Below are positions 1 to 64,000 of a stretch of 64,000 bases of DNA, piece after piece. Source of the DNA: Rugalucina vietnamica (lineage: Eukaryota; Mollusca; Bivalvia; Lucinida; Lucinidae); the NCBI GenBank assembly GCA_964017185.1, contig OZ024872.1, forward strand, positions 57,157,817-57,221,816, written 5' to 3'. How positions within the stretch are numbered: the stretch's first letter is position 1; each line of letters opens with the position of its first letter. The notes beneath the pieces were generated by a model. It ran no database searches. It was given only the letters and a program-made list of their open reading frames with translations, and was not told where the DNA came from. The translations under genes were made by a program, and so were the position numbers.

Positions 1-1292
1 GTCTAGGTCATTATAGAACTTGTCTTTAACCTCATCTGGATTAGTCATCGTGGGTGCATAGGCACTGACAATAGTTGGTTGCATGTTTATTGCCTGACAG
101 AGGAAGTCTCAATGTCATTATGCGGTCATTGATGCCTTTTGGCAATCCTGAAAGCTTACAACAAGTTCTGTTTTAATGGCAAAGCTTACTCCTGCTTCAC
201 GCCTCTCTTCACTTTTGCGTCCACTCCAGAAGAAGGTGTATCCAGCACCAACTTCTTTGATCTCCCCAACATCTGCGAACCGAGTTTCACTCAGAGCAGC
301 TATCTCAATTCCAAACCTCCCAAGTTCTCTGTCCACAAGGGCCGTTCTACGATGCGGTCTATCTGACCCAGCACTGTCCATCAATGTTCGCACATCCCAT
401 GCGCCAAATCTCAAAGGGATTATCTTTCTTTGTTTTGTTCTTATTTTTTCGATCGCTAATGAGAGATCCCTTAACAAGCCAGCAAGCAGGCAATTGTTTA
501 GGGCACCTTTTCTAGCCCCTTCCCCGAGCTATGGGGGTGAGAAGTGCGGTCCTAAATAGGTCTGCTCGGTCGCTCAGCAGACTGCCGAATTTTGTTTACT
601 GCTTCTCCTCACGGAAAACGACCACATAGAACTGAGCCGATTGCGTGAAGGTCTGCAACTACAGCTCTCAGTGTGTCCTACACCTGCAGCTTCGCCGCTC
701 GCCCATCGCCACAGGACTTTGGACTTTTGTAGGTATGTGGGTGCATGTGTAATGAAATTGTTGTGTATGCAAGTGCTTGTGTGTTGAGAAGTAAGATGAC
801 GTGCGCTAGGAAATTGGATTATAGTGAGGAAGAGGTGCGCAGCGTCAACCTCACTCACTCGTCCTCAACCAACTGTGCCCAGAGGCAAGACACAGGTCAA
901 GACATCTGGCGTTGGGTTAGGATGCAGTGGATGACCGTAACATCTTTAGTGCCTTATCGCGCTCTGCATGTTCCACATGTTGCTGTATCGGTTTCCGAGC
1001 CGTTGAATCTAATGATTTCTTCCACTCCGTCTACCGAAACAGTCTTTGCATATCTGGACCAGGCATATCCAGACACACAGGTTTTATTTTGGAATTACCT
1101 TTTCCTTGATGATTTGCTGGCCACAGCTGAAGGGATCCATCTAACCATTCATAGGTTTTGTTTAGAGACCTGTAAACCCCTAGGAGGACTGTCAAACTTA
1201 ACTAATGAGTTCCCCCTGCCTAGCTAGTTTTTTGTGTAGAGAACTAGAAACTCCTAGATGGGTTGCCGTCCAAGGCTAACGCGCCCCATCAG
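1..1292 (-). pseudogene. LINE 5' part: 5'UTR and AP-endonuclease start
   Basis: Read on the minus strand, 477-118 encodes the start of an apurinic endonuclease-like domain of a non-LTR retrotransposon. It has the opening GAWDVRTL strand and the catalytic-glutamate segment ALSETRF. The frame breaks near 118, and a shifted frame continues towards the window edge with SAYAPTM, another hallmark of this fold. About 500-1292 looks like the element's GC-rich 5' untranslated region and has no convincing frame of its own. The protein resembles the RTE-like elements often annotated as craniofacial development protein 2-like. The piece is broken by a frameshift and cut by the window edge. It lies head to head with the reverse-transcriptase part of what appears to be the same family at 1366-3110. 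Confidence 0.72.
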
Positions 1293-1365
1293 CACCGCAT
1301 GACAACAGGTAGTACTGGTTACATGTTACAGTAGCAATTAATCTGACCTGATCTGAAATTCAGTC

Positions 1366-3110
1366 TTTTGCAGACAGAAAGGACATGAAGAAATTTCATG
1401 ATGCACTGAAAACCATTTATGGCCCAAAGAGTTCTGGAGCCACCACATTAATCAGTGCAGATGGAAACACTCTTCTCACAGACAAAGGGGTGAGCAGAAC
1501 ATTTCAGTAGTGTGCTGAATCGACCATCGAGCATCAATAAGGATGCAATTGACAGACTTCCACAGATAGAGTGCAATGTTGTGTTAGATGAATTTCCAAC
1601 CGTCATGGAAACAAGAAATGCAGTTCAACAACTGTCATCTGGCAAAGCGCCAGGTGCAGATGCAATTCATGCAGAGGTTTATAAGGCCGGGGGGAGGGGG
1701 GGGGGCTACCCATGGCAGAGAAACTGACAGAGTTGTTTCACTGTATGTGGAGGAAGGAGGCTATCCCACAAGAATTTAGGGATGCTTTCCGTTATACATG
1801 TTTCATGTTGGTACTTAAATATAAAATTTTCCTGACATAATTTCATAATTTCTTATTTATATTCGTGTATAATTGAACCACTACAGAAACTAAGGGCGAG
1901 GTTAGGTACCTGTAAAATCGGTTTAAGCCCGCCAGTAATTTTATATTACTGATCGATCAAAGGCGATACTTCTGTGGTGGTACTTTCGTTTTATGCCTAG
2001 GTGTTTAAATTTTTTTGTGCTGTTGGCGCCTTATGTATGTTTTCATATTTTTAGTTACGTCTAGGTAACTGAGTGGCTTATTATTGAGAAAATAGCTGTC
2101 ATTTCGTCTTACGATATGTTTTCATGGTATAAGTACCTGACTGTTAATTTAGTTTTTTCCCATCTCGGTTATTGGAGTGGGATCTTTTTCTGATAGCGCC
2201 TTTTCCGGGTCTTTGCCTACTTGTACCTTTTTTCCACCTATACAAGCGGACCAGAAATCCACAAGTCTGTGACAACCACAGAGGCATTTCCCTCCTATCG
2301 ATTGCTGGGCAGATACTATTAAAAATTATGTTGAACCGCCTGAATGTTTATCTTGATCAGAAGGGACTTATCCCAGAAAGTCAATGTGTATTCAGAAAGG
2401 ACAATAGACATGATCTTCACAGCAAGACGGCTTCAAGAGAAATGCCAAGAGCAGAATGTAGATATATACATGACGTTTGTCGTCATCAAAGCGTTTAACA
2501 CAGTTACTCGTGATGGACTCTGGAAATTCATGGCCATGTTTGGTTGTCCACCCTGATTCATTACAATGGTGCAGCAATTTCAAGATGGCATGCAGGCATG
2601 TGTGCAAAATGATGGAGAGCTCTCTGAACCCTTTGAGGTAACAAATGGGGTCAAACAGGGCTGTGTTATGGCAACAACAATGTTCAGCATGATGTTTTCT
2701 GCCATGCTCATGGGTGTTTTTCAGGACAGTGACACTGGTTTTCCAATCAGGTACCGTTTTGATGGCAATATATTCAGCCTTAGAAGGTTGCAAGCCAATT
2801 ATAAGGTGCAGACTGTTGTGCTAGATGAGCTCCTCTATGCAGATGACATGGATAAGAATGCCAGCTCAGAGGCAAAAATGCAAAGAGCCAATGTACAAGT
2901 CTCACAGTCATGTGATAACTATGATCTCTCAATCAGCAGACTGCACAGGAGCAATCAAGTGGCGAGGTCTCATCAACAAAGGAGCAGCTCTCTTTGAAAA
3001 AAAGAGAATTTGTGAAGCTGAAAAAAGCAGGGAACGCAAAGCCAATACCAATGTCCCACCAGCTGATTCAATGACATTGACTTGCTCTACTTGAAACCGA
3101 CAGTTTAGAG
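1366..3110 (+). pseudogene. Broken LINE reverse transcriptase (RTE-like)
   Basis: Translation in shifting frames gives, in order: a linker (DRKDMKKFHDALKTIYGPKS), the SSGKAPGADAIHAEVYKAGG segment, a finger region (DNHRGISLLSIAGQILLKI), the ESQCVFRK segment, the NGVKQGCVMA motif and the catalytic box LLYADDMD near 2830-2850. These are reverse transcriptase motifs in the expected order. The frame is broken by several stops and frameshifts, and the region between the ADAIHAEVYKAGG and DNHRG segments is interrupted by an inserted Penelope 3' tail (about 1800-2236). After 3000 the similarity fades before the C-terminal part of the protein, so the copy is non-functional and incomplete. The endonuclease of the same family is on the opposite strand just upstream. 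Confidence 0.82.
1800..2236 (+). mobile_element. Penelope-like element 3' tail, inserted in the LINE
   Basis: From about 1883 the sequence matches the 3' untranslated part of the Penelope-like element at 17783-18412: the GGTTAGGTACCTGTAAAA block, the GCCCGCCAGTAA block, TTGGCGCCTTATGTATG, the GTGGC-like and AAAATAGCTG blocks, and the shared end CTACTTGTACCTTTTT. The LINE reading resumes at CCACCTATACAAGCGG immediately after that end. The insertion is therefore nested and younger than the LINE. The left border is approximate. Confidence 0.75.
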
Positions 3111-4590
3111 CTAGAATTGGCCTAGTCAGCCATCAAAGAACTCATCAACACACACGAATCTATTCAAGAAATAATGATGGTCTTTCGCATTAGTGGGAGA
3201 CGAACGACCACGGTTTGTATACTGGAAAAAGTAAAATCTCAATGAAATAGACATGTAATAACTCTGCACCTACCGCTTTGCCGTGTCTAGCCTTCGAAAC
3301 TATTCCCCAGAGACGCCAAATCCGTCGAGAAAATCGTCGGTTCTCTACACGTGTGTTCACTTTTCAAATCCAGTCCAGAACGAGGCTGCGGGTTTCCGGT
3401 CGTCTCGTACCAGTGTGCGTCCCGGTCGACTCGCCCCACAGCGGTGGTGCCGGTACAAGTGGGACGACTGGCGGTGTATTACAGACAATTGTTTATCATT
3501 TTTAAATTTAGCAGTGCATGAACACTGTTTAATGGAATAAGATTGTTTTTCACCATTTTGTAACCTATCCTATAATCAATCTATTATGCATTTCATGACT
3601 GAATTTGCAAATTCTTATAACTTAGAACGAGACAGCAATACCTGAGCCTCTTGGAATTCTCTGCAATTTGTTTATTTTCTAGGTCAAAACGCGTCCGCCA
3701 CAATGATTTTAATTTTAAAATATAAATTTAAAGCAACATTTGTTTAAAATTATTTTGTGTTTAGTTTCATACCAAGCACAGTTCCCATGCTATTTAACAA
3801 AACAAACAGAAAATATTTAGAGCACGACAAAGGTCAGATAATTGTTTAAATCTGGTCAAGGGTATGGGTGATTTTAACTAGTAGGAATCGTTTTGATTGT
3901 ATAAATTGAGAACTGTAGCAAATAGAATGCTAATAATGGTTTGCGAGTTGAATCCGATTACTAAAGTGATAACTGATAAGATATCTTGAAAAAATATTCT
4001 AAAGTTTATAAGATATGAGGGGGTTAGTTACCCCACCCACTTCTTGAAAATAGGGGGGTAGTGTCATTAAGATTCATTTTCATAGGAACAGAGCAAGATG
4101 AGACGACATATTTGCATGACGAAATTCTTTTTGTGCATTGTTCACATCGAATAAGGCAAAACATATATACTCACAAAGCACAAATCTTGCTGAAGTATCA
4201 ACCTTAATCTCAATACAAAAAAGAAGAAAACACGCAAAAATGCTCATTTTTGAAAATATACAACTTCTAAATCAATCAATATTTTTCTCATCTAATGATG
4301 CTAGCCGTACAAGCAATGACCACGAAAGACATATAAAGAAATGTCATACAATTATCTCTAATTCGGTCACTGATTTTCTATCGATTTTTCGCAATATTTT
4401 TACGAAAATTTCAACCAGCATATAAACATGCCTTCATTTTGATCGTGCGAGGAACGTGCACGCCTGCTCTTTGGACAACAATCAATGCATCATCTTGAAG
4501 AGGAGGAATTTTACTTTCCATACATGTATATGTATTACTTTAATATATTTACCAACTCATGAAGAAATTACGATGCCATACTACGTACTT
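3111..4590. other. No recognised feature
   Basis: AT-rich unique-looking DNA. The open frame at 4138-4425 (95 residues, Asn/Ser/Ile-rich) has no recognisable domain, no splice context and the composition of random AT-rich sequence. I do not call a gene. Confidence 0.5.
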
Positions 4591-4687
4591 TCCAACTGCC
4601 CCTCGTAAACAGTTAGAACGTGCTAAAACGTAGTACGCGCGTAACATAAAAATATTTTTCAATGTATGTTACTGAGAAATATAGGGA

Positions 4688-4722
4688 ATGACAGAACTTT
4701 TTGACCGATCCTCGTAGTAACT
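4688..4722 (-). repeat. Mariner-like terminal motif, copy 1
   Basis: TGACAGAACTTTTTGACCGA followed by TCCTCGTAG. The same motif recurs at 5783-5812 in the same orientation and at 63750-63783 inverted. Its form (CTACGAGG, then a GGTCA-AAAGTTCTGTCA block) resembles ends of Tc1/mariner-type elements. No matching opposite end was paired with confidence. Confidence 0.4.
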
Positions 4723-5019
4723 GTCACATTACCATTCTCAACATAACAAATCTATCACTATCAATTGAAGAACATTTGATCGGCAGTTATAAAAATATAA
4801 CACAAGAAACGAACAAAACAAGATTCAGGAATTTTAAAATAAATAAAAAAAAAACATGTCAGTGGTAATACCTCTGGTGTCTTTCAAGTCAAATAATTTA
4901 ATTTTTTATTTCTTTTGTGAATGACTTCATTATAAGTGAGAAATATAGCTCTTTCAATCAATGTATAATACAAATGCATATTATTCCTATTAACCAGAGG
5001 ACAAGAACGCTCACCTGAG

Positions 5020-5765
5020 ATTTGGCCTTTGAAAAATGACCTTTGACCAAAATAACATTGACCTTAAATACTAACATAACTTCATTAACGCTATAAATTG
5101 TCTGCATCTACTTACTTTCAGGTCACAGGCTACTAACATTCTATTGAATCATGTTATAAATTTTGCCCCTTTGAAAAGCCTATGTGATCAAATTTGTCCA
5201 TGCCGTAAAATAGCTCAAGGTCATCTCAAGGTCACAATTTTACAAAGTATGTTGGGACAGAGTCTCCAATGATACATGAAAAGTTTCATTGAAATCAGTT
5301 TATCGGTTTAAGGGAAGAAGATTTTTAAGGTTTTTACCATATATGGGAATGGCGGTCATCTCGCTAATGTGACCTGGTTCCCTATTAATAAGAATGATCT
5401 ATGAATCCAAACTTGAACTTGCCGAACTTGCTCAAGGCCAACCAAATGTCATAATTTATACAATGATGGGCCATGATCCTTAATGCTACATACCAAGTTT
5501 CGTTGAAATCGGCCAACGGTTACAGAGTAGAAGGTGTTTAAGATTTTAACCATATATGGCTATGGTGGCCATCTTGGGTATGTGACCTTGACCATTTATA
5601 TAAACTTTGGTTCCCCCTTCCTAAGGATGCTCCACATGAAGTTTGGCTTTGATTGTGTCAGTGGTTTAAGAGGAGAAGGCGTTTGAACATTGTGGACGAC
5701 CACGACTGCAACGACGGACGACGCGGAATTGATTTACTATAAGCTCACCTTGTGAGGTTAACGGC
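5020..5765 (+). repeat. Dispersed SINE-like repeat with degenerate internal repeats
   Basis: Three diverged internal repeats start near 5275, 5489 and 5633; the first two share an AAGTTTC(A/G)TTGAAATC block. GACCTTGACC-type motifs occur throughout. The right end, GACGACCACGACTGCAACG then GACGGACGACGC and TATAAGCTCACC, resembles the end of the satellite-bearing repeat at 26156-26240 and an inverted copy near 36775-36835. It is non-coding. The family is common-looking in bivalve-like genomes, but the name is unknown to me. Confidence 0.5.
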
Positions 5766-6264
5766 TCAGATGAAAAGATACCTATGACAGAACTTTTCCA
5801 TCGATCCCCGTACAATGTTAAGTATGTAAACCACCAGTTAACATGTTAAATAGTATTGGTCAAACAATTTCGCACCAGTTACATGTAGGCGTTTTATGAC
5901 ATCAATATTGGATTATTACGTCGTCAAGCTTGTTTTGATAGTTTGCAGGCCACTTGAAAATGCGTATTGTTAAATGCATACAAACACTTTTTGAAAGCTG
6001 AAAAACACTATTTACGTACTTACGTATTTTCTTACGAGGGGTATGAAAATTTGCGCATCACTGACGAGGATTGAACGAGACGTAATAATAACATAGAAAT
6101 TATGTAAAATAATGTATCATTCAAAAATATGTCAAATGGTTTGACCTCTGTTATCCAAAATGTTTCTATTTTAGTATGTAATTATAACACAATATACCAA
6201 AACATTGTGATACAAGATCTAAAATGCCATGTATTTGAAGAACAAAATTAAATTAGCTTGAAAT
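5766..6264. other. Intergenic, one mariner-like terminal motif
   Basis: Contains the second copy of the TGACAGAACTTTT...CCCCGTA motif at 5783-5812. Otherwise AT-rich sequence with no recognisable feature. Confidence 0.45.
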
Positions 6265-6498
6265 GAGCCGCCTCATGGAAAAAACAACAATTTGCATATG
6301 CGAAAACAAAGGCGCAGATCAGCTTCGCGGTAACCGCGAAGCAGATCAGCGCCTTTGCTTTCGCTACTCGGATAGTACAATTCCTCTTCTACTTAAATCC
6401 GAAATTTCAAGCTTCTAGCTCTTTTCTATGCTTGTACAGCTTGGTTTGTGTCAGACCTGTTCGGAAAGCACATTGTTGGTTTTCCCACGAGGCGGCTC
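6265..6498 (-). mobile_element. 234-bp foldback MITE, copy 1
   Basis: The ends are inverted repeats (GAGCCGCCTCATGG at left; CCACGAGGCGGCTC at right), and an internal palindrome is centred on the GCTTCGCGGTAACCGCGAAGC region. AAAT sits directly outside both ends (6261-6264 and 6499-6502). An inverted copy of identical length lies at 9108-9341, and a truncated third copy at 41490-41640. It has no coding capacity, so it must have moved with a transposase encoded elsewhere. Confidence 0.8.
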
Positions 6499-6567
6499 AA
6501 ATGGATCACCATGTACTTCTTAAAAACAGTCTGCTTCGTCAGAAATTGTTTAATATCATTCAATATA

Positions 6568-7521
6568 CCGAGTGTCCCAGAAAACATGATACAGCTTGAA
6601 TTTATAGTAGCATTTGACTCGAAATAGATATGCTGCACATTGTTTTTGCTGATCAATGTAATATACTAGAGATGATGGCATGGCATATTTTGACTTGATT
6701 CCAAATTTGAGAAAAGAAAGATATAGCTTTTTAAAAAAGTTGCTTAAATTTTCTAAATTTCGGCATTTCGCTCGTACAGTTCGCTCCTTTTACAATGCAA
6801 ATTACAACACCCCACCCTGCAGGACAGGATTGATTCATATCTTCATGATTGCGACTATAAAGGTATATATTGTGTACGTTATTATTTGCTATAGATTTTG
6901 TCTTGTATGGTGTTATCTTTATCCAGATCAAATTTGTAGTATTACCTTATTCATTTTGACCGTTTTTTTTTTCAACCCATAATTTTTTTAAAAGTCATAA
7001 ATTGTTACCATGGTAACCATCCCATTGCAGTTTTCATGCCGTTAAATAATACCGCAGAAATTGTTCTCTAGGAAAACATTTCGATCATATATTTATTGCA
7101 AATTGAACTATGCATTATCAACATGAGTACCAAATTTCGTTGCCCAACCAACTTTTCAATATTGAAACCGCTGATACCACATGTCATACAGAACACATTT
7201 AGGTGTGACCGCAATAAACAAAACCATTCAATGTCTTTTGAAGACGGTATTGTTTTGTTTAATACATTACATATTGAACTTTCCCTTAACAACTGAAGCA
7301 GGGGTAGTTCAATATCATATTTCAGTATGTTGCATTTGGTCAAATTGCTAGATTTCCCAAATTTTGTGACATTATCTTTCATGCGTCTGGTAATACACTG
7401 TCTGACAATGCTATTTAATAAAATTTTCAGACATTATCAATCATTACCATCAGTACCAATATAAAAGATCTGATCGTTTTATTAGAGTTTTAAAATGTAT
7501 CGTGTTTTCTGGGACACCCTG
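6568..7521. mobile_element. TA-flanked mariner-like non-autonomous element
   Basis: Left end CCGAGTGTCCCAGAAAACAT and inverted right end CAGGGTGTCCCAGAAAACAC, each immediately flanked by TA (6566-6567 and 7522-7523). The GGTGTCCCA motif and TA duplication are typical of the Tc1/mariner superfamily. The 954-bp interior has only short unrelated frames (for example 6680-6982 and 7068-7382), none resembling a transposase. Confidence 0.72.
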
Positions 7522-7523
7522 TA

Positions 7524-9103
7524 TATACACTTGGCAAAAATGCCAACGCACTACTTTTAAAATTTGAATAACTTCACTCTTGTCAAAGATTTGACTTTGA
7601 AATTTGGCACACGCTTGTCTCTTAAGCATTTACACACACCTACTAGGTTATTTCACACAGTTTTTCTCTAGGAATCGCGCAGTAAGGAAATCATGAAAAA
7701 CATGTTTTCTGCACGTGCTCCTTGTGGTGTTTAGCTTTTCTCATTTTGAAAATTGTATTGGAAGCCTGGTTATGTATCGGATGGAAGTCAATAAAAATGG
7801 TTTGTCTATCAGTTGAACAAAGGGCTTGAGCGAGGTTTGGTTCAGGGATTACGTCATTTACGCACGTACGTTTAAAGTCAATGCAATAAGGAAATCTTAA
7901 TTTCGCCGTTTTTCTTTTCTTTCTTAAACACAACCATTCGGTATTTTTCGAGTTAAAGTTTGAAAGGCAACCATTTTGTCATAAAGTGAAATTCGTTTTC
8001 ACATTCAGCCTGTCCGTCTGTCCGTCCGTTCACTCATACAAAGACTCAGTTATAGCCCATAAAAGTGTTTTGTTAAAACCCATAAAAGTATTTCTGCAAA
8101 TCCTAAAACCCGTTGCCAGTTGGAGCAAGTTGGTTCCTGAATGGGCTAGCATTCTACAAAATGTAAAATCACATCTTATCCATGTGACAGCGCTGTTTAG
8201 CGGTGGTACGAGCTGATGGGGGACACACTAGATATTAATTTGTTTAGATGAATTCAACTGAGAGAGGTTCGAAGTTCAGCTTACGTGCCCCTTTAGGAAA
8301 CCTTGGTAAAATTCGTACTATCACACTATAAAATTGTTCTGCAAATCATTTTATGACGTTTTGTACGATTTCCCCTAACCATATGCAACTACCGTTGTTT
8401 TCAATATGTTTTTTCCAGACTTTTCGAATCATGGGTGTGCTAACCAAAAGCGCAATAAATTTCGATAGAAATAACCGATCTCAATGAAATTTCACCATTT
8501 TGCTTCAAAATGATGTATCTTATCATACAGCGAATTGAAACATTTTCGGTCAACCATTTTTTTTTTTTTTAAATTATTAAAAACCTTACTAGGTGCGTTG
8601 GGAATTTGGTTAAGTATATCTTTAAACTCGTTACATCACGCATAAAGAGCATGGTGACTAGCTCCTTCCATGCGAGGTAGCCATCAGTCAGACTAGCATC
8701 AACCTAAAGATAGATAACACAACACAGAAGAAAAACAAACACAGGACACCGTAAAATAAACCAAAGCAAACCCGCGATGAAACGGTCCATGAAGAACTAA
8801 CTGGAGAGCGGAAACCAATTTTTATTTGGCCAAACCCTCGCCCTTAGCCTACTGTGATTAAAACAACCGCAATTAATTAGGTTCTAGCAGCCGCTTCGTG
8901 GCTCGAAAATAAAGAAGTTCTCATACCTCATGACATGTTTTTATATACCGGTGGTTCATGCATATAAAAAGGACTGGTGGAATCAAACCCTTGTATACTC
9001 TTTCAACTTAATGTCAAGAGACTTGATTCCGATTCGCTTCCAGATATTTTCGCGCAGTCTTCTACAATGGCTTTAATGTACATTGTTCGAGCGAATGTGC
9101 TTC
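7524..9103. other. No recognised gene
   Basis: AT-rich sequence with short random frames, including 7691-7933 (minus) and 7986-8216 (plus), which show no domain. A short poly-T run lies near 8557-8571. Nothing else stands out. Confidence 0.5.
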
Positions 9104-9107
9104 AAAT

Positions 9108-9341
9108 GAGCCGTCTCGTGGGAAAACCAACAATGTGGTTTCCGAACAGGTCCGACACAAACCGGACTGTACAAGCACAGAAGCAGGCTAGAACCTTGAA
9201 ATTTTGTAGTTAAGTAAAGGAGGGATTGTACTATCCGTGTAGCGAAAACAAAGGCGCTGATCAGCTTCGCGGTTACCGCGAAGCTGATCTGCGTCTTTGT
9301 TTTCGCATATGCAGATTGTTGGTTTTCCCATGAGGCGGCTC
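9108..9341 (+). mobile_element. 234-bp foldback MITE, copy 2
   Basis: Same family as 6265-6498, in the opposite orientation and exactly the same length. Left end GAGCCGTCTCGTGGGAAAAC, right end inverted, with AAAT directly outside each end (9104-9107 and 9342-9345). The internal palindrome around GCTTCGCGGTTACCGCGAAGC is conserved, and differences between the copies are scattered. Confidence 0.82.
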
Positions 9342-9345
9342 AAAT

Positions 9346-9908
9346 GTAAGTTAATGTATCAACACTTTTCTGCTTTAGTTCATTCGAAATATTTTGTTTT
9401 CATTTTTAGTGTTTTCTAGATACAAATACCCGTGATTCTACATTATATTTCATGTCATCCACCTCTTCCAGTATTTTAATGTACATTCGTTGCGCTTGCA
9501 ACCACTTACATGTATAGTAAGTTAGACTGAGTAACTTGCCATAAAAACGGTACCTGACAAGACATCCTGCAGCACAGCTGTGAGATTGGGTGAATACATC
9601 ATGCTGGTGAGTTTGGCGAAACAATATAACCTTGTTTGATCCCATGCAAGCCGGTTAGGATCACTCCTGCTATTGCAAATGGTAAACATCACTACCTAAG
9701 TTTGCATACGGGTGGATGAGGCTCGTATAAAGTCTACCAAAAGATGAATAACATACTTACGTGAACTGCAATAATAACAATACCACAAAGCATGACTGCA
9801 GTCGGCCACTGGTTAAGTTTTAAATGAAGCAAATCTCATCAGATCCACGCACATTGAAGGTTAAGTATATAGGACAAGATAAGAAAAACACAACATATTG
9901 TAAATACG
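9346..9908. other. No recognised feature
   Basis: Moderately AT-rich. The minus-strand frame at 9406-9645 (79 residues) has no recognisable motif. Confidence 0.45.
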
Positions 9909-9918
9909 ATTTTATTCA

Positions 9919-10156
9919 TTTTTATTCAGTTTTACGTCCCTTTCAAGATTAATTCAGCTAATATGAGACGGGCCAATCAGTAGGTGGGGACGAAAAACGG
10001 GAGAACCCCAAGAAAACCACCTAGCACACCCGCAAGCAGAACTTGGCTTGTCTCACATGTGGCCAGTGCGGTGCTCGAACCCCCACTAGACACAGCGATG
10101 AGATTATTGTGTGATTAAGAAACAGTGCTCTTAACCGCTCGACCACGGGGGCCGCC
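9919..10156 (-). mobile_element. tRNA-derived SINE with 10-bp target duplication
   Basis: On the minus strand the head is tRNA-like: GTGGTCGAGCGGTTAAGAGC fits an RNA polymerase III box A, and GGGTTCGAGCACC fits box B. A unique body follows, then the tail GGGACGTAAAACTGAATAAA, a 3' form common in mollusc SINEs. The direct repeat ATTTTATTCA flanks the element (9909-9918 and 10157-10166) as expected of LINE-mediated insertion. A related degraded copy is near 36490-36690. Confidence 0.85.
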
Positions 10157-10310
10157 ATTTTATTCAGAGTAAAGAAATAAAATACAACTAAAACAAGTAT
10201 AAGCTTTAACAAAAAGCTTGGTCTACGCTTCGCATATATAAACTAGAATGTCAAAGAATCTGACCATACTCCCATTTCATCGTGGTGCATTTGACTGAAC
10301 AGAAATAAAG

Positions 10311-10509
10311 CGCTGTGCGGTGAAAGCATTCATACCTGACAATCGACCGTCACGATACTGTCGGTTCATTTCATTCCGTTGTGGCTTGGATAGAATGTAA
10401 TTGGCTACACGGCTGGTGGGGCGCGGTCAAAGCTTTCATACCTGACCATATAGCGTCACAATACCGTCGGTTCATTTCATTCCGTTGTTGCTTAGATAGA
10501 ATGCAATCA
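10311..10509. repeat. Two-copy tandem duplication of about 112 bp
   Basis: The block around TTCATACCTGAC, then GTCACGATACTGTCGGTTCA and TTCATTCCGTTG, occurs from about 10328 and again from about 10435, with several substitutions. It is non-coding. The rest of 10167-11050 shows no recognised feature. Confidence 0.65.
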
Positions 10510-11054
10510 TGCACCAGTTCCACGAATTTAACAATTTGCCCCATTTTTGGTACCTACTGCACCATTGTTACAAATGTTACCAACCAAAGGGAGGTTTGCA
10601 TGGGTGTTTGGGGGTGTTTACACGGTCCTTGGCGAAACGACCCGGAATCCTACTAACACGATGGTCAAGCCACTAGACTCAAACGTGCAGTTGCAGTTGT
10701 AGAGAGGTGTATGAGTTGTCTTGTAAGTAGGTCAATCTCAAACCTTAGAGTAGTCTACGCGCTGGCGCGTAGACAATGAAGCACAGTAACATAATTTTGT
10801 ATTTCTAAAAATGAAATGCATGAACATACTGACCCATGAAGTGATGAATGATGCCCTAAGATGGTGCGTTTTACCAGTGCATACGGGTCTGAGGCACATA
10901 GGACAACATGCTAGTTGAATCTATAGGTGATTCATGCCCATAGCTGGTCGTTGACCCGCTACAAAACATGACAGTCTACAACCAATGCTATCTAGGTTAT
11001 CTTTTTAACTCCAGACGAAATAAACTCATTCATTTTTCATAAAAATATAAATTT

Positions 11055-11445
11055 TGATAGATATGGATTTTGTTTGCTTTTATTGCAGCAAGTTTTCTGC
11101 CTTGTGGAGGGCCTAAACAGTCTCATCCTCCATAAGACAGTATCTGTTCTCTTTGGAACTTTGGGATCAGCGAGGATATTCTGAGAAATCTGACACATAT
11201 GACCAATTTAGATTCAGTTGCTTAACAGTGTTTAAGTATCTGAGACCATTTGAATAATAAAAGTCTTGGTAAAGAAATTCTGTTGATATTTGCAACATAA
11301 CAGTTATTCCATTTTGTTCCATGTTGCCAGGTGAATAGGATCACTGATGTGTCTTTTTGTAGCCGAAATCAAGTTAACCTGTCTCATTAATATTTTCACT
11401 GCTCCCAAAGGATCTCAGTAATATTTTTATTTTCCAAAACAAATA
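11055..11445 (+). mobile_element. Diverged retrozyme-like monomer with degenerate hammerhead
   Basis: This is a dispersed relative of the 365-bp tandem unit at 47660-50682. Shared blocks in order: a pyrimidine run ending in GCAG, a TGCC(T/G)TGTGG(A/C)GG segment, TTTGGGATCAG, TTAACAGT, and the segment CACTGCTCCCAAAGGATCT matching CTGCTTCCAAAGGATCT in the array. A hammerhead-like stretch lies between (GGATCACTGATG... CCGAAA at 11338-11368), but the conserved CTGATGA has become CTGATGT and the helices no longer pair well. The copy is slightly longer than one unit and begins and ends in the same block, as expected for insertion of a circularly permuted or multimeric RNA copy. Confidence 0.6.
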
Positions 11446-11476
11446 ATACTAGGCTGAACAAGCTTGGTCACATTAT

Positions 11477-13045
11477 CACGCCCGGTAAAGTGCAAATTGA
11501 CCACTCCCGGTGGTCAACGTATTGACTAGTTGCGAGATCTCACTCCGCTATATTACACATATGTTCCATATCTCTTCGTTGCGATCCCAGTTGGTTTTTC
11601 AATGGTGAAACGAAGTGTCGATAATTGCAACTTTTTCGAGATAAATCAAGAAGAATACACTTTACCGATGCGTTACTAACATGTTTATTGTGCTTTTAGA
11701 AAAAAATCCAACCTTTTTTGTCCGTTTTTAGCGGTCTTATTCTCGTTTAAAACTTCTGGCTGTCATTCTTTCAGTGCACTAAATCGTCCGTATATGTTCG
11801 TAGGTTTACGCCGAAAATTGACTTCCGACCATTTCCTTATATGGAAAGTTAATTGTCAATTAATATCTAATTGATCAATTAGTAAAATGAAGCGCGTGTT
11901 GCAACGTAACGTTGACGTCAAACGCCGCGCGCTGAATTCAAAATGGCTGACCTGATTGACGTCATTTGTAGAAATACGTGCATATCATTGGACAAGGCCA
12001 AATCTTAACCTTTCAACTGGAATAAATTAATATTCGACGTCAGTTTCCGTTACGTCGGAATATGTGTTCGGCTCGTTCCGGAAACGGCCCCACACGAGTG
12101 AAAACGATGACAAACAGCTGAAAAATGAACCTGTTGCAAAAAGCAGACACAGAGTTTTGTGGAGAAAACTTGATTGTCAGGAAGTTAAAGGCGTGTTTCA
12201 TCAAATAGCTAAGTGTCGGTGAGCATTTCTTTGTATTAACGATAGAATTCTAGGTGAAACAATCGATGTATAAAAATGGCTTATTCTCACCATCTTGATT
12301 TACGGATGGACACGAGGCTGAGAGTACATTCGGAATGGTGAAGAGACGTTTCGCTCCATGGAGATTGTACACATCAGCTGAGTTGTACGAGTCTACGTAT
12401 TGACCACTCCCGGTGGTCAAAGTAAAAAAGTTGATATACATCCGGTGGTCGTTTTGAGCGTTTCCTGTTATTAGTTTTCGCGAGTTTGGTGGATGTGGAA
12501 GGTAAGATGTTTCTGATCAAAAACGTATTATAAAAATCAAAGAATGTCAGGCTATCAGTTTTTGTCGTTGAATGTCTAGCCGAAGTGGTAGTTGAAAAAA
12601 ATAAACAGTTTTACTGCAATCCTTTCCGGCCCGTTTGATCGGTAGTGAAAACGAAAGTAGAATCTGGTCAAACACAGGTTAAAATGCCCCGATCGTGCCT
12701 TTGCAAGCTTTCTGTAACCAAGGGTCGTTGCAGTTAGTTAAATGAACACTAAATTAGCTTTTCAGACATAATTTTAAAATATTTCAAGCTTTCCTTTCAG
12801 CACTTAGACCGATTTTGTACCGGCGGTCAACTTGAAGTTGCGGTGGTCGTGTTGATCAATGGGGATTATAATGTAAATTTTCATCGTGAGCGAAAGCCAG
12901 CAAAAATGCAACTTGATGTCGTTTTCTGTTAGGGGGCACGGCAACAGTAATGGAGATGCATTCTAGACACAACCAAATCCAAATCAATGTATATCTGTTT
13001 TACGTTGACCACCGGCGGTGGTCAATTTGCACTTTACCGGGCGTG
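11477..13045. mobile_element. 1.57-kb inverted-repeat DNA transposon, 5-bp duplication
   Basis: The termini are inverted repeats of about 44 bp starting CACGCCCGGTAAAGTGCAAA at both ends. The 5-bp direct repeat ATTAT is directly outside (11472-11476 and 13046-13050). Each terminus contains a palindrome, TTGACCAC-N5-GTGGTCAA. A third copy of the palindrome is internal at about 12402, and partial CCGG(T/C)GGTC motifs occur near 12430 and 12820-12850. These repeated sites are plausible transposase-binding sites. No transposase frame is visible, so the copy is non-autonomous. A 5-bp duplication with a CAC start would fit the Transib/RAG-like group, but this is only an inference. Confidence 0.78.
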
Positions 13046-13442
13046 ATTATATGTATCTTTGTTCGACGACAAGCAGAGATGAGATTGAATATGATTTTGT
13101 GTCCGCCGGATAGTCTCCAAAATGTTTTTATGTCTGTCTCCTTTTAAGTACAATTCTTTTTCAAATATTCCTTCAAAAGTCGATCTAAATTTGCCATATT
13201 CAATATCTATTTTTTTTTGGCATATATTGCAAACAATTTATATTCGTAACATCGAAGTTGTTCATTCAAGGATTTCCTTCGTTTCCCATTTTATATATTT
13301 TTCTCTTTTTAGAAAATATAATTGTCTAATATTTCAGTACTTACATCTGCTAGGTTTTGGAACAAAGTGATATAATTCTTTCTTTACAAAAGGCTACACA
13401 ATATTCCTGATTAATATGCCTGCAAAAGACGGGGTAGCAAAA

Positions 13443-13447
<5 letters not shown>

Positions 13448-13525
<78 letters not shown>
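13448..13525. repeat. (CT)n microsatellite
   Basis: Uninterrupted CT dinucleotide repeat of about 39 units. The Ser/Leu or Arg/Glu repeat frames across it are artefacts. The flanks 13046-13447 and 13526-14096 show no recognised feature. Confidence 0.97.
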
Positions 13526-13528
<3 letters not shown>

Positions 13529-14096
13529 GAAAGATTTCCGTGGAGTACTTCAAATTCCGTGGAGTACTTCAAAGAGAACGTGTACTCAACGAGCCACAAA
13601 AAAACGCTACGAAGACGACCACTATAACCTCACTGAAATATTTATTTTCATTATCTGGCTGCACCGGAAAGCATAAAGTACCAAATGAACAGCTCAATTT
13701 GAAAAGACATTAACGATTGAAGCTGGAAGACAGCATCTCTGAACCATCGGATTCTTCAACAATAGTCCGATGTTTTGAACAACCTTCAACCGTCAACAAC
13801 CTTCAAGAAACCTGAAAGCATAAATGCTCTTTAGATTTTAAGCTGCACTGGACTTTTAGTATTATAACAAAAATAAAACTGAGATAATAATAAAATCTCA
13901 GTGCTTAGTTTTATCTTAACTGATAACTACACCTGTAGACTTGTTTACCATTTCAGTTTTACTTTGTAAAACATCAAAACAACTTTGATAAAGAGGTGTG
14001 TGACATATTTGTTCTGTTCTTTTCGACCTTTACAGTCATGCAAGCCACAGACCTATCCTGTATCATCGCAGTGTTTGTAAGTAATAGTTATGTATA

Positions 14097-15809
14097 CTTA
14101 ACGACACTTCCAACGCTAGAGTTTTTGCTATAACTTCAAAACTACACAAGATATTGAAATGAAAATCGCAGGGACGATCGAAAAATTCATGAGACGTCTG
14201 CTGAGGGCCAAATCATGCCAGCGAACCTTTATTAAGAAACAGCCAGGGCGTTTAGACAAACTACACTTCATTTTCAAAAGTCGCAAAACTGGAGGGATTA
14301 AACAAAACATCATTTCAGCAATAAACCTACGATATTTATTGCCATAGTGTATTGTGTATTTCTTTTTTGCATCTTTTATTCATGAAGAGAGAAGGAAAAA
14401 ACAAACAATTGAATCTAAACAATTGAATCTAAAATTTCACACCAAAATATTCATCTGATCCGATGCAATTACCTAGTTAGGCTGCCATTTATTCGAACAA
14501 CTACGCATCGAAACCACGTACCGCATACAATTACTACTGGCGCTGCGCTATACCCTTCCACCCATACCTTACAAATTGCTAAAACTGTATAACACAAGTT
14601 GGCTCCTTTAAAAAGAAACCAATGAAAAGGTCAGCAGATATTCTTTTTGCTCTAGATTTCAGTGTTGTTAAATCTCTGGTTTGCAATTAATTTCGATTCT
14701 CATACGTTTCAGTTTCGTTTCCTATACATGAATGTCGTTTCTTGTTATGGACGCTTGACCAGTGTGTGTATCTGTCACTCAAGGCACTGACCAAAATTTC
14801 TGATGTTATGGAACCAAAGCCAATACTAAAGGGAACACGATTACAATCAATATGTCGATGTGTAGAAAACCATTTTGCAGTGCAGTCAATTTGTGACAGA
14901 GTTCTGAATTTTGACCTGCAGCCACACTACCAGAAACAGACCCATGGGACCGATGTGATGGACTAAAAGTCAGCCATATAGAGTTCCTATAGTTTCTGTA
15001 CCCCTCGTCAGGGTATCTACGATCTAAACCTAGATGAGCTATGATAAGCAGTCTCCACGACCGAGACTGCTTACTAGATTTTATTGCTAGTTGACGGGGA
15101 GTGTCAAAAATGGATAAATTTAATTGATTGCGGTTAACTGTCTAGTCAGTATAGACGGGTTCACTAGTTTTTATTAAGCGCTTTGTGTGTCAAAACGCGT
15201 AATTGAGAGAGAGCAGTCGATCATGGGTAGAATTTTCTTCATATTCAAAGTAAACACTGTGGAAAAGGTCCTGAGGGACCTTTTCCAATTAGCAGGGAAC
15301 CGTCCTCCCTATACAGCTGATAATGTCCCAGATGTGGGACAGATAGGGTCGATTTGACCTTTACGTCGATGATTTGGATGGCTAAAAAATTAACTCTGTT
15401 TGCTTGCAGAAGGTTTACAGTTTTGCGTGCTGTTTGAAACGTCGCACCGTCGTAAGTCAGATGCATACCCCTGTGAGTCCATGCATATGATTTGTTTGTT
15501 GTTGTTTTTTTCTGAGAACTGTTCTTCCCGTCATGTGCTGTGGCAAAAAGAGATAACAAAACGAGGAAATACGGAGGAACTGTTGTGGAAATCTTTGTTC
15601 GCTACAAATTGTTTTGTGACTTTTGAAAATGAGGGGTGGTGTGTCCAAACGCCCGGGGCGTTTCTTTATAAACGTCTGCTGTCATAATTTTGCCATCAGT
15701 ACACGTCTAATGATTTTTTCTATCGTCCCTGCAATTTTCATTTCAATATCTTGAGTAGTTTTGAAATTATAGCAAAAACTCTATCGGTAGCGTTGGAAGT
15801 GTCGTTAAG
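14097..15809. mobile_element. TA-flanked element with terminal repeats over 100 bp
   Basis: The left end starts CTTAACGACACTTCCAACGC and the right end is its inverse. Similarity between the arms continues for about 110 bp inward, through the AGATATTGAAATGAAAAT and GCAGGGACGAT blocks, with few changes. TATA or TA flanks both ends (14093-14096 and 15810-15813). The interior has no transposase; the frames at 14159-14347, 15245-15559 and 15400-15687 have no recognisable domain. It is most likely a non-autonomous Tc1/mariner-like element. Confidence 0.75.
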
Positions 15810-15947
15810 TATATTTTCATCAGTTTTCATCTATTAAATTATATCTGAAACTTTAAGACCAGTAAGAAAATTTGGAGCAATAATACGCTTAGTTAAATCT
15901 GATTAGTCAATATAGTCCATCATCTGTCTTTAATGTTTCAACTATCT

Positions 15948-16113
<166 letters not shown>

Positions 16114-16336
16114 GTTTGCATATTCTCCGTTTACTCGATGCAGTAGCTAACAATTTATTTATCTACCACAACTCTTCGATACCGTATTGAAGGTCATTAG
16201 TTGACCGTCACTCGTATCTCGTTGTATAAGCGATTCTTACGTTTCTATCCATGGACTTGTATTAGACATGGACCTGAGATGTGGGTTTCGGTTATACCTT
16301 TTTTCTTTCATTCGAAAGATTTTGCATTACGATTAA

Positions 16337-17782
16337 GTGACTGATGAGGTGTCTGTAGTAAATGCCCACTTAAACGATTTACCTGTTAAGTTTTCTGTTT
16401 GTGTCAATGAAGGCCAAGACAAACTTCCTACGATGTATTGGTTACCTAAGCTTCACAAAAGACCATACAAAGCTAGATTTATTGCAAATTCTAGCACTTG
16501 TACTACCACTGAACTTTCTAAATTATTAACTTCTTGTCTTACTGCTATCAAATCTCATGTTATAAGATACTGTGAGACAGTGTATGAAACTTCAAATAAA
16601 AATTGGTTTTGGTCAATAAAAAATTCTGGTGAGGTGCTCAGTAAATTGAAGTGTAGAGGGTTCCGTGCGACAAGCTTGTCCACATATGATTTTTCTACTC
16701 TGTATACAACATTACCACATAATCTAATTAAAGAAAAACTTCTGGATTTGATAGAGTGGACCTTCAAAAGGGCATTAAAAAACTATGGTTCACTTTATTT
16801 GGCATGTAATGATAGAAAGGCTTTTTTCACTTCCTCTGACCAAAGTCGGTATACCCTTTGGTCATGTCAGAATGTGTGCGACGCCTTATCCTATCTCCTT
16901 GATAATATTTATATTAGATTTGGGACCAAGTTATACAGACAAATTGTTGGAATTCCGATGGGTACAAATTGCGCACCTCTCGTAGCTGATTTATTTTTAT
17001 ACTGCTACGAAAGAGATTTCATGGATTCTCTTAACCATGATAATCAAGCTGATGTTATCGAGGCTTTTAATTCCACATCTAGGTACCTCGATGACCTTTT
17101 GAACATTGACAACCCTTATTTTGAAGGTATGGTCAATCAAATTTATCCACCTGAACTTCAGTTGAACAAAGCTAATATCTCAGATACCGAAGCCCCCTTT
17201 TTAGATCTACATCTTTCTGTTGCAAATGGATTTGTTTCTTCTAAAATTTATGATAAGCGCGATGACTTTGATTTTGATATAGTAAATTTTCCTTTTTTGG
17301 ATGGTGACGTTCCTCGTCGTGCTTCTTATGGTGTATACATTTCGCAACTTATTAGGTTTGCTAGAGTCTGCAATCATGTTACAGACTTCAACGCTCGAAA
17401 TAAATGTTTAACGGCAAAACTTCTCCAACAGAGCTATCGGTATCATAAACTTCGAAAAACCTTTTCTAAATTTTATCGTAGACACTATGAATTGATTTCC
17501 AAATATAATGTTGGGTTAAAGACACTTTTAAGTGAGGGCCTTTCGGAACCTGAATTTTATGGTGACTTGGTTTACAAATTAAAGAAACTTAAAGGAATAA
17601 CTGATTTTTCTCTTCAGTTCGGAAAAATCATATCACGTTACAGACGTATAGGTTATAACTTGAATGTTATGCGACAGTCTGCATGCTTAGTTTTTAACCC
17701 AATCATGGTTGATAACTATGCTGCCTTCTTTAATTGCACGCCGGTGGGTCGGGCGTCAGACTCTATGATGGCCCCGACTTAA
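16337..17782 (+). CDS. Penelope-like reverse transcriptase, 5'-truncated
   Basis: A 481-residue open frame with the core of a Penelope-like reverse transcriptase. Visible motifs in order: YWLPKLHKRPYKARFIANSS (finger segment, about residues 34-53), the motif A region STYDFSTLYTTLP (about 116), motif B GIPMGTNCAPLVADLF (about 206), the catalytic box RYLDDLL (about 250) and the FLDLHLSV segment (about 289). All three catalytic aspartates appear present (one in DFS, two in YLDD). The frame opens at a GTG with no obvious natural start, and the protein lacks its expected N-terminal part, so the element is 5'-truncated. No GIY-YIG endonuclease follows the polymerase before the stop. This agrees either with clades that carry the nuclease at the N terminus (Naiad/Chlamys type) or with endonuclease-less forms. 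Its 3' region continues to 18412. Confidence 0.83.
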   Translation: MTDEVSVVNAHLNDLPVKFSVCVNEGQDKLPTMYWLPKLHKRPYKARFIANSSTCTTTELSKLLTSCLTAIKSHVIRYCETVYETSNKNWFWSIKNSGEVLSKLKCRGFRATSLSTYDFSTLYTTLPHNLIKEKLLDLIEWTFKRALKNYGSLYLACNDRKAFFTSSDQSRYTLWSCQNVCDALSYLLDNIYIRFGTKLYRQIVGIPMGTNCAPLVADLFLYCYERDFMDSLNHDNQADVIEAFNSTSRYLDDLLNIDNPYFEGMVNQIYPPELQLNKANISDTEAPFLDLHLSVANGFVSSKIYDKRDDFDFDIVNFPFLDGDVPRRASYGVYISQLIRFARVCNHVTDFNARNKCLTAKLLQQSYRYHKLRKTFSKFYRRHYELISKYNVGLKTLLSEGLSEPEFYGDLVYKLKKLKGITDFSLQFGKIISRYRRIGYNLNVMRQSACLVFNPIMVDNYAAFFNCTPVGRASDSMMAPT

Positions 17783-18412
17783 AGCTATTCATTTTAGTTG
17801 GTTGGGGCCGGAGCTTCTTGTCTGTTGCTTGGCCCGCCGGGGTCCAACTTGTGTTTTTCTTTTGCTCCGGAGTTAGTAGGTTATTCGGCGCCCAGGGATC
17901 TCCATCGTCGGGCAGCTTACTCAATCTGTGAGTCCTGGTTTTTGATTCATCAGGATGTTTATCATGATTTATTTGTTTGTTCTTGATGATTGATTGACTA
18001 GTTAGAGATTCACCACGAGGACCGAAGAACTAACTAAATGTTGTGAACCACTGCAGAAGCTGAGGGTGAGGTTAGGTACCTGTAAAACCGGTTTAAGCCC
18101 GCCAGTAACTTTGTGTTACTGATCGTTCCAAGTCGATACTTCTGTAGTGGTTCTTTTTGTTTTATGTCTTGGTGTTTAAAATTTTTTGTGCTGTTGGCGC
18201 CTTATGTATGTTTTCATATTTTTAGTTAAGTTAAGGTAACTGAGTGGCCACCTATTGGGAAAATAGCTGCTCATTCGGCTTACGATATGTTTCATGGTAT
18301 AAGTACCTGATTGTTAGTTTGGTTTTTTCCCACCTCGGTTTTTGGAGTGGGAATCTTTTTCTGATTGCGCCTTTTCCTGATCTTTGCCTACTTGTGCCTT
18401 TTTGTTATACAG
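17783..18412 (+). mobile_element. 3' region of the Penelope-like element
   Basis: Non-coding tail following the reverse transcriptase. It is recognised because the copy at 30145-30897 contains both the end of the coding region and this tail. Landmarks: GGTACCTGTAAAACCGG, GTTGGCGCCTTATGTATG, CTATTGGGAAAATAGCTGCT, a small hairpin (CCCACctcggtttttggaGTGGG), and the terminus CTACTTGT(A/G)CCTTTTT. At least eight other fragments in the window share this terminus: 1800-2236, 20358-20575, 24058-24250, 29801-29899, 30145-30897, 31353-31389, 43875-45815 (interrupted) and 50976-51263. A 22-bp scrap lies at 35815-35836. Confidence 0.8.
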
Positions 18413-19074
18413 CTTATCACGTTAAAGAATGGTGCTCTTCTGGTCGCCAATGGCAGCTGCTCTAATGAATTATGTATGTATCATCTGTGAAGTATGCAGA
18501 GTATTATGATGTGCGACATACGTTTACTTAACTGGCAAAATTATATGCACTGCTTTAATGATGAATGGTATTTACATGTTACACTGATATTGAGTGAGTG
18601 CTTATTTGGAACATGTGTGCTGAACGAACACGGTTGGCTTATTCCTTTGCCAAACTTGAAACAAAAATCATTTTGATATAAACCTTTATTTCTATTTGTT
18701 TGTTTGTTTGAATTGATGGTTTACGTACCAGTCAACAGCATTCGTCATACCTTGGTTAACCAGTTATCAGATGGCAGCCAATCTATTACTTTAGGCCCCA
18801 GTGGGCGGAAGCCTATAATTCTACCCGACAACACTTGATGTTGAGATAGTGTTTATTCATTGAACATGTATGCTGAAGGAGTACGTGTGTGTTCTCTCTT
18901 TGCCAAATTAAAAACAAAATGTAATTTCGACATAGGCCAGGGTTTTTAGTCAAGAATATTACAATTACGTAAGCAATGGCTTGGTGTACTAGACTGCATA
19001 ATACATGTGTGTGCGGGATTTGTTTTCTTTTCAACTTTCATTTTCACCAAAGTCATTAATGACTTATTTTGCAG
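18413..19074. repeat. Intergenic or intron with a local duplication
   Basis: About 18570-18680 and 18828-18937 are diverged copies of each other (shared GAACATGT(G/A)TGCTGAA, CTTTGCCAAA and AACAAAA blocks). The polypyrimidine tract and acceptor for the IgGFc exon lie at 19062-19074. No upstream exon of the host gene was recognised. Confidence 0.5.
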
Positions 19075-20284
19075 CAACTGTCGGAAGAGAATTTCTGTTT
19101 GGGCTCATTGGCGATTATCGCGCCGACAATGTAGCCATAAACATTGCTTCAGAAACTCCAGGACGAATATACGTCAATGCACCCGCCGTTGGAATAAACA
19201 GGCACTATCTCATTAATTCGGCAACAAAGGAGATCATCTTAACGTCGCAAATAATACAGACGTCAAATACAACGGTGGAGAACAAGGCGGTGTATATAAT
19301 ATCAGACACGGACATTTCTGTTAATGTTGTTGTGTCTGGAGATCATAGTTACGGTGGATTTCTAGTATTTCCATTACAACAAACATTAAGGAATGTAAGT
19401 TTCCTTGTTGCGTCCTTTCCTGATGTGATCAGCAGTTCATATCCATCGGAAATTCAATTGATTGCATCACGAAACTCAATTGCCAGATGACTTAACTGGA
19501 ATATATATTCAAAATAACTCAATGCACTTAACCTTAGACGAGCACCAAGCATATCAGTTACAAAGTGTCTATGACCTTACTGGAACTCGTATTAAGAGTT
19601 CTGCTCCGATATCAGTCATAACAGGAAAAAAGTTAGCTCACATCGCTAGTGTGATATTCAGTGGATACATCATTGATCAAATGCCACCTGTTGACTTTCT
19701 TGGAACACAATTTATTGTACCACCCTTAGAAACACGAATTGGCTACTTCATTAAAATCATAGCACCCGAAAATCACATTTCTGTTAAGCTTCATAACAGA
19801 ACAGGGACGTATTCATTTATGATATATAGAGGGTTTGTTCAAACTATACTCATGAATAACAGTGAACCGGTTTTTATATCCAGCAATCGGCCTGTAATGG
19901 TTGCTCAGTACGGGATTGCCAGCAAAGGCGGGTATATGATGATGATAGTGCCCAGTATTTCAAACTATATGGATAGGTACAATTTCCTTATTCCATCGCT
20001 AATATCACCCTTCTCAAACTTTCTCTGTGTCATTTCACTAACGACAAACGTTTCTGACATACTTGTGGACTCACAACCACTTTCATCAATATCTGTAAAA
20101 ACATCATACATCAGGACAGTAGCTGGCAACTTCACCATTTCCGTCGTGAAGCTGTTACCCGGGAGGCATACTGTCGCTAGTAAAACTGGAACCACAACAT
20201 TTGGCGCACTTCTGTATGGTTTCCATAGCTATCATGGATATACAGGTGGAGGATATGGATTCCCTCTAGGAATGCGGGCACAAG
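19075..20284 (+). pseudogene. IgGFc-binding domain exon, copy 1 (frameshifted)
   Basis: This exon encodes an IgGFc-binding-protein N-terminal-type domain, found in extracellular mucus and adhesion proteins. It begins after the acceptor TTTTGCAG in phase 1 (EFLFGLIGDYRADN near the start) and ends in phase 1 at CACAAG|GTAATT, after GYGFPLGMR. It aligns along its whole length to the intact exon at 53752-54981, including IYVNA-AVGIN, IIQTSNTTVENKAV, GTRIKSSAP, YIIDQMPPV, RPVMVAQY and VVKLLPGR. Relative to that copy, 17 bases are missing near 19478, shifting the frame; both halves remain open on either side. It could be a recent pseudogene, an allele-specific lesion or an assembly error. Several N-glycosylation sites are conserved. 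It is followed by the linker and LU exons in matching phase. Confidence 0.88.
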
Positions 20285-20357
20285 GTAATTGTTGCAAAAA
20301 TATTTAAAGGAATATTAGCAGCAAACCAAAGGTTCAAATAAATAAATTGATGGATTA

Positions 20358-20575
20358 AGGTACAAGTAGGCAAAGATCAGGAAAAGGCGCAATCAGAAAA
20401 AGATTCCCTTTCCAAAAACCGAGGTGGGAAAAACCAAACTAACAATCAGGTACTTATACCATAAAAACATATAGTAAGCCGAATGAGCAGCTATTTTCCC
20501 AGTAGGTGGCCACTCAGTCACCTGAACTTAATCATACATAAGGCGCCAACAGTACAAACCACTATAGACCGTACT
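20358..20575 (-). mobile_element. Penelope-like 3' tail fragment
   Basis: Reverse complement of the tail of the 16337-18412 element: begins with the shared end GGTACAAGTAGGCAAAGATC and fades soon after CATAAGGCGCCAACAG. It lies in the intron just after the IgGFc exon. Confidence 0.85.
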
Positions 20576-21059
20576 GCAAGTGTTACAATATAAACAGGGA
20601 GCCAAAAGTCTCTATCTGGCAAAAAAAAAAAGGTTGGAGGTGACATCTCCTGCTATATTTGTTTTGAATGCTTTTTGGATAGCTCTGAATTTCTCTATAA
20701 GGTATAAGTGGACTGCTCTGGAATTTTTGTTGGCGTGATGCTTTAATCAGACGGTATTTAGACGTACTATTTGTTATATACAGCTGAAATGCACTACACA
20801 AATATATTACGAACAGTCATATTTATATGTTTCTTCAATATTGTATACTATCCTGATGTCATTTTATCTTGTCTGATTGCAGCTGAGTATGTCGTAGCCA
20901 TGTATATAGCTGTAAATGTGTCATTTGAGTAAACTGTGTCAACTTAAGGCATTGAATTGCCCCACACACTTAATGTATATGTAAAATTTATGTGCAATTA
21001 TGAGAATCAATATATTGTTATCAGTACATTTTTATCAATAAATGTTGATGTAATCATTA

Positions 21060-22290
21060 TTTTTATAACAAATTTTATTGCTTATTTATTGCTTTTTTGC
21101 ATATTCATGAATTTTCATTAAAATATTAAAATGAATAAACAGAAACAATTAAAAATCAATTATCCCATAAGAACTAATTTCAGCCCTAAACTATCATTGT
21201 GGCTCATTGTTATTGTACCAATAGTACTATTTGACAAATTTGTTGATGCTTTGGGCCTAAATAAAAATTCTCATTTGCATTTTCATGAATATTAATGAAA
21301 ATGATGAAAATCAAGATTAAAGAAAGGGAAAATCTATTACCAGTAGTTTTGAAGTGTTTGGGATGGGTTATCTTTAGGACGTACCTTCCACCCTTAGAAC
21401 AAATGCTCATGGGTGCCAGTTTGGTCAGAGGATCACTTTAATGCCCATTTGTGTCACATAAAATCACAGAGTGTTCACCCACACCCATAATAAACAGAGG
21501 AAGTAATGTGGTATCCCTATATTACCACATGTATCTTGGCTACTGATAGACATAGAGAGCAGAAATAGGTATCAAATGATTGTTTTGACAATGTTCTTTA
21601 ACATTGTAATAAGATATAAAAAGCGAACTGACTTCCTGGTGTTTGAATATCAATGAGAACTTTCTATATTAGGAAAAATCACATAAAAATGGAGTAATCA
21701 AAAGATCTAGAGAGCTTTAAATGGTATCAAATGATTGTTATGACAATGTTCTATAACCATGTAATAAGATATATAACAAAAGCTGGATAACTTTATGCTC
21801 AAATATTAAAGAGATCTTCCGATTTGTAGAAAAATAACAGATAAATGAAGAGGGTATACCAACAACATTGCTGATATCTCAGCAACCAAAAATTCTAGAG
21901 ATCTATATCAAATTATTGTTATGCTAATGTTCGTTAATGATGTGGTAAAATACAGACATAATTTGACTTTCTATGTCTTCAAATATTGATGAGAACTTTC
22001 AGGATAAGAGATAAATCACAGAACAATGGAGGGGTATATCTGCAGAAACATTTATTGCTCAGCAACCAAAAGCCATAGAGAGCTGAAATCGGTAACAAAT
22101 AATTGCTTTGACAACAACAAAATATGATACATAAATAATAAGACATTCGTGCTGTTCGAGTAGTGATGAAAACTTAAAATATTAGAGAAACATCACAGAA
22201 AATAAATAGAGGGGGTATACCTACAGAAAGGTTTATATCTCACCAACCAAAAGCCATAGAAAATTATTTTCCCATACTGATGTTTTCACT
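21060..22290 (+). repeat. Long dispersed AT-rich repeat, with degenerate internal repeats
   Basis: The part to about 21470 matches 46186-46690 (+) and, inverted, 52010-52510. Shared blocks: the TTGCATATTCATGAAT and GACAAATTTGTTGATG regions, GGATGGGTTAT, CTCATGGGTGCCAG, GGTCAGAGGATCAC. From 21535 onward a second degenerate repeat of about 155-186 bp recurs (CAAATGATTGTT-like blocks near 21572, 21728, 21911 and 22097). It is non-coding and lies within the intron between the IgGFc exon and the linker exon. I do not recognise the family. Confidence 0.65.
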
Positions 22291-22431
22291 CAATAAACTG
22301 TTCCAAACCCATGCGTATGTGTATCACTCTGCTTTACACGTCATTTTTCATTCCTCGTAATTAAATGAGAATGAATAAAATGGCCGGAAAAAAGGATGAG
22401 TTTAATGATTAGTCCATCATTACAACTGTAG

Positions 22432-22590
22432 GATGCTCAACGTCACCCACCACGCACACGTCAAGTGGGACTGCATCCTCTACTGTTTCTGTCGGGCCAA
22501 ACAGTCCTACTACTACGACGCCAATGCCTGTTACAGCAACTTCGGTTGAAACACACAGCACAAAGTCACATTTAAACCCAGTACTGAACG
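22432..22590 (+). CDS. Thr/Ser-rich mucin-like linker exon
   Basis: A 159-base internal exon between the acceptor CTGTAG|GATGC and the donor AACG|GTAATT, both in phase 1, so it joins in frame to the IgGFc exon upstream and the LU exon downstream. The peptide is rich in Thr, Ser and Pro (for example STSPTTHTSSGTASSTVSV and PNSPTTTTPMPVTATS), which predicts a heavily O-glycosylated spacer. It is too short to score as a gene alone; the support is the reading phase, the splice sites and the position. The polypyrimidine tract before the acceptor is weak, which lowers confidence a little. Confidence 0.68.
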
Positions 22591-22873
22591 GTAATTTAGT
22601 CATTCAGGATGAAAATTTTGCTTTTTGTTACTAAAATCTGATAAGCTACCGGTTGCTTTTGTTTCAAGTTGTTGCAATCTCAGTTAAATTTATTAAGTAA
22701 AAAGTTAAATCCTATGTAACAGTGACAAAATTCATTCAGACAAGTCAATAGATAACTTAAAGCTATTGATTTCTTTTATCTATTTTAATGATTTGTCAGT
22801 CCGTCACCTATTGTGACCATGATAACATGATAGAAGATTACTAGTAATCCCACGCTGCCATGCGTCGTTACAG

Positions 22874-22956
22874 GAACAGGCCCATACTGTTTCAACTGTC
22901 CAGAAGTTTCACATCTTTATCTTTGCAACAAAGTTACGAGATGCAAGTCAACCGAG
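22874..22956 (+). CDS. LU domain 1, exon 1
   Basis: Starts after CGTTACAG in phase 1 and ends in phase 0 at ACCGAG|GTAAAG. It encodes the first part of a Ly6/uPAR-like three-finger domain: GPYCFNCPEVSHLYLCNKV then TRCKSTE, with the CxxC start and two further cysteines. It matches exon 1 of the second domain (GPLCYDCPHVESVEECDTV) in spacing and in both splice phases, and is 18 bases shorter. LU domains are disulphide-rich extracellular folds. Confidence 0.8.
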
Positions 22957-23383
22957 GTAAAGATTTAATACACCAGCAATTTATCAGTCCACAACTTTAT
23001 CAGTTGCAGGAAACACGCGATTGTAAGCATCATATTTCTTTTGGGCTTCTATTAAATTCATGCATAACGTCCGAAGTTGTCAGTCATTAGAGGTATGATT
23101 TTAAAGAGCAAGAACCATTCCTTTTACAATATTTGATTATAAGTTGTTCGTATCCACATCACTACGATCTGCTCACATGTAGATTGACGGACAGTAGACC
23201 AGGAACGGTCTGATTACTATTTACAATCGCGCAACTCATTCATGCATTCAACAGAATATTGCCTTTCTTTTTGGAGTGTGACTTTCGTACTGCTCCATTT
23301 CCTGATCGATGCTAACAGTTTCCTTTGCTACCTCTTGCATTATTAGTATTGTGTGAAGAGATTTTTATATGTTTATGTTGTAG

Positions 23384-23455
23384 GTGTGTTCCATCGCATC
23401 ATTCAGGACAAGTAGCGGTTTTGTAAAATACAGATCCGGGTGTATGGAAGAAGGG
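23384..23455 (+). CDS. LU domain 1, exon 2
   Basis: A 72-base exon between TTATGTTGTAG and GAAGGG|GTAGGT, phase 0 on both sides. It encodes 24 residues beginning VCSIASFRTSSGFVKYRSG and continuing CMEEG. It has exactly the same length as exon 2 of the second LU domain (LCSIQELEWG...NMGCASHQ) and keeps the CSI and GC cysteines at the same positions, which makes chance unlikely. Confidence 0.82.
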
Positions 23456-24057
23456 GTAGGTGTAATTTATGTCCTTTATTGGTCAAAGTGACAAGTGTGA
23501 TCTCAGTTATTGCAAGAAGGTACTACCTTTGTCGTCCGCCCGTTGTCGGCTCATCAATATGTTAATTTAACACATTTTAGCACTTCACGCTCTTAGACTA
23601 CGTAAGTCACTCCATAAATTTTGATCAGGTAATTCATTTACAAGCCGACTTCTGAAATTTCATTGATTCAGCTACTCTACCTTTAGATATAGAAGTTTTT
23701 CTGTGATTTTGTAAACGATTCTTTAGACTATTTCAATTTCTGTTTTAAATGTTTGATCCAAATATAACATGTTTCATAACATACCTTCTTGGGCAATGAG
23801 TAGAGTTGCTCAGTAATTTAAAGTCACTTCACTGTTGAGTATCGCTTACATTTCTTAAAACTGTCAATATCTAAACCCATTATATGTTGAACAAAAGTAA
23901 AATATATACAAAAATGGGGTGCATTCTTATACGTACGACGTAATTGCGTTTTGGTTCAACTACGACGGTGCTTAAAATCCGTTTCAAAATATATTAGTTT
24001 CTGGTTAATAAGCTCAAATTCTTGGCTTTGAATTTTGGTGCTGTAAACAGCTTAAAT

Positions 24058-24250
24058 TATGTTTTCATATTTTAGTTTTGGAAATTGTGTTGCCGCCTAT
24101 TTGGACATTAACTGCTCACTCTGCTTACGCTACATTTCTTAATATAAGTACTTGAATGTTAATTAAGTGTTTTCCTACCTCGATTTTTTGAGTGGGAATT
24201 TGTTTCTGATTGCGCCATTTCCTGGTCATTGCCTACTTGAATTTCCTGTT
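24058..24250 (+). mobile_element. Diverged Penelope-like 3' tail
   Basis: An older copy of the Penelope tail (blocks TTTTCATATTTTAGTT, CACTCTGCTTACG, ATATAAGTACTTGA, CTACCTCGATTTTTTGAGTG, GCGCCATTTCCTGGTC, GCCTACTTG). It ends about 10 bases before the LU exon 3 start, so the polypyrimidine tract and acceptor of that exon lie at its edge. Confidence 0.78.
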
Positions 24251-24259
24251 TAAATACAG

Positions 24260-24359
24260 ATTTGTGAACGACTTAGGACCACGAGGGACGCACAACCAGT
24301 GGACTGTGTGGAATGTTGCGAGTCTAATTTTTGTAATAACCACGGCTGTGATGGCCAAG
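24260..24359 (+). CDS. LU domain 1, exon 3
   Basis: A 100-base exon from AAATACAG|ATTTGT to GGCCAAG|GTTGGT, phase 0 to phase 1. The peptide (ICERLRTTRDAQPVDCVE then CCESNFCNNHGCDGQ) contains the CC-x4-CNN signature that closes Ly6/uPAR-like domains. Length and phases equal those of exon 3 of the second LU domain (100 bases, CCDSDFCNNNC). The donor GTTGGT is weaker than average. A Penelope tail has inserted directly upstream. Confidence 0.84.
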
Positions 24360-24520
24360 GTTGGTGATAAATATAAATATAATGGGTCAGGAAATTATAA
24401 CGATTTACGATTATTGTTGTGCGAAGCCAAGTTAGAGCAAAATAAGATAAGAGCTGTCGCAGGACAGCGTTGCTCGCCTGACTTGTGCTATGCCACTACA
24501 TCTGTTAAAATCTATGACCC

Positions 24521-26240
24521 ATGACCTTGACCTCAAGGTCACTCAGGTGGGTCATGATGGTACAACATAAAACTTCAGACCAATGCAAAGTATCAACTTG
24601 ATCAATTTACATGTTCAAGAGATATAGACTTATAAAAACATTAACCAAAACTTAAACACAAAACTTCCAAGTCCGACCTCAAGGTCATCCAGGTGAGTTG
24701 TGATGTACAGCATAAAACCTGAGACCAATATCTATCAACCTGCAAGTATCAACTTTATCCATCAACATGTTCAAGAGATTTAGACTTTAACCAAAAAAAT
24801 TAACAGAAAATTTCTAAGTCTGTGACCTTGACCTCAAGGTCACCCAGGGTAGGTCATGATGGTACTGCATAAAACTTCAGACCAATATCTACCAACATGC
24901 AAAGTATCAACTCGATCAATCAACATGGTCAAGAGATAGAGACTTAAAAAAACTTAAATCAAAAACTTAAACACAAAATTTCTAAGTCTGTGACCTTGAC
25001 CTCAAGGTCACCGAGAGTGGGTCATGATGGTACTGCGTAAAACTTCAGACCAATATCTAGCAGCATACAAAGTATCAACTCAATCCATCAATATGGTCAA
25101 GAGATATTGACTTACAAAAACTTTAACCAAAAACTTAAACACAAAATTTCTAAGTCCGTGACCTTGACCTCAAGGTCACCCAGGGTGGGTCATGATGGTA
25201 CTGCGTAAAACTTCAGACCAATATCTAGCACCATGCAAAGTATCAAAACAATCCATCAATATGGTCAAGAGATATTGACTTACAAAAACTTTAACCAAGA
25301 ACTTAAACACAAAATTTCTAAGTCCGTGACCTTGACCTCAAGGTCACCCAGGGTGGGTCATGATGGTACTGCGTAAAACTCCAGACCAATATCTAGCACC
25401 ATGCAAAGTATCAAAACAATCCATCAATATGGTCAAGAGATATTGACTTACAAAAACTTTAACCAAAAACTTAAACACAAAATTTCTAAGTCCGTGACCT
25501 TGACCTCAAGGTCACCCAGGGTGGGTCATGATGGTACTGCGTAAAACTTCAGACCAATATCTAGCACCATGCAAAGTATCAAAACAATCCATCAATATGG
25601 TCAAGAGATATTGACTTACAAAAACTTTAACCAAGAACTTAAACACAAAATTTCTAAGTCCGTGAACTTGACCTCAAGGTCACCCAGGGTGGGTCATGAT
25701 GGTACTGCGTAAAACTTCAGACCAATATCTAGCACCATGCAAAGTATCAAAACAATCCATCAATATGGTCAAGAGATATTGACTTACAAAAACTTTAACC
25801 AAAAACTTAAACACAAAATTTCTAAGTCCGTGACCTTGACCTCAATGTCACCCAGGGTGGGTCATGATGGTACTGTGTAAAACTTCAGACCAATATCTAG
25901 CAACATACAAAGTATCAAAACAATCCATCAATATGGTCAAGAGATATTGACTTACAAAAACTTTAACCAAAACAAAAACTTAAACACAAAATTTCTAAGT
26001 ACGTGACCTTGACCTCAAGGTCACCCAGGGTGGGTCATGGTGATACTGCGTAAAACTTCAGACCAATATCTATCAACATACAAAGTATCAAGTTGAACTT
26101 GATCCATCAACATGGTCAAGAGATATAGACTTCTAAAAAACTTTAACCGAAAGTGTGACGCGGACGTAAACGTAAACGTAAACGCGGACGACCGAGGTGA
26201 CTACAATAGCTCTATGCACTTCGTGCAGGCGAGCTAACAA
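24521..26240 (+). repeat. 168-bp satellite inside a SINE-like repeat
   Basis: About ten tandem units. The inner ones have a regular 168-bp period (unit marks at 24993, 25161, 25329, 25497, 25665, 25833), with shorter and more diverged units on the left and a slightly longer last one. Each unit carries the near-invariant palindrome GTGACCTTGA-CC-TCAAGGTCAC and a GGGTCATGATGGTACTGC block. The right edge (26156-26240: GACGCGGACG, GCGGACGACC, GACTACAATAGCTC) is the same kind of end as in the dispersed repeat at 5020-5765, so the array looks like an internal expansion of that family. It lies in the intron between the two LU domains. Confidence 0.9.
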
Positions 26241-26464
26241 AATCGTTTGCTCAACTCAGTACAGAGGCAAGCTCGACAATGGTTCCAGGCAAGGAAACAA
26301 TGCCTCGTGAGCACAAGTTATTGTATAAAAATGTATGTTTATCTACATCGTAAGAAATCATTTAGATAAGATTTGGCATGTCCTTCTCACACTTCAATTT
26401 AAAAAGGCTAGAGTATATACCATATAAAGTCAATAAATTAGACCGGTTTTCCATCTTTATCCAG

Positions 26465-26565
26465 GACTGCCAGATATCCACAGTAGAGGTCCTCTATGTT
26501 ACGATTGTCCACATGTTGAATCAGTTGAAGAATGTGATACTGTCACATTGTGCCACCGTGGTCAA
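26465..26565 (+). CDS. LU domain 2, exon 1
   Basis: A 101-base exon between TTTATCCAG and GGTCAA|GTAAGT (a perfect donor), phase 1 to phase 0. It encodes LPDIHSRGPLCYDCPHVESV then EECDTVTLCHRGQ, with four cysteines in the LU pattern. The preceding polypyrimidine-rich tract (TTTTCCATCTTTATCCAG) is strong. Confidence 0.88.
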
Positions 26566-26767
26566 GTAAGTATTGGAAAAATATAGTCAAAATTGGTATC
26601 TCGTTATTTTATCATCACTGATAGCCACACTAGGGCTTTGTCGTGCTACCTTTCAACGTTCTTTATATACATATATAATATTTATTAGAGCGTTTTATAA
26701 TTATTCCATGAGTTTATCAAGTGTGTTACGATGTTTCAGTTTCTAATTAAAGTTTATGTTCTTTCAG

Positions 26768-26839
26768 TTATGCAGTATCCAAGAATTAGAATGGGGAGAT
26801 ATGTACAAACATTTCAACATGGGTTGTGCCAGTCACCAG
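26768..26839 (+). CDS. LU domain 2, exon 2
   Basis: A 72-base exon between TTCTTTCAG and CACCAG|GTAAGT, phase 0 on both sides. It encodes LCSIQELEWGDMYKHFNMG then CASHQ. It has the same length and cysteine positions as exon 2 of LU domain 1. Confidence 0.88.
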
Positions 26840-28578
26840 GTAAGTTATACCCTTCCAATTGAAGGTAACAGACAAGTAGGTATTTTCAAATGATGTTGAT
26901 GCTTTTCTGATGAATGTTCAAGTGAAACCTTTTATCTTGACTGACTCCCGTCGTCAAACTGTTGTTTTAACAGTAAAGCATGCACGTCTTAAATTGCTTG
27001 AAATCTTCTGATCTGAGCTTAGGAAAAATAGTTTTGTGGATCTTACAGAACATAGTATTATGAGCTTATATTGAATATAGGGCGGAAGCCAGTCTACCTT
27101 TGGTCACAAGTCACTGAAGCCTCTCCAAATTAACATGCCGCGATTTCTTTCTATGAAGGAAACATTCTTGATGTAATAAGCACATTACTAGTTATTAACT
27201 TCGCCTTATGCTAGATCATAACCTTTGCTTCATTCTAAAATAAAAGTCTCACCTCAATCTAGAACACAAACTTCGCATCAATCTTGAGAATAAAGGATCT
27301 GGTAAAACTAAATAGGTTTTCCGCCCAAAGTTTGAGTGTTTCTGGCAGCTTCTGTCTTCATCTTATAGAATATATGGTGCATTCTCCGTAAAATTTAAGG
27401 TTTGGTTAATGCAACAACATGGTGGCAACCTCTTGATGTTACATACCTGCAGCATAAATCTGTGTCAAAGCGGGGGGAGGTCAGATTTAAAAATAAAATT
27501 CTCAGAAAACAGCTCTTTGCCATAATTTATCAAGATAGTTCTACAGTATGCTTATTGAAACCTAAATTTTGGGCAGAAACTATTTATGCATGAATAACAG
27601 GTACATCATTTTTATCAGATTTATAATTCTAAATAACAATGTCCATCACTTTTGCAAAAACCTGTACCTTAAATATACTATGCAAAAAATTAATTAGTTT
27701 TCACTTTGAACAGTGGCTCCATATGTTTTGTAGACATTAAGGAAGTTCTTCTGACAACGGCTTGCAAATATCAAATGAATGTAAAACCAATAGTTGTGTG
27801 GTGCTGAAGTAACGATAGGTTTTAAGTCCACAGAGGCATATCTCAAATAAAACATAAACCATCAAAAAATTGAGAAACATATTTTGCACAGTATATTTAT
27901 ATGAATTATAACGTGGATACTTCATGTGCATACCTGTTAAAAAAGGACAGATAGTCTGTTCATTCAGGTAGAACATACATATACAGTATATTTCCATAGC
28001 CTTTGTACATTACAAATAAAAGAGCTGAGCACATTTATCGGTTTTGGGACTTTTTGACAGCCTTCACCCCTTGCCCAAACATGACATTTTGATATATGTC
28101 GTTTACAAAAAAATCAGTTGTGTTCAAAATTTTTTGTTTGGACAAGGGGGGAACATGGACTTATAAATATTTTCCTAATTTCCTATATGATCCTATATTA
28201 AATTCAAAGATTTTGTCCATTTTTTAACGAAGTCATTTCTTGAGTTACCCACAACATTACATGTCAGCAGAAACTTATTTTTCGACTGCAATAAACTTCA
28301 TTAAAGTGCCTGAAACTTGAGATTTTGAAATTTTCTTGGGCAATCTCACTAAAGAAATCTTCCCAGATCCTTTCGTCTCAATAGAGAATATATATTTTTT
28401 TTTACAAAGAACATAAATAATGTATCATGATTTAGTCCTAATGCTTACGCTCAATAGTTTCTTTAAAGGTGTACACATTAAAAAGAACCAGTAATGACAC
28501 CTTTATGTAGCATATTGTGCCAAACGGTATTCACATGAGCGCTTGAATATGAGTGATTAATTACTTCATTTGTTTCAG

Positions 28579-28678
28579 TGTATACCTACCAAGAGGTCAA
28601 CACCAATATGCCAGAACTGTTGTGATTCTGACTTCTGTAACAACAATTGCACCAAGATGCCATCTGGACCTATAATTG
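28579..28678 (+). CDS. LU domain 2, exon 3
   Basis: A 100-base exon between TTGTTTCAG and ATAATTG|GTAAAT, phase 0 to phase 1. It encodes CIPTKRSTPICQNCCDSDF then CNNNCTKMPSGPII, with the closing CC-x4-CNN LU signature. Together with the two preceding exons it forms a domain of about 90 residues with 12 cysteines, two more than the usual ten. The phase 1 end would join directly to the second IgGFc exon at 53752, or to unseen exons in between. Confidence 0.88.
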
Positions 28679-28790
28679 GTAAATAAATATAGTTATACAT
28701 ACGTCTATACACATACACCATCAGAAAAATATGTCCGTGAAATGCATACCCACTTTTATATAGAGAAACTGAGGTTTGCAGGGGTAAACT

Positions 28791-28902
28791 TTTTTCTTAT
28801 TTTTGCTCCAAAACGTAGATTGTGGGTACTCGTTAGAACCGCCTCAGCGAGGTGGTTCTAACGTGTACCCAAAATCTATGTTTTGGAGCAAAAATAAGAA
28901 AA
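28791..28902. repeat. Near-perfect hairpin palindrome
   Basis: Arms of about 50 bases (TTTTTGCTCCAAAACGTAGA at left; inverted CTATGTTTTGGAGCAAAAA at right) around a short centre, GCCTCAGCGAGGTG. No coding capacity. Likely a small foldback MITE. Confidence 0.8.
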
Positions 28903-29800
28903 ATATTAAAAATATTTGATGAAAATATCTATTTTTACAGCTGTGAAAAATCTCTGTATATTGCATGGGCAAGTGTTCGTAATACCTTCCACCATCATCA
29001 CTTATTTCTTGATGTTTCGTCTATCCCAATTTACACTCACTCTTTCACAATTCAGTGTCCGGTCCCATAGCATTTATATACCAGAGTCGCATATATCAAT
29101 CCATTATAAAGATTTCTGAAATAATGTGAATCCTTCCTAAAATTCATCGGGTGATTAAAACAGCTGATAATTTTAGTTCTTGTGTAGGCAGATATATCAT
29201 TTACACGTATTCAGAACAATTCACATTGTATCAACGTCACTCAAGCTTTCGATGATTCCTATTATTTACTTTATGCTGGCGATAGCAAAATGCATATCTA
29301 AATCTTTTCGAGACTAATTTGTGAGATGACATTATAGAATATTGAATTTCTGGCCACTTCCTTCAGTCATAGCTTTAACGTGATTATTTTTATCATTGTT
29401 TAATTTCATGAAAACAACTAAATCGCAACAACAACTTTACGTTAGTCACCATTGCGAAATCACATAAATCATTTTAACACAGAACTCTCCTTCCAACGCA
29501 ATTACCATTCTTTGTACATGTATGCTATTAAACAGTAACATAATTCATAGGTCGCAGGACCTGGTCAAAATGAATTTTAGTAAACCTTACCCTTTCACAC
29601 ACAACATGCACAAGTTCAATTCTATCAAAATTCTTAAATGGTGCATATGCAGGATAAAATGACCACCAAAATTGTTTTTGGTACGAGGGTCATCCAATAA
29701 TTCATGACAATGCTTATATCGCCCAAACGGTCTATATAATTAGAATAAGTTTGCTTATCCAGTGTGGCAATGGGCGTTGCCTACTGGCATGTGAAATATG
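28903..29800. other. No recognised feature
   Basis: AT-rich intronic or intergenic DNA. A short motif, TACGAGGGTCATCCAATAAT near 29683, looks like a mariner-type terminus, but no partner end was found. Confidence 0.45.
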
Positions 29801-29899
29801 AAAAGGTACAAGTAGGTAAAGATCAGGAAAAGGCGCAACCAGTAAAAGACTCCCACTCCAAAAACCGAGGTGGGAAAAAACCAAACCAACAATCAGGTA
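29801..29899 (-). mobile_element. Penelope-like 3' tail fragment, about 100 bp
   Basis: Reverse complement of the last 100 bases of the Penelope tail (GGTACAAGTAGGTAAAGATC through AACAATCAGG). Confidence 0.85.
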
Positions 29900-30144
29900 A
29901 GTCTACGTCACAATCTGACTGATGTTGTAGAAACCTGTATGCAACACTCTGAGAGCTCATGGCCGCAAAATTGCGATATTGTCTTCCTTTAACTGAGGGA
30001 AGGGTAAACCAACTGTCCTCTGTATTTTGTTAGTCGTATTAGGGTAATGTGATATTTTTCTGAATACCCAACTACTCTATAAAACAGCACACTGACCATG
30101 TCAGTCTAATCCGACATACATACAGCAGGACCTTATTTATATAA

Positions 30145-30897
30145 AAAGGTACAAGTAGGCAAAGACCGGGAAAAGGTGCAATCAGAAAAAGATTCCCACT
30201 CCAAAAACCGAGGTGGGAAAAAAACCCAAACCAACAATCAGGTACTGATACCAAGACAACATTTCGTAAGCCGAATGAGCAGCTATTTTCCCAATAGGTG
30301 GCCACTCAGTTACCTTAACTTAACTAAAAATATGTAAACACACATAAGGCGCCAACAGCATAAAAATTTCAAACACCAAGACATAAAACAAAAAGAACCA
30401 CCACAGAAGTATCGACTTGGAACGATCAGTAACACACAGATACTGCCGGGCTTAAATCGATTTTACATGGCCATTACCTCACCCTCTTCAGTGGTTCATA
30501 ACATTTAGCTAGTTCTTCGGTCCTCGTGGTGAATCTCTAACTAGTCAATAAATCATCAAGAACAAACAAATAAATCAAGATAAACATCCTGATGAATCAA
30601 AAACTACAGATTCAGTAAGCTACCCGACGATGGACTTAGTAGCTCCGGAGCAAAAGAAAAACATCAGTTGGACCCCGATGGGCCAAGCAACAGACAGGAA
30701 ACTCCGGCCCCAACCAACTTAAATGAATAGCTTTAGGTCGGGGCCATCATAGAGTCTGACGTCCGACCCACCGGCGTGCAATTAAAGAAGGCAGCATAGT
30801 TATCAACCATGATTGGGTTAAAAACTAAGCATGCAGACTGTCACATAACATTTAAGTTATAACTTATACGTCTGTAACGTGTTATGATTTTTCTAAA
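30145..30897 (-). mobile_element. Penelope-like element, 3' end including end of coding region
   Basis: Reverse complement of the element at 16337-18412. It spans the whole tail and the last about 40 codons of the reverse transcriptase frame (homologous to 17630-17782), then stops abruptly near 30897. It proves that the separate tails and the reverse transcriptase belong to one element. Confidence 0.9.
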
Positions 30898-33558
30898 CTG
30901 TAAGAGTTTTATGATTGGGGGGGTTATTCTATTTCTATAAAATTGGGCCATAAAAATGGCTTATAAGGTCGCGGCCTTTTACCTTCTCTTGTCTTTAGTT
31001 GCCTTGTAACCGTTGTAGTCTCGGCATGGTTATTATTTTCCTAGATGATGTAGACCCATACATATGCAGGTACACGTGAACATAATTGAAAAAACACATT
31101 ATTAGAGTAATAGAGTTTGTTTTTGAGGCCGTTGTCAGAAATAATTGGATTTTATCATTCTGTTTTGTAGGCTAGAAGTCGACGAACCCTGCGACAGTAC
31201 AGTTTCTCAGATACACGGTGGTTGATTATCTAATGATATGTTGCAATTATGAATCCTAATGTGTGGTTAAAATTGACATAAAAATTATCATGTATCTTGA
31301 CTGAGTACATTCTCCATTTGTTTATTTATATACTTAGAACCTAAAGAACTTAGAAAACGCCTCATTTCCTGATCATTGACTTCTTGTACCTTTCACGATA
31401 TATTGTCCTAAACTGGCATTCTTTCTTTGAGCATAAATTATTGTCGAACAGAAAAGTCCAATCAGTCTGCTTAAATTACATACAAAATCCGAACCGACAA
31501 CGCCAGTGATTTACTTCATACATACTAAGATCTCAAACTTTACCCAAATTTGAACAAAATAAAACTACAAGGGCGAAAAATATTAATCATGTCCGCCATG
31601 ATTTCTGGAAAGAAAGACAAGAAGTCAAGCAAATGTTGTAAGTCGGCTTTTATTTAAACAAAAAAAAGTGATAATTTCGTCTTTGTAACGTTTATTACGA
31701 AAACTTTTCATTTTTGCGTGTAAAATGAAACAAATTCGAAAATCTTCAAACACAATAAATAGGCTGATAATTGTCTAAACATTACCATTATGATAACGTT
31801 TTGCGCTGTAATCAAATGTCTCTGTATTTTGAGCACTTTACGCTTGACGTCAGCGAATAACGCGACCCCCTTAAACAGCATTAAAGAAAGTCGCAATTTT
31901 TATTTTGCTTTTTTCCTTGTGCTTAAGGTTGAAAGGGGTTGTTTTTTGTAGGCGTACTAAGGTTTTCTTCAGAAAACGTTACGTCTCAAGAAAACAGCCA
32001 AAGCTGAATTTGCAAACAATTTAGCAAACAAATCTTTATGACTGAATATTGTTATCATGTTAGGATACACACCATCATGTTTAATTTGTAAATCAGCATC
32101 ATTTTCCCCAAGATTTTAGCAAATGATAACCGATGTATGATGAGGCGTTTTTAAAGTTCTTACATGTATATCAATTGCAATTGGTTCATCGCTTCGAGAA
32201 AAGTGTCTTTATCTTTTATGGACGAGGCGTCTGTGAGAGTCATGCGACTTTTAACATTCATACATACCATAGAGGCGCATATGGAAACTGGTTCTGGTAA
32301 CGTTTATTCGCCAAGGTATTTTTTTTACGTTGCATGTACCAGTGCCTCTCTCTGGTAGGTTTTTCACGACTGATGACGAAACCTTCATGGCCGATACTTT
32401 CGATATGTTTCTTTGTTTATTCTCATATACACATGGAAGTAAGTTAGGGAACACCTGTAAAATTGTGACTACCAACTTTGGACTATATATATATCCTTCT
32501 TTTTAAGAATTATATTATTAAGAACGTTTTGACAACATGACAGAATCACTAGTATCAAAAGAGATGTACAGAACGCGCTGATATTCTTTGCGATAATTTT
32601 ATTTTGTGAACTCGCATTATCATATTTTTTCTTCAGCATCAAGCTGAGAACTTGCCTGTGGTTTGGGTATTATTAATTCCTTATTTTCTGACCAACTGTC
32701 GGCGGTAGATCCATACTTTTCCGGGGTATGTTTCATGATCACGTTTTGTTCTTTGGCTATACATTTTGCAGGTTGTAAATGTTGGGCCAGATATTCCATA
32801 TGACCCTTTAGGAATTTAAACATGCACGTTCTGGTCATAGTGACATAGCGGAATTATTCTCTAAGGCTTTATTTGCAAAAATGCCAACAATTTTCTCTTC
32901 CATAGAAATAAATGCAAATGTATGATTAGTTGGTGTTAAGATTAAACATGGACTTTTAGATCCGTTGAGAACGATCAGATGCAACAAATTATTCCTGTTT
33001 TGCATTCAATAAATGAGTTTTGCGGAGTGCAGAAGCAAAACGGCCAACTCGTCTTCAGTCAAAGTGGAGTTTTTCATATATGGCACATTTAGTCCTCCGT
33101 AGCACAAGAATAAAATGTTGTAAATGTCCATATATTGGCCTGTCGCTTGGCCAAGGTATGAAATACATGTGATAAAATTTTAAGTTTCGCCAGAAAATAG
33201 GAAAATGGATTTTTTCAAACATTTCATAAGAGCTAACAGTGTTCCCTTATTTATTTCCATGTGTATATATCGAATTGCTTTTAAAACACTCAGTTTAGTT
33301 TTATCAAAACTGATGGCTAAACATACCTTTTGTCAATGCCTTATTTAGCGTGACCTCGTGAAAGATAAGATGGTCTGCGACATATTTGTTTAGTCAACAC
33401 CAGAAACGATGCAGGTCGAAATTATCGTCTTTGTCATTGCAGTAAGTAAACATTTTGCGTTCTCGCCATCAAAGAAACATGTTAAAGAATCTATGTCAAA
33501 GAATCTTTGTTCATGTTTCTTTGTCACATAACATTCGATAAGTATTACACCGAGTATA
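30898..33558. other. No recognised gene; one Penelope scrap
   Basis: AT-rich DNA with short random frames. A 37-bp stretch at 31353-31389 (CATTTCCTGATCATTGAC, TTCTTGTACCTTT) is a diverged Penelope terminus. The minus frame at 32620-32838 (72 residues) has a protein-like composition but no domain or splice context I can recognise. Confidence 0.5.
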
Positions 33559-34599
33559 CCCATCAAAAGAAGTTTTGCACCATTTAGATTTTTTCATATT
33601 TTAAGTGACATTTTGACTAACAAATTTTCCAACCTAGCTTTTTGAATTTGCACAGTCTGAAAGAGTTTGATAATGTGTGTGATAAGACCAAAACAAGTTG
33701 CGGAAACGATTTTAGGAAAAAATGAAAATTCCCGTTTTCTGTAAATACAGATAATTGGGAAATCGAAAAAAATCCACCAAAAATGACACAGAGTTAAGAA
33801 CATATTTTTGTTTCCTAATTTACACACAAGAGCGCCAAAGCTAATGATAATGCGAAAAAAAATTAAAATCTCAAAATTTTGGTGAATTTGCATTTTTTTG
33901 ACAAAATTGCAATTTTTGAGAAAACATCATAAATATTGGAGAAAATGAGTAAAATCAAAATTCATTTCAATTTTTTATTACTGTGAGATGTTTTGACACC
34001 AAAACCTGCCGCTTGTTTTCTTTCTGTTAAAGGCAATTTCATGTCAAAGATGCTGCATGAGTATTGTTTGATATGCAGCTTTTTAAAAAAGCTTTTTAAA
34101 AAGTCGGAATTTGGATGTGTTGAAAAGCAGTACCTCCAGTTAAACATTAACTTAAAGGGGTGTTGCATGCTGTGTTTGAAGGAAAAACAACCCATTTTTG
34201 GAGAGATGAGTTACCAAGGTTTATCTGAGAATTTAAAAAAATCTCAAAAATCCTTATTTTTGGTCAAAAATAGTGTTTTTGTCCAAAAATCAGTTTTTAG
34301 CTTTATTGCTCTAAATGATTGCTTTCAGTTTCTTGAGCGAGGATGTGAAACAAATTCAGGTGTGGAAGCCCATAAAAGAAGATGTGGGCGTTTTGTTGCA
34401 TACCAAATTTTGGTGTTTTCAAAAACATGCATTTTTGCACATTTTTACTCATCTTTTTAAGAAAAAGTATTGATTTGTTATTCATGAAGTCCAGGCCTTT
34501 AACATGGTATTAAGTTTTAAAAGTTTATTCGAAAAAGATCTATACTTATCATTTTAAAATGAGAAAAATATTAACTGGTGCAAAACTTCTTTTGATGAG
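33559..34599. mobile_element. 1.04-kb TA-flanked inverted-repeat element
   Basis: Left end CCCATCAAAAGAAGTTTTGC and inverted right end CTCATCAAAAGAAGTTTTGC, flanked by TA (33557-33558 and 34600-34601). The interior is A/T-homopolymer rich. The frames at 33594-33893 (minus) and 33993-34460 (plus, 155 residues) show no transposase motif. Size and style resemble the element at 48988-50031, but the ends differ. Confidence 0.72.
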
Positions 34600-34665
34600 T
34601 ATATTTACAATTGTTTTGTAAACTACTGTCCATATAACGTCTTTCATACAACACCTTTTCAAAAT

Positions 34666-34670
<5 letters not shown>

Positions 34671-34710
<40 letters not shown>
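34671..34710. repeat. (GT)n microsatellite
   Basis: About 20 GT units. The following 34711-35861 holds no recognised feature, except a 22-bp Penelope end (GGTACAAATAGGCAAAGATC) at 35815. Confidence 0.95.
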
Positions 34711-34713
<3 letters not shown>

Positions 34714-36489
34714 TTATTACCCCGCAATATACGAGGAGGGGGTCGGGGATTCCCCTCACCCGTTTACAAAACATGCACTATAACGAAAAGTCTCACTCAC
34801 ACTTCCTAGTATATACATAATGACACAATAAATATAAAATTGTATTATTCAAAAACAAGTTTACTCTTTACATACCTTCAGCAAAGTATTTGTAAAACTT
34901 TATAAGGAAATTATTTTCTTCTTTTCTGTATCTGTATTCTTCAATTATTTTTTTTTTAAATTATAGCTTTACATAAAATAAAACATCAATATATTTGCGC
35001 CTGTTTTCACTAATGCAATAGGCTTTGAATATTGCATAGCCAATTAAAGATTGGACCAGATTAATCTCTATGTATTTATTTGACCCCGGTTTGTATCCTA
35101 TAACAATGTACTGTAGTTTGTTCATCGGTCTATCAAATTGACATTTTGTAAAAGCTTCATTAGCTTTTGTCTCTCACTTTCTGTAACATAATCGGCAAAA
35201 TATGATTGTGCCACTCATATGCATTACAGGAGTCAAAACATTTGCTACAAAAGTTTTTGAAAATCGGTTCACTAAAAAAAATTAGGCCAGAAAATAATTT
35301 TGAGTATGGCTTTTTCCATAGAAAATTGTGAGCTAGTGAAGTAGCTATTTTCCCGGAAAACTCAAAATTGATTGTTTTTGGTTTGAAATGCAAAACCAAA
35401 ACGAACGTGTATATAAAACATAACAAAACTGAACCCTTAACACTTAAACTCATTCAAAAGATTCAAATTTAACTAGTTTGGATTACCTCTCTCGTTCTTG
35501 CAAAATACCTATCCACGATTTTTGGGCATAACATTTGTATTAGGTAACCGATATTCAAACTTCTTGTGGCACTTTAAAAGCCAGATATACGCAATTGAAG
35601 GCGCTCACAGGAACGTGCGAATGTCGAAACGTCATTTTATGCCGTATTCGTAACGCAAGTTTTCGCTCGAAATGTCATTTATAGCGTCAGTTTACGTTCG
35701 GAATATAAAACTGTGTCCTTACAATTATGCAGAGGACTTCAGAAATGTGAAACAATTGATATTATTTATTAATTTTGCTCAAAATATAGATTGTGGTCAT
35801 GTTATCCAGAGAAAGGTACAAATAGGCAAAGATCAGGTCATTTGCGCGACTGTTAGCAATACACGGTGAGGAAACTACATAGACGGAGCCATTGGCTCTG
35901 TTACGGAAATCTTTTGTGGGTTTTTCCGGTCACGTGCGGCGCCGTCAATCTCGGCTGTTTCGGTGGACACGAAAACGTGAGTTTTCCATTTATTGTCGAA
36001 ATTTAACTTTATACTGAACACTAGCGAGAAAAGGGGAATTGTATGAGGGGCCTATGACTTTCAACTTACTTCCTTGTCTGTTTGCGAGTTCCAAGTCGGC
36101 GCGGTTTTGTCTGAATCACTTTTGTCGTGAGCCACGGCGAGGTAAACAAATGTCATTTTCTATAATGACCACAGGCTTTCTATTGCTCTTTCTGCATAAA
36201 TATTACTTATTTGAATGTTTAGACCGTCCGAATGTATGAAATGATTATCTAATCCTTTCCCAATCATGAAAAATAAAATTTGAATCAAAATAAAAAAAAA
36301 ATGAGAAAAAATAAACAATGGCTCCGTCCATATCGGCCGGCTCTGTCTATATCGACTGGCTCCGCTGTATGAGGGTGAGTTTTAGAAGCGATAGATTTAT
36401 TTCGCTGTTGAGTTCACCAGTCAAAAGTGATATTATTTTTTTGAAAGTTATTTTTGGAATGGTGATGCTTTTCTCGAACCATCTATCAT

Positions 36490-36690
36490 TTCAAAAAGGG
36501 CGGCCCCGTGATTAAAGTGGTTGATTTCAGTGCTCTTGATCATTCGACCATATCATCCTGTGGGTGCAAGGCAGTCTCGGACAACGTGAACAAGCCAAGC
36601 TCTGCTTGCGGGTGTGTCGTTTTTTTTGTTCCCGGGGTACTCCCGTTTTCGTCCCACTTACCGATCCATTCGTGTCAATACCAGTGAAAC
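36490..36690 (+). mobile_element. Degraded SINE related to the one at 9919-10156
   Basis: Shares the AAGCCAAGCTCTGCTTGCGG and CTCCCGTTTTCGTCCCAC blocks and a decayed tRNA-like head (GCGGCCCCGTGATTAAAGTG). It lies in the spacer of the foldback structure. Confidence 0.65.
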
Positions 36691-37251
36691 AGCTTGGAGG
36701 ACGCAAAACTGAACAAAACCAACATTTGAAAAAAGGTTTGTCTGAAGTTGACACTGCACACTTGAGTACTTACTGCACGAAGTGCGAAGAGCTATTGTAG
36801 TTACCTCAGTCGTCCGCGTCCGCGTTCCCGCCACACAGATGTATAGCTTTTATAAGCAACAGCTTATCATAGAGGGTCCGAATTTGGACAATAGGTACTC
36901 AGTAGGGTTGGCTTTCATTCCATGACATGGACCACTGAGTCCTCCTTATTCGGTGGTGGGGCTAGGGGTCAAAATCTTGAACACCTTCAAAGTTGGCTTT
37001 TCTGTGGTATAGTTTTCTACAAGTCTAGATTTTGGCTACTACTTATCATAGAGGGTCCAAACTTGGAAATAGATACCCAGTTTGACAAGGCTATATGCAG
37101 TCGAGCTACGCCGTCATCAGACAGCTCTTATTTCATTCAAATTAGGGCACGCTCATTCGTGGTTGCGAGGATCTGGCCACTTCATGTAAATGTGTAGTGA
37201 TTTAAAATATAATCACAAAATATAGTGCCTACAGTTAAGAAATGAATTTCA

Positions 37252-37383
37252 TTTTTCTGGTGTTCATGGAGCTATGAACCGCAGTGGGTCGTGTGCAAAG
37301 TGAATGAACCCCGAAGGGGTTCATGTAAGCTGTGCTAGCGACCCACTGCGGTTCATATATAGCTCCATGAACAACAGAAAAAT
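37252..37383. repeat. Nested hairpin palindrome
   Basis: Arms TTCATGGAGCTATGAACCGC plus AGTGGGTCG and their inverse, with an inner palindrome AATGAACCCCGAAGGGGTTC. About 130 bp in total. A foldback MITE inside the larger foldback structure. Confidence 0.82.
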
Positions 37384-38371
37384 TAAACTCATTGCTTATA
37401 TTTACATTAATTTCTGTCTGTCGCTTGTTGAAAAATCACCAAGGCGGTCACATTTACCAGCATACAGAGAATCTACACACAGTGTGTGTTCAAACAGCGG
37501 AACGGCGTCGACGTTTACAACGTCCAATCAGATTGGCGAGATTCATGTTTTTTGACGCAAGTTTGGATTACGTCACGTCGCGTGACACAATGTTGTTCAT
37601 GGAAGTATGAACACAGATGAACATCTAATGGTTCATCTAAGGAGGTTTTAGAAAAATGTAAATATAATGCAATATAGTAAAACTCACCCTCATATAGCGG
37701 AGCCAGTCGATATAGACAGAGCCGGCCGATATGGACGGAGCCATTGTTTATTTTTTCTCAGTTTATTTTAATTTTATTCAAATTTTGTTTTTCATGAGGG
37801 GGAAGGATTAGATAATCATTTCATACATTCGGACGGTCTAAACATTCAGATAAGTAATATTTATGCAGAAAGAGCAACAGAAAGCCTGTGATCATTATAG
37901 AAAATGACATTTGTTTACCTCGCCGTGGCTCACGACAAAAGTGATTCAGACGAAACCGCGCCCACTTGGAACTCGCAAACAGACAAGAAAGTGAGTTGAA
38001 AGTCATGGGCCCCTCATACAATTCCCCTTTTCTCGCTAGTGTTCAGTATAAAATTAAATTTTGACAATAAATGGAATACTTACGTTTTCGTGTCAACCAA
38101 AACAGCCGAGACTGACGGCGCCGCACGTGACCGGAAAAACCCACACAAGATTTCCTTAACAGAGCCAATGGCTCCGTCTATGTAGTTTCCTCACCGTGAA
38201 TAATGAATTCTCAATAGCGTCGGAGATTTGGGCACAAAATTGACGTTGCGCGTAAAACGTTTTGAATACAGCAACGACTACCTCTCTTTGCCCGCTTTTA
38301 GCAGGAAAACGAATCCGGTATTTAAGAACTTTGTCGTATCTCTTGTTTTTCAGGAATTTCTCTAATACATA

Positions 38372-38372
<1 letters not shown>

Positions 38373-38423
<51 letters not shown>
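38373..38423. repeat. Poly-T tract
   Basis: 51 consecutive T. It could be the poly-A tail of a minus-strand retrocopy, but no retrocopy was recognised next to it. Confidence 0.95.
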
Positions 38424-38426
<3 letters not shown>

Positions 38427-38730
38427 CATACCGTGGATTTATTTTAAATATATCAAGAAAATTAACCAAAATGGGTCTATAAATCGCATTTTACGTTGAC
38501 GTCAATGTATTTTCGCTCTCTGTTGTGACGATTTTGAAGGCCGATTATCTCGAAAACAAGCTCGGAACGGTATCGATTTCTTTTCATGTTCGTATGTAGG
38601 ATGTCATGTAGGACATCAAAATACAAAATGCAAGAAAAAAAAAATGAATAAAATAAGAAAGTCTACCGCGAGGTCAGTTATGTACAACTGGCTTTAAGAT
38701 GTTTGAAATACAAAAGGATGGCATGTTCAT

Positions 38731-39199
38731 ACATTGCTGGAGGTGTTTCAGAAATTTGTGTTTTTGCAATGCGGTTATAATATGCTCAAACGCGATGCTG
38801 AGAATAACGTCTCGTATGACGGCGCAAATTGGGCATGGCACGTTAAAACAATATTAAACAAACTTGGCCTCTCATACAGATGGCTTAATGATACCATTTT
38901 CCTTGATAAAAGAACGTATTCTTGATTAATAAAAGCAAAGTTGGTATGCTGGAATTAACAATTCAAGAAGGTTACAAATGTACGCTAGATTTAAACACAA
39001 CTTTGACTTTGAAGCTTCCCATGACAAAATACAAGAGAAAAAGTATAAAGTTGCCTTTACGAAATTTCAACTTTCTTCACATGATCTAGCTATTGAACGG
39101 GGACGACATGATTATACAGGAAGAAATGACAGAATATGTAAACATAGCAATATAATTCCAACTTCACTAATTTCCTACATTCTGATTGGTTGTTTATAA
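38731..39199 (+). pseudogene. LINE remnant: C-terminal part of ORF2
   Basis: Two frames (38734-38925 and 38978-39199) read successively as the C-terminal region found in RTE-type or related LINE polymerases: NWAWHVKTILNKLGLSYRW, then a short gap, then MYARFKHNFDFEASHDKIQE, KFQLSSHDLAIERGRHDYTG and RNDRICKHSN. The polymerase core and 3' end are missing, and the frame is broken by a stop near 38923. It is an old fragment. Confidence 0.7.
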
Positions 39200-39769
39200 G
39201 ACTTTATACTTCGATAAAAGCAATGCGTAAGAATACTTGGTTTTCACCTTAAAAACGGCGCGACGTTACGTGATTACTTGACGTTTCCTCGAGGAAACGT
39301 TGACGTCACCAAATCTAAACGTCACAAAAACAATGGATGAACGCGTTTTGAAGGCGTCGAAATGAATATTTGGAATTTTTAATAAACATGGACGCTTTTT
39401 TTAAATAAAACATCGTAAGGTAAGCGTTTTTATCTTCTTGTTGTGTGTTGAAATTTGACGTTTGAATTTCTAATGTTCCGAGCCCCAGTTCAAAATCGAC
39501 ATGTCTTTCTATCGGCCCAGACGGCGACATTTCCTCCCAAAAGAACAATTTTGAATGAAGGGGAGATGTTTTAAAGCTCCCGCTTTTACAGCTTGCCTTT
39601 AGGAAGCCAGTTATAGCTTCTATTAATTGCGAGAAGTGAGTTCAGTGCCTTGGAAATTTTCAAGATGGCTGCCTCATGAAGATCCGTTTTGCTCTATTTT
39701 CTTTCCGCTGGCTATAAAAATGAAATCAATGTAAATAAATGCAGTGTAATGGGACAAAGTTGGAATTAT

Positions 39770-39929
39770 AAGGAATGAATTATTATTTTTGTTGATTTTA
39801 TCGATGTGTAAACTCAGGCGAATCACTCACAAACTTTTTCATAAAGCCCTTCGGGCTTTATTTAGTTTGTGAGTGATTCGCCTGAGTTTACACATCGATA
39901 AAATCAACAAAAATAAAATTCATTCCTAT
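39770..39929. repeat. 160-bp near-perfect palindrome
   Basis: The left arm (AGGAATGAATT... GATTTTATCGATGTGTAAAC, TCAGGCGAATCACTCACAAA) is repeated inverted on the right, around the centre AAAGCCCTTCGGGCTTT. Almost no mismatches in about 65-base arms, which implies a young or actively homogenised palindrome. Confidence 0.85.
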
Positions 39930-41489
39930 ATTAAATATGATCGAAAATGAATATCACTTTTTGATGGTGTTCCCTATTTACAGAGATTTGTGAAAAAAAA
40001 GTATTTGAAACATTATTATTGTCACTGGCAAACATTAAATAAGTTTTATGATCTGATGACTTCAAAGTCCAAATAATGTAGTCTTAAATTTATCAAAGTT
40101 TGTTTATTTTGCTATGAAATTAAGAAATACAAGGCCAACATAATGAATGAAAATTGTATAAATTAATATGTATACTATGTGTATTATTCTTTTCATGTTT
40201 CGCTGTTTAATCAACCGGAACAATAGTCGTATTTCAATATAGGCACATAAGCAAGCAATCGATTTTACTAGCGCTCAGGTAAATTTACGGAGACTTTCCG
40301 ATAATATCCGATATTGGCCGGCGATAGTCGATTATCGTTCGGCTAATCTGTCCAGGTAATGTCAGTGTTGCCTGGGGACAGTTGTTGTAGGGATTAAAGA
40401 TTTCATCGCTTTATTTTAACAGCTTTCTCTGCGTGAAAACTTGATTTTAATTAAGCGCAGTTGACATGTTAAAAGACTAAATGTATGACGCACGGACCGG
40501 GGGTATTCATCTGCTACCCCCATGTCACTTCGGATGATTTGATATAGGATATAACAGAGAACCAACATAAACAAAATCATTCGTCTTGCAGACGCGGACA
40601 CGCCTTTGCATTTTCAAGATGATTAATAGACTTCATTAGTTGTTTTTGACCTTATATGGAGAATAAACGTGTTGTTCCCCTTTTGAAAATATTTGCGCAG
40701 TAGTAATCATATTGTTAAAAATAAATTTAGAAGTCTATCAGGATCCGAATGTGAAAGACACATATACAATATTAAATAAATACGTTTTTCTTTATACAGA
40801 AATTAAATGTAATACGCGCCAAATAAATGAATTTAGAATATTTATACATTTTCGCTGGGTAAAAAAAACTTAGATATTCACAGTCTATATATCATGAAAG
40901 ATATACCGAATTAAACTCTTCACATCTATACTCAACCGGGCGGTGATGACCTGCACAGCGCTGAAACACCATTTTCCATATTAAAGACCGGTTATTCTTA
41001 TCCAAGTATGCAGTTCAACCCTGATACATTTTTAATGATAACCAATCTGGTCTTTGTCTTACATGGTCAGAAATGCCGACTAGAAAGTAGGTTTTCACGC
41101 TTTGCTGATAATAAAGTAGTTAAAACGATGAGCATGGATGACTAGATAGGGGATTAGACCTGGCATCCAGCGTATTTAGGCTGTCGCCGCAAGGTATTAA
41201 AGCCACGCTTCAAAACCTTCAAAACATTCTCACATGATAAATTGGCAGCGTCATAGGAAAGCTGTTTTGACAGGCAAAACTGATTCTGCGTATCAAGCAG
41301 GCTACTCCTAGCCAAGTCTGCATATAGAGATCTAGATTCTTAAAACGAAATTTCATGTTTAATTTAACTATATTTTTGTTTTGTTAAAGCACTGTGCGGT
41401 GTAAACATGATATGCCTCAATAATGCAAACGGTTTATTTTCTAAGGCAAGTCAAGAAACAATCGCATGTACAAGAATAAAATACCAAAT
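39930..41489. other. No recognised feature
   Basis: AT-rich DNA with a few short frames and no domain, repeat or RNA gene that I recognise. Confidence 0.5.
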
Positions 41490-41640
41490 GAGCCTTCGCA
41501 TGAGAAAACAAGTTTGGTTTCCGACGAGGTCAGGCACAAACCGGCCTGTACAGTCACAGAAGCAGGCTAGAAGTTTGAAATTTCGTATCTAAGAAGAAGA
41601 GGGATTTACTATCTATGAAGCGAAAACGAAGACGCGGAAA
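41490..41640 (+). mobile_element. 234-bp MITE family, truncated copy 3
   Basis: Matches the left two-thirds of the copy at 9108-9341 (TTTGGTTTCCGACGAGGTC, CACAGAAGCAGGCTAGAA, GAAGCGAAAACGAAGACGCG) and stops before the internal palindrome. AAAT again precedes the left end (41486-41489). Confidence 0.72.
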
Positions 41641-41720
41641 CTTGCCATTTTCATTTTCATTGAGAATCATCTCAAATTATTTCTTTGTCATCAAGGATTT
41701 CATATATCGCATATAAGAAA

Positions 41721-41765
41721 GAAAGACAGATAGAAAGAAAGAAATGAATAAAAAAAAGAAAGAAA

Positions 41766-41796
<31 letters not shown>

Positions 41797-41797
41797 T
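41721..41797. repeat. (AAAG)n microsatellite
   Basis: Imperfect GAAA repeats. The next 41798-43240 contains nothing I recognise. Confidence 0.9.
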
Positions 41798-43253
41798 GCT
41801 TTGAGAAAGATATTAGAAAATAGATTTTAAATATCTTTGAATTCTTCACCTTGGTTAAATAAAGCATGCATAATGTGCATAATATTTGATACGTGACACT
41901 ATAATAAACTAATTATCTCTATCTGTGTTATGGCACAGTGTCATCACCATGCACCACTTTCGGTAAATGAGTAATTATACTCGTTCGGTTTGCTCAATTA
42001 TATCTCGAGTATGTGTGAAATACTTAAGTTAAATGGATTACATGTATTTGATTTCTTTAATTGTTGTCGGGATTCAACTGTTCATGCGATGATCGTTTAA
42101 ACGTTTATGTTTGATGTTTTTGTTCTATAATATAAAGCTAATAAAAGCTGCTATTTTGTTTGGATAGACTTTGAATGACAGATATCGAGCACTCGTCCTG
42201 TTGCGGATTACAGCATCAAAAGAAAAATACAAATACCCCATGAAATAATTATAAAAAAGATTCTCATAAAAATAAAATGATAAATCAAAAGAGTAGAACT
42301 TGATTGCGAATTTAACACAGTGTCATTACTAATTGCCATTATGCAATCATGAGCGAATTGACATCTGTGTTTTCAATTCGGCATCTACTGCCCAAAAAGG
42401 AGAAAATAAATATGGTAAAGTTTAATGTTTTGTTTCCGCAAAACATCACTCTCTACACTTAAGAGCCTATCAATTTATTCATATAAAAATCTTTATTACA
42501 CTATCAGTCATCAAATACATTTCATTTTCATATTAGAGCGATAATCTTCGCCCACGGCATTAATACCTGGAAATTAAGTCGGGTCTTATCGGTGCATTTT
42601 ACGGATACTCACGGAAATTCCAGATAGAAAATAATATTTATTATTTTTTGGTCCTTGCTCAAACAGACCAATTTATCGTTGAGCTACAAAAATAAAAAAT
42701 ACACCAGATTAAAATATAATATTTCTACTACATTAGACCGTTTGTGATGCCTAACATTTATGTAATATTATAGCTTAAAATTGTTGCTGAAGTCATGCAC
42801 CTAGGCGTATTTAACCGCGTTTTACGGAAATTTTGCTATATATTTAATTGAATTGCGTACAACAAGACGACCGTCCCCAAACAGACCATTTTTGCGCTAC
42901 GTCAAAAATTTAAAAACTATGATAAAGATAAAAAGAATTATACTTTCTAACGCCGTTCGTGATACAAAAATATCATAAGAAATAAGAAAGTTACGAAATG
43001 TTAAATATTTTTCCCTATATGTTTTATACAATTTATTGGCCAATACCTGTAGAAGTGCTAGTACGACTAAAGTACCCCATGATTTGATGTGATCCTATGT
43101 AAATTAGTTCATTGGATACTGTTTTCTCATGTTTTCACTGAACTATATTGCTGATGTAGGCTATAAACATATGATCATGTTTAATACTGAATAAAATTAC
43201 TTTTATTTGTATTTGTATTTGTACATAAATCAGCGATCCCTAATCTGTAGAAA

Positions 43254-43414
43254 TAGAAGCCTCCGTGGTGCAGTGGTTATGTCACTCGCCTTGTAAACCA
43301 TGGGTCGCAGGTTCGATCCCGGGTTTCTCCAGTCCGTCGAATGGGACTATAAACCGAGGTCCCGTCTCCATATGACCTTAGCTGTTTGTGGGACGTTAAA
43401 CCCCAATAAATAAA
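43254..43414 (+). mobile_element. tRNA-derived SINE with 13-bp target duplication
   Basis: The head CTCCGTGGTGCAGTGG (box A) and GGTTCGATCCCGGG (box B) are tRNA-like. The tail TGTGGGACGTTAAACCCC then AATAAATAAA is a mollusc-type SINE end. The 13-base repeat TAATCTGTAGAAA flanks the element at 43241-43253 and 43415-43427, so the copy is complete. The tail differs from the SINE at 9919-10156, so it is probably a second family. Confidence 0.88.
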
Positions 43415-43527
43415 TAATCTGTAGAAACAAAATAATGTTGTTTTTATGTTTGTTGGTCGCTTTTGACTAAATAATACTAGTTTGGCTCGCCTGGAAAACT
43501 TAAATCTATAACATTCAGACATATTTA

Positions 43528-43706
<179 letters not shown>

Positions 43707-43874
43707 CACCCGACGAAGTAGTGAACAGTTCTCTTTTTCACACAGCTAATAACAGTACAGAATGGCGCTCTTCCAGTCAACGTCAGATGCCCAGGTGACT
43801 TATGTATGTATCTTTCTAAGTATTTAAAACATACTGGTGTTTGTTTTTACATTTACTTTGATATACACCATACA

Positions 43875-45815
43875 AAAGGTACAAGTAGGCAAAGATCAGG
43901 AAAAGGCGCAATCAGAAAAAGATTCCCACTCCAAAAACCGAGGTGGGAAAAAACCAAACTAACAATCAGGTACTTACAGTACAGTCAGCGTGATGTTTAT
44001 ATCCTTCGCGCTCACGCACGAAAGAAAAAAGGATTAAGTTCCACGCAAAACCCACGCAAAACCCTCGCTCATTCCTCGCAAAATCCACGCTTGTTTCACG
44101 CTATGTCCACGTTCATTCCTCGCAAGAAGCGTGTAAGTTGCGTGAGATATAAGCAGTTCCACGCTTGCTCACGCTTTCCACGTTCATTAAGGAAGAGAAG
44201 CGTGGAAAGGATTAAGAGACATGCGAGAAAAGGATTATCGTCTTGTTCAAAAGGGTAAAATTGTTAAAGTTTTGTGACCAAATTAAATGTATTATATGTA
44301 TTTTTTATTAATCTTTAGTACAAGGACGGCAATTAAGTAACTATGATGACGGTAAACCTGTACAAAAACATACACTTGTACGACAAAGCGCATGTACGTA
44401 AATACATACGCATGTTTTGACGAGTTGCAGTCTGAGCAATACGTTATTCAGTGTTGATTCAATTATCATCGTAGATTAAGTGATGACAAAATTTGCACGT
44501 TTAAATATTATTTGGAAGCGTGGTGCATTTTTGACTGCCGCGGTTTTAGATGCAGAACATTGTACATTTATATCTGATACTTTTGCCATAAGAGAAGATG
44601 AGCACCCCGACTTGTTGTTTTTCAGAACATCTCAAATAAATGCGTCTTTCGTATTCTTTAAGATGCCCAACGTCAATTAAAGCTCAACCTACATGTAATA
44701 CGGTTCAAGCACCTTGCTACATGTACATGTATCATTTAATCATAAATTACGATGTACGTTGCGATTAAATTTACATGCAATTAATTCATCTTAATTTCAT
44801 CTTAAGAGTCGGTACAATGCCCTGCGAGAATTCTGATTCCCTTTAACCTGTTCTTTTATCTTTCAAGCATTTACCAAAGTCAACAAAATCAAGGTATTCT
44901 TTATTCTTGTATCGGCACAATTATTGTACACAGGATTAATAAGCGACATAGCCTCTAAGTTATTAACACTTTGGTGCATAAAGTTATAAATTATCCTAAT
45001 CAAACAAACACACAATTCAGTTTGTGTGATAAGTGATAAAATGCAAGCATATCTTTGAGATTTGAAACTTTAGAAAAACAAAAAAGAAAAATAAGTTAAA
45101 AAACGAAAACAAAAGAAAGTATAGAAAATACAAACAAAAACCACGTTTGCGCGTGTCTCCTTTGTTTCTTTGTGACACACCATACAGACTAGTACATGTA
45201 CATGTACATACACGGCAAAATTTCCGACTTTCAGCGGCGGAAATGACTTCACTGCTTTTATTTTGGTTGACAAGAGACATGTACATATATATAAAAAGTG
45301 ACAATAATCACTTTCTTCATGTCCCTTTTTCCTGAGCGTGAAACGAACATGGAAAGCGTGAGCGAGCGTGGGACTGTAGATATCTCACGCAACTCTCCTA
45401 ATCCTTTCCACGTTTTGTTTCACGCTACAGTTAAGCAGTTCCACGTTTCATGTCCAAGCTCCACGCAAAACTTACGCTACTTCCTCGCAAAACTCACGCA
45501 AAATCCACGCTAATTCCACGCAAAATCCACGGAAAAAAGTCACGTAACATGCGAGATTCCACGTTCGTAAGCGTGAAGGATATAAACATCACGCTGACTG
45601 TACTGTATACCATGAAACATATGGTAAGCCGAATGAGCAGCTATTTTCCCAATAGGTGGCCACTCAGTTATCTTAACTTTACTAAAGCTATGAAAACACA
45701 CATAAGGCGCCAACAGCACAATTTTTTTAAAACACCAAGACATAAAACAAAAAAGAACCACCACGTACAGAAATATCGCCTTGGAACGATCAGTAACACA
45801 AAGTTACTGGCGGGC
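43875..45815 (-). mobile_element. Penelope-like 3' tail split by a later insertion
   Basis: 43875-43976 and 45606-45815 are the two halves of one Penelope tail copy (minus strand). The left half ends in CAATCAGGTACTTA and the right half resumes with TATACCATGAAACATATGGT, the next bases of the uninterrupted family sequence. The DNA between is the element at 43977-45605. Confidence 0.88.
43977..45605. mobile_element. 1.63-kb TA-flanked inverted-repeat transposon
   Basis: Both ends start CAGTACAGTCAGCGTGATGT and remain inverted copies through TTTATATCCTTC. A TA lies outside each end (43975-43976 and 45606-45607). Removing the element and one TA restores the Penelope sequence exactly, so the borders are firm. 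Subterminal zones (about 44040-44230 and 45330-45560) are full of short CACGC/GCGTG repeats such as CCACGCAAAA and CACGTTCATT. The interior frame at 44480-44680 has no transposase motif. A non-autonomous element of Tc1/mariner style. Confidence 0.9.
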
Positions 45816-46185
45816 ACAAGTTTATTTGTAAAACCCTAACCCACATATAGTAGGGTTTCAAGGCCCAGATAGAGATGGGGTCACCACAAAAGAACAACAT
45901 TAAATCAAATATGCCAAAATGTTTGTCATACCCTGAAGTTTCTGAAATAACTACGCTGTGTCCAATTTAAGTGCGGGCCCAAGCCATCAGAAAATGGTAA
46001 TAGGTGGTTGGAAACTTGCAGAAATTCATTCATATCCTCTTGTCCTCTTTTTCATTCATATCCTCTTGCAGAGGATGCCACTGGAAGCTTGGGAACTGAT
46101 GTTTGGTCAATTTAAAGTCTTGCAGCAGTGTTGAAATTATGTTACACATGACAATATATAATGCGATCCTCGAAAATGAGGGTGT

Positions 46186-46690
46186 TCATACAAAACTGGT
46201 TATATCTCTACTGTAACTAATCCTACACCACTGAACTTTGTTTTATTTAAAAGCTTAAACATAGCCCGTACAGGCACTGAACAAAAAATAAGTTATCTAA
46301 TTTGCGTATTCATGAATTTTTAATAAAATCATTACAAATACTAGAAAAATCGATAACATTCATATATAAACATATTTCAGGCCCAAACTTTCATTGTGAC
46401 ATTCTGTTATTGAACCAGTAATATCATATGACAAATTTATTGATGTCATTGGCCTATATTAAAATTATCTCATTTGCATATTCATGAATATTCATTAACA
46501 TGTTGAAAATCGAGGAAAAACAAGGCAAAAGCCATTGCAAGGTTTTGGATGGGTTATACGATCCTTTTGCATCCCTGGGACCAACTCTCATGGCTGCCAG
46601 TGTGGTCAGATGGACCACCTTAATGCCATAAAATATTGTCATCAAGAATGAACACATTTGCATAATTTAAAATTGCATATATTCCTCATC
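46186..46690 (+). repeat. Dispersed repeat, left arm of an inverted pair
   Basis: Inverted counterpart of 52010-52510 and direct counterpart of about 21060-21470. Blocks in common: ACCAGTAATATCATATGACA, AAAATTATCTCATTTGCATA, GTTTTGGATGGGTTA, CATGGCTGCCAG, TTAATGCCATAAAATATTGT. It flanks the retrozyme array on the left. Further diverged parts of the same repeat continue to about 47000. Confidence 0.75.
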
Positions 46691-47074
46691 CAACTTTGGT
46701 GCCATTTTTAAGAATAGGGTATACTCACAAAATACTCATGTACCAACAACAGCATGCTCTAAAATACTATTATTGGTCTGACAATGATGCATGAACCTAG
46801 CAATTAAAATTTATACCTATAATTCAAATCATTGAATTTGCTAATTCATGAAAATTAATAAAAGCATTAGAAATCGGAGAAAAACTTGAAAAATATTAGA
46901 TAAACATGCAAAATCTCTTGTACCAGAGCTGTTAACGAAACGAGGATGCTGCTGAAAAAGAAACATCAATTGAATGTCATGGCAATGTACTAGTCTTATG
47001 TAAGAAAAATATGACTTTCAATTTCATTAATTTTAATGATAACCTGATCCTGATTAAAAGGAGTTAAAGTTGAA

Positions 47075-47425
47075 AATTAACTGGTAAACAAACAAAAGGA
47101 ATAAAAAGTAAAATTGAGATCCTTTAAGAGCAGTGAACATATAAATGAGCAAGGGGATAGGCCATACCGCGGTTTCGACTATTAAAGTCTCGTCAGTGAC
47201 CCTTAAGATTTGGCAACATGGAGCCAAAGAGAATAACTTAAATTTTGCAGCTCTCAACAGGGTAGTCGATACAAAGACTAGTATTATCTAATTGGGGCCA
47301 AATATATAAAACATTTTGGTTAGAAAATGAATCGTAACCGATAATAAATTTCTGATTTCTCAGAATATCCTCGCTGATCTCAAAGGACCAAACAGAAATA
47401 TAACCTGCACTATGGATGATGTACC
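47075..47425 (-). mobile_element. Single retrozyme-like monomer (minus strand)
   Basis: The reverse complement matches most of the 365-bp unit of the neighbouring array: GTACATCATCCATAGTGCAG, the TTTGAGATCAGCGAGGATAT block, the hammerhead, and the CTGCTCTTAAAGGATCTCAA block. It stops at the pyrimidine-rich TTTACCAG edge. Only the stretch of about 40 bp between that edge and CCCCGTACATC is missing. It is diverged from the array units but keeps the best-formed ribozyme. Confidence 0.75.
47159..47202 (-). ncRNA. Type I hammerhead ribozyme core
   Basis: On the minus strand: helix I strand GGGTCA, core CTGACGA, helix II GACT-TTAAT-AGTC (4 pairs, correct G-C closing pair), core GAAA, minimal helix III CCGCGG, then T-A at the cleavage site and helix I strand TGGCCT. 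Helix I pairs as A-U, C-G, U-G, G-C, G-C, G-U. All core nucleotides of the hammerhead consensus are present. Predicted cleavage is after the A of GGTA|TGG. The very short helix III is the form described for Penelope-linked and retrozyme ribozymes, which may act as dimers. Confidence 0.8.
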
Positions 47426-47736
47426 CTTTTTTCAACAATCAAAAACCCCAAGATACTGCAAATGGCATAAAATGGATGCTAAATCAATATTATGCCATCC
47501 AGTACAGCAATATATATGTCATTTGATTAACTAAAGCTTTCGGATTTTGAGGCAAATTAGAGCAAGGCGGTACACATAAAAAACACGTGTATTTTGGCTA
47601 CTGATAGACATTGAGTAATTGGTGTCAAATGATTGCTTGGATAATCTTCTATAACTACTTATTTGAGTCTTTGATTTAGACTGTCAATTCTAGAAATTGC
47701 AGCAAAATGTCTGGCTTTCGCTGCCAGTTTTATAAA

Positions 47737-47782
47737 GGGTCACTGATGAAGGTTCATTACCCGAAATTGTACGATATGGCCT
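47737..47782 (+). ncRNA. Hammerhead ribozyme, array unit 1
   Basis: GGGTCA-CTGATGA-helix II-GAAA-helix III-TA|TGGCCT. Helix II is AGGT/ACCC with an A-C mismatch next to the core. Unit 1 differs from later units in helix III (TTGTACGA) and in TGGCCT. Confidence 0.72.
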
Positions 47783-48101
47783 ATCTTCTAGCTTTGTATT
47801 TTTACTGCTTCCAAAGGATCTAACAATTATTTTTATTTGCTATTACTGCAGCTGGTGTTGTGCCGTGTGGCGGCCCTAAAAAGTCTCCCCGTACATCATC
47901 CATAGTGCAGATTGTATGTTTCCTTTGATCCTTTGGGATCAGTGAATATATATGAAGTATTTCAAATTTTTATATGTTAAGAATCATCTTCTTAACAGTA
48001 TTTTGATTATTTGGCCCCTTTGGGTATTTGAATCTTTGATTTAGACTGTGAATTCTAGAAATTGCAGCAAAATGTCTGGCTTTCGCTGCCAGTTTTATAA
48101 A

Positions 48102-48147
48102 GGGTCACTGATGAAGGTTCATTACCCGAAATTGTACAATATGGCCC
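48102..48147 (+). ncRNA. Hammerhead ribozyme, array unit 2
   Basis: Same core. Helix I GGGTCA/TGGCCC gives six pairs with one U-G. Helix III TTGTACAA is self-complementary. The A-C mismatch at the base of helix II is present. Confidence 0.72.
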
Positions 48148-48466
48148 ATCTTCTAGCTTTGTATTTTTACTGCTTCCAAAGGATCTAACAATTATTTTTA
48201 TTTGCTATTACTGCAGCTGGTGTTGTGCCCTGTGGCGGCCCTAAAAAGTCTCCCCGTACATCATCCATAGTGCAGATTATATTTTTCTTTTGATCCTTTG
48301 GGATCAGTGAATATATATGAAGTATTTCAAATTTTTATATGTTAAGAATCATCTTCTTAACAGTATTTTGATTATTTGGCCCCTTTGGGAATTTGAGTCT
48401 TTGATTTAGACTGTCAAATCTAGAAATTGCAGCAAAATGTCTGGCTTTCGCTGCCAGTTTTATAAA

Positions 48467-48512
48467 GGGTCACTGATGAAGGTTCATTACCCGAAATTGT
48501 ACAATATGGCCC
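48467..48512 (+). ncRNA. Hammerhead ribozyme, array unit 3
   Basis: Identical in the core to unit 2, offset by exactly 365 bp. Confidence 0.72.
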
Positions 48513-48831
48513 ATCTTCTAGCTTTGTATTTTTACTGCTTCCAAAGGATCTAACAATTATTTTTATTTGCTATTACTGCAGCTGGTGTTGTGCCGTGTGG
48601 CGGTCCTAAAAAGTCTCCCCGTACATCATCCATAGTGCAGATTATATTTTTCTTTTGATCCTTTGGGATCAGTGAATATATATGAAGTATTTCAAATTTT
48701 TATATGTTAAGAATCATCTTCTTAACAGTATTTTGATTATTTGGCCCCTTTGGGTATTTGAGTCTTTGATTTAGACTGTCAATTCTAGAAATTGCAGCAA
48801 AATGTCTGGCTTTCGCTGCCAGTTTTATAAA

Positions 48832-48877
48832 GGGTCACTGATGAAGGTTCATTACCCGAAATTGTACAATATGGCCC
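48832..48877 (+). ncRNA. Hammerhead ribozyme, array unit 4
   Basis: Identical in the core to unit 2. This is the unit whose distal part is interrupted by the TA-flanked element. Confidence 0.72.
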
Positions 48878-48987
48878 ATCTTCTAGCTTTGTATTTTTAC
48901 TGCTTCCAAAGGATCTAACAATTATTTTTATTTGCTATTACTGCAGCTGGTGTTGTGCCCTGTGGCGGCCCTAAAAGTCTCCCCGTA

Positions 48988-50031
48988 CACTGAAACAAAG
49001 TTATAAGAGGCCACCTCATATTTCGTCTTCTAGTTCAGAAAGTAAAATACAATCAATTAAAATTCATGATCATATGAATAAACCAATGTCTAACAGTGGC
49101 TCTGTGAGTTTCTGCATTCCAAAATGCGTGATACTTCTCACACAGACGAAGCATGTGTAAAGGTACCCTATTTCAAAAAGTCACACTTTATTAACATCAA
49201 ATTAAATGTCATATTATGACGTTGTGTTTTTACATTTTAATTTATTTGAAAGTGCTACTGACTGCCATGATGCAAGATAAAATTAAGTCAAAAGTGTTGC
49301 TGCAATAAGAATCTTCGTTTCTGTTTTGCACATGCAAGAAGACAACAACCTGAATAACAGGAATTCAGCTTTTGTATGCAATTTGCATACCAACTTTGTT
49401 CTTCTCCAGTTGCGTTATTATCAGCAGCACGGCATTGAAATTTTCAGCGATTATTTAGGTCAAATACTAGACTCTGATATACTTTGAAAATTAAAAAAAT
49501 CGTCCACAAATTTTGTTATTTTGTTCGTTAAAAATTGGCATTGAAACCGGAAGTGTGCGGCAGCCTTGACATGTTGGTCCTCGAAAATGGTCAAAAACAG
49601 TTTAGTCGAATTATATCTCTCATTTCCAGGCCTCATCAAGTGAATTTAACAGGGGTCAACATGTTTAAGAGGCACATTTATGATTTTTTTAAAAAATCTC
49701 AAAATTGGCGATTTTTAAAAATGCATAAAAATTTTACCAGTAGAGAAAATTCGAATGTTTGATGTTTTTCCAAGCCGTAACGACCCCTTTGATGACACCC
49801 GTTCCTAATTTCAATAAATGGTGTGCTGTATCCAATTTTTTATTTAAAAACATTGATTTTTGCATTTTTACTCCAAAAACGCCTCTAGTAAAAGAAAATT
49901 ATTTCTTAACACTTTGGAACTTTACTTACTTGAAAGACACGTCTTTTGGCAAAAAATTGTGCAATCTTGAACTTGGCTTAGAAACAAAAAATGAGTTTGA
50001 AAAGTGGCCTCTTTATAACTTTGTTTCAGTG
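48988..50031. mobile_element. 1.04-kb TA-flanked transposon inserted in array unit 4
   Basis: Left end CACTGAAACAAAGTTATAAG and the inverse at the right end (arms of about 30 bp, AGAGGCCAC included). TA lies on both sides (48986-48987 and 50032-50033). The neighbouring array units give the empty site CCCCGTACATCATCC, so the borders are certain to within the TA/GTAC ambiguity. The interior frames at 49535-49762 and 49759-50085 show no transposase. Non-autonomous, Tc1/mariner-like. Confidence 0.9.
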
Positions 50032-50241
50032 TACATCATCCATAGTGCAGATTATATTTTTCTTTTGATCCTTTGGGATCAGTGAATATATATGAAGTAT
50101 TTCAAATTTTTATATGTTAAGAATCATCTTCTTAACAGTATTTTGATCATTTGGCCCCTTTGGGAATTTGAGTCTTTGATTTAGACTGTCAATTCTAGAA
50201 ATTGCAGCAAAATGTCTGGCTTTCGCTGCCAGTTTTATAAA

Positions 50242-50287
50242 GGGTCACTGATGAAGGTTCATTACCCGAAATTGTACAATATGGCCC
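50242..50287 (+). ncRNA. Hammerhead ribozyme, array unit 5
   Basis: Identical in the core to unit 2. The next unit (near 50590) retains only the GAAA half. Confidence 0.72.
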
Positions 50288-50975
50288 ATCTTCTAGCTTT
50301 TGATTTTTTCTGCTTCCAAAGGATCTAACAATTATTTTTATTTGCTATTACTGCAGCTGGTGTTGTGCCCTGTGGCGGCCCTAAAAAGTCTCCCCGTACA
50401 TCATCCATAGTGCAGATTATATTTTTCTTTTGATCCTTTGGGATCAGTGAATATATATGAAGTATTTCAAATTTTTATATGTTAAGAATCATCTTCTTAA
50501 CAGTATTTTGATTATTTGGCCCCTTTGGGAATTTGAGTCTTTGATTTAGACTGTCAATTCTAGAAATTGCAGCAAAATGTCTGGCTTTAGCTGCCAGTTC
50601 ATTACCCGAAATTGTACAATATGGCCCATCTTCTAGCTTTGTATTTTTACTGCTTCCAAAGGATCTAACAATTATTTTTATTAATCTGATATATAAATCA
50701 TCAGCTATTTCTGTAGTATGGTAATTATTGAGATCTTTAAAATCAGCGAAAAATGAAGGGGTATACCAACAAAATGGCTTACATCTTGAAGAGAGCTAAA
50801 ATTGGCACCAGTAAATAGCTAAGTCAATGTTTTATGTCCTTGTATTCAGATATACATGACGTGCTTGCAGGCTGCATGGTAAAAGTGCATTGTCCTAGCA
50901 TTCTATTGGTACCATTTTTAATGTTCCAAGGAAATTGGCAGCTGAGATCTAGGTAAAGGATTTTTTTATAATTTT

Positions 50976-51263
50976 AAATTACTGATCGTTCCAAGGCGAT
51001 GCTTCTATGGTGGTTCTTTTTGTCTTATGTCTTGGTGTTTCAAATTTGTGTTGTTGGCGCCTTATGTAAGTTTTCATATTTTTAGTTAAATTTAGGTAAC
51101 TGAGTGGCCATCTATTGGGAAAATAGCTGCTCATTTGGTTAACGATATGTTTTTATGGTATCCGTACCTGATTGTTGATTTAGTTTTTTCCACCTCGGTG
51201 TTTGTTGTGAGAATCTCTTTCTTATTGTGCCTTTTCCTGCCCTTTGCCGACTTTACCTTTTTG
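50976..51263 (+). mobile_element. Penelope-like 3' tail fragment
   Basis: Blocks ACTGATCGTTCCAAGGCGAT, GTTGGCGCCTTATGTAAG, AAAATAGCTGCTCATTTGGT and the terminus ACTTTACCTTTTTG, in the same order as 18119-18412. Confidence 0.85.
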
Positions 51264-52009
51264 TTAGTGAATTCCTTCGTTTTATCTCTTTTACTCTTAG
51301 TTATAAAGATTTCATTAACCCCCATACAGCAAAAGTCACTGATGATTTATATACCAGATATAATGGTTATAGCACATTGTCCTAGCAATCGATAAATACC
51401 AATTACAGCCCTCTATGTCTATCAGTAGACAAGCATTTTTCTATGTTTACCGCCCTATTTTTGTTGTAATTTGCCTCGAAATCCGAATTGTTTTGTTAAT
51501 ATTCATAAAGCAAAAAACCAAATGACTTATACATTGTTGTACACAATGACACAATATTGCTTAAGCATCTATTTGATGCCATTTTCAGCATGTTAGGACT
51601 TTTATCCACCGAGGCACAAGTCATTATGTAGATTTACCGGTTTAATTTATTTACCTTTTCATTCCTATTTGTAGAGTTGTCATTAAAATTCATGAAAATA
51701 AAAATCAGATAATTCTTTTATCAGATTTTAGAGACATAGTACATTACCATAGCATTAATTTGATACTTTTTTCAGCATCCTAGGCTTTAGCGGCCCTGGT
51801 AAAAGAGATTTTATATGTATACCCCCTATTTGTCCATGATTTTTCTCTGATTTCTTAGGTTTTCTATTAATTTTCATGAACAAGCAAATTCAATCATTTA
51901 GTATGTATTAATGTTAAGGCTGCTAAGTCCATGCACCACTATCAGATAAATTATAGTATTCTAGAGCATTGTTGGCATATGTGTATTTTGGGGAGTTCAC
52001 CTTATTCAT

Positions 52010-52510
52010 TAGAATCACATTAGGGGTAGGTGTGGAAGCGATTAAATTTAAGATTATTTATATTTTATTTAAATGCGTTCATTGTTGAGGACAATATTTT
52101 ATGGCATTAAGATGGTCACTCTGACCACACCAAGGCAGCCATGAAAATTGGTTCCAGGGATGCATGAAAGATCTTATGACCCATCCAAAACCTAGCAATT
52201 GCTATAGTTTTCCCTTGTTTTTCCTCGATTTTCGACAGTTTTATTTATACTCATGAATATGTAAATGAGATAATTTTAACTTTGCCCATGACCTCAATAA
52301 ATTTGTCATATGATATTACTGGTTTAATAACAAAGTGCTATAGTGATAGTTTGGGGTTGAAATTAATTTATTTGTGGATATTTAACGATTTTTATGTCAT
52401 TTTAATATTTTCATTATCATTCATGAATATGCAAATTAGATAACGGGCTAATTCTCAGCGATAAATTGAGACCATGTTAAAAGGTGTAGGATAAGTAACA
52501 GCGGAGGAGA
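52010..52510 (-). repeat. Dispersed repeat, right arm of the inverted pair
   Basis: Inverted copy of 46186-46690. Its continuation leftward (about 51400-52010) also resembles 46680-47000 inverted. The DNA from 52511 to 53066 has no recognised feature; the 78-residue frame at 52561 has no domain. Confidence 0.72.
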
Positions 52511-53066
52511 TATGACCAATTTTGAATGTAAACCCCATGCTCAAGAATCACATTTAACGGTTGCTATGGAAAACATGCATTTTTGTAGAGCAAAACAGTA
52601 TACATGTATCTGACGACTTTTTTTTATCATTTCTTTGGTCTAACCGAATGGATTGGCACCCAGCAAAAATAGTCCTGGGGGAGCAAGGTAGATTAAATAC
52701 CCTGAGATATTGTCCTAAATGTCAAGGCTCAAACAAGCTAGGGTACTTCGTTTTCACCCACAATAAAAGTACTTTTGCAAGACCGAAAAAAAAATAAAAC
52801 ATAATTTGTTTTTACCATTTTCATACTTCCCAAAGACAGTACTAAACAACTATTTCAAGGACATTTCAGCTAAACAGGTGGCCACCAAAAGTGATTTTGA
52901 TGGCTTTTTCTCAATCTGTGGCTTTAGCTAAAGTTAGTTATGGTGAAGACATCTCGTATAAAATTGTTTTATTTAGGCGTATCCTGTTGCAAGTTCATTG
53001 ATGTTTATTTTTTTTAGCTTTATAAAGAACGAAATATGATAATGTATTTGTGATACGTAAAAACAG

Positions 53067-53702
53067 TCACACATAAGCGTATAAGCCAAACGCGCGCCGG
53101 GCATGCTGACAAAAATGTAAGATCAGGAGCACGGCGGAGACACTTCAGAAACGTGCTACATTCGCATTTTGTACGCTTGGTGCACGTTGATATACGTCGC
53201 TGTACGTCGATGCGCGTTCAATGCGCCTTTGGGTTCAAAAGATTTTTAGCATGCTTATTATTTGTTCTAGAAGCTTTGCTTGCTTCGTCCGTGAATCTTA
53301 TATCGAAATCGAATAAATTCCACGCGCGTTACATGTGCGTTAAATACGATTTGCACGAGGTTGGTGCACGTTTTAGGCACGCTAGTGTACGCTACAGGCG
53401 CGTTTCGATTTTACGAGATATTGCTTCAGTAACGTACGCCAAGCGTGTATGAGACGCGCGTTTAACGTTTGATGCGCGCTTATAGCGTATGCTTAGCGTG
53501 TCTCGGACGTATCACAAACGTACTCCAAAATTTTCAGAGTTTTGAGATTTTTTTATTCATCCAGCACACGCTTCAGTCACATGATAATGTGTGGCTGTTA
53601 AAACGAATTGAAAGAAATTAATTTTGATACGTCCAAAATCTTTAGCCGTGTTGAGATTTTACATACGCCCGGCGCGCGTTTGGGTTATACACTAGTGTGT
53701 GA
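53067..53702. mobile_element. 636-bp inverted-repeat element beside the IgGFc exon
   Basis: The ends are inverted copies: TCACACATAAGCGTATAAGC, then CAAACGCGCGCCGGGC at left, and the reverse at right (GCCCGGCGCGCGTTTGGGTT). The interior is locally GC-rich with many GTACG, GCGCGTT and TACGTCG motifs, unlike its surroundings. No convincing target duplication was seen. It ends 49 bases before the exon at 53752, leaving only a short piece of intron for the branch point and acceptor. Confidence 0.7.
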
Positions 53703-53751
53703 TTAATACAAATATGAATATAATCGTCTATGATCTTATTGTGTTTTGCAG

Positions 53752-54981
53752 CAAACGTAGGAAAGGAATTCCTGTTTGGACTGATTGACGCTGAAGACCC
53801 CGTTAGTGTTATCATAAATATTGCTTCTTCAACTACAGGACGCATATACGTCAATGCGTCTGCCGTAGGAATCAACAAACACTATCTCATTAATTCAGGA
53901 GCACTGGAGATCGCCTTGACGCCTAAAATAATACAGACGTCAAACACAACTGTAGAAAACAAGGCAGTGCACATTGTATCAGACATTGACATCTCTGTAA
54001 ACGTTTTGATAACTAGTACTGTCACGAATTTTTACGGTGGATTTTTAGCATTTCCTTTACATCAGTTATTGGACTTAAGTTTCGTTGTTGCTTCATTTCC
54101 TGGAAGCGGCAGTTATGCTCCAACCGAAATTCTGATGGTCGCATCACAAGATTCAACCAAAATATCAGTAGGATTTCCAAATAACTTTACGGGAACGTTT
54201 GTTCAAAATAACTCTATGCACGTCACCTTAGACATGCATCAAACATATCAGCTACAAAGCGGGTATGATCTTTCTGGAACGCGTATTAAGAGTTCTGCCC
54301 CCGTTTCAATAATCGCAGGCTCTTTGTCGGCTCTCATCGGTAGTAAAATCTACCCTGCGTACATCATTGATCAAATGCCACCAGTTGCTTTCCTTGGTAC
54401 AAGATTTATCGTACCATCCCTAGAAACACGGACAGGCTACTTTATTAAGATCTTAGCCTCCGAAAATCAGATAACTGTCAAACTTCAGAACAGTACTGGA
54501 ACGTATCAATTTATGGTTTATAATGGTTATGTTCAAAACATTCTCATGAACAGCGGTGAACCAGTTTTCATATCTAGCAGCCGCCCTGTAATGGTTGCTC
54601 AGTATAGTTTAAGTTATGCCACAGACAGGAAAGGTGGGGGGCTAATGATGATAGTACCCAGCATATTAAATTATATGGATAGGTATGATTTCCTTATATC
54701 ATCAAATCAATCAGTGTTCACCAATTTTCTGTGTGTGATTTCACTGACGACAGATGTTTCTGATATAAGTGTGGACTCACAGCCCCTTTCATCATCAGCC
54801 AGCAACACTTCCTACATCGGGACGGAAGTTGGTAATTTCACAATTTCCGTCGTAAAACTGTTGCCTGGGAGATATTATGTTGCTAGTAAAACCAGAAGCA
54901 CTACATTCGGAGCTGTTTTATATGGTTTCTATAGTGCCGCGGGATATGGATTCCCTCTAGGAATGCGGACAACATCAGCTG
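53752..54981 (+). CDS. IgGFc-binding domain exon, copy 2 (intact)
   Basis: A 1230-base exon of 410 codons, phase 1 at both ends: acceptor GTGTTTTGCAG|CAAACG and donor TCAGCTG|GTAACT. Without splicing the frame would read through to a stop at 55007. It encodes an IgGFc-binding-protein N-terminal-type domain with GKEFLFGLI near its start, GTRIKSSAPVSIIAG in the middle, YIIDQMPPVAFLGTRFIVP, RPVMVAQYS and MMIVPSILNYMDRYDF. These blocks correspond to the alternating beta-strand and QMPP elements of the family. Many N-glycosylation sites (NTT, NFT, NNS, NST, NQS, NTS) indicate an extracellular protein. Exon symmetry means it can be duplicated or skipped without changing the frame. The exons that follow were not found before the window end. 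Confidence 0.88.
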
Positions 54982-55672
54982 GTAACTGCTGTACATTTTT
55001 AGCATAAGCGCATAGGCAAAACACAACATCAAATAATCCAATCAATCATAGTCCTTCCGTACTTTTTCGATTTCGATAGTCTTTCGGAGTCTCTTGATGC
55101 TTTGTCGAATGAATGATTTAACCAATCGAAACTTAAACCAAACAATTACGTACATGATCAAATAATATGTGTAGACTATCTTACATAAATATAATGAGTT
55201 CCACGGCTAACGCAACTTTATTTTTTCATCTCTTCTTTTAAATTGGTCAATAATCTAAAAACTCTATGCCCTAGCATCATTTAAATTTCTTTAACATCTT
55301 TACATGTTATCTATTTATTATGAAATTTCTGCCAACATATATATATACAAATACATATATGCGACAAGGATTGGGCTTAGGCAAAGCCTATCATTGCCCT
55401 CTCCCGTCGGTATTACAATTTACATTCATTAAGAAAATCAATTCTACTATGCATAATAATATCTGTCATATACATTTTATATATACAATCAAAAGTACAT
55501 GTTAACTATGTGAACAGTAGGGATAAGGTGCGAATTCATCTGGAACAGATTTTCAAGATCAGTCATTGCAAAGTTGGTACACACTTACATGTATTCACCG
55601 TGCTGGTAAGACTTAGTTAGGTTCGACAGTAATGCTAAAGCTCTGCTCCACAGGAGTTCGATCGTTATCCAT

Positions 55673-55713
<41 letters not shown>

Positions 55714-56508
55714 TGTTATAATAATAATAATAATGCCATGATTTCGCACTCCACGAGGGTTGTGTGTTTTTTGTTGTTGCTTTTTTTTTTTTTTTTTTTT
55801 ACCATGCGAGAGATAATCTGTATTTAGGCTACAAGGATGAATCATCACGTGAAAAAAACAAACTGTGTATTAATATTGTCTTATTTTGGGAGTCCCAGAG
55901 AGAGTGCGAAATCTCTAGTCAGTTTCTGAATGATTATGTTCTTGTATGTTTATGTGCCGACCCATTCTCATGCCAAATAACTAGCAACAATGTGGGATAG
56001 TCAGTCACAAAAATGTGAAGTTGTTCCATTCTCATTTTTGCATTATATATACTTTAAGTTTAGAAGAAGAAAAAATAACTGCTAGAAGATTTTTTGAGCA
56101 TATTAATTGAAATGTGTATTTTGGGTTTCGCGATTTTTTCTCCCCTAGGTGCGCCCTTCCTACACCGATTTCGGTATTCCGTAAGGCCAAACAGAAACGA
56201 CTTATACTGTTTACTTTCAAATAGAGTATGCCGTGCCAACTCACTGGGATGGTTGAGTGAATTTCTAGACAAGACAAGAATGCAGAAATTATACAGTTAA
56301 TGCTCATTTTTAAGTATGTAACGGTATGTATCGGTAAGTTGTGTCAGTTATTGAGTTATTGATCATAACTGTGTGTCATGAACTTAACGGACTAGTCAAT
56401 TAAAGAGTCAGTCGACGCAGGTATCTCGCGGATTATGTCCCTTAGAATTTAGATTAGTTTTTGTACTTGTTTCATGTATCAGTGGATTTAATGTTTAAGC
56501 CCTGTCTC

Positions 56509-56510
<2 letters not shown>
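54982..56510. other. Intronic or intergenic, microsatellites only
   Basis: Holds an (AAT)n run at 55673-55734 and a T20 run at 55781-55800. No linker or LU exon like those after the first IgGFc exon was recognised here. Confidence 0.55.
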
Positions 56511-56557
<47 letters not shown>

Positions 56558-56757
56558 TATATATTATTATATGTAGCATTCATTAAAACCGAAGACAAGA
56601 GCTGTAGGATTTAATTTTTCTAACTGTTATTATTAGGTCAAATTTTAGGAGTTCAATACTTTAGCGGCTTGTAATGGATATTAGTTTAAAAGATAAATAG
56701 ATATTTCTTTATTTTAATTTATTATTATCATTTTATCAATTTTGTTATTTTCTTATT
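56511..56757 (-). mobile_element. LINE 3' untranslated region with poly-A tail
   Basis: T44 on the plus strand (56511-56554) is the poly-A tail of the minus-strand LINE whose coding region ends at 56758. About 200 bp of AT-rich 3' UTR lies between. Confidence 0.78.
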
Positions 56758-59700
56758 TTATGTGAGTCGGTTAGTCTGTTTAATGAATGTAATAACCTGG
56801 TTTTGAAGATCACAATTTTCTTCATATGACAAGTCGGTGCTTCCATAAAGAAGATCATGCACACATACAGTTATTTTACTATATATATTTGGCTTTGTCA
56901 TCAGTGAATTAATGAGATTTATTCTTTCATTTGAATATTTAGGGCAGTTGAAGATAAAGTGGTCTATGGTTTCTGCACAGTTACAGTGGGTACAATTTGG
57001 TGAGTCTATTAAGTGGTCATCATGCAAGTCTTGATTGAGTTGGCTTTTACCATTTCTAAGCTGACATAGAATAATTTTATCCTTTCTTGTACCGGGTGAA
57101 TAATAGTTGGAAGGTGTTGGGGCTTGCTTTTTTAATTCTTGTTTAAATGAGTGTAAGGAGGTACAGTTAGCCAAATTAGGATTAAGGTTATTCCATAAAT
57201 TAATTGTTGCTGGGAAATAAGATTTTTGAAATGAAGTTGAGTTTGGTTTAGGGTATCTTAAGTTATTATTTCTTAAAGAATAAGGTACAACATGATCATT
57301 ATAGCTGTCTAATATATTGTTTATATATGTTGGAGTTTCATAATTTAGGATTTTAAAAAAGTAAGTCAATTTACTGTCCTGTCTACGTTTTGATAGTGAG
57401 GTCCATCCAAGTTCATCATACAGGATATCGTGAGATGTACCACGGCGTAATCCTGTTATGATTCGGGCAGCGTCAAGTTGAATTGATTCCAGAAGTTCTG
57501 CCTCGTCTTTGTCACAGTTATCCCAGACAATGCTGCTGTACTCCAGTACAGGTCGAATATAAGAGGTATAAAAACGAGTTAAAGATTTCCTGTCCAGATC
57601 ATACTTCAACATTCTTAAGATATTTAACCTTTTTGATGCTTTTTCATAGATGCGATTAATGTGATCCCCCCAAGTTGCATCATATGATAATGTCAGACCC
57701 AGATGTGTATGCTGGGTTTCATCTTGAAGTTCAATATTATTAAATTTGACTTTAGGGCATTCCCTAATCCGTTTGCGAGTAAACGTCATAGATTTTGTTT
57801 TTGTGGGGTTTAGTATGATACACCATGACTCAGCAAATTGGGCAATTTTTTTCAAATCTTCTTCAAGTAGTTTGATTGAATTGTTGTTTTCGAAAACAGT
57901 GAATAATGATGTATCGTCAGCGAAGAGTCGAATGTTACAATTAATATCTTTCACAATGTCATTGATATAAATAAGAAATAAGTAGGGACCCAGCACTGAG
58001 CCTTGTGGAACTCCAGCTAATGTGTTTTCCCAATTAGATTTAAAGCCCTCAGTTATCACACGCTGTTTTCTGTTTGACAAGTAGCTTTTGAACCAAGATA
58101 ATAAGTTGTTAGTAATGCCATATTTTTTAAGCTTAAATAGGAGACCGTCATGCCAAACCTTGTCAAATGCTTTACTTATGTCGCAAAATATGAATTTGAT
58201 TTCTTTCTGTTTGTCTAAATTTTCTATTATTTTATGATATATTTCCAGGAGTTGATTGACTGTGGAATCTTTTGGACGAAAGCCACTTTGAAAATTTGTG
58301 ATTAGTTGATTGGTTTCCAGGTAATTATACAGATATTTAAAAATTATTTTTTCAAGCATTTTACCAATACAACTAGTTATGGAAATAGGTCTATAATTTG
58401 TTGGATCTGAGGAGTCACCTTTGCCTTTGAAAATAGCTGAAATGTTGGCCATTTTCCAGTCTGAGGGTACCTGTCCTAGTGAAAGTGATTTATTGAAAAG
58501 TAGCATTAAGGGTTTTGCCAATGAGTTGCCTAGTGCTTTTATAAGTTTTGGAGAGATTTCATCCGGACCACCAGGTTTGGAAGTTTTTAATGCATGCAGT
58601 TGGTCTTTTACATCTTTTTCAGTAACAGTTATACTTTCAAGAGCATATTGGGGGGTTGGTTCTTCCTCGGGTAGGGGCGGAGGATTATCTACCTTTGAAA
58701 TGTTAGCAAAATGTTTGTTTAGAGTTTGGGCTTTATCGAAAGGGTGTATATCTACTGTATTATTATTATTTCTTAAGGGTGGTGGGGGATTTCTTTTATT
58801 CTTAAGACTTGAAATTTCATTAGCAATTTTATACCATTGTTTAGGTGGGGTTTTTGAATCTGAAAGTGTATCTTTTAATTTTTGTAAATAGTTTGCTTTA
58901 GCTTCTCGAATTTATGTGATTACCTCATTACGTTTATCTTTATAGTTATTTAAATAGTTAACTGATTTTTTAAGTTTAGCTTTTTTGAAGAGTCTATCTC
59001 TTTGTCTAATTTGCTTCCTTATGTTATTATTCATCCATGGCTTGTCAGTGGGGCGCTTTGTATAGTTTACACTGGGAATAAATTGATTAGCAGTGTCAAT
59101 TATAAATTTAGCAAAAATTTCATTTATTTCATCTATATTATTACAGTTATTGATATATGACCAATCAGTGCTATTCACTTTGTTTTCTATAGCTTCATTA
59201 TCTGCTTCTTCATATTTCCAGAATTTTGTTTTGTATGTTTTTTCTTTGTAGGTTTTGAATGTGATGTCTGCAGTAATGGTGCAATGGTCACTACAAAAGG
59301 GGGCCAGTATATCAGTGTTTTCAATTATTGAGGTATGGTTTGTTAGGACGAGATCAAGGCATGTTTGGGTAGTATCTGTAATTCTAGTTGGCTCAGTAAA
59401 CACATTTTCAATATCGAATTTACATATTATTCTTTCTAGTTTGGTTAAATTGTTTTGAATCATTAAGTCATGGTTGAAGTCTCCCATTATTATCATGTCA
59501 AGATTTTGATCTGATGCTGTTTCAAGGCAGCTTTCAAATGATTCCCAGTAGTCCACAGTGCTTCCAGGTGGCCTGTAAAATAAGCCCATCAAAAATTGTT
59601 TGTTTAGAGTGCAGACTTGGATCCATATATTTTCAATGTATTGATTTTCAATATCAGGGCGCCGTTTAAAGTGGATGTTGTTTTTAATATAAACAAGCAG

Positions 59701-60057
59701 TCCACCACCATTGTTATACTGCCTGTCTCTGCGAATTGGATCATGAAAGCCATCAATTTTAAGTTTTGCTGTTTCAACAAGATTATTCAATTTGGTCTCT
59801 GAAACACAGATTATATCATATTCAGATAGCTCAACACTAAGTAAATCAACCTTGTTTCTTAATCCATTTATGTTCAGATGGGCAATTTTCATGCTAGATA
59901 GGTTATTTAGTTGAGGGTTATTATGTGTAACCTCTGCTGCAGTTTGAGAAGCATTTATTGAAGAGGTTGAGACATTTGACTGACTAATATTTTTACGTTT
60001 TCTTATGATCACATGGTCACCATTGAGTTTTGTATTATCGCGCCTCGTCGATGTCAT
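56758..60057 (-). pseudogene. LINE ORF2 (endonuclease-reverse transcriptase), one stop
   Basis: One reading frame of 1100 codons, interrupted only by a TAA at 58912-58914. N-terminal AP-endonuclease: LNINGLRNKVDLLS, the catalytic region SETKL, MGDFNHD, LDLVLTN and the closing SDH. Reverse transcriptase: YRPISITSCIGKMLEK, FCDISKAFDKVWHDGL, AGVPQGSVLGPYLFLIYIND and the catalytic FADDTSLF. C-terminal zinc-knuckle-like segment CTHCNCAETIDHFIFNCPKY. Domain order and motifs fit the jockey/CR1/I-like group. The catalytic residues I can see are intact, so the stop is probably the main defect; it may be a recent mutation or a sequencing error. The start used is the ATG at 60057. A poly-A tail lies at 56511-56554. 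No matching target duplication was recognised. Confidence 0.9.
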
Positions 60058-60889
60058 TGAATGTTAAATAGGTAATGGATAAGTTTTGAATGGTGACCAG
60101 ATAGTATTTCAGAAGTTCTATTGATACTTAGCATTTTGGCATGAGAATGAGTCAGTTGGAAAGGAGCACAAGTATTATCTGTCAGTACAATAAAGATAAA
60201 TAGAAAGATATACATAACTACAAGATACATGTACAAGCAAAAGAACAAAAGAAAACAAAGTCAAAAAATGATACTAAGGAAGTGCAAGTAATCCTTGCAT
60301 GTAATAATAAGTGGCACAAAATCACAATCAGATTCAGTAGCATGTTTTTATAAAATAAAGTCAAGGAGGAGATGAAACTTTAAGATTTTAGACTCGTTAT
60401 TTATTTTTTCAGGCTCCGATCTTAGACATCAGACATCACAAGACCTGTGAATCAACAAAAAGAGTGGTGGAGAGCAGTGTTCGGTCGTGTTTCTCTTTTT
60501 GATGGTGCATTATGGGTGGATATTGCCTTGTGATATGGCTATGATTACTTTTACATCATATATTTCAAATACATAGATGTGTAAATATTCGGAAATGTGT
60601 TTCTTATACATGGATTATTCAGAAATGTGTGTCATACATGGATTATATGGAGAATTGTCATATTTGGATAAAATAGGAGATTCAATGTGGATCAAAAGAA
60701 CACAGTATAAAATGATTCTACTTTTTTAAAATTAATGAGTAGAATACTTGTGCTTTCTTATTTCTTACATTCTGCTAGTTTAACTTTTCAACAAAAGGTC
60801 AAGTCATGAATATAAATGCTATTTCAATAATAGATTCGATACTATTTCAATGACTTATACTATTTCAGTAATATTATATAACAAGCAGA
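60058..60889. other. LINE upstream region, no clear coding
   Basis: AT-rich. It probably includes the sequence just 5' of ORF2. No ORF1 is visible directly upstream. Confidence 0.5.
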
Positions 60890-62080
60890 AATATATTTAT
60901 GCTCATTAGTCATTTGTTAAAAGTGCTATTTTGTAAATATTTCTTTAGTAGCTGTACAATTTTCATGCTCATTCAGCTCACAATCTTATAACAGTGATAA
61001 CAAACACAGAAATTTGCATGCTTACAAATTTGAACCCATTGATTTTTTCTCTCAATAACTGAAGCAATTGGGAAAAAATATTTTTATGCTCAAAAGAATT
61101 AGGTCATTAACGAAAATGCTAACACAATAGTGACAATAATAACATTACCTCCGGTATAATTTTCACTTGAGTTGAGCTATTCAGTAAAGTCAGAATTTCA
61201 GAACATTCAGAACAATTTCCATGCTCAGATTATCGGGTCATTTATTTTTGCTTCTTCAACAACATAATACAATAAACAGTCATTGTTTGATGCTCATTAA
61301 AGACAAATTATACAAGTCAATGATTTAAAAGTGCTATTTCAATAACATATACATAGCTAGTAGAACAATCTTCATGCTCATACAATTCAGGTAATGCTAT
61401 CATGACAATTAGAGTAGTCTGAGTTTACACTCTTACTCCGTATAAGAGAATTAAAGATATAGCAATAGATAGAATAAGCACAACAATTTTCGTGCTCACA
61501 AATCAGGCCATTGAATTTTGCTGCTTTGACAACACAACATTAATAATTTAGTAATAGTCTCACTTTTAAGTTCAATCAGTTTATTGATTTAGGTGCTTTC
61601 TTTGGCATTTTTATAGGTAGTGGTAAAATTGTCATGCTTATTCAATTGAAGCAAATTCAAGCCATTGTATTGTCACGGAACAGTATCATATTTTCATGGT
61701 AGTAAAAGTTTACAGTTAGTGGTACAATATTTGTCATGCTCATTTCATTCCAACCATACTATTCTAACAATTAGGATAGTCTCAATTTTCATGCTCACAA
61801 GGGTCAAACATTTGTACTATTGACATGCTCATTCAGAGATATTTTTATTTGGTCACATGAGCCATGTCATTGTTTGAAGTGCTATTTTTATGATGTTAAT
61901 TGAGCAGTACAACTTTCATGCTCATCATTAATTAATGCTGTTTTTAGTAAACTATGCAGTGGAGTTTTTATACTGATTTTCAGAATAAAACCAGCTTAGC
62001 ACTTATTTTTCTGGTGATTTAGGTTTTTCGAGTTTAGGTGTCTATGGGAAATTTTGTGTTTTTGCCAACGTGAGCATGAA
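60890..62080. repeat. Degenerate repeat field of the motif TTTTCATGCTCA
   Basis: The motif (A/T)TTT(C/G)ATGCTCA, often preceded by ACAAT, recurs about 13 times at irregular spacing: near 60897, 60965, 61085, 61210, 61280, 61373, 61490, 61635, 61733, 61782, 61827, 61915 and inverted at 62083. Between copies GTGCTATTT(C/T) phrases also recur. The spacing (45-145 bp) is too irregular for a simple satellite; an old, decayed tandem repeat is the easiest reading. Confidence 0.6.
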
Positions 62081-62651
62081 AATCCTATTTAACACAGATA
62101 TTCTCACTAAAGATTGATTTATAACATGTAAATGTATAGAGAAATGGCAAAACATTCTATCATCATGAAGAATAGGTGTTTGCAAATTGCAGTATTTATC
62201 ATATGATAGTAAACATATAAAAGTTTTATAAGTGTCAAGACTGTAACTAACTGTCTCTGAATTTGAATAATACTAGATGTTGGGAGACAGGCTGCAGAAA
62301 ATTTGCTTTTAATTGCAAAAGTATACTAATGCATATCAGTAACCATATTCTGGTGTCATTTCTAGATAATCATATATACATATATCAGTACCTAGTTATG
62401 ATATACATGCAAGTTTTAAAAGAAATGAGGCATCTACTATCTGGTGGCTATTGGTTTTGTGATTTTTTGCTGTTTTCTAAATCTTTCCTACTTATATAAA
62501 ATAAAGCAATAGGCAATTTAGATATTGGAAAATCATTTCTTGGAATGAAATTTCATTGGTACTGATTATAGCCTTTATTGAGTATCATATGGTATGAATT
62601 TCATTGTTTCATAATGGCTATAGATAGTAGTATTTTATACTGTATGAAGAG

Positions 62652-62792
62652 ATCAACCTCATTATAATGCCAATTACGGGATATGTAAAACCAGACCATG
62701 CTACTGTAAAAAATAAGGCTGTATAATAATGCGGTTTTTTACAACAGTCAATATAACTGCACTGTAATGAGGCGTTTTATAATGAGGTTGAA
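62652..62792. mobile_element. Short inverted-repeat MITE
   Basis: The ends TCAACCTCATTATAA and the inverse TTATAATGAGGTTGA enclose about 110 bp with further TATAATGCGG-like phrases. The ends resemble those of pogo/Tigger-type elements (CCTC-TTATAA core), an inference from memory of the motif. Confidence 0.6.
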
Positions 62793-63001
62793 CTGCATAC
62801 AATCAGACACTAGAAATTCTGATTTTGCACTAGGTTATTGCATGTAAGGGTCATCATGAAAATGTTAGATTAAACTGACTGTGATTTCTGTCGAATGTCA
62901 TGAGTTTTAATAAACTATATGATTCCATATGTATGTTTGTTTCTTATATACAAGTATACACTTTTCGGAGAGTTTTTTTACATTTCAATATATCAAAATG
63001 T

Positions 63002-63592
63002 TTATGAAGCGGGTTCGTTTACAGTTCCAACATCAGAGTTGTTAGCAGGCTGGAATGCCTGAGCATCCGGGTTGAGGTCTGATTCTTCCTGTGAGTCCAT
63101 AGGGGTGCCAGCATGATGGGCAGCAGAACCATGGGCGGCACTGCCACCAGCTGACATAGAAAACACAAGTGTTTTAGGCTTAACAGTCTTTTTTGGCAGG
63201 CACTCATCATTAACGTCTAACTTCTTATCATTACAGAACGCTTTAAGTTCATCCTCACTGGTAATCCGATAGTACATATCATGTCCAAATGGCTTTGATG
63301 TAGCCATACGAATTGTTATGATACCGTCGCGAGAAAATGCGTCCTTGATAAGACTCGCTTTCTTAAGCTGCCTGGCTTTGTACAGGATAGTGCCTCTTTT
63401 CTTAGTAAGGTCCTCTCTGACATACAGTTTAGAGGCATCATCTCTACCCTTATTATCATCTCTTAATTTCTCCATGGGTTCCTTTGATAGGATGGCAGCT
63501 TTACACTTATGTGATACAAATTTCACAATGATTTTCAATGTGTTTCGTTGCTTTAGATAAGGGTGGTTTGCAGGGTTTTGCAAGAAATTCAT
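63002..63592 (-). CDS. LINE ORF1-like protein
   Basis: A 196-residue frame. The central part, KIIVKFVSHKCKAAILS, LYVREDLTKKRGTILYKARQ and GIITIRMATSKPFG then RITSEDELKAF, matches the C-terminal nucleic-acid-binding region of LINE ORF1 proteins related to the baculovirus FP-protein C-terminal domain. The Ala/Ser-rich tail looks disordered. The frame is closed upstream by a stop, so the usual N-terminal coiled coil is missing. It is on the same strand as the ORF2 at 56758-60057 and could belong to it, but the 2.9-kb gap is far longer than normal between LINE ORFs. Confidence 0.7.
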   Translation of the reverse strand: MNFLQNPANHPYLKQRNTLKIIVKFVSHKCKAAILSKEPMEKLRDDNKGRDDASKLYVREDLTKKRGTILYKARQLKKASLIKDAFSRDGIITIRMATSKPFGHDMYYRITSEDELKAFCNDKKLDVNDECLPKKTVKPKTLVFSMSAGGSAAHGSAAHHAGTPMDSQEESDLNPDAQAFQPANNSDVGTVNEPAS

Positions 63593-64000
63593 TAAAATCG
63601 ACGATTACCTTAATTTTTGAAAATGACCCCTTCGCCAGTTTGTACACAGCTATAGGCGAACGAAAAAAAAGTCTGACGGCTGATTTTTACAGATCGTCTT
63701 TGAAAATGGTTTGACTTTAGATATTCGGATTTCGGATGATTCTACTGAACTACGAGGGTGGGTCAGAAAGTTCTGTCATAGGTGTTATAACTTTGTTAAT
63801 AGACATGATAGGCTGTTGTATTATACCTTGATTGAAAGGGCTACATTTCTCCTTTATAATGATGCCAAAAGAATGCACGAAAGAAAAAAGTACTTCGAAA
63901 TAGACGCCCTGAAAGACACCTGGGGTAAAACCAATGGCACTTTTTCTTGAATTTGTGAATATTATTTAAAGAAAAACGACTTCGAAAAAAATAATACATG
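63593..64000. other. Window end with a mariner-like terminal motif
   Basis: At 63750-63783, CTACGAGGGTGGGTCAGAAA followed by GTTCTGTCATAGG is the inverse of the motif at 4688-4722 and 5783-5812. The adjoining 79-residue frame (63711-63950) runs across it and is not recognised. An element probably continues beyond the window. Confidence 0.45.

Follow-up and report, generated by a model that had tools for sequence, protein, structure and literature searches.

The tandem array at positions 47660-50682 of the window, a stretch of 64,000 nucleotides of the Rugalucina vietnamica genome, is supported as belonging to the metazoan non-LTR retrozymes, a known class in which it represents a new family. 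Across this genome, 46 of 58 distinct retrozyme loci share a fixed 3′ end, located 61-65 nt beyond the ribozyme cut site. The features concerned are:

47660-50682, plus strand: retrozyme array of six units
47660-48989, plus strand: units 1-3 and the front part of unit 4, followed by an inserted TIR element and the rest of unit 4
47737-47782, plus strand: hammerhead of unit 1, core at 47743, predicted cut between 47776 and 47777
48102-48147, plus strand: hammerhead of unit 2, core at 48108, predicted cut 48141/48142
48467-48512, plus strand: hammerhead of unit 3, core at 48473, predicted cut 48506/48507
48832-48877, plus strand: hammerhead of unit 4, core at 48838, predicted cut 48871/48872
48988-50031, unstranded: element of 1,044 bp inside unit 4; its ends are inverted, CACTGAAACAAAGTTATAA.., and it is flanked by TA on either side
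50166-50530, plus strand: unit 5
50242-50287, plus strand: hammerhead of unit 5, core at 50248, predicted cut 50281/50282
50531-50682, plus strand: unit 6, partial (152 nt), hammerhead core deleted
50640-50682, plus strand: 3′ tail (..AAAGGATCTAACAATTATTTTTATT), stopping at the family's common 3′ end
47094-47424, minus strand: older single retrozyme copy of a second family, same 3′ end as the array
47159-47202, minus strand: canonical hammerhead of this copy, with G-C at 10.1-11.1
11068-11432, plus strand: single diverged copy with a decayed hammerhead core (CTGATGT), same 3′ end as the array
51289-51500, minus strand: empty-site paralogue of the array insertion point, the other arm of an inverted repeat

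The original prediction described six units in exact 365-bp register. This register was observed for four contiguous units, each with a type I hammerhead ribozyme (HHR), but unit 4 is one base shorter (alignment column 219) and unit 6 is partial. Cores 4 and 5 lie 1,410 apart instead of 365 because the 1,044-bp inverted-repeat element sits in unit 4. Two unit types alternate along the array (alignment columns 1 and 206), and divergence between units amounts to 0-3.8% over 130 nt. One unit measured had a GC content of 35.3%. The unit length of 365 is not divisible by 3, and 47660-48989 contains no open frame reaching 100 aa. Comparison with the empty-site paralogue showed that the array cleanly interrupts an old repeat arm, and around the array we observed inverted arms only and no direct-repeat pair. 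All three copies of the window, namely the array and the two older single copies at 47094-47424 and 11068-11432, which the original prediction did not mention for this locus, have their 3′ end in common.

We then examined the hammerheads themselves. The consensus core, from C3 to H17, was found in five of the six array units. The motif CTGATGA-N(3-20)-CGAAA gave five exact matches against 0.17 expected by chance, a number reached by none of 100 shuffles. Helix I (GGGTCA/TGGCCC) is fully paired, unit 1 carrying TGGCCT, and helix III is formed by ATTG-TA-CAAT with one G.T wobble in unit 1. The predicted cut falls within ATA|TGGCCC, at an A|U bond of the RNA. Exact pattern matches and pairing thus agree with the five units proposed to carry CTGATGA, GAAA and matching helix I strands GGGTCA/TGGCCY. 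Also as proposed, all five array hammerheads have an A.C mismatch at the helix II base (10.1-11.1), where the strict consensus has a pair. Taken in isolation, the hammerhead fold lies above the energy minimum (-3.2 vs -8.0 kcal/mol; for F2, -6.9 vs -10.8).

No hammerhead match was obtained for the array units in Rfam, either at the gathering threshold or at E<=10; the snoR11 rows appearing at E<=10 scored 21-23 bits against 80 needed, and this identity was taken as chance. The array gave no match to Hammerhead_1 (RF00163) and the minus-strand copy reached 18.3 bits for a cut-off of 34, so that the first outcome listed in the original prediction as speaking against it, no covariance-model hit above threshold, is to the letter what was found. 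A genome-wide RF00163 search returned 0 hits; this search was insensitive, with 73 of 120,866 candidates scored and 0 of 14 control genomes positive. A pattern scan of viral contigs for hammerheads gave 0 matches. We give the Rfam miss little weight in view of this insensitivity and of the covariation that helices II and III show between loci. Among 21 hammerheads of this genome, the two helices covary as the fold demands: 95.5% of cells were paired and no more than 43.6% after sliding, changes had occurred on both sides in 6 of 14 pairs, and the covariation score was reached by 0 of 500 shuffles. Two other measures were weaker: 12 of 500 shuffles had at least as many two-sided changes, and the further pair types (9) lay below the shuffled mean of 11.0. 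The compensatory changes in helices II and III across families therefore indicate that the fold has been under selection.

A loose hammerhead pattern found 8,719 exact matches in the window's own genome (1.09 Gb) and its reversed version 0, and the hammerheads of this genome fall into three families. The A10.1·C11.1 state was present in 1,935 of 2,102 matches to the motif of the array family. The caution about this mismatch is thus factually correct, but the state is family-wide and no local damage to the array. Natural copies of the same family carry G-C or A-U at this position (L054, L049). The figure of 1,935, together with the missing Rfam match, could mean that the A.C hammerhead is dead and that the first family consists of SINE-like elements no longer using their ribozyme, and a survey, in its accessible part, rejected candidates with mispairs at that position (PMC3088659). 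The most numerous exact motif has, however, an otherwise intact core. Moreover, an axolotl retrozyme with U-U at this position is active in cleavage, at 22% within one hour for the monomer and better for the dimer (PMC7229834, in part), a parallel limited by U-U being reported as the best tolerated mispair at 10.1-11.1 (PMC3088659). We therefore regard a dead first-family ribozyme as unlikely. About two thousand identical motifs with a mispaired helix II base offer a natural test of mismatch tolerance.

Copies are dispersed and measure 0.3 to 5.5 units. Elsewhere in the genome, neighbouring cores are mostly 363-385 apart and at times 417-418. Among 45 bounded loci, 25 were shorter than one unit, 17 contained one to two and 3 contained two or more. 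The 58 distinct loci with measured 3′ ends correspond to two sets in which the common end was found in 21/27 and 23/27 (8 loci being common to both), plus a third with 10/12; the expected end was absent from the measurement in 12 of the 58. The 5′ ends were scattered, 27 loci occupying 8 of 10 bins. Such a common 3′ end with scattered 5′ ends is as given by reverse transcription from one internal start. Target-site duplications were mostly absent: 5 of 34 loci exceeded the 95% level of mismatched pairs, with one clear duplication of 27 bp (L019), while L007 sits in a repeated target.

These ends also bear on whether the array is ordinary satellite DNA that unequal exchange has spread, its hammerheads simply being carried along. 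Tandem head-to-tail units of such low divergence would fit, and the alternating pair suggests local duplication of a dimer. The shared 3′ end and the dispersal of partial, mostly short copies nevertheless already disfavour the satellite reading, and the clean interruption of the old repeat arm also speaks against it; we consider it very improbable.

The assignment to retrozymes was supported by the type I hammerhead, AT-rich 365-bp units, copies from fractions to multimers, thousands of dispersed matches and a Penelope-like element (PLE) bearing a hammerhead in the same genome. Retrozymes are defined by units of 150-450 bp arranged as dimers to large multimers, and the 365-bp unit lies in this range, with more than half of the bounded loci, as given above, under one unit. 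Similarly, GC content is below the 45-50% limit, and the copies are non-coding, dispersed and multi-copy with a type I hammerhead per unit, albeit one below the Rfam cut-off. Retrozymes of this class are further characterised by the lack of LTR, PBS and PPT, and a target-site duplication, when present, should exceed 4 bp. The closest description is that of the Mytilus galloprovincialis retrozyme (Cervera and de la Pena 2020, PMC7229834, accessible part), which likewise has type I hammerheads, low GC, thousands of copies and coexisting PLEs. Compared by description, its units measure about 350-390 bp and it has two related ribozyme families versus three here; unlike in the mussel, 10.1-11.1 is A.C and not a pair in one large family of our genome. 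Axolotl HHR_Amex2, as far as described in the same source, shares the mismatch at the helix II base as well as a short, tetraloop-capped helix III, but has U-U instead of A.C, and host and sequence differ. Schistosome SMalpha / W elements, by partial description (PMC8490949), likewise contain type I hammerheads and are SINE-like or satellite-like repeats of a different host.

A model of propagation, which we consider probable as a whole, would start from the array as the insertion of a non-autonomous, non-coding retrozyme. Arrays would be transcribed into multi-unit RNA, which type I hammerheads would cut, singly or as dimers via the palindromic helix III. The RNA, circularised or still multimeric, could then serve as template for reverse transcription that starts from a single, fixed position within the element, 61-65 nt downstream of the cut, and stops at varied places, as the ends suggest. 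Such a start with varied stops would yield mostly one 3′ end, scattered 5′ ends and lengths of 0.3 to 5.5 units. A PLE-type enzyme would be the likeliest helper, because a start point within the element and beyond the ribozyme cut is similar to the way in which PLEs begin.

The nature of the template deserves particular attention. The alternation of unit types speaks against a single monomeric circle having been copied, so that such a circle is not the simplest template to assume here. Circular folding gave z values of -2.93 and -3.05 for the sense and antisense strands of the unit and -1.62 for the minus-strand copy, and is no evidence for a functional circle. An internal start on uncleaved multimeric transcripts, needing neither cleavage nor circles, would let arrays copy the unit order of their parent, as the alternation in the window suggests. 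It would also accommodate the amplification of the A.C form, even though a hammerhead of this kind should be weak. In the available part of a study of the Anolis PLE (PAc), mutating the hammerhead left insertion in vitro at the wild-type level, and the authors suggested that the substrate is mainly unprocessed RNA (PMC11167929). On the other hand, compensatory changes keep helices II and III across families, and circles are an abundant form in mussel, coral and axolotl (PMC7229834, in part). A purely linear template is thus plausible, though somewhat less likely than not.

Regarding the helper of the model outlined above, the original prediction placed PLEs in the window and linked metazoan retrozymes to them. 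The window does contain a PLE-like ORF, which we take to be Naiad-like, but the hammerhead-carrying PLE was found elsewhere in the genome. The array itself has no ORF with RT and GIY-YIG, PLEs being separate elements. Similarly to the retrozymes, the hammerhead-bearing PLE ends beyond its cut: among 20 short stretches the end lay 48 nt past the cut in 5, 70-80 nt in 14 and 28 nt in 1. This recalls the Anolis PLE, for which an internal reverse-transcription start is described and lies 85-92 nt past the cut, as computed from that paper's +26 and 111-118 (PMC11167929, in part); in both, a hammerhead is followed by a fixed internal start or 3′ end. Retrozymes differ from PLEs in having no ORF, an unrelated tail (417/500 and 394/500 shuffles aligned as well with the PLE tail) and a location outside TA repeats, (TA)5 being found in the flanks of 0/50 retrozyme loci versus TA repeats around 20/20 PLE stretches.

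Pfam and PDB searches gave no name for the Naiad-like ORF of the window, and its structure model, with a mean pLDDT of 38.5, was set aside; one relative, P0039, had a sub-threshold RVT_1 match. Retrozyme ends abutted Naiad pieces at 8 of 107 junctions versus 1.32 expected, and still at 6 (P about 0.002, same expectation) after removal of L054, which lies inside a Naiad and was counted twice. Because of this excess, Naiad-type elements are a candidate helper. It is a weak lead only, because other references could also give an excess in the same test: 8 vs 2.13 for other window repeats (4 once L030 and L040, both located within repeats, are left out) and, with five PLE loci as reference, 5 vs 0.32 for L081, 1 vs 0.70 for L064 and 0 for the three others. 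For L081, 4 of the 5 junctions came from L030 and L040, in the repeat beside that PLE. Naiad pieces occurred within 17 of 34 3-kb loci, a share close to that found for stretches taken at random from the window (254/609).

A more general proposal, tentative and on present evidence rather unlikely, would be that a Penelope-type enzyme copies animal retrozymes from a fixed internal site just past the hammerhead, the shared 3′ end being its landing place. Arrays would arise from running round a circular or dimeric template, Naiad-type elements would be one candidate helper, and the A10.1·C11.1 hammerhead would work in this clade. A review, in its accessible part, describes metazoan retrozyme repeats as having no conserved motif for deducing the helper (PMC7761336). 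The common 3′ end past the cut provides a testable landing site for the enzyme that moves animal retrozymes, and dozens of loci with a set cut-to-end distance offer a route for searching the helper.

The window contains a tandem array of retrozyme units with an insert in it, at the following positions.

47660-50682, + strand: retrozyme tandem array
47743, 48108, 48473, 48838 and 50248, + strand: starts of the hammerhead (HHR) cores, the first four at exact 365-bp spacing
48988-50031: insert in unit 4, a 1,044-bp element with matching inverted ends and TA at either side

The original prediction of six units in exact 365-bp register thus applies to the first four cores but not throughout, as unit 4 carries the insert and unit 6 is reduced to 152 nt that lack the HHR core. 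That five units carry CTGATGA, a hairpin and GAAA was borne out: CTGATGA-N(3-20)-CGAAA gave 5 exact matches, against 0.17 expected in the whole window. A custom scan for the core and three helices recovered the five array HHRs and one on the minus strand (47159-47202), and under its rules no further HHR in the 64 kb. The insert, without a second copy in the window at E<=1e-5, is perhaps a non-autonomous Tc1/mariner-type element. Pairwise likeness among the three retrozyme copies of the window (array, minus copy and a diverged copy) was 61-72%. Two unit types alternate in the array: units 1 and 3 carry G206 and have T1 in the unit after them, whereas units 2, 4 and 5 carry C206 and have A1 after them.

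In the array HHR, helix I reads GGGUCA/UGGCCC, the core CUGAUGA and GAAA, and helix III AUUG-UA-CAAU (or A-U, U-A, U-A with the palindrome GUAC as cap), with a predicted cut after AUA. Helix II reads A.C, G-C, G-C, U-A, in agreement with the A-C mismatch previously noticed at its base. The covariance-model check proposed for this HHR was negative: Rfam gave no HHR match for the array at E<=10, whether 4.5 kb or a 96-nt piece was searched, and the minus-copy HHR reached 18.3 bits where the cut-off is 34. Moreover, the HHR fold was not the energy minimum of the array HHR taken alone. Against this we set kept pairing and covariation in an alignment of 21 hammerheads of the genome (2 of the window plus 19 chosen for variety among fetched loci). 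Paired cells were kept at 95.5%, versus at most 43.6% when partners were slid. Both-side changes occurred at 6 of 14 pairs, a value reached by 12 of 500 shuffles, and none of 500 reached the covariation score; further pair types showed no rise (9 versus 11.0 in shuffles). The pair at 10.1-11.1, the base of helix II, was present in 15 hammerheads and absent in 6. Since 17 of the 21 rows had helix I set by the loose HHR search pattern, and two (L049 and L054) had helices II and III largely set by the F1 motif search, the covariation test draws chiefly on helices II and III in the remaining rows.

We then considered the genome (1,089,854,562 bases; 17 contigs of 35-102 Mb, and C18-C20 of 15-86 kb). 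The loose HHR pattern gave 4,219 + 4,500 exact matches and its reversed version none. Among the matches listed, three families with variants were distinguished by eye from helix II: F1, AGGTTCATTACCC, as in the array; F2, GACTTTAATAGTC, as in the minus copy; and F3, GGCTTAAGTAGCC. A 35-base F1 motif allowing A/G at 10.1 and C/T at 11.1 matched 2,102 times, 1,935 of them with A.C, so that the mismatch is the amplified state. Among the F1 motif matches listed, a restored 10.1-11.1 pair was found in two neighbouring copies at three sites, in the same state at 3/3, which is what the filling of an array from a single template would give; a fourth restored copy has no such neighbour.

8417394/8417769: two restored neighbouring copies
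46306602/46306975: two restored neighbouring copies
10239176/10239549: two restored neighbouring copies

The array is a genuine retrozyme of the kind known from metazoans, with several families and a high copy number. Its new features, as far as seen, are its host, an A.C hammerhead that dominates one family and a common internal 3′ end; the literature searched, whose coverage leaves out many journals, contained no description of metazoan retrozymes with a fixed 3′ end.

Ends were mapped for 46 distinct loci from both pattern searches (14 of the 60 fetched were repeats) and 12 short stretches. In 46 of these 58 loci the 3′ end fell at one shared place in the unit, following ..AAAGGATCT..ATTTTTATT: 21/27 in the first set, at +90 to +107 from the core, 23/27 in the second, within 16 nt (8 loci overlap the first set), and 10/12 short stretches. 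All three window copies share it. The exceptions were the following.

L001, L013: 3′ ends at +59 and +65, with an internal deletion, judged by eye, before terminal TATTTTTATT or TATTTTTTATT
L005: aligner ran on; BLAST end at 98-102
L014, L023: aligner took the neighbouring copy; tail visible by eye
L021: rearranged past the core
L043, L051, L057, L130: sequence continues into the next unit
L032, L121: alignment extends 23-25 nt beyond the common end

By eye, the tail of L047 runs straight into an inverted copy of the post-tail region, in a head-on arrangement. The 5′ ends were scattered, 27 loci occupying 8 of 10 bins of the unit. With the 3′ boundary set at +95 from the last core rather than measured, as also in the flank analyses, 45 copies bounded on both sides spanned 112-891 nt (25 below one unit, 17 of one to two, 3 of two or more); the window array has ~5.5 units. 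The distance from cut site to 3′ end was 61 nt in F1 and 65 nt in one F2 tail.

Scattered 5′ ends combined with a shared 3′ end are the mark of reverse transcription from one RNA position, which here would lie beyond the ribozyme cut. The mapped copies were chosen by patterns spanning the cut or reaching up to it. As copies run through the cut site, the template would have been uncut there or re-joined, as a circle or multimer. The published retrozyme circle model (PMC7229834) fits the common-end pattern, but the alternating unit types of this array require that the circle was dimeric, that the template was a linear multimer, or that local duplication followed.

Penelope-like elements (PLEs) start internally as well; in the one from Anolis the start lies 111-118 nt inside the ORF and the HHR cut at +26 (PMC11167929). 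In the window's genome, a PLE hammerhead, TCCTGCTGANGAGCNGTAAAGTGAAAGCGCTACAG, has 108 exact matches and lies 1.25-1.37 kb downstream, on the same strand, of at least five GIY-YIG places, and thus belongs with a PLE family.

C1:61155892: GIY-YIG place with downstream TCCTGCTGANGAGCNGTAAAGTGAAAGCGCTACAG
C1:61157628: likewise
C5:20711634: likewise
C11:7817137: likewise
C15:425918: likewise

These PLE insertions end past the cut by 48 nt (5/20), 70-80 nt (14/20) or, once, 28 nt, and TA repeats follow all 20 examined. These ends resemble the optional 30-40-bp tail described in PMC11167929. The retrozyme, whose end likewise lies past the HHR cut, thus works in a PLE-like way in this respect. Retrozyme and TCCTGCTGANGAGCNGTAAAGTGAAAGCGCTACAG PLE tails have no common sequence, and 0/50 retrozyme loci showed (TA)5 in the 30 nt next to their ends, leaving this PLE unsupported as helper.

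A weak lead to a helper is an excess of Naiad pieces at retrozyme ends. The related window features are these.

16337-17782: RT-like ORF with SECIS-like 3′ end (Rfam SECIS_1)
17757-17824, + strand: SECIS_1 above cut-off, 39.0 bits, 3′ end of the Naiad-like ORF
30691-30758, − strand: SECIS_1 above cut-off, 36.1 bits, 3′ end of a truncated copy

Pfam did not recognise the ORF, which resembles a Naiad-type PLE. Naiad selenoproteins have reportedly been published from clams, and the SECIS at the ORF ends fit such selenoprotein-coding Naiads; the literature searched yielded no paper on them. Of 107 retrozyme junctions, 8 had a Naiad piece no more than 20 nt away, versus 1.32 expected, or 6 without L054, located inside a Naiad copy; other repeats were also in excess, at least about half from insertions inside the repeat. 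At L012 and L015, 52-53-nt Naiad 3′-end stubs, cut at nearly the same Naiad position, stand 16 and 7 nt upstream of separate retrozyme insertions. At L131 and L138, antisense Naiad pieces stopping at nearly one position (1762 and 1756) adjoin the 5′ ends of two separate retrozymes. Within 15942-16337 a (CTAT)n microsatellite precedes the Naiad-like ORF, with ~220 nt between it and the ORF start. Two of its relatives, 77-82% identical, are filed under MAGs of bacterial 'Candidatus Thiodiazotropha', symbionts of lucinid clams, and are probably host contamination. Taken together with the SECIS-bearing Naiad and the genes for IgGFc-binding proteins, they suggest a bivalve host, one other than Mytilus to judge from its chromosome number.

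An old inverted repeat (46160-47655 versus 52554-51366, pieces 70-78% alike), with a related copy at 21096-22108, has one of its arms interrupted by the array. The other arm, rc(51289-51500), is without array and aligns straight through the junction. Inspection by eye shows TATT at either end of the array and CATTATATCTG in the empty arm, which would allow a target duplication of at most ~4 bp. Such duplications were rarely visible: 5 of 34 loci exceeded the 95% level of mismatched flank pairs, the clear case being one of 27 bp at L019. The target of L007 is itself repeated. Retrozymes of different length occupy nearly one place of the same dispersed repeat at L030 and L040, possibly a target preference; this repeat also adjoins the PLEs L081 and L086.

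Elsewhere in the window, 24522-26152 is a tandem repeat of 168/336 bp, with the palindrome TGACCTTGACCTCAAGGTCA in its unit. A LINE-type element in two frames, with endonuclease and RVT_1, occupies 56758-60063 (−), and beyond its 3′ end the + strand has a 44-base T run (56511-56554). Finally, an IgGFc_binding domain occurs in two related reading frames/genes at 19002-20307 and 53724-55007 (+).
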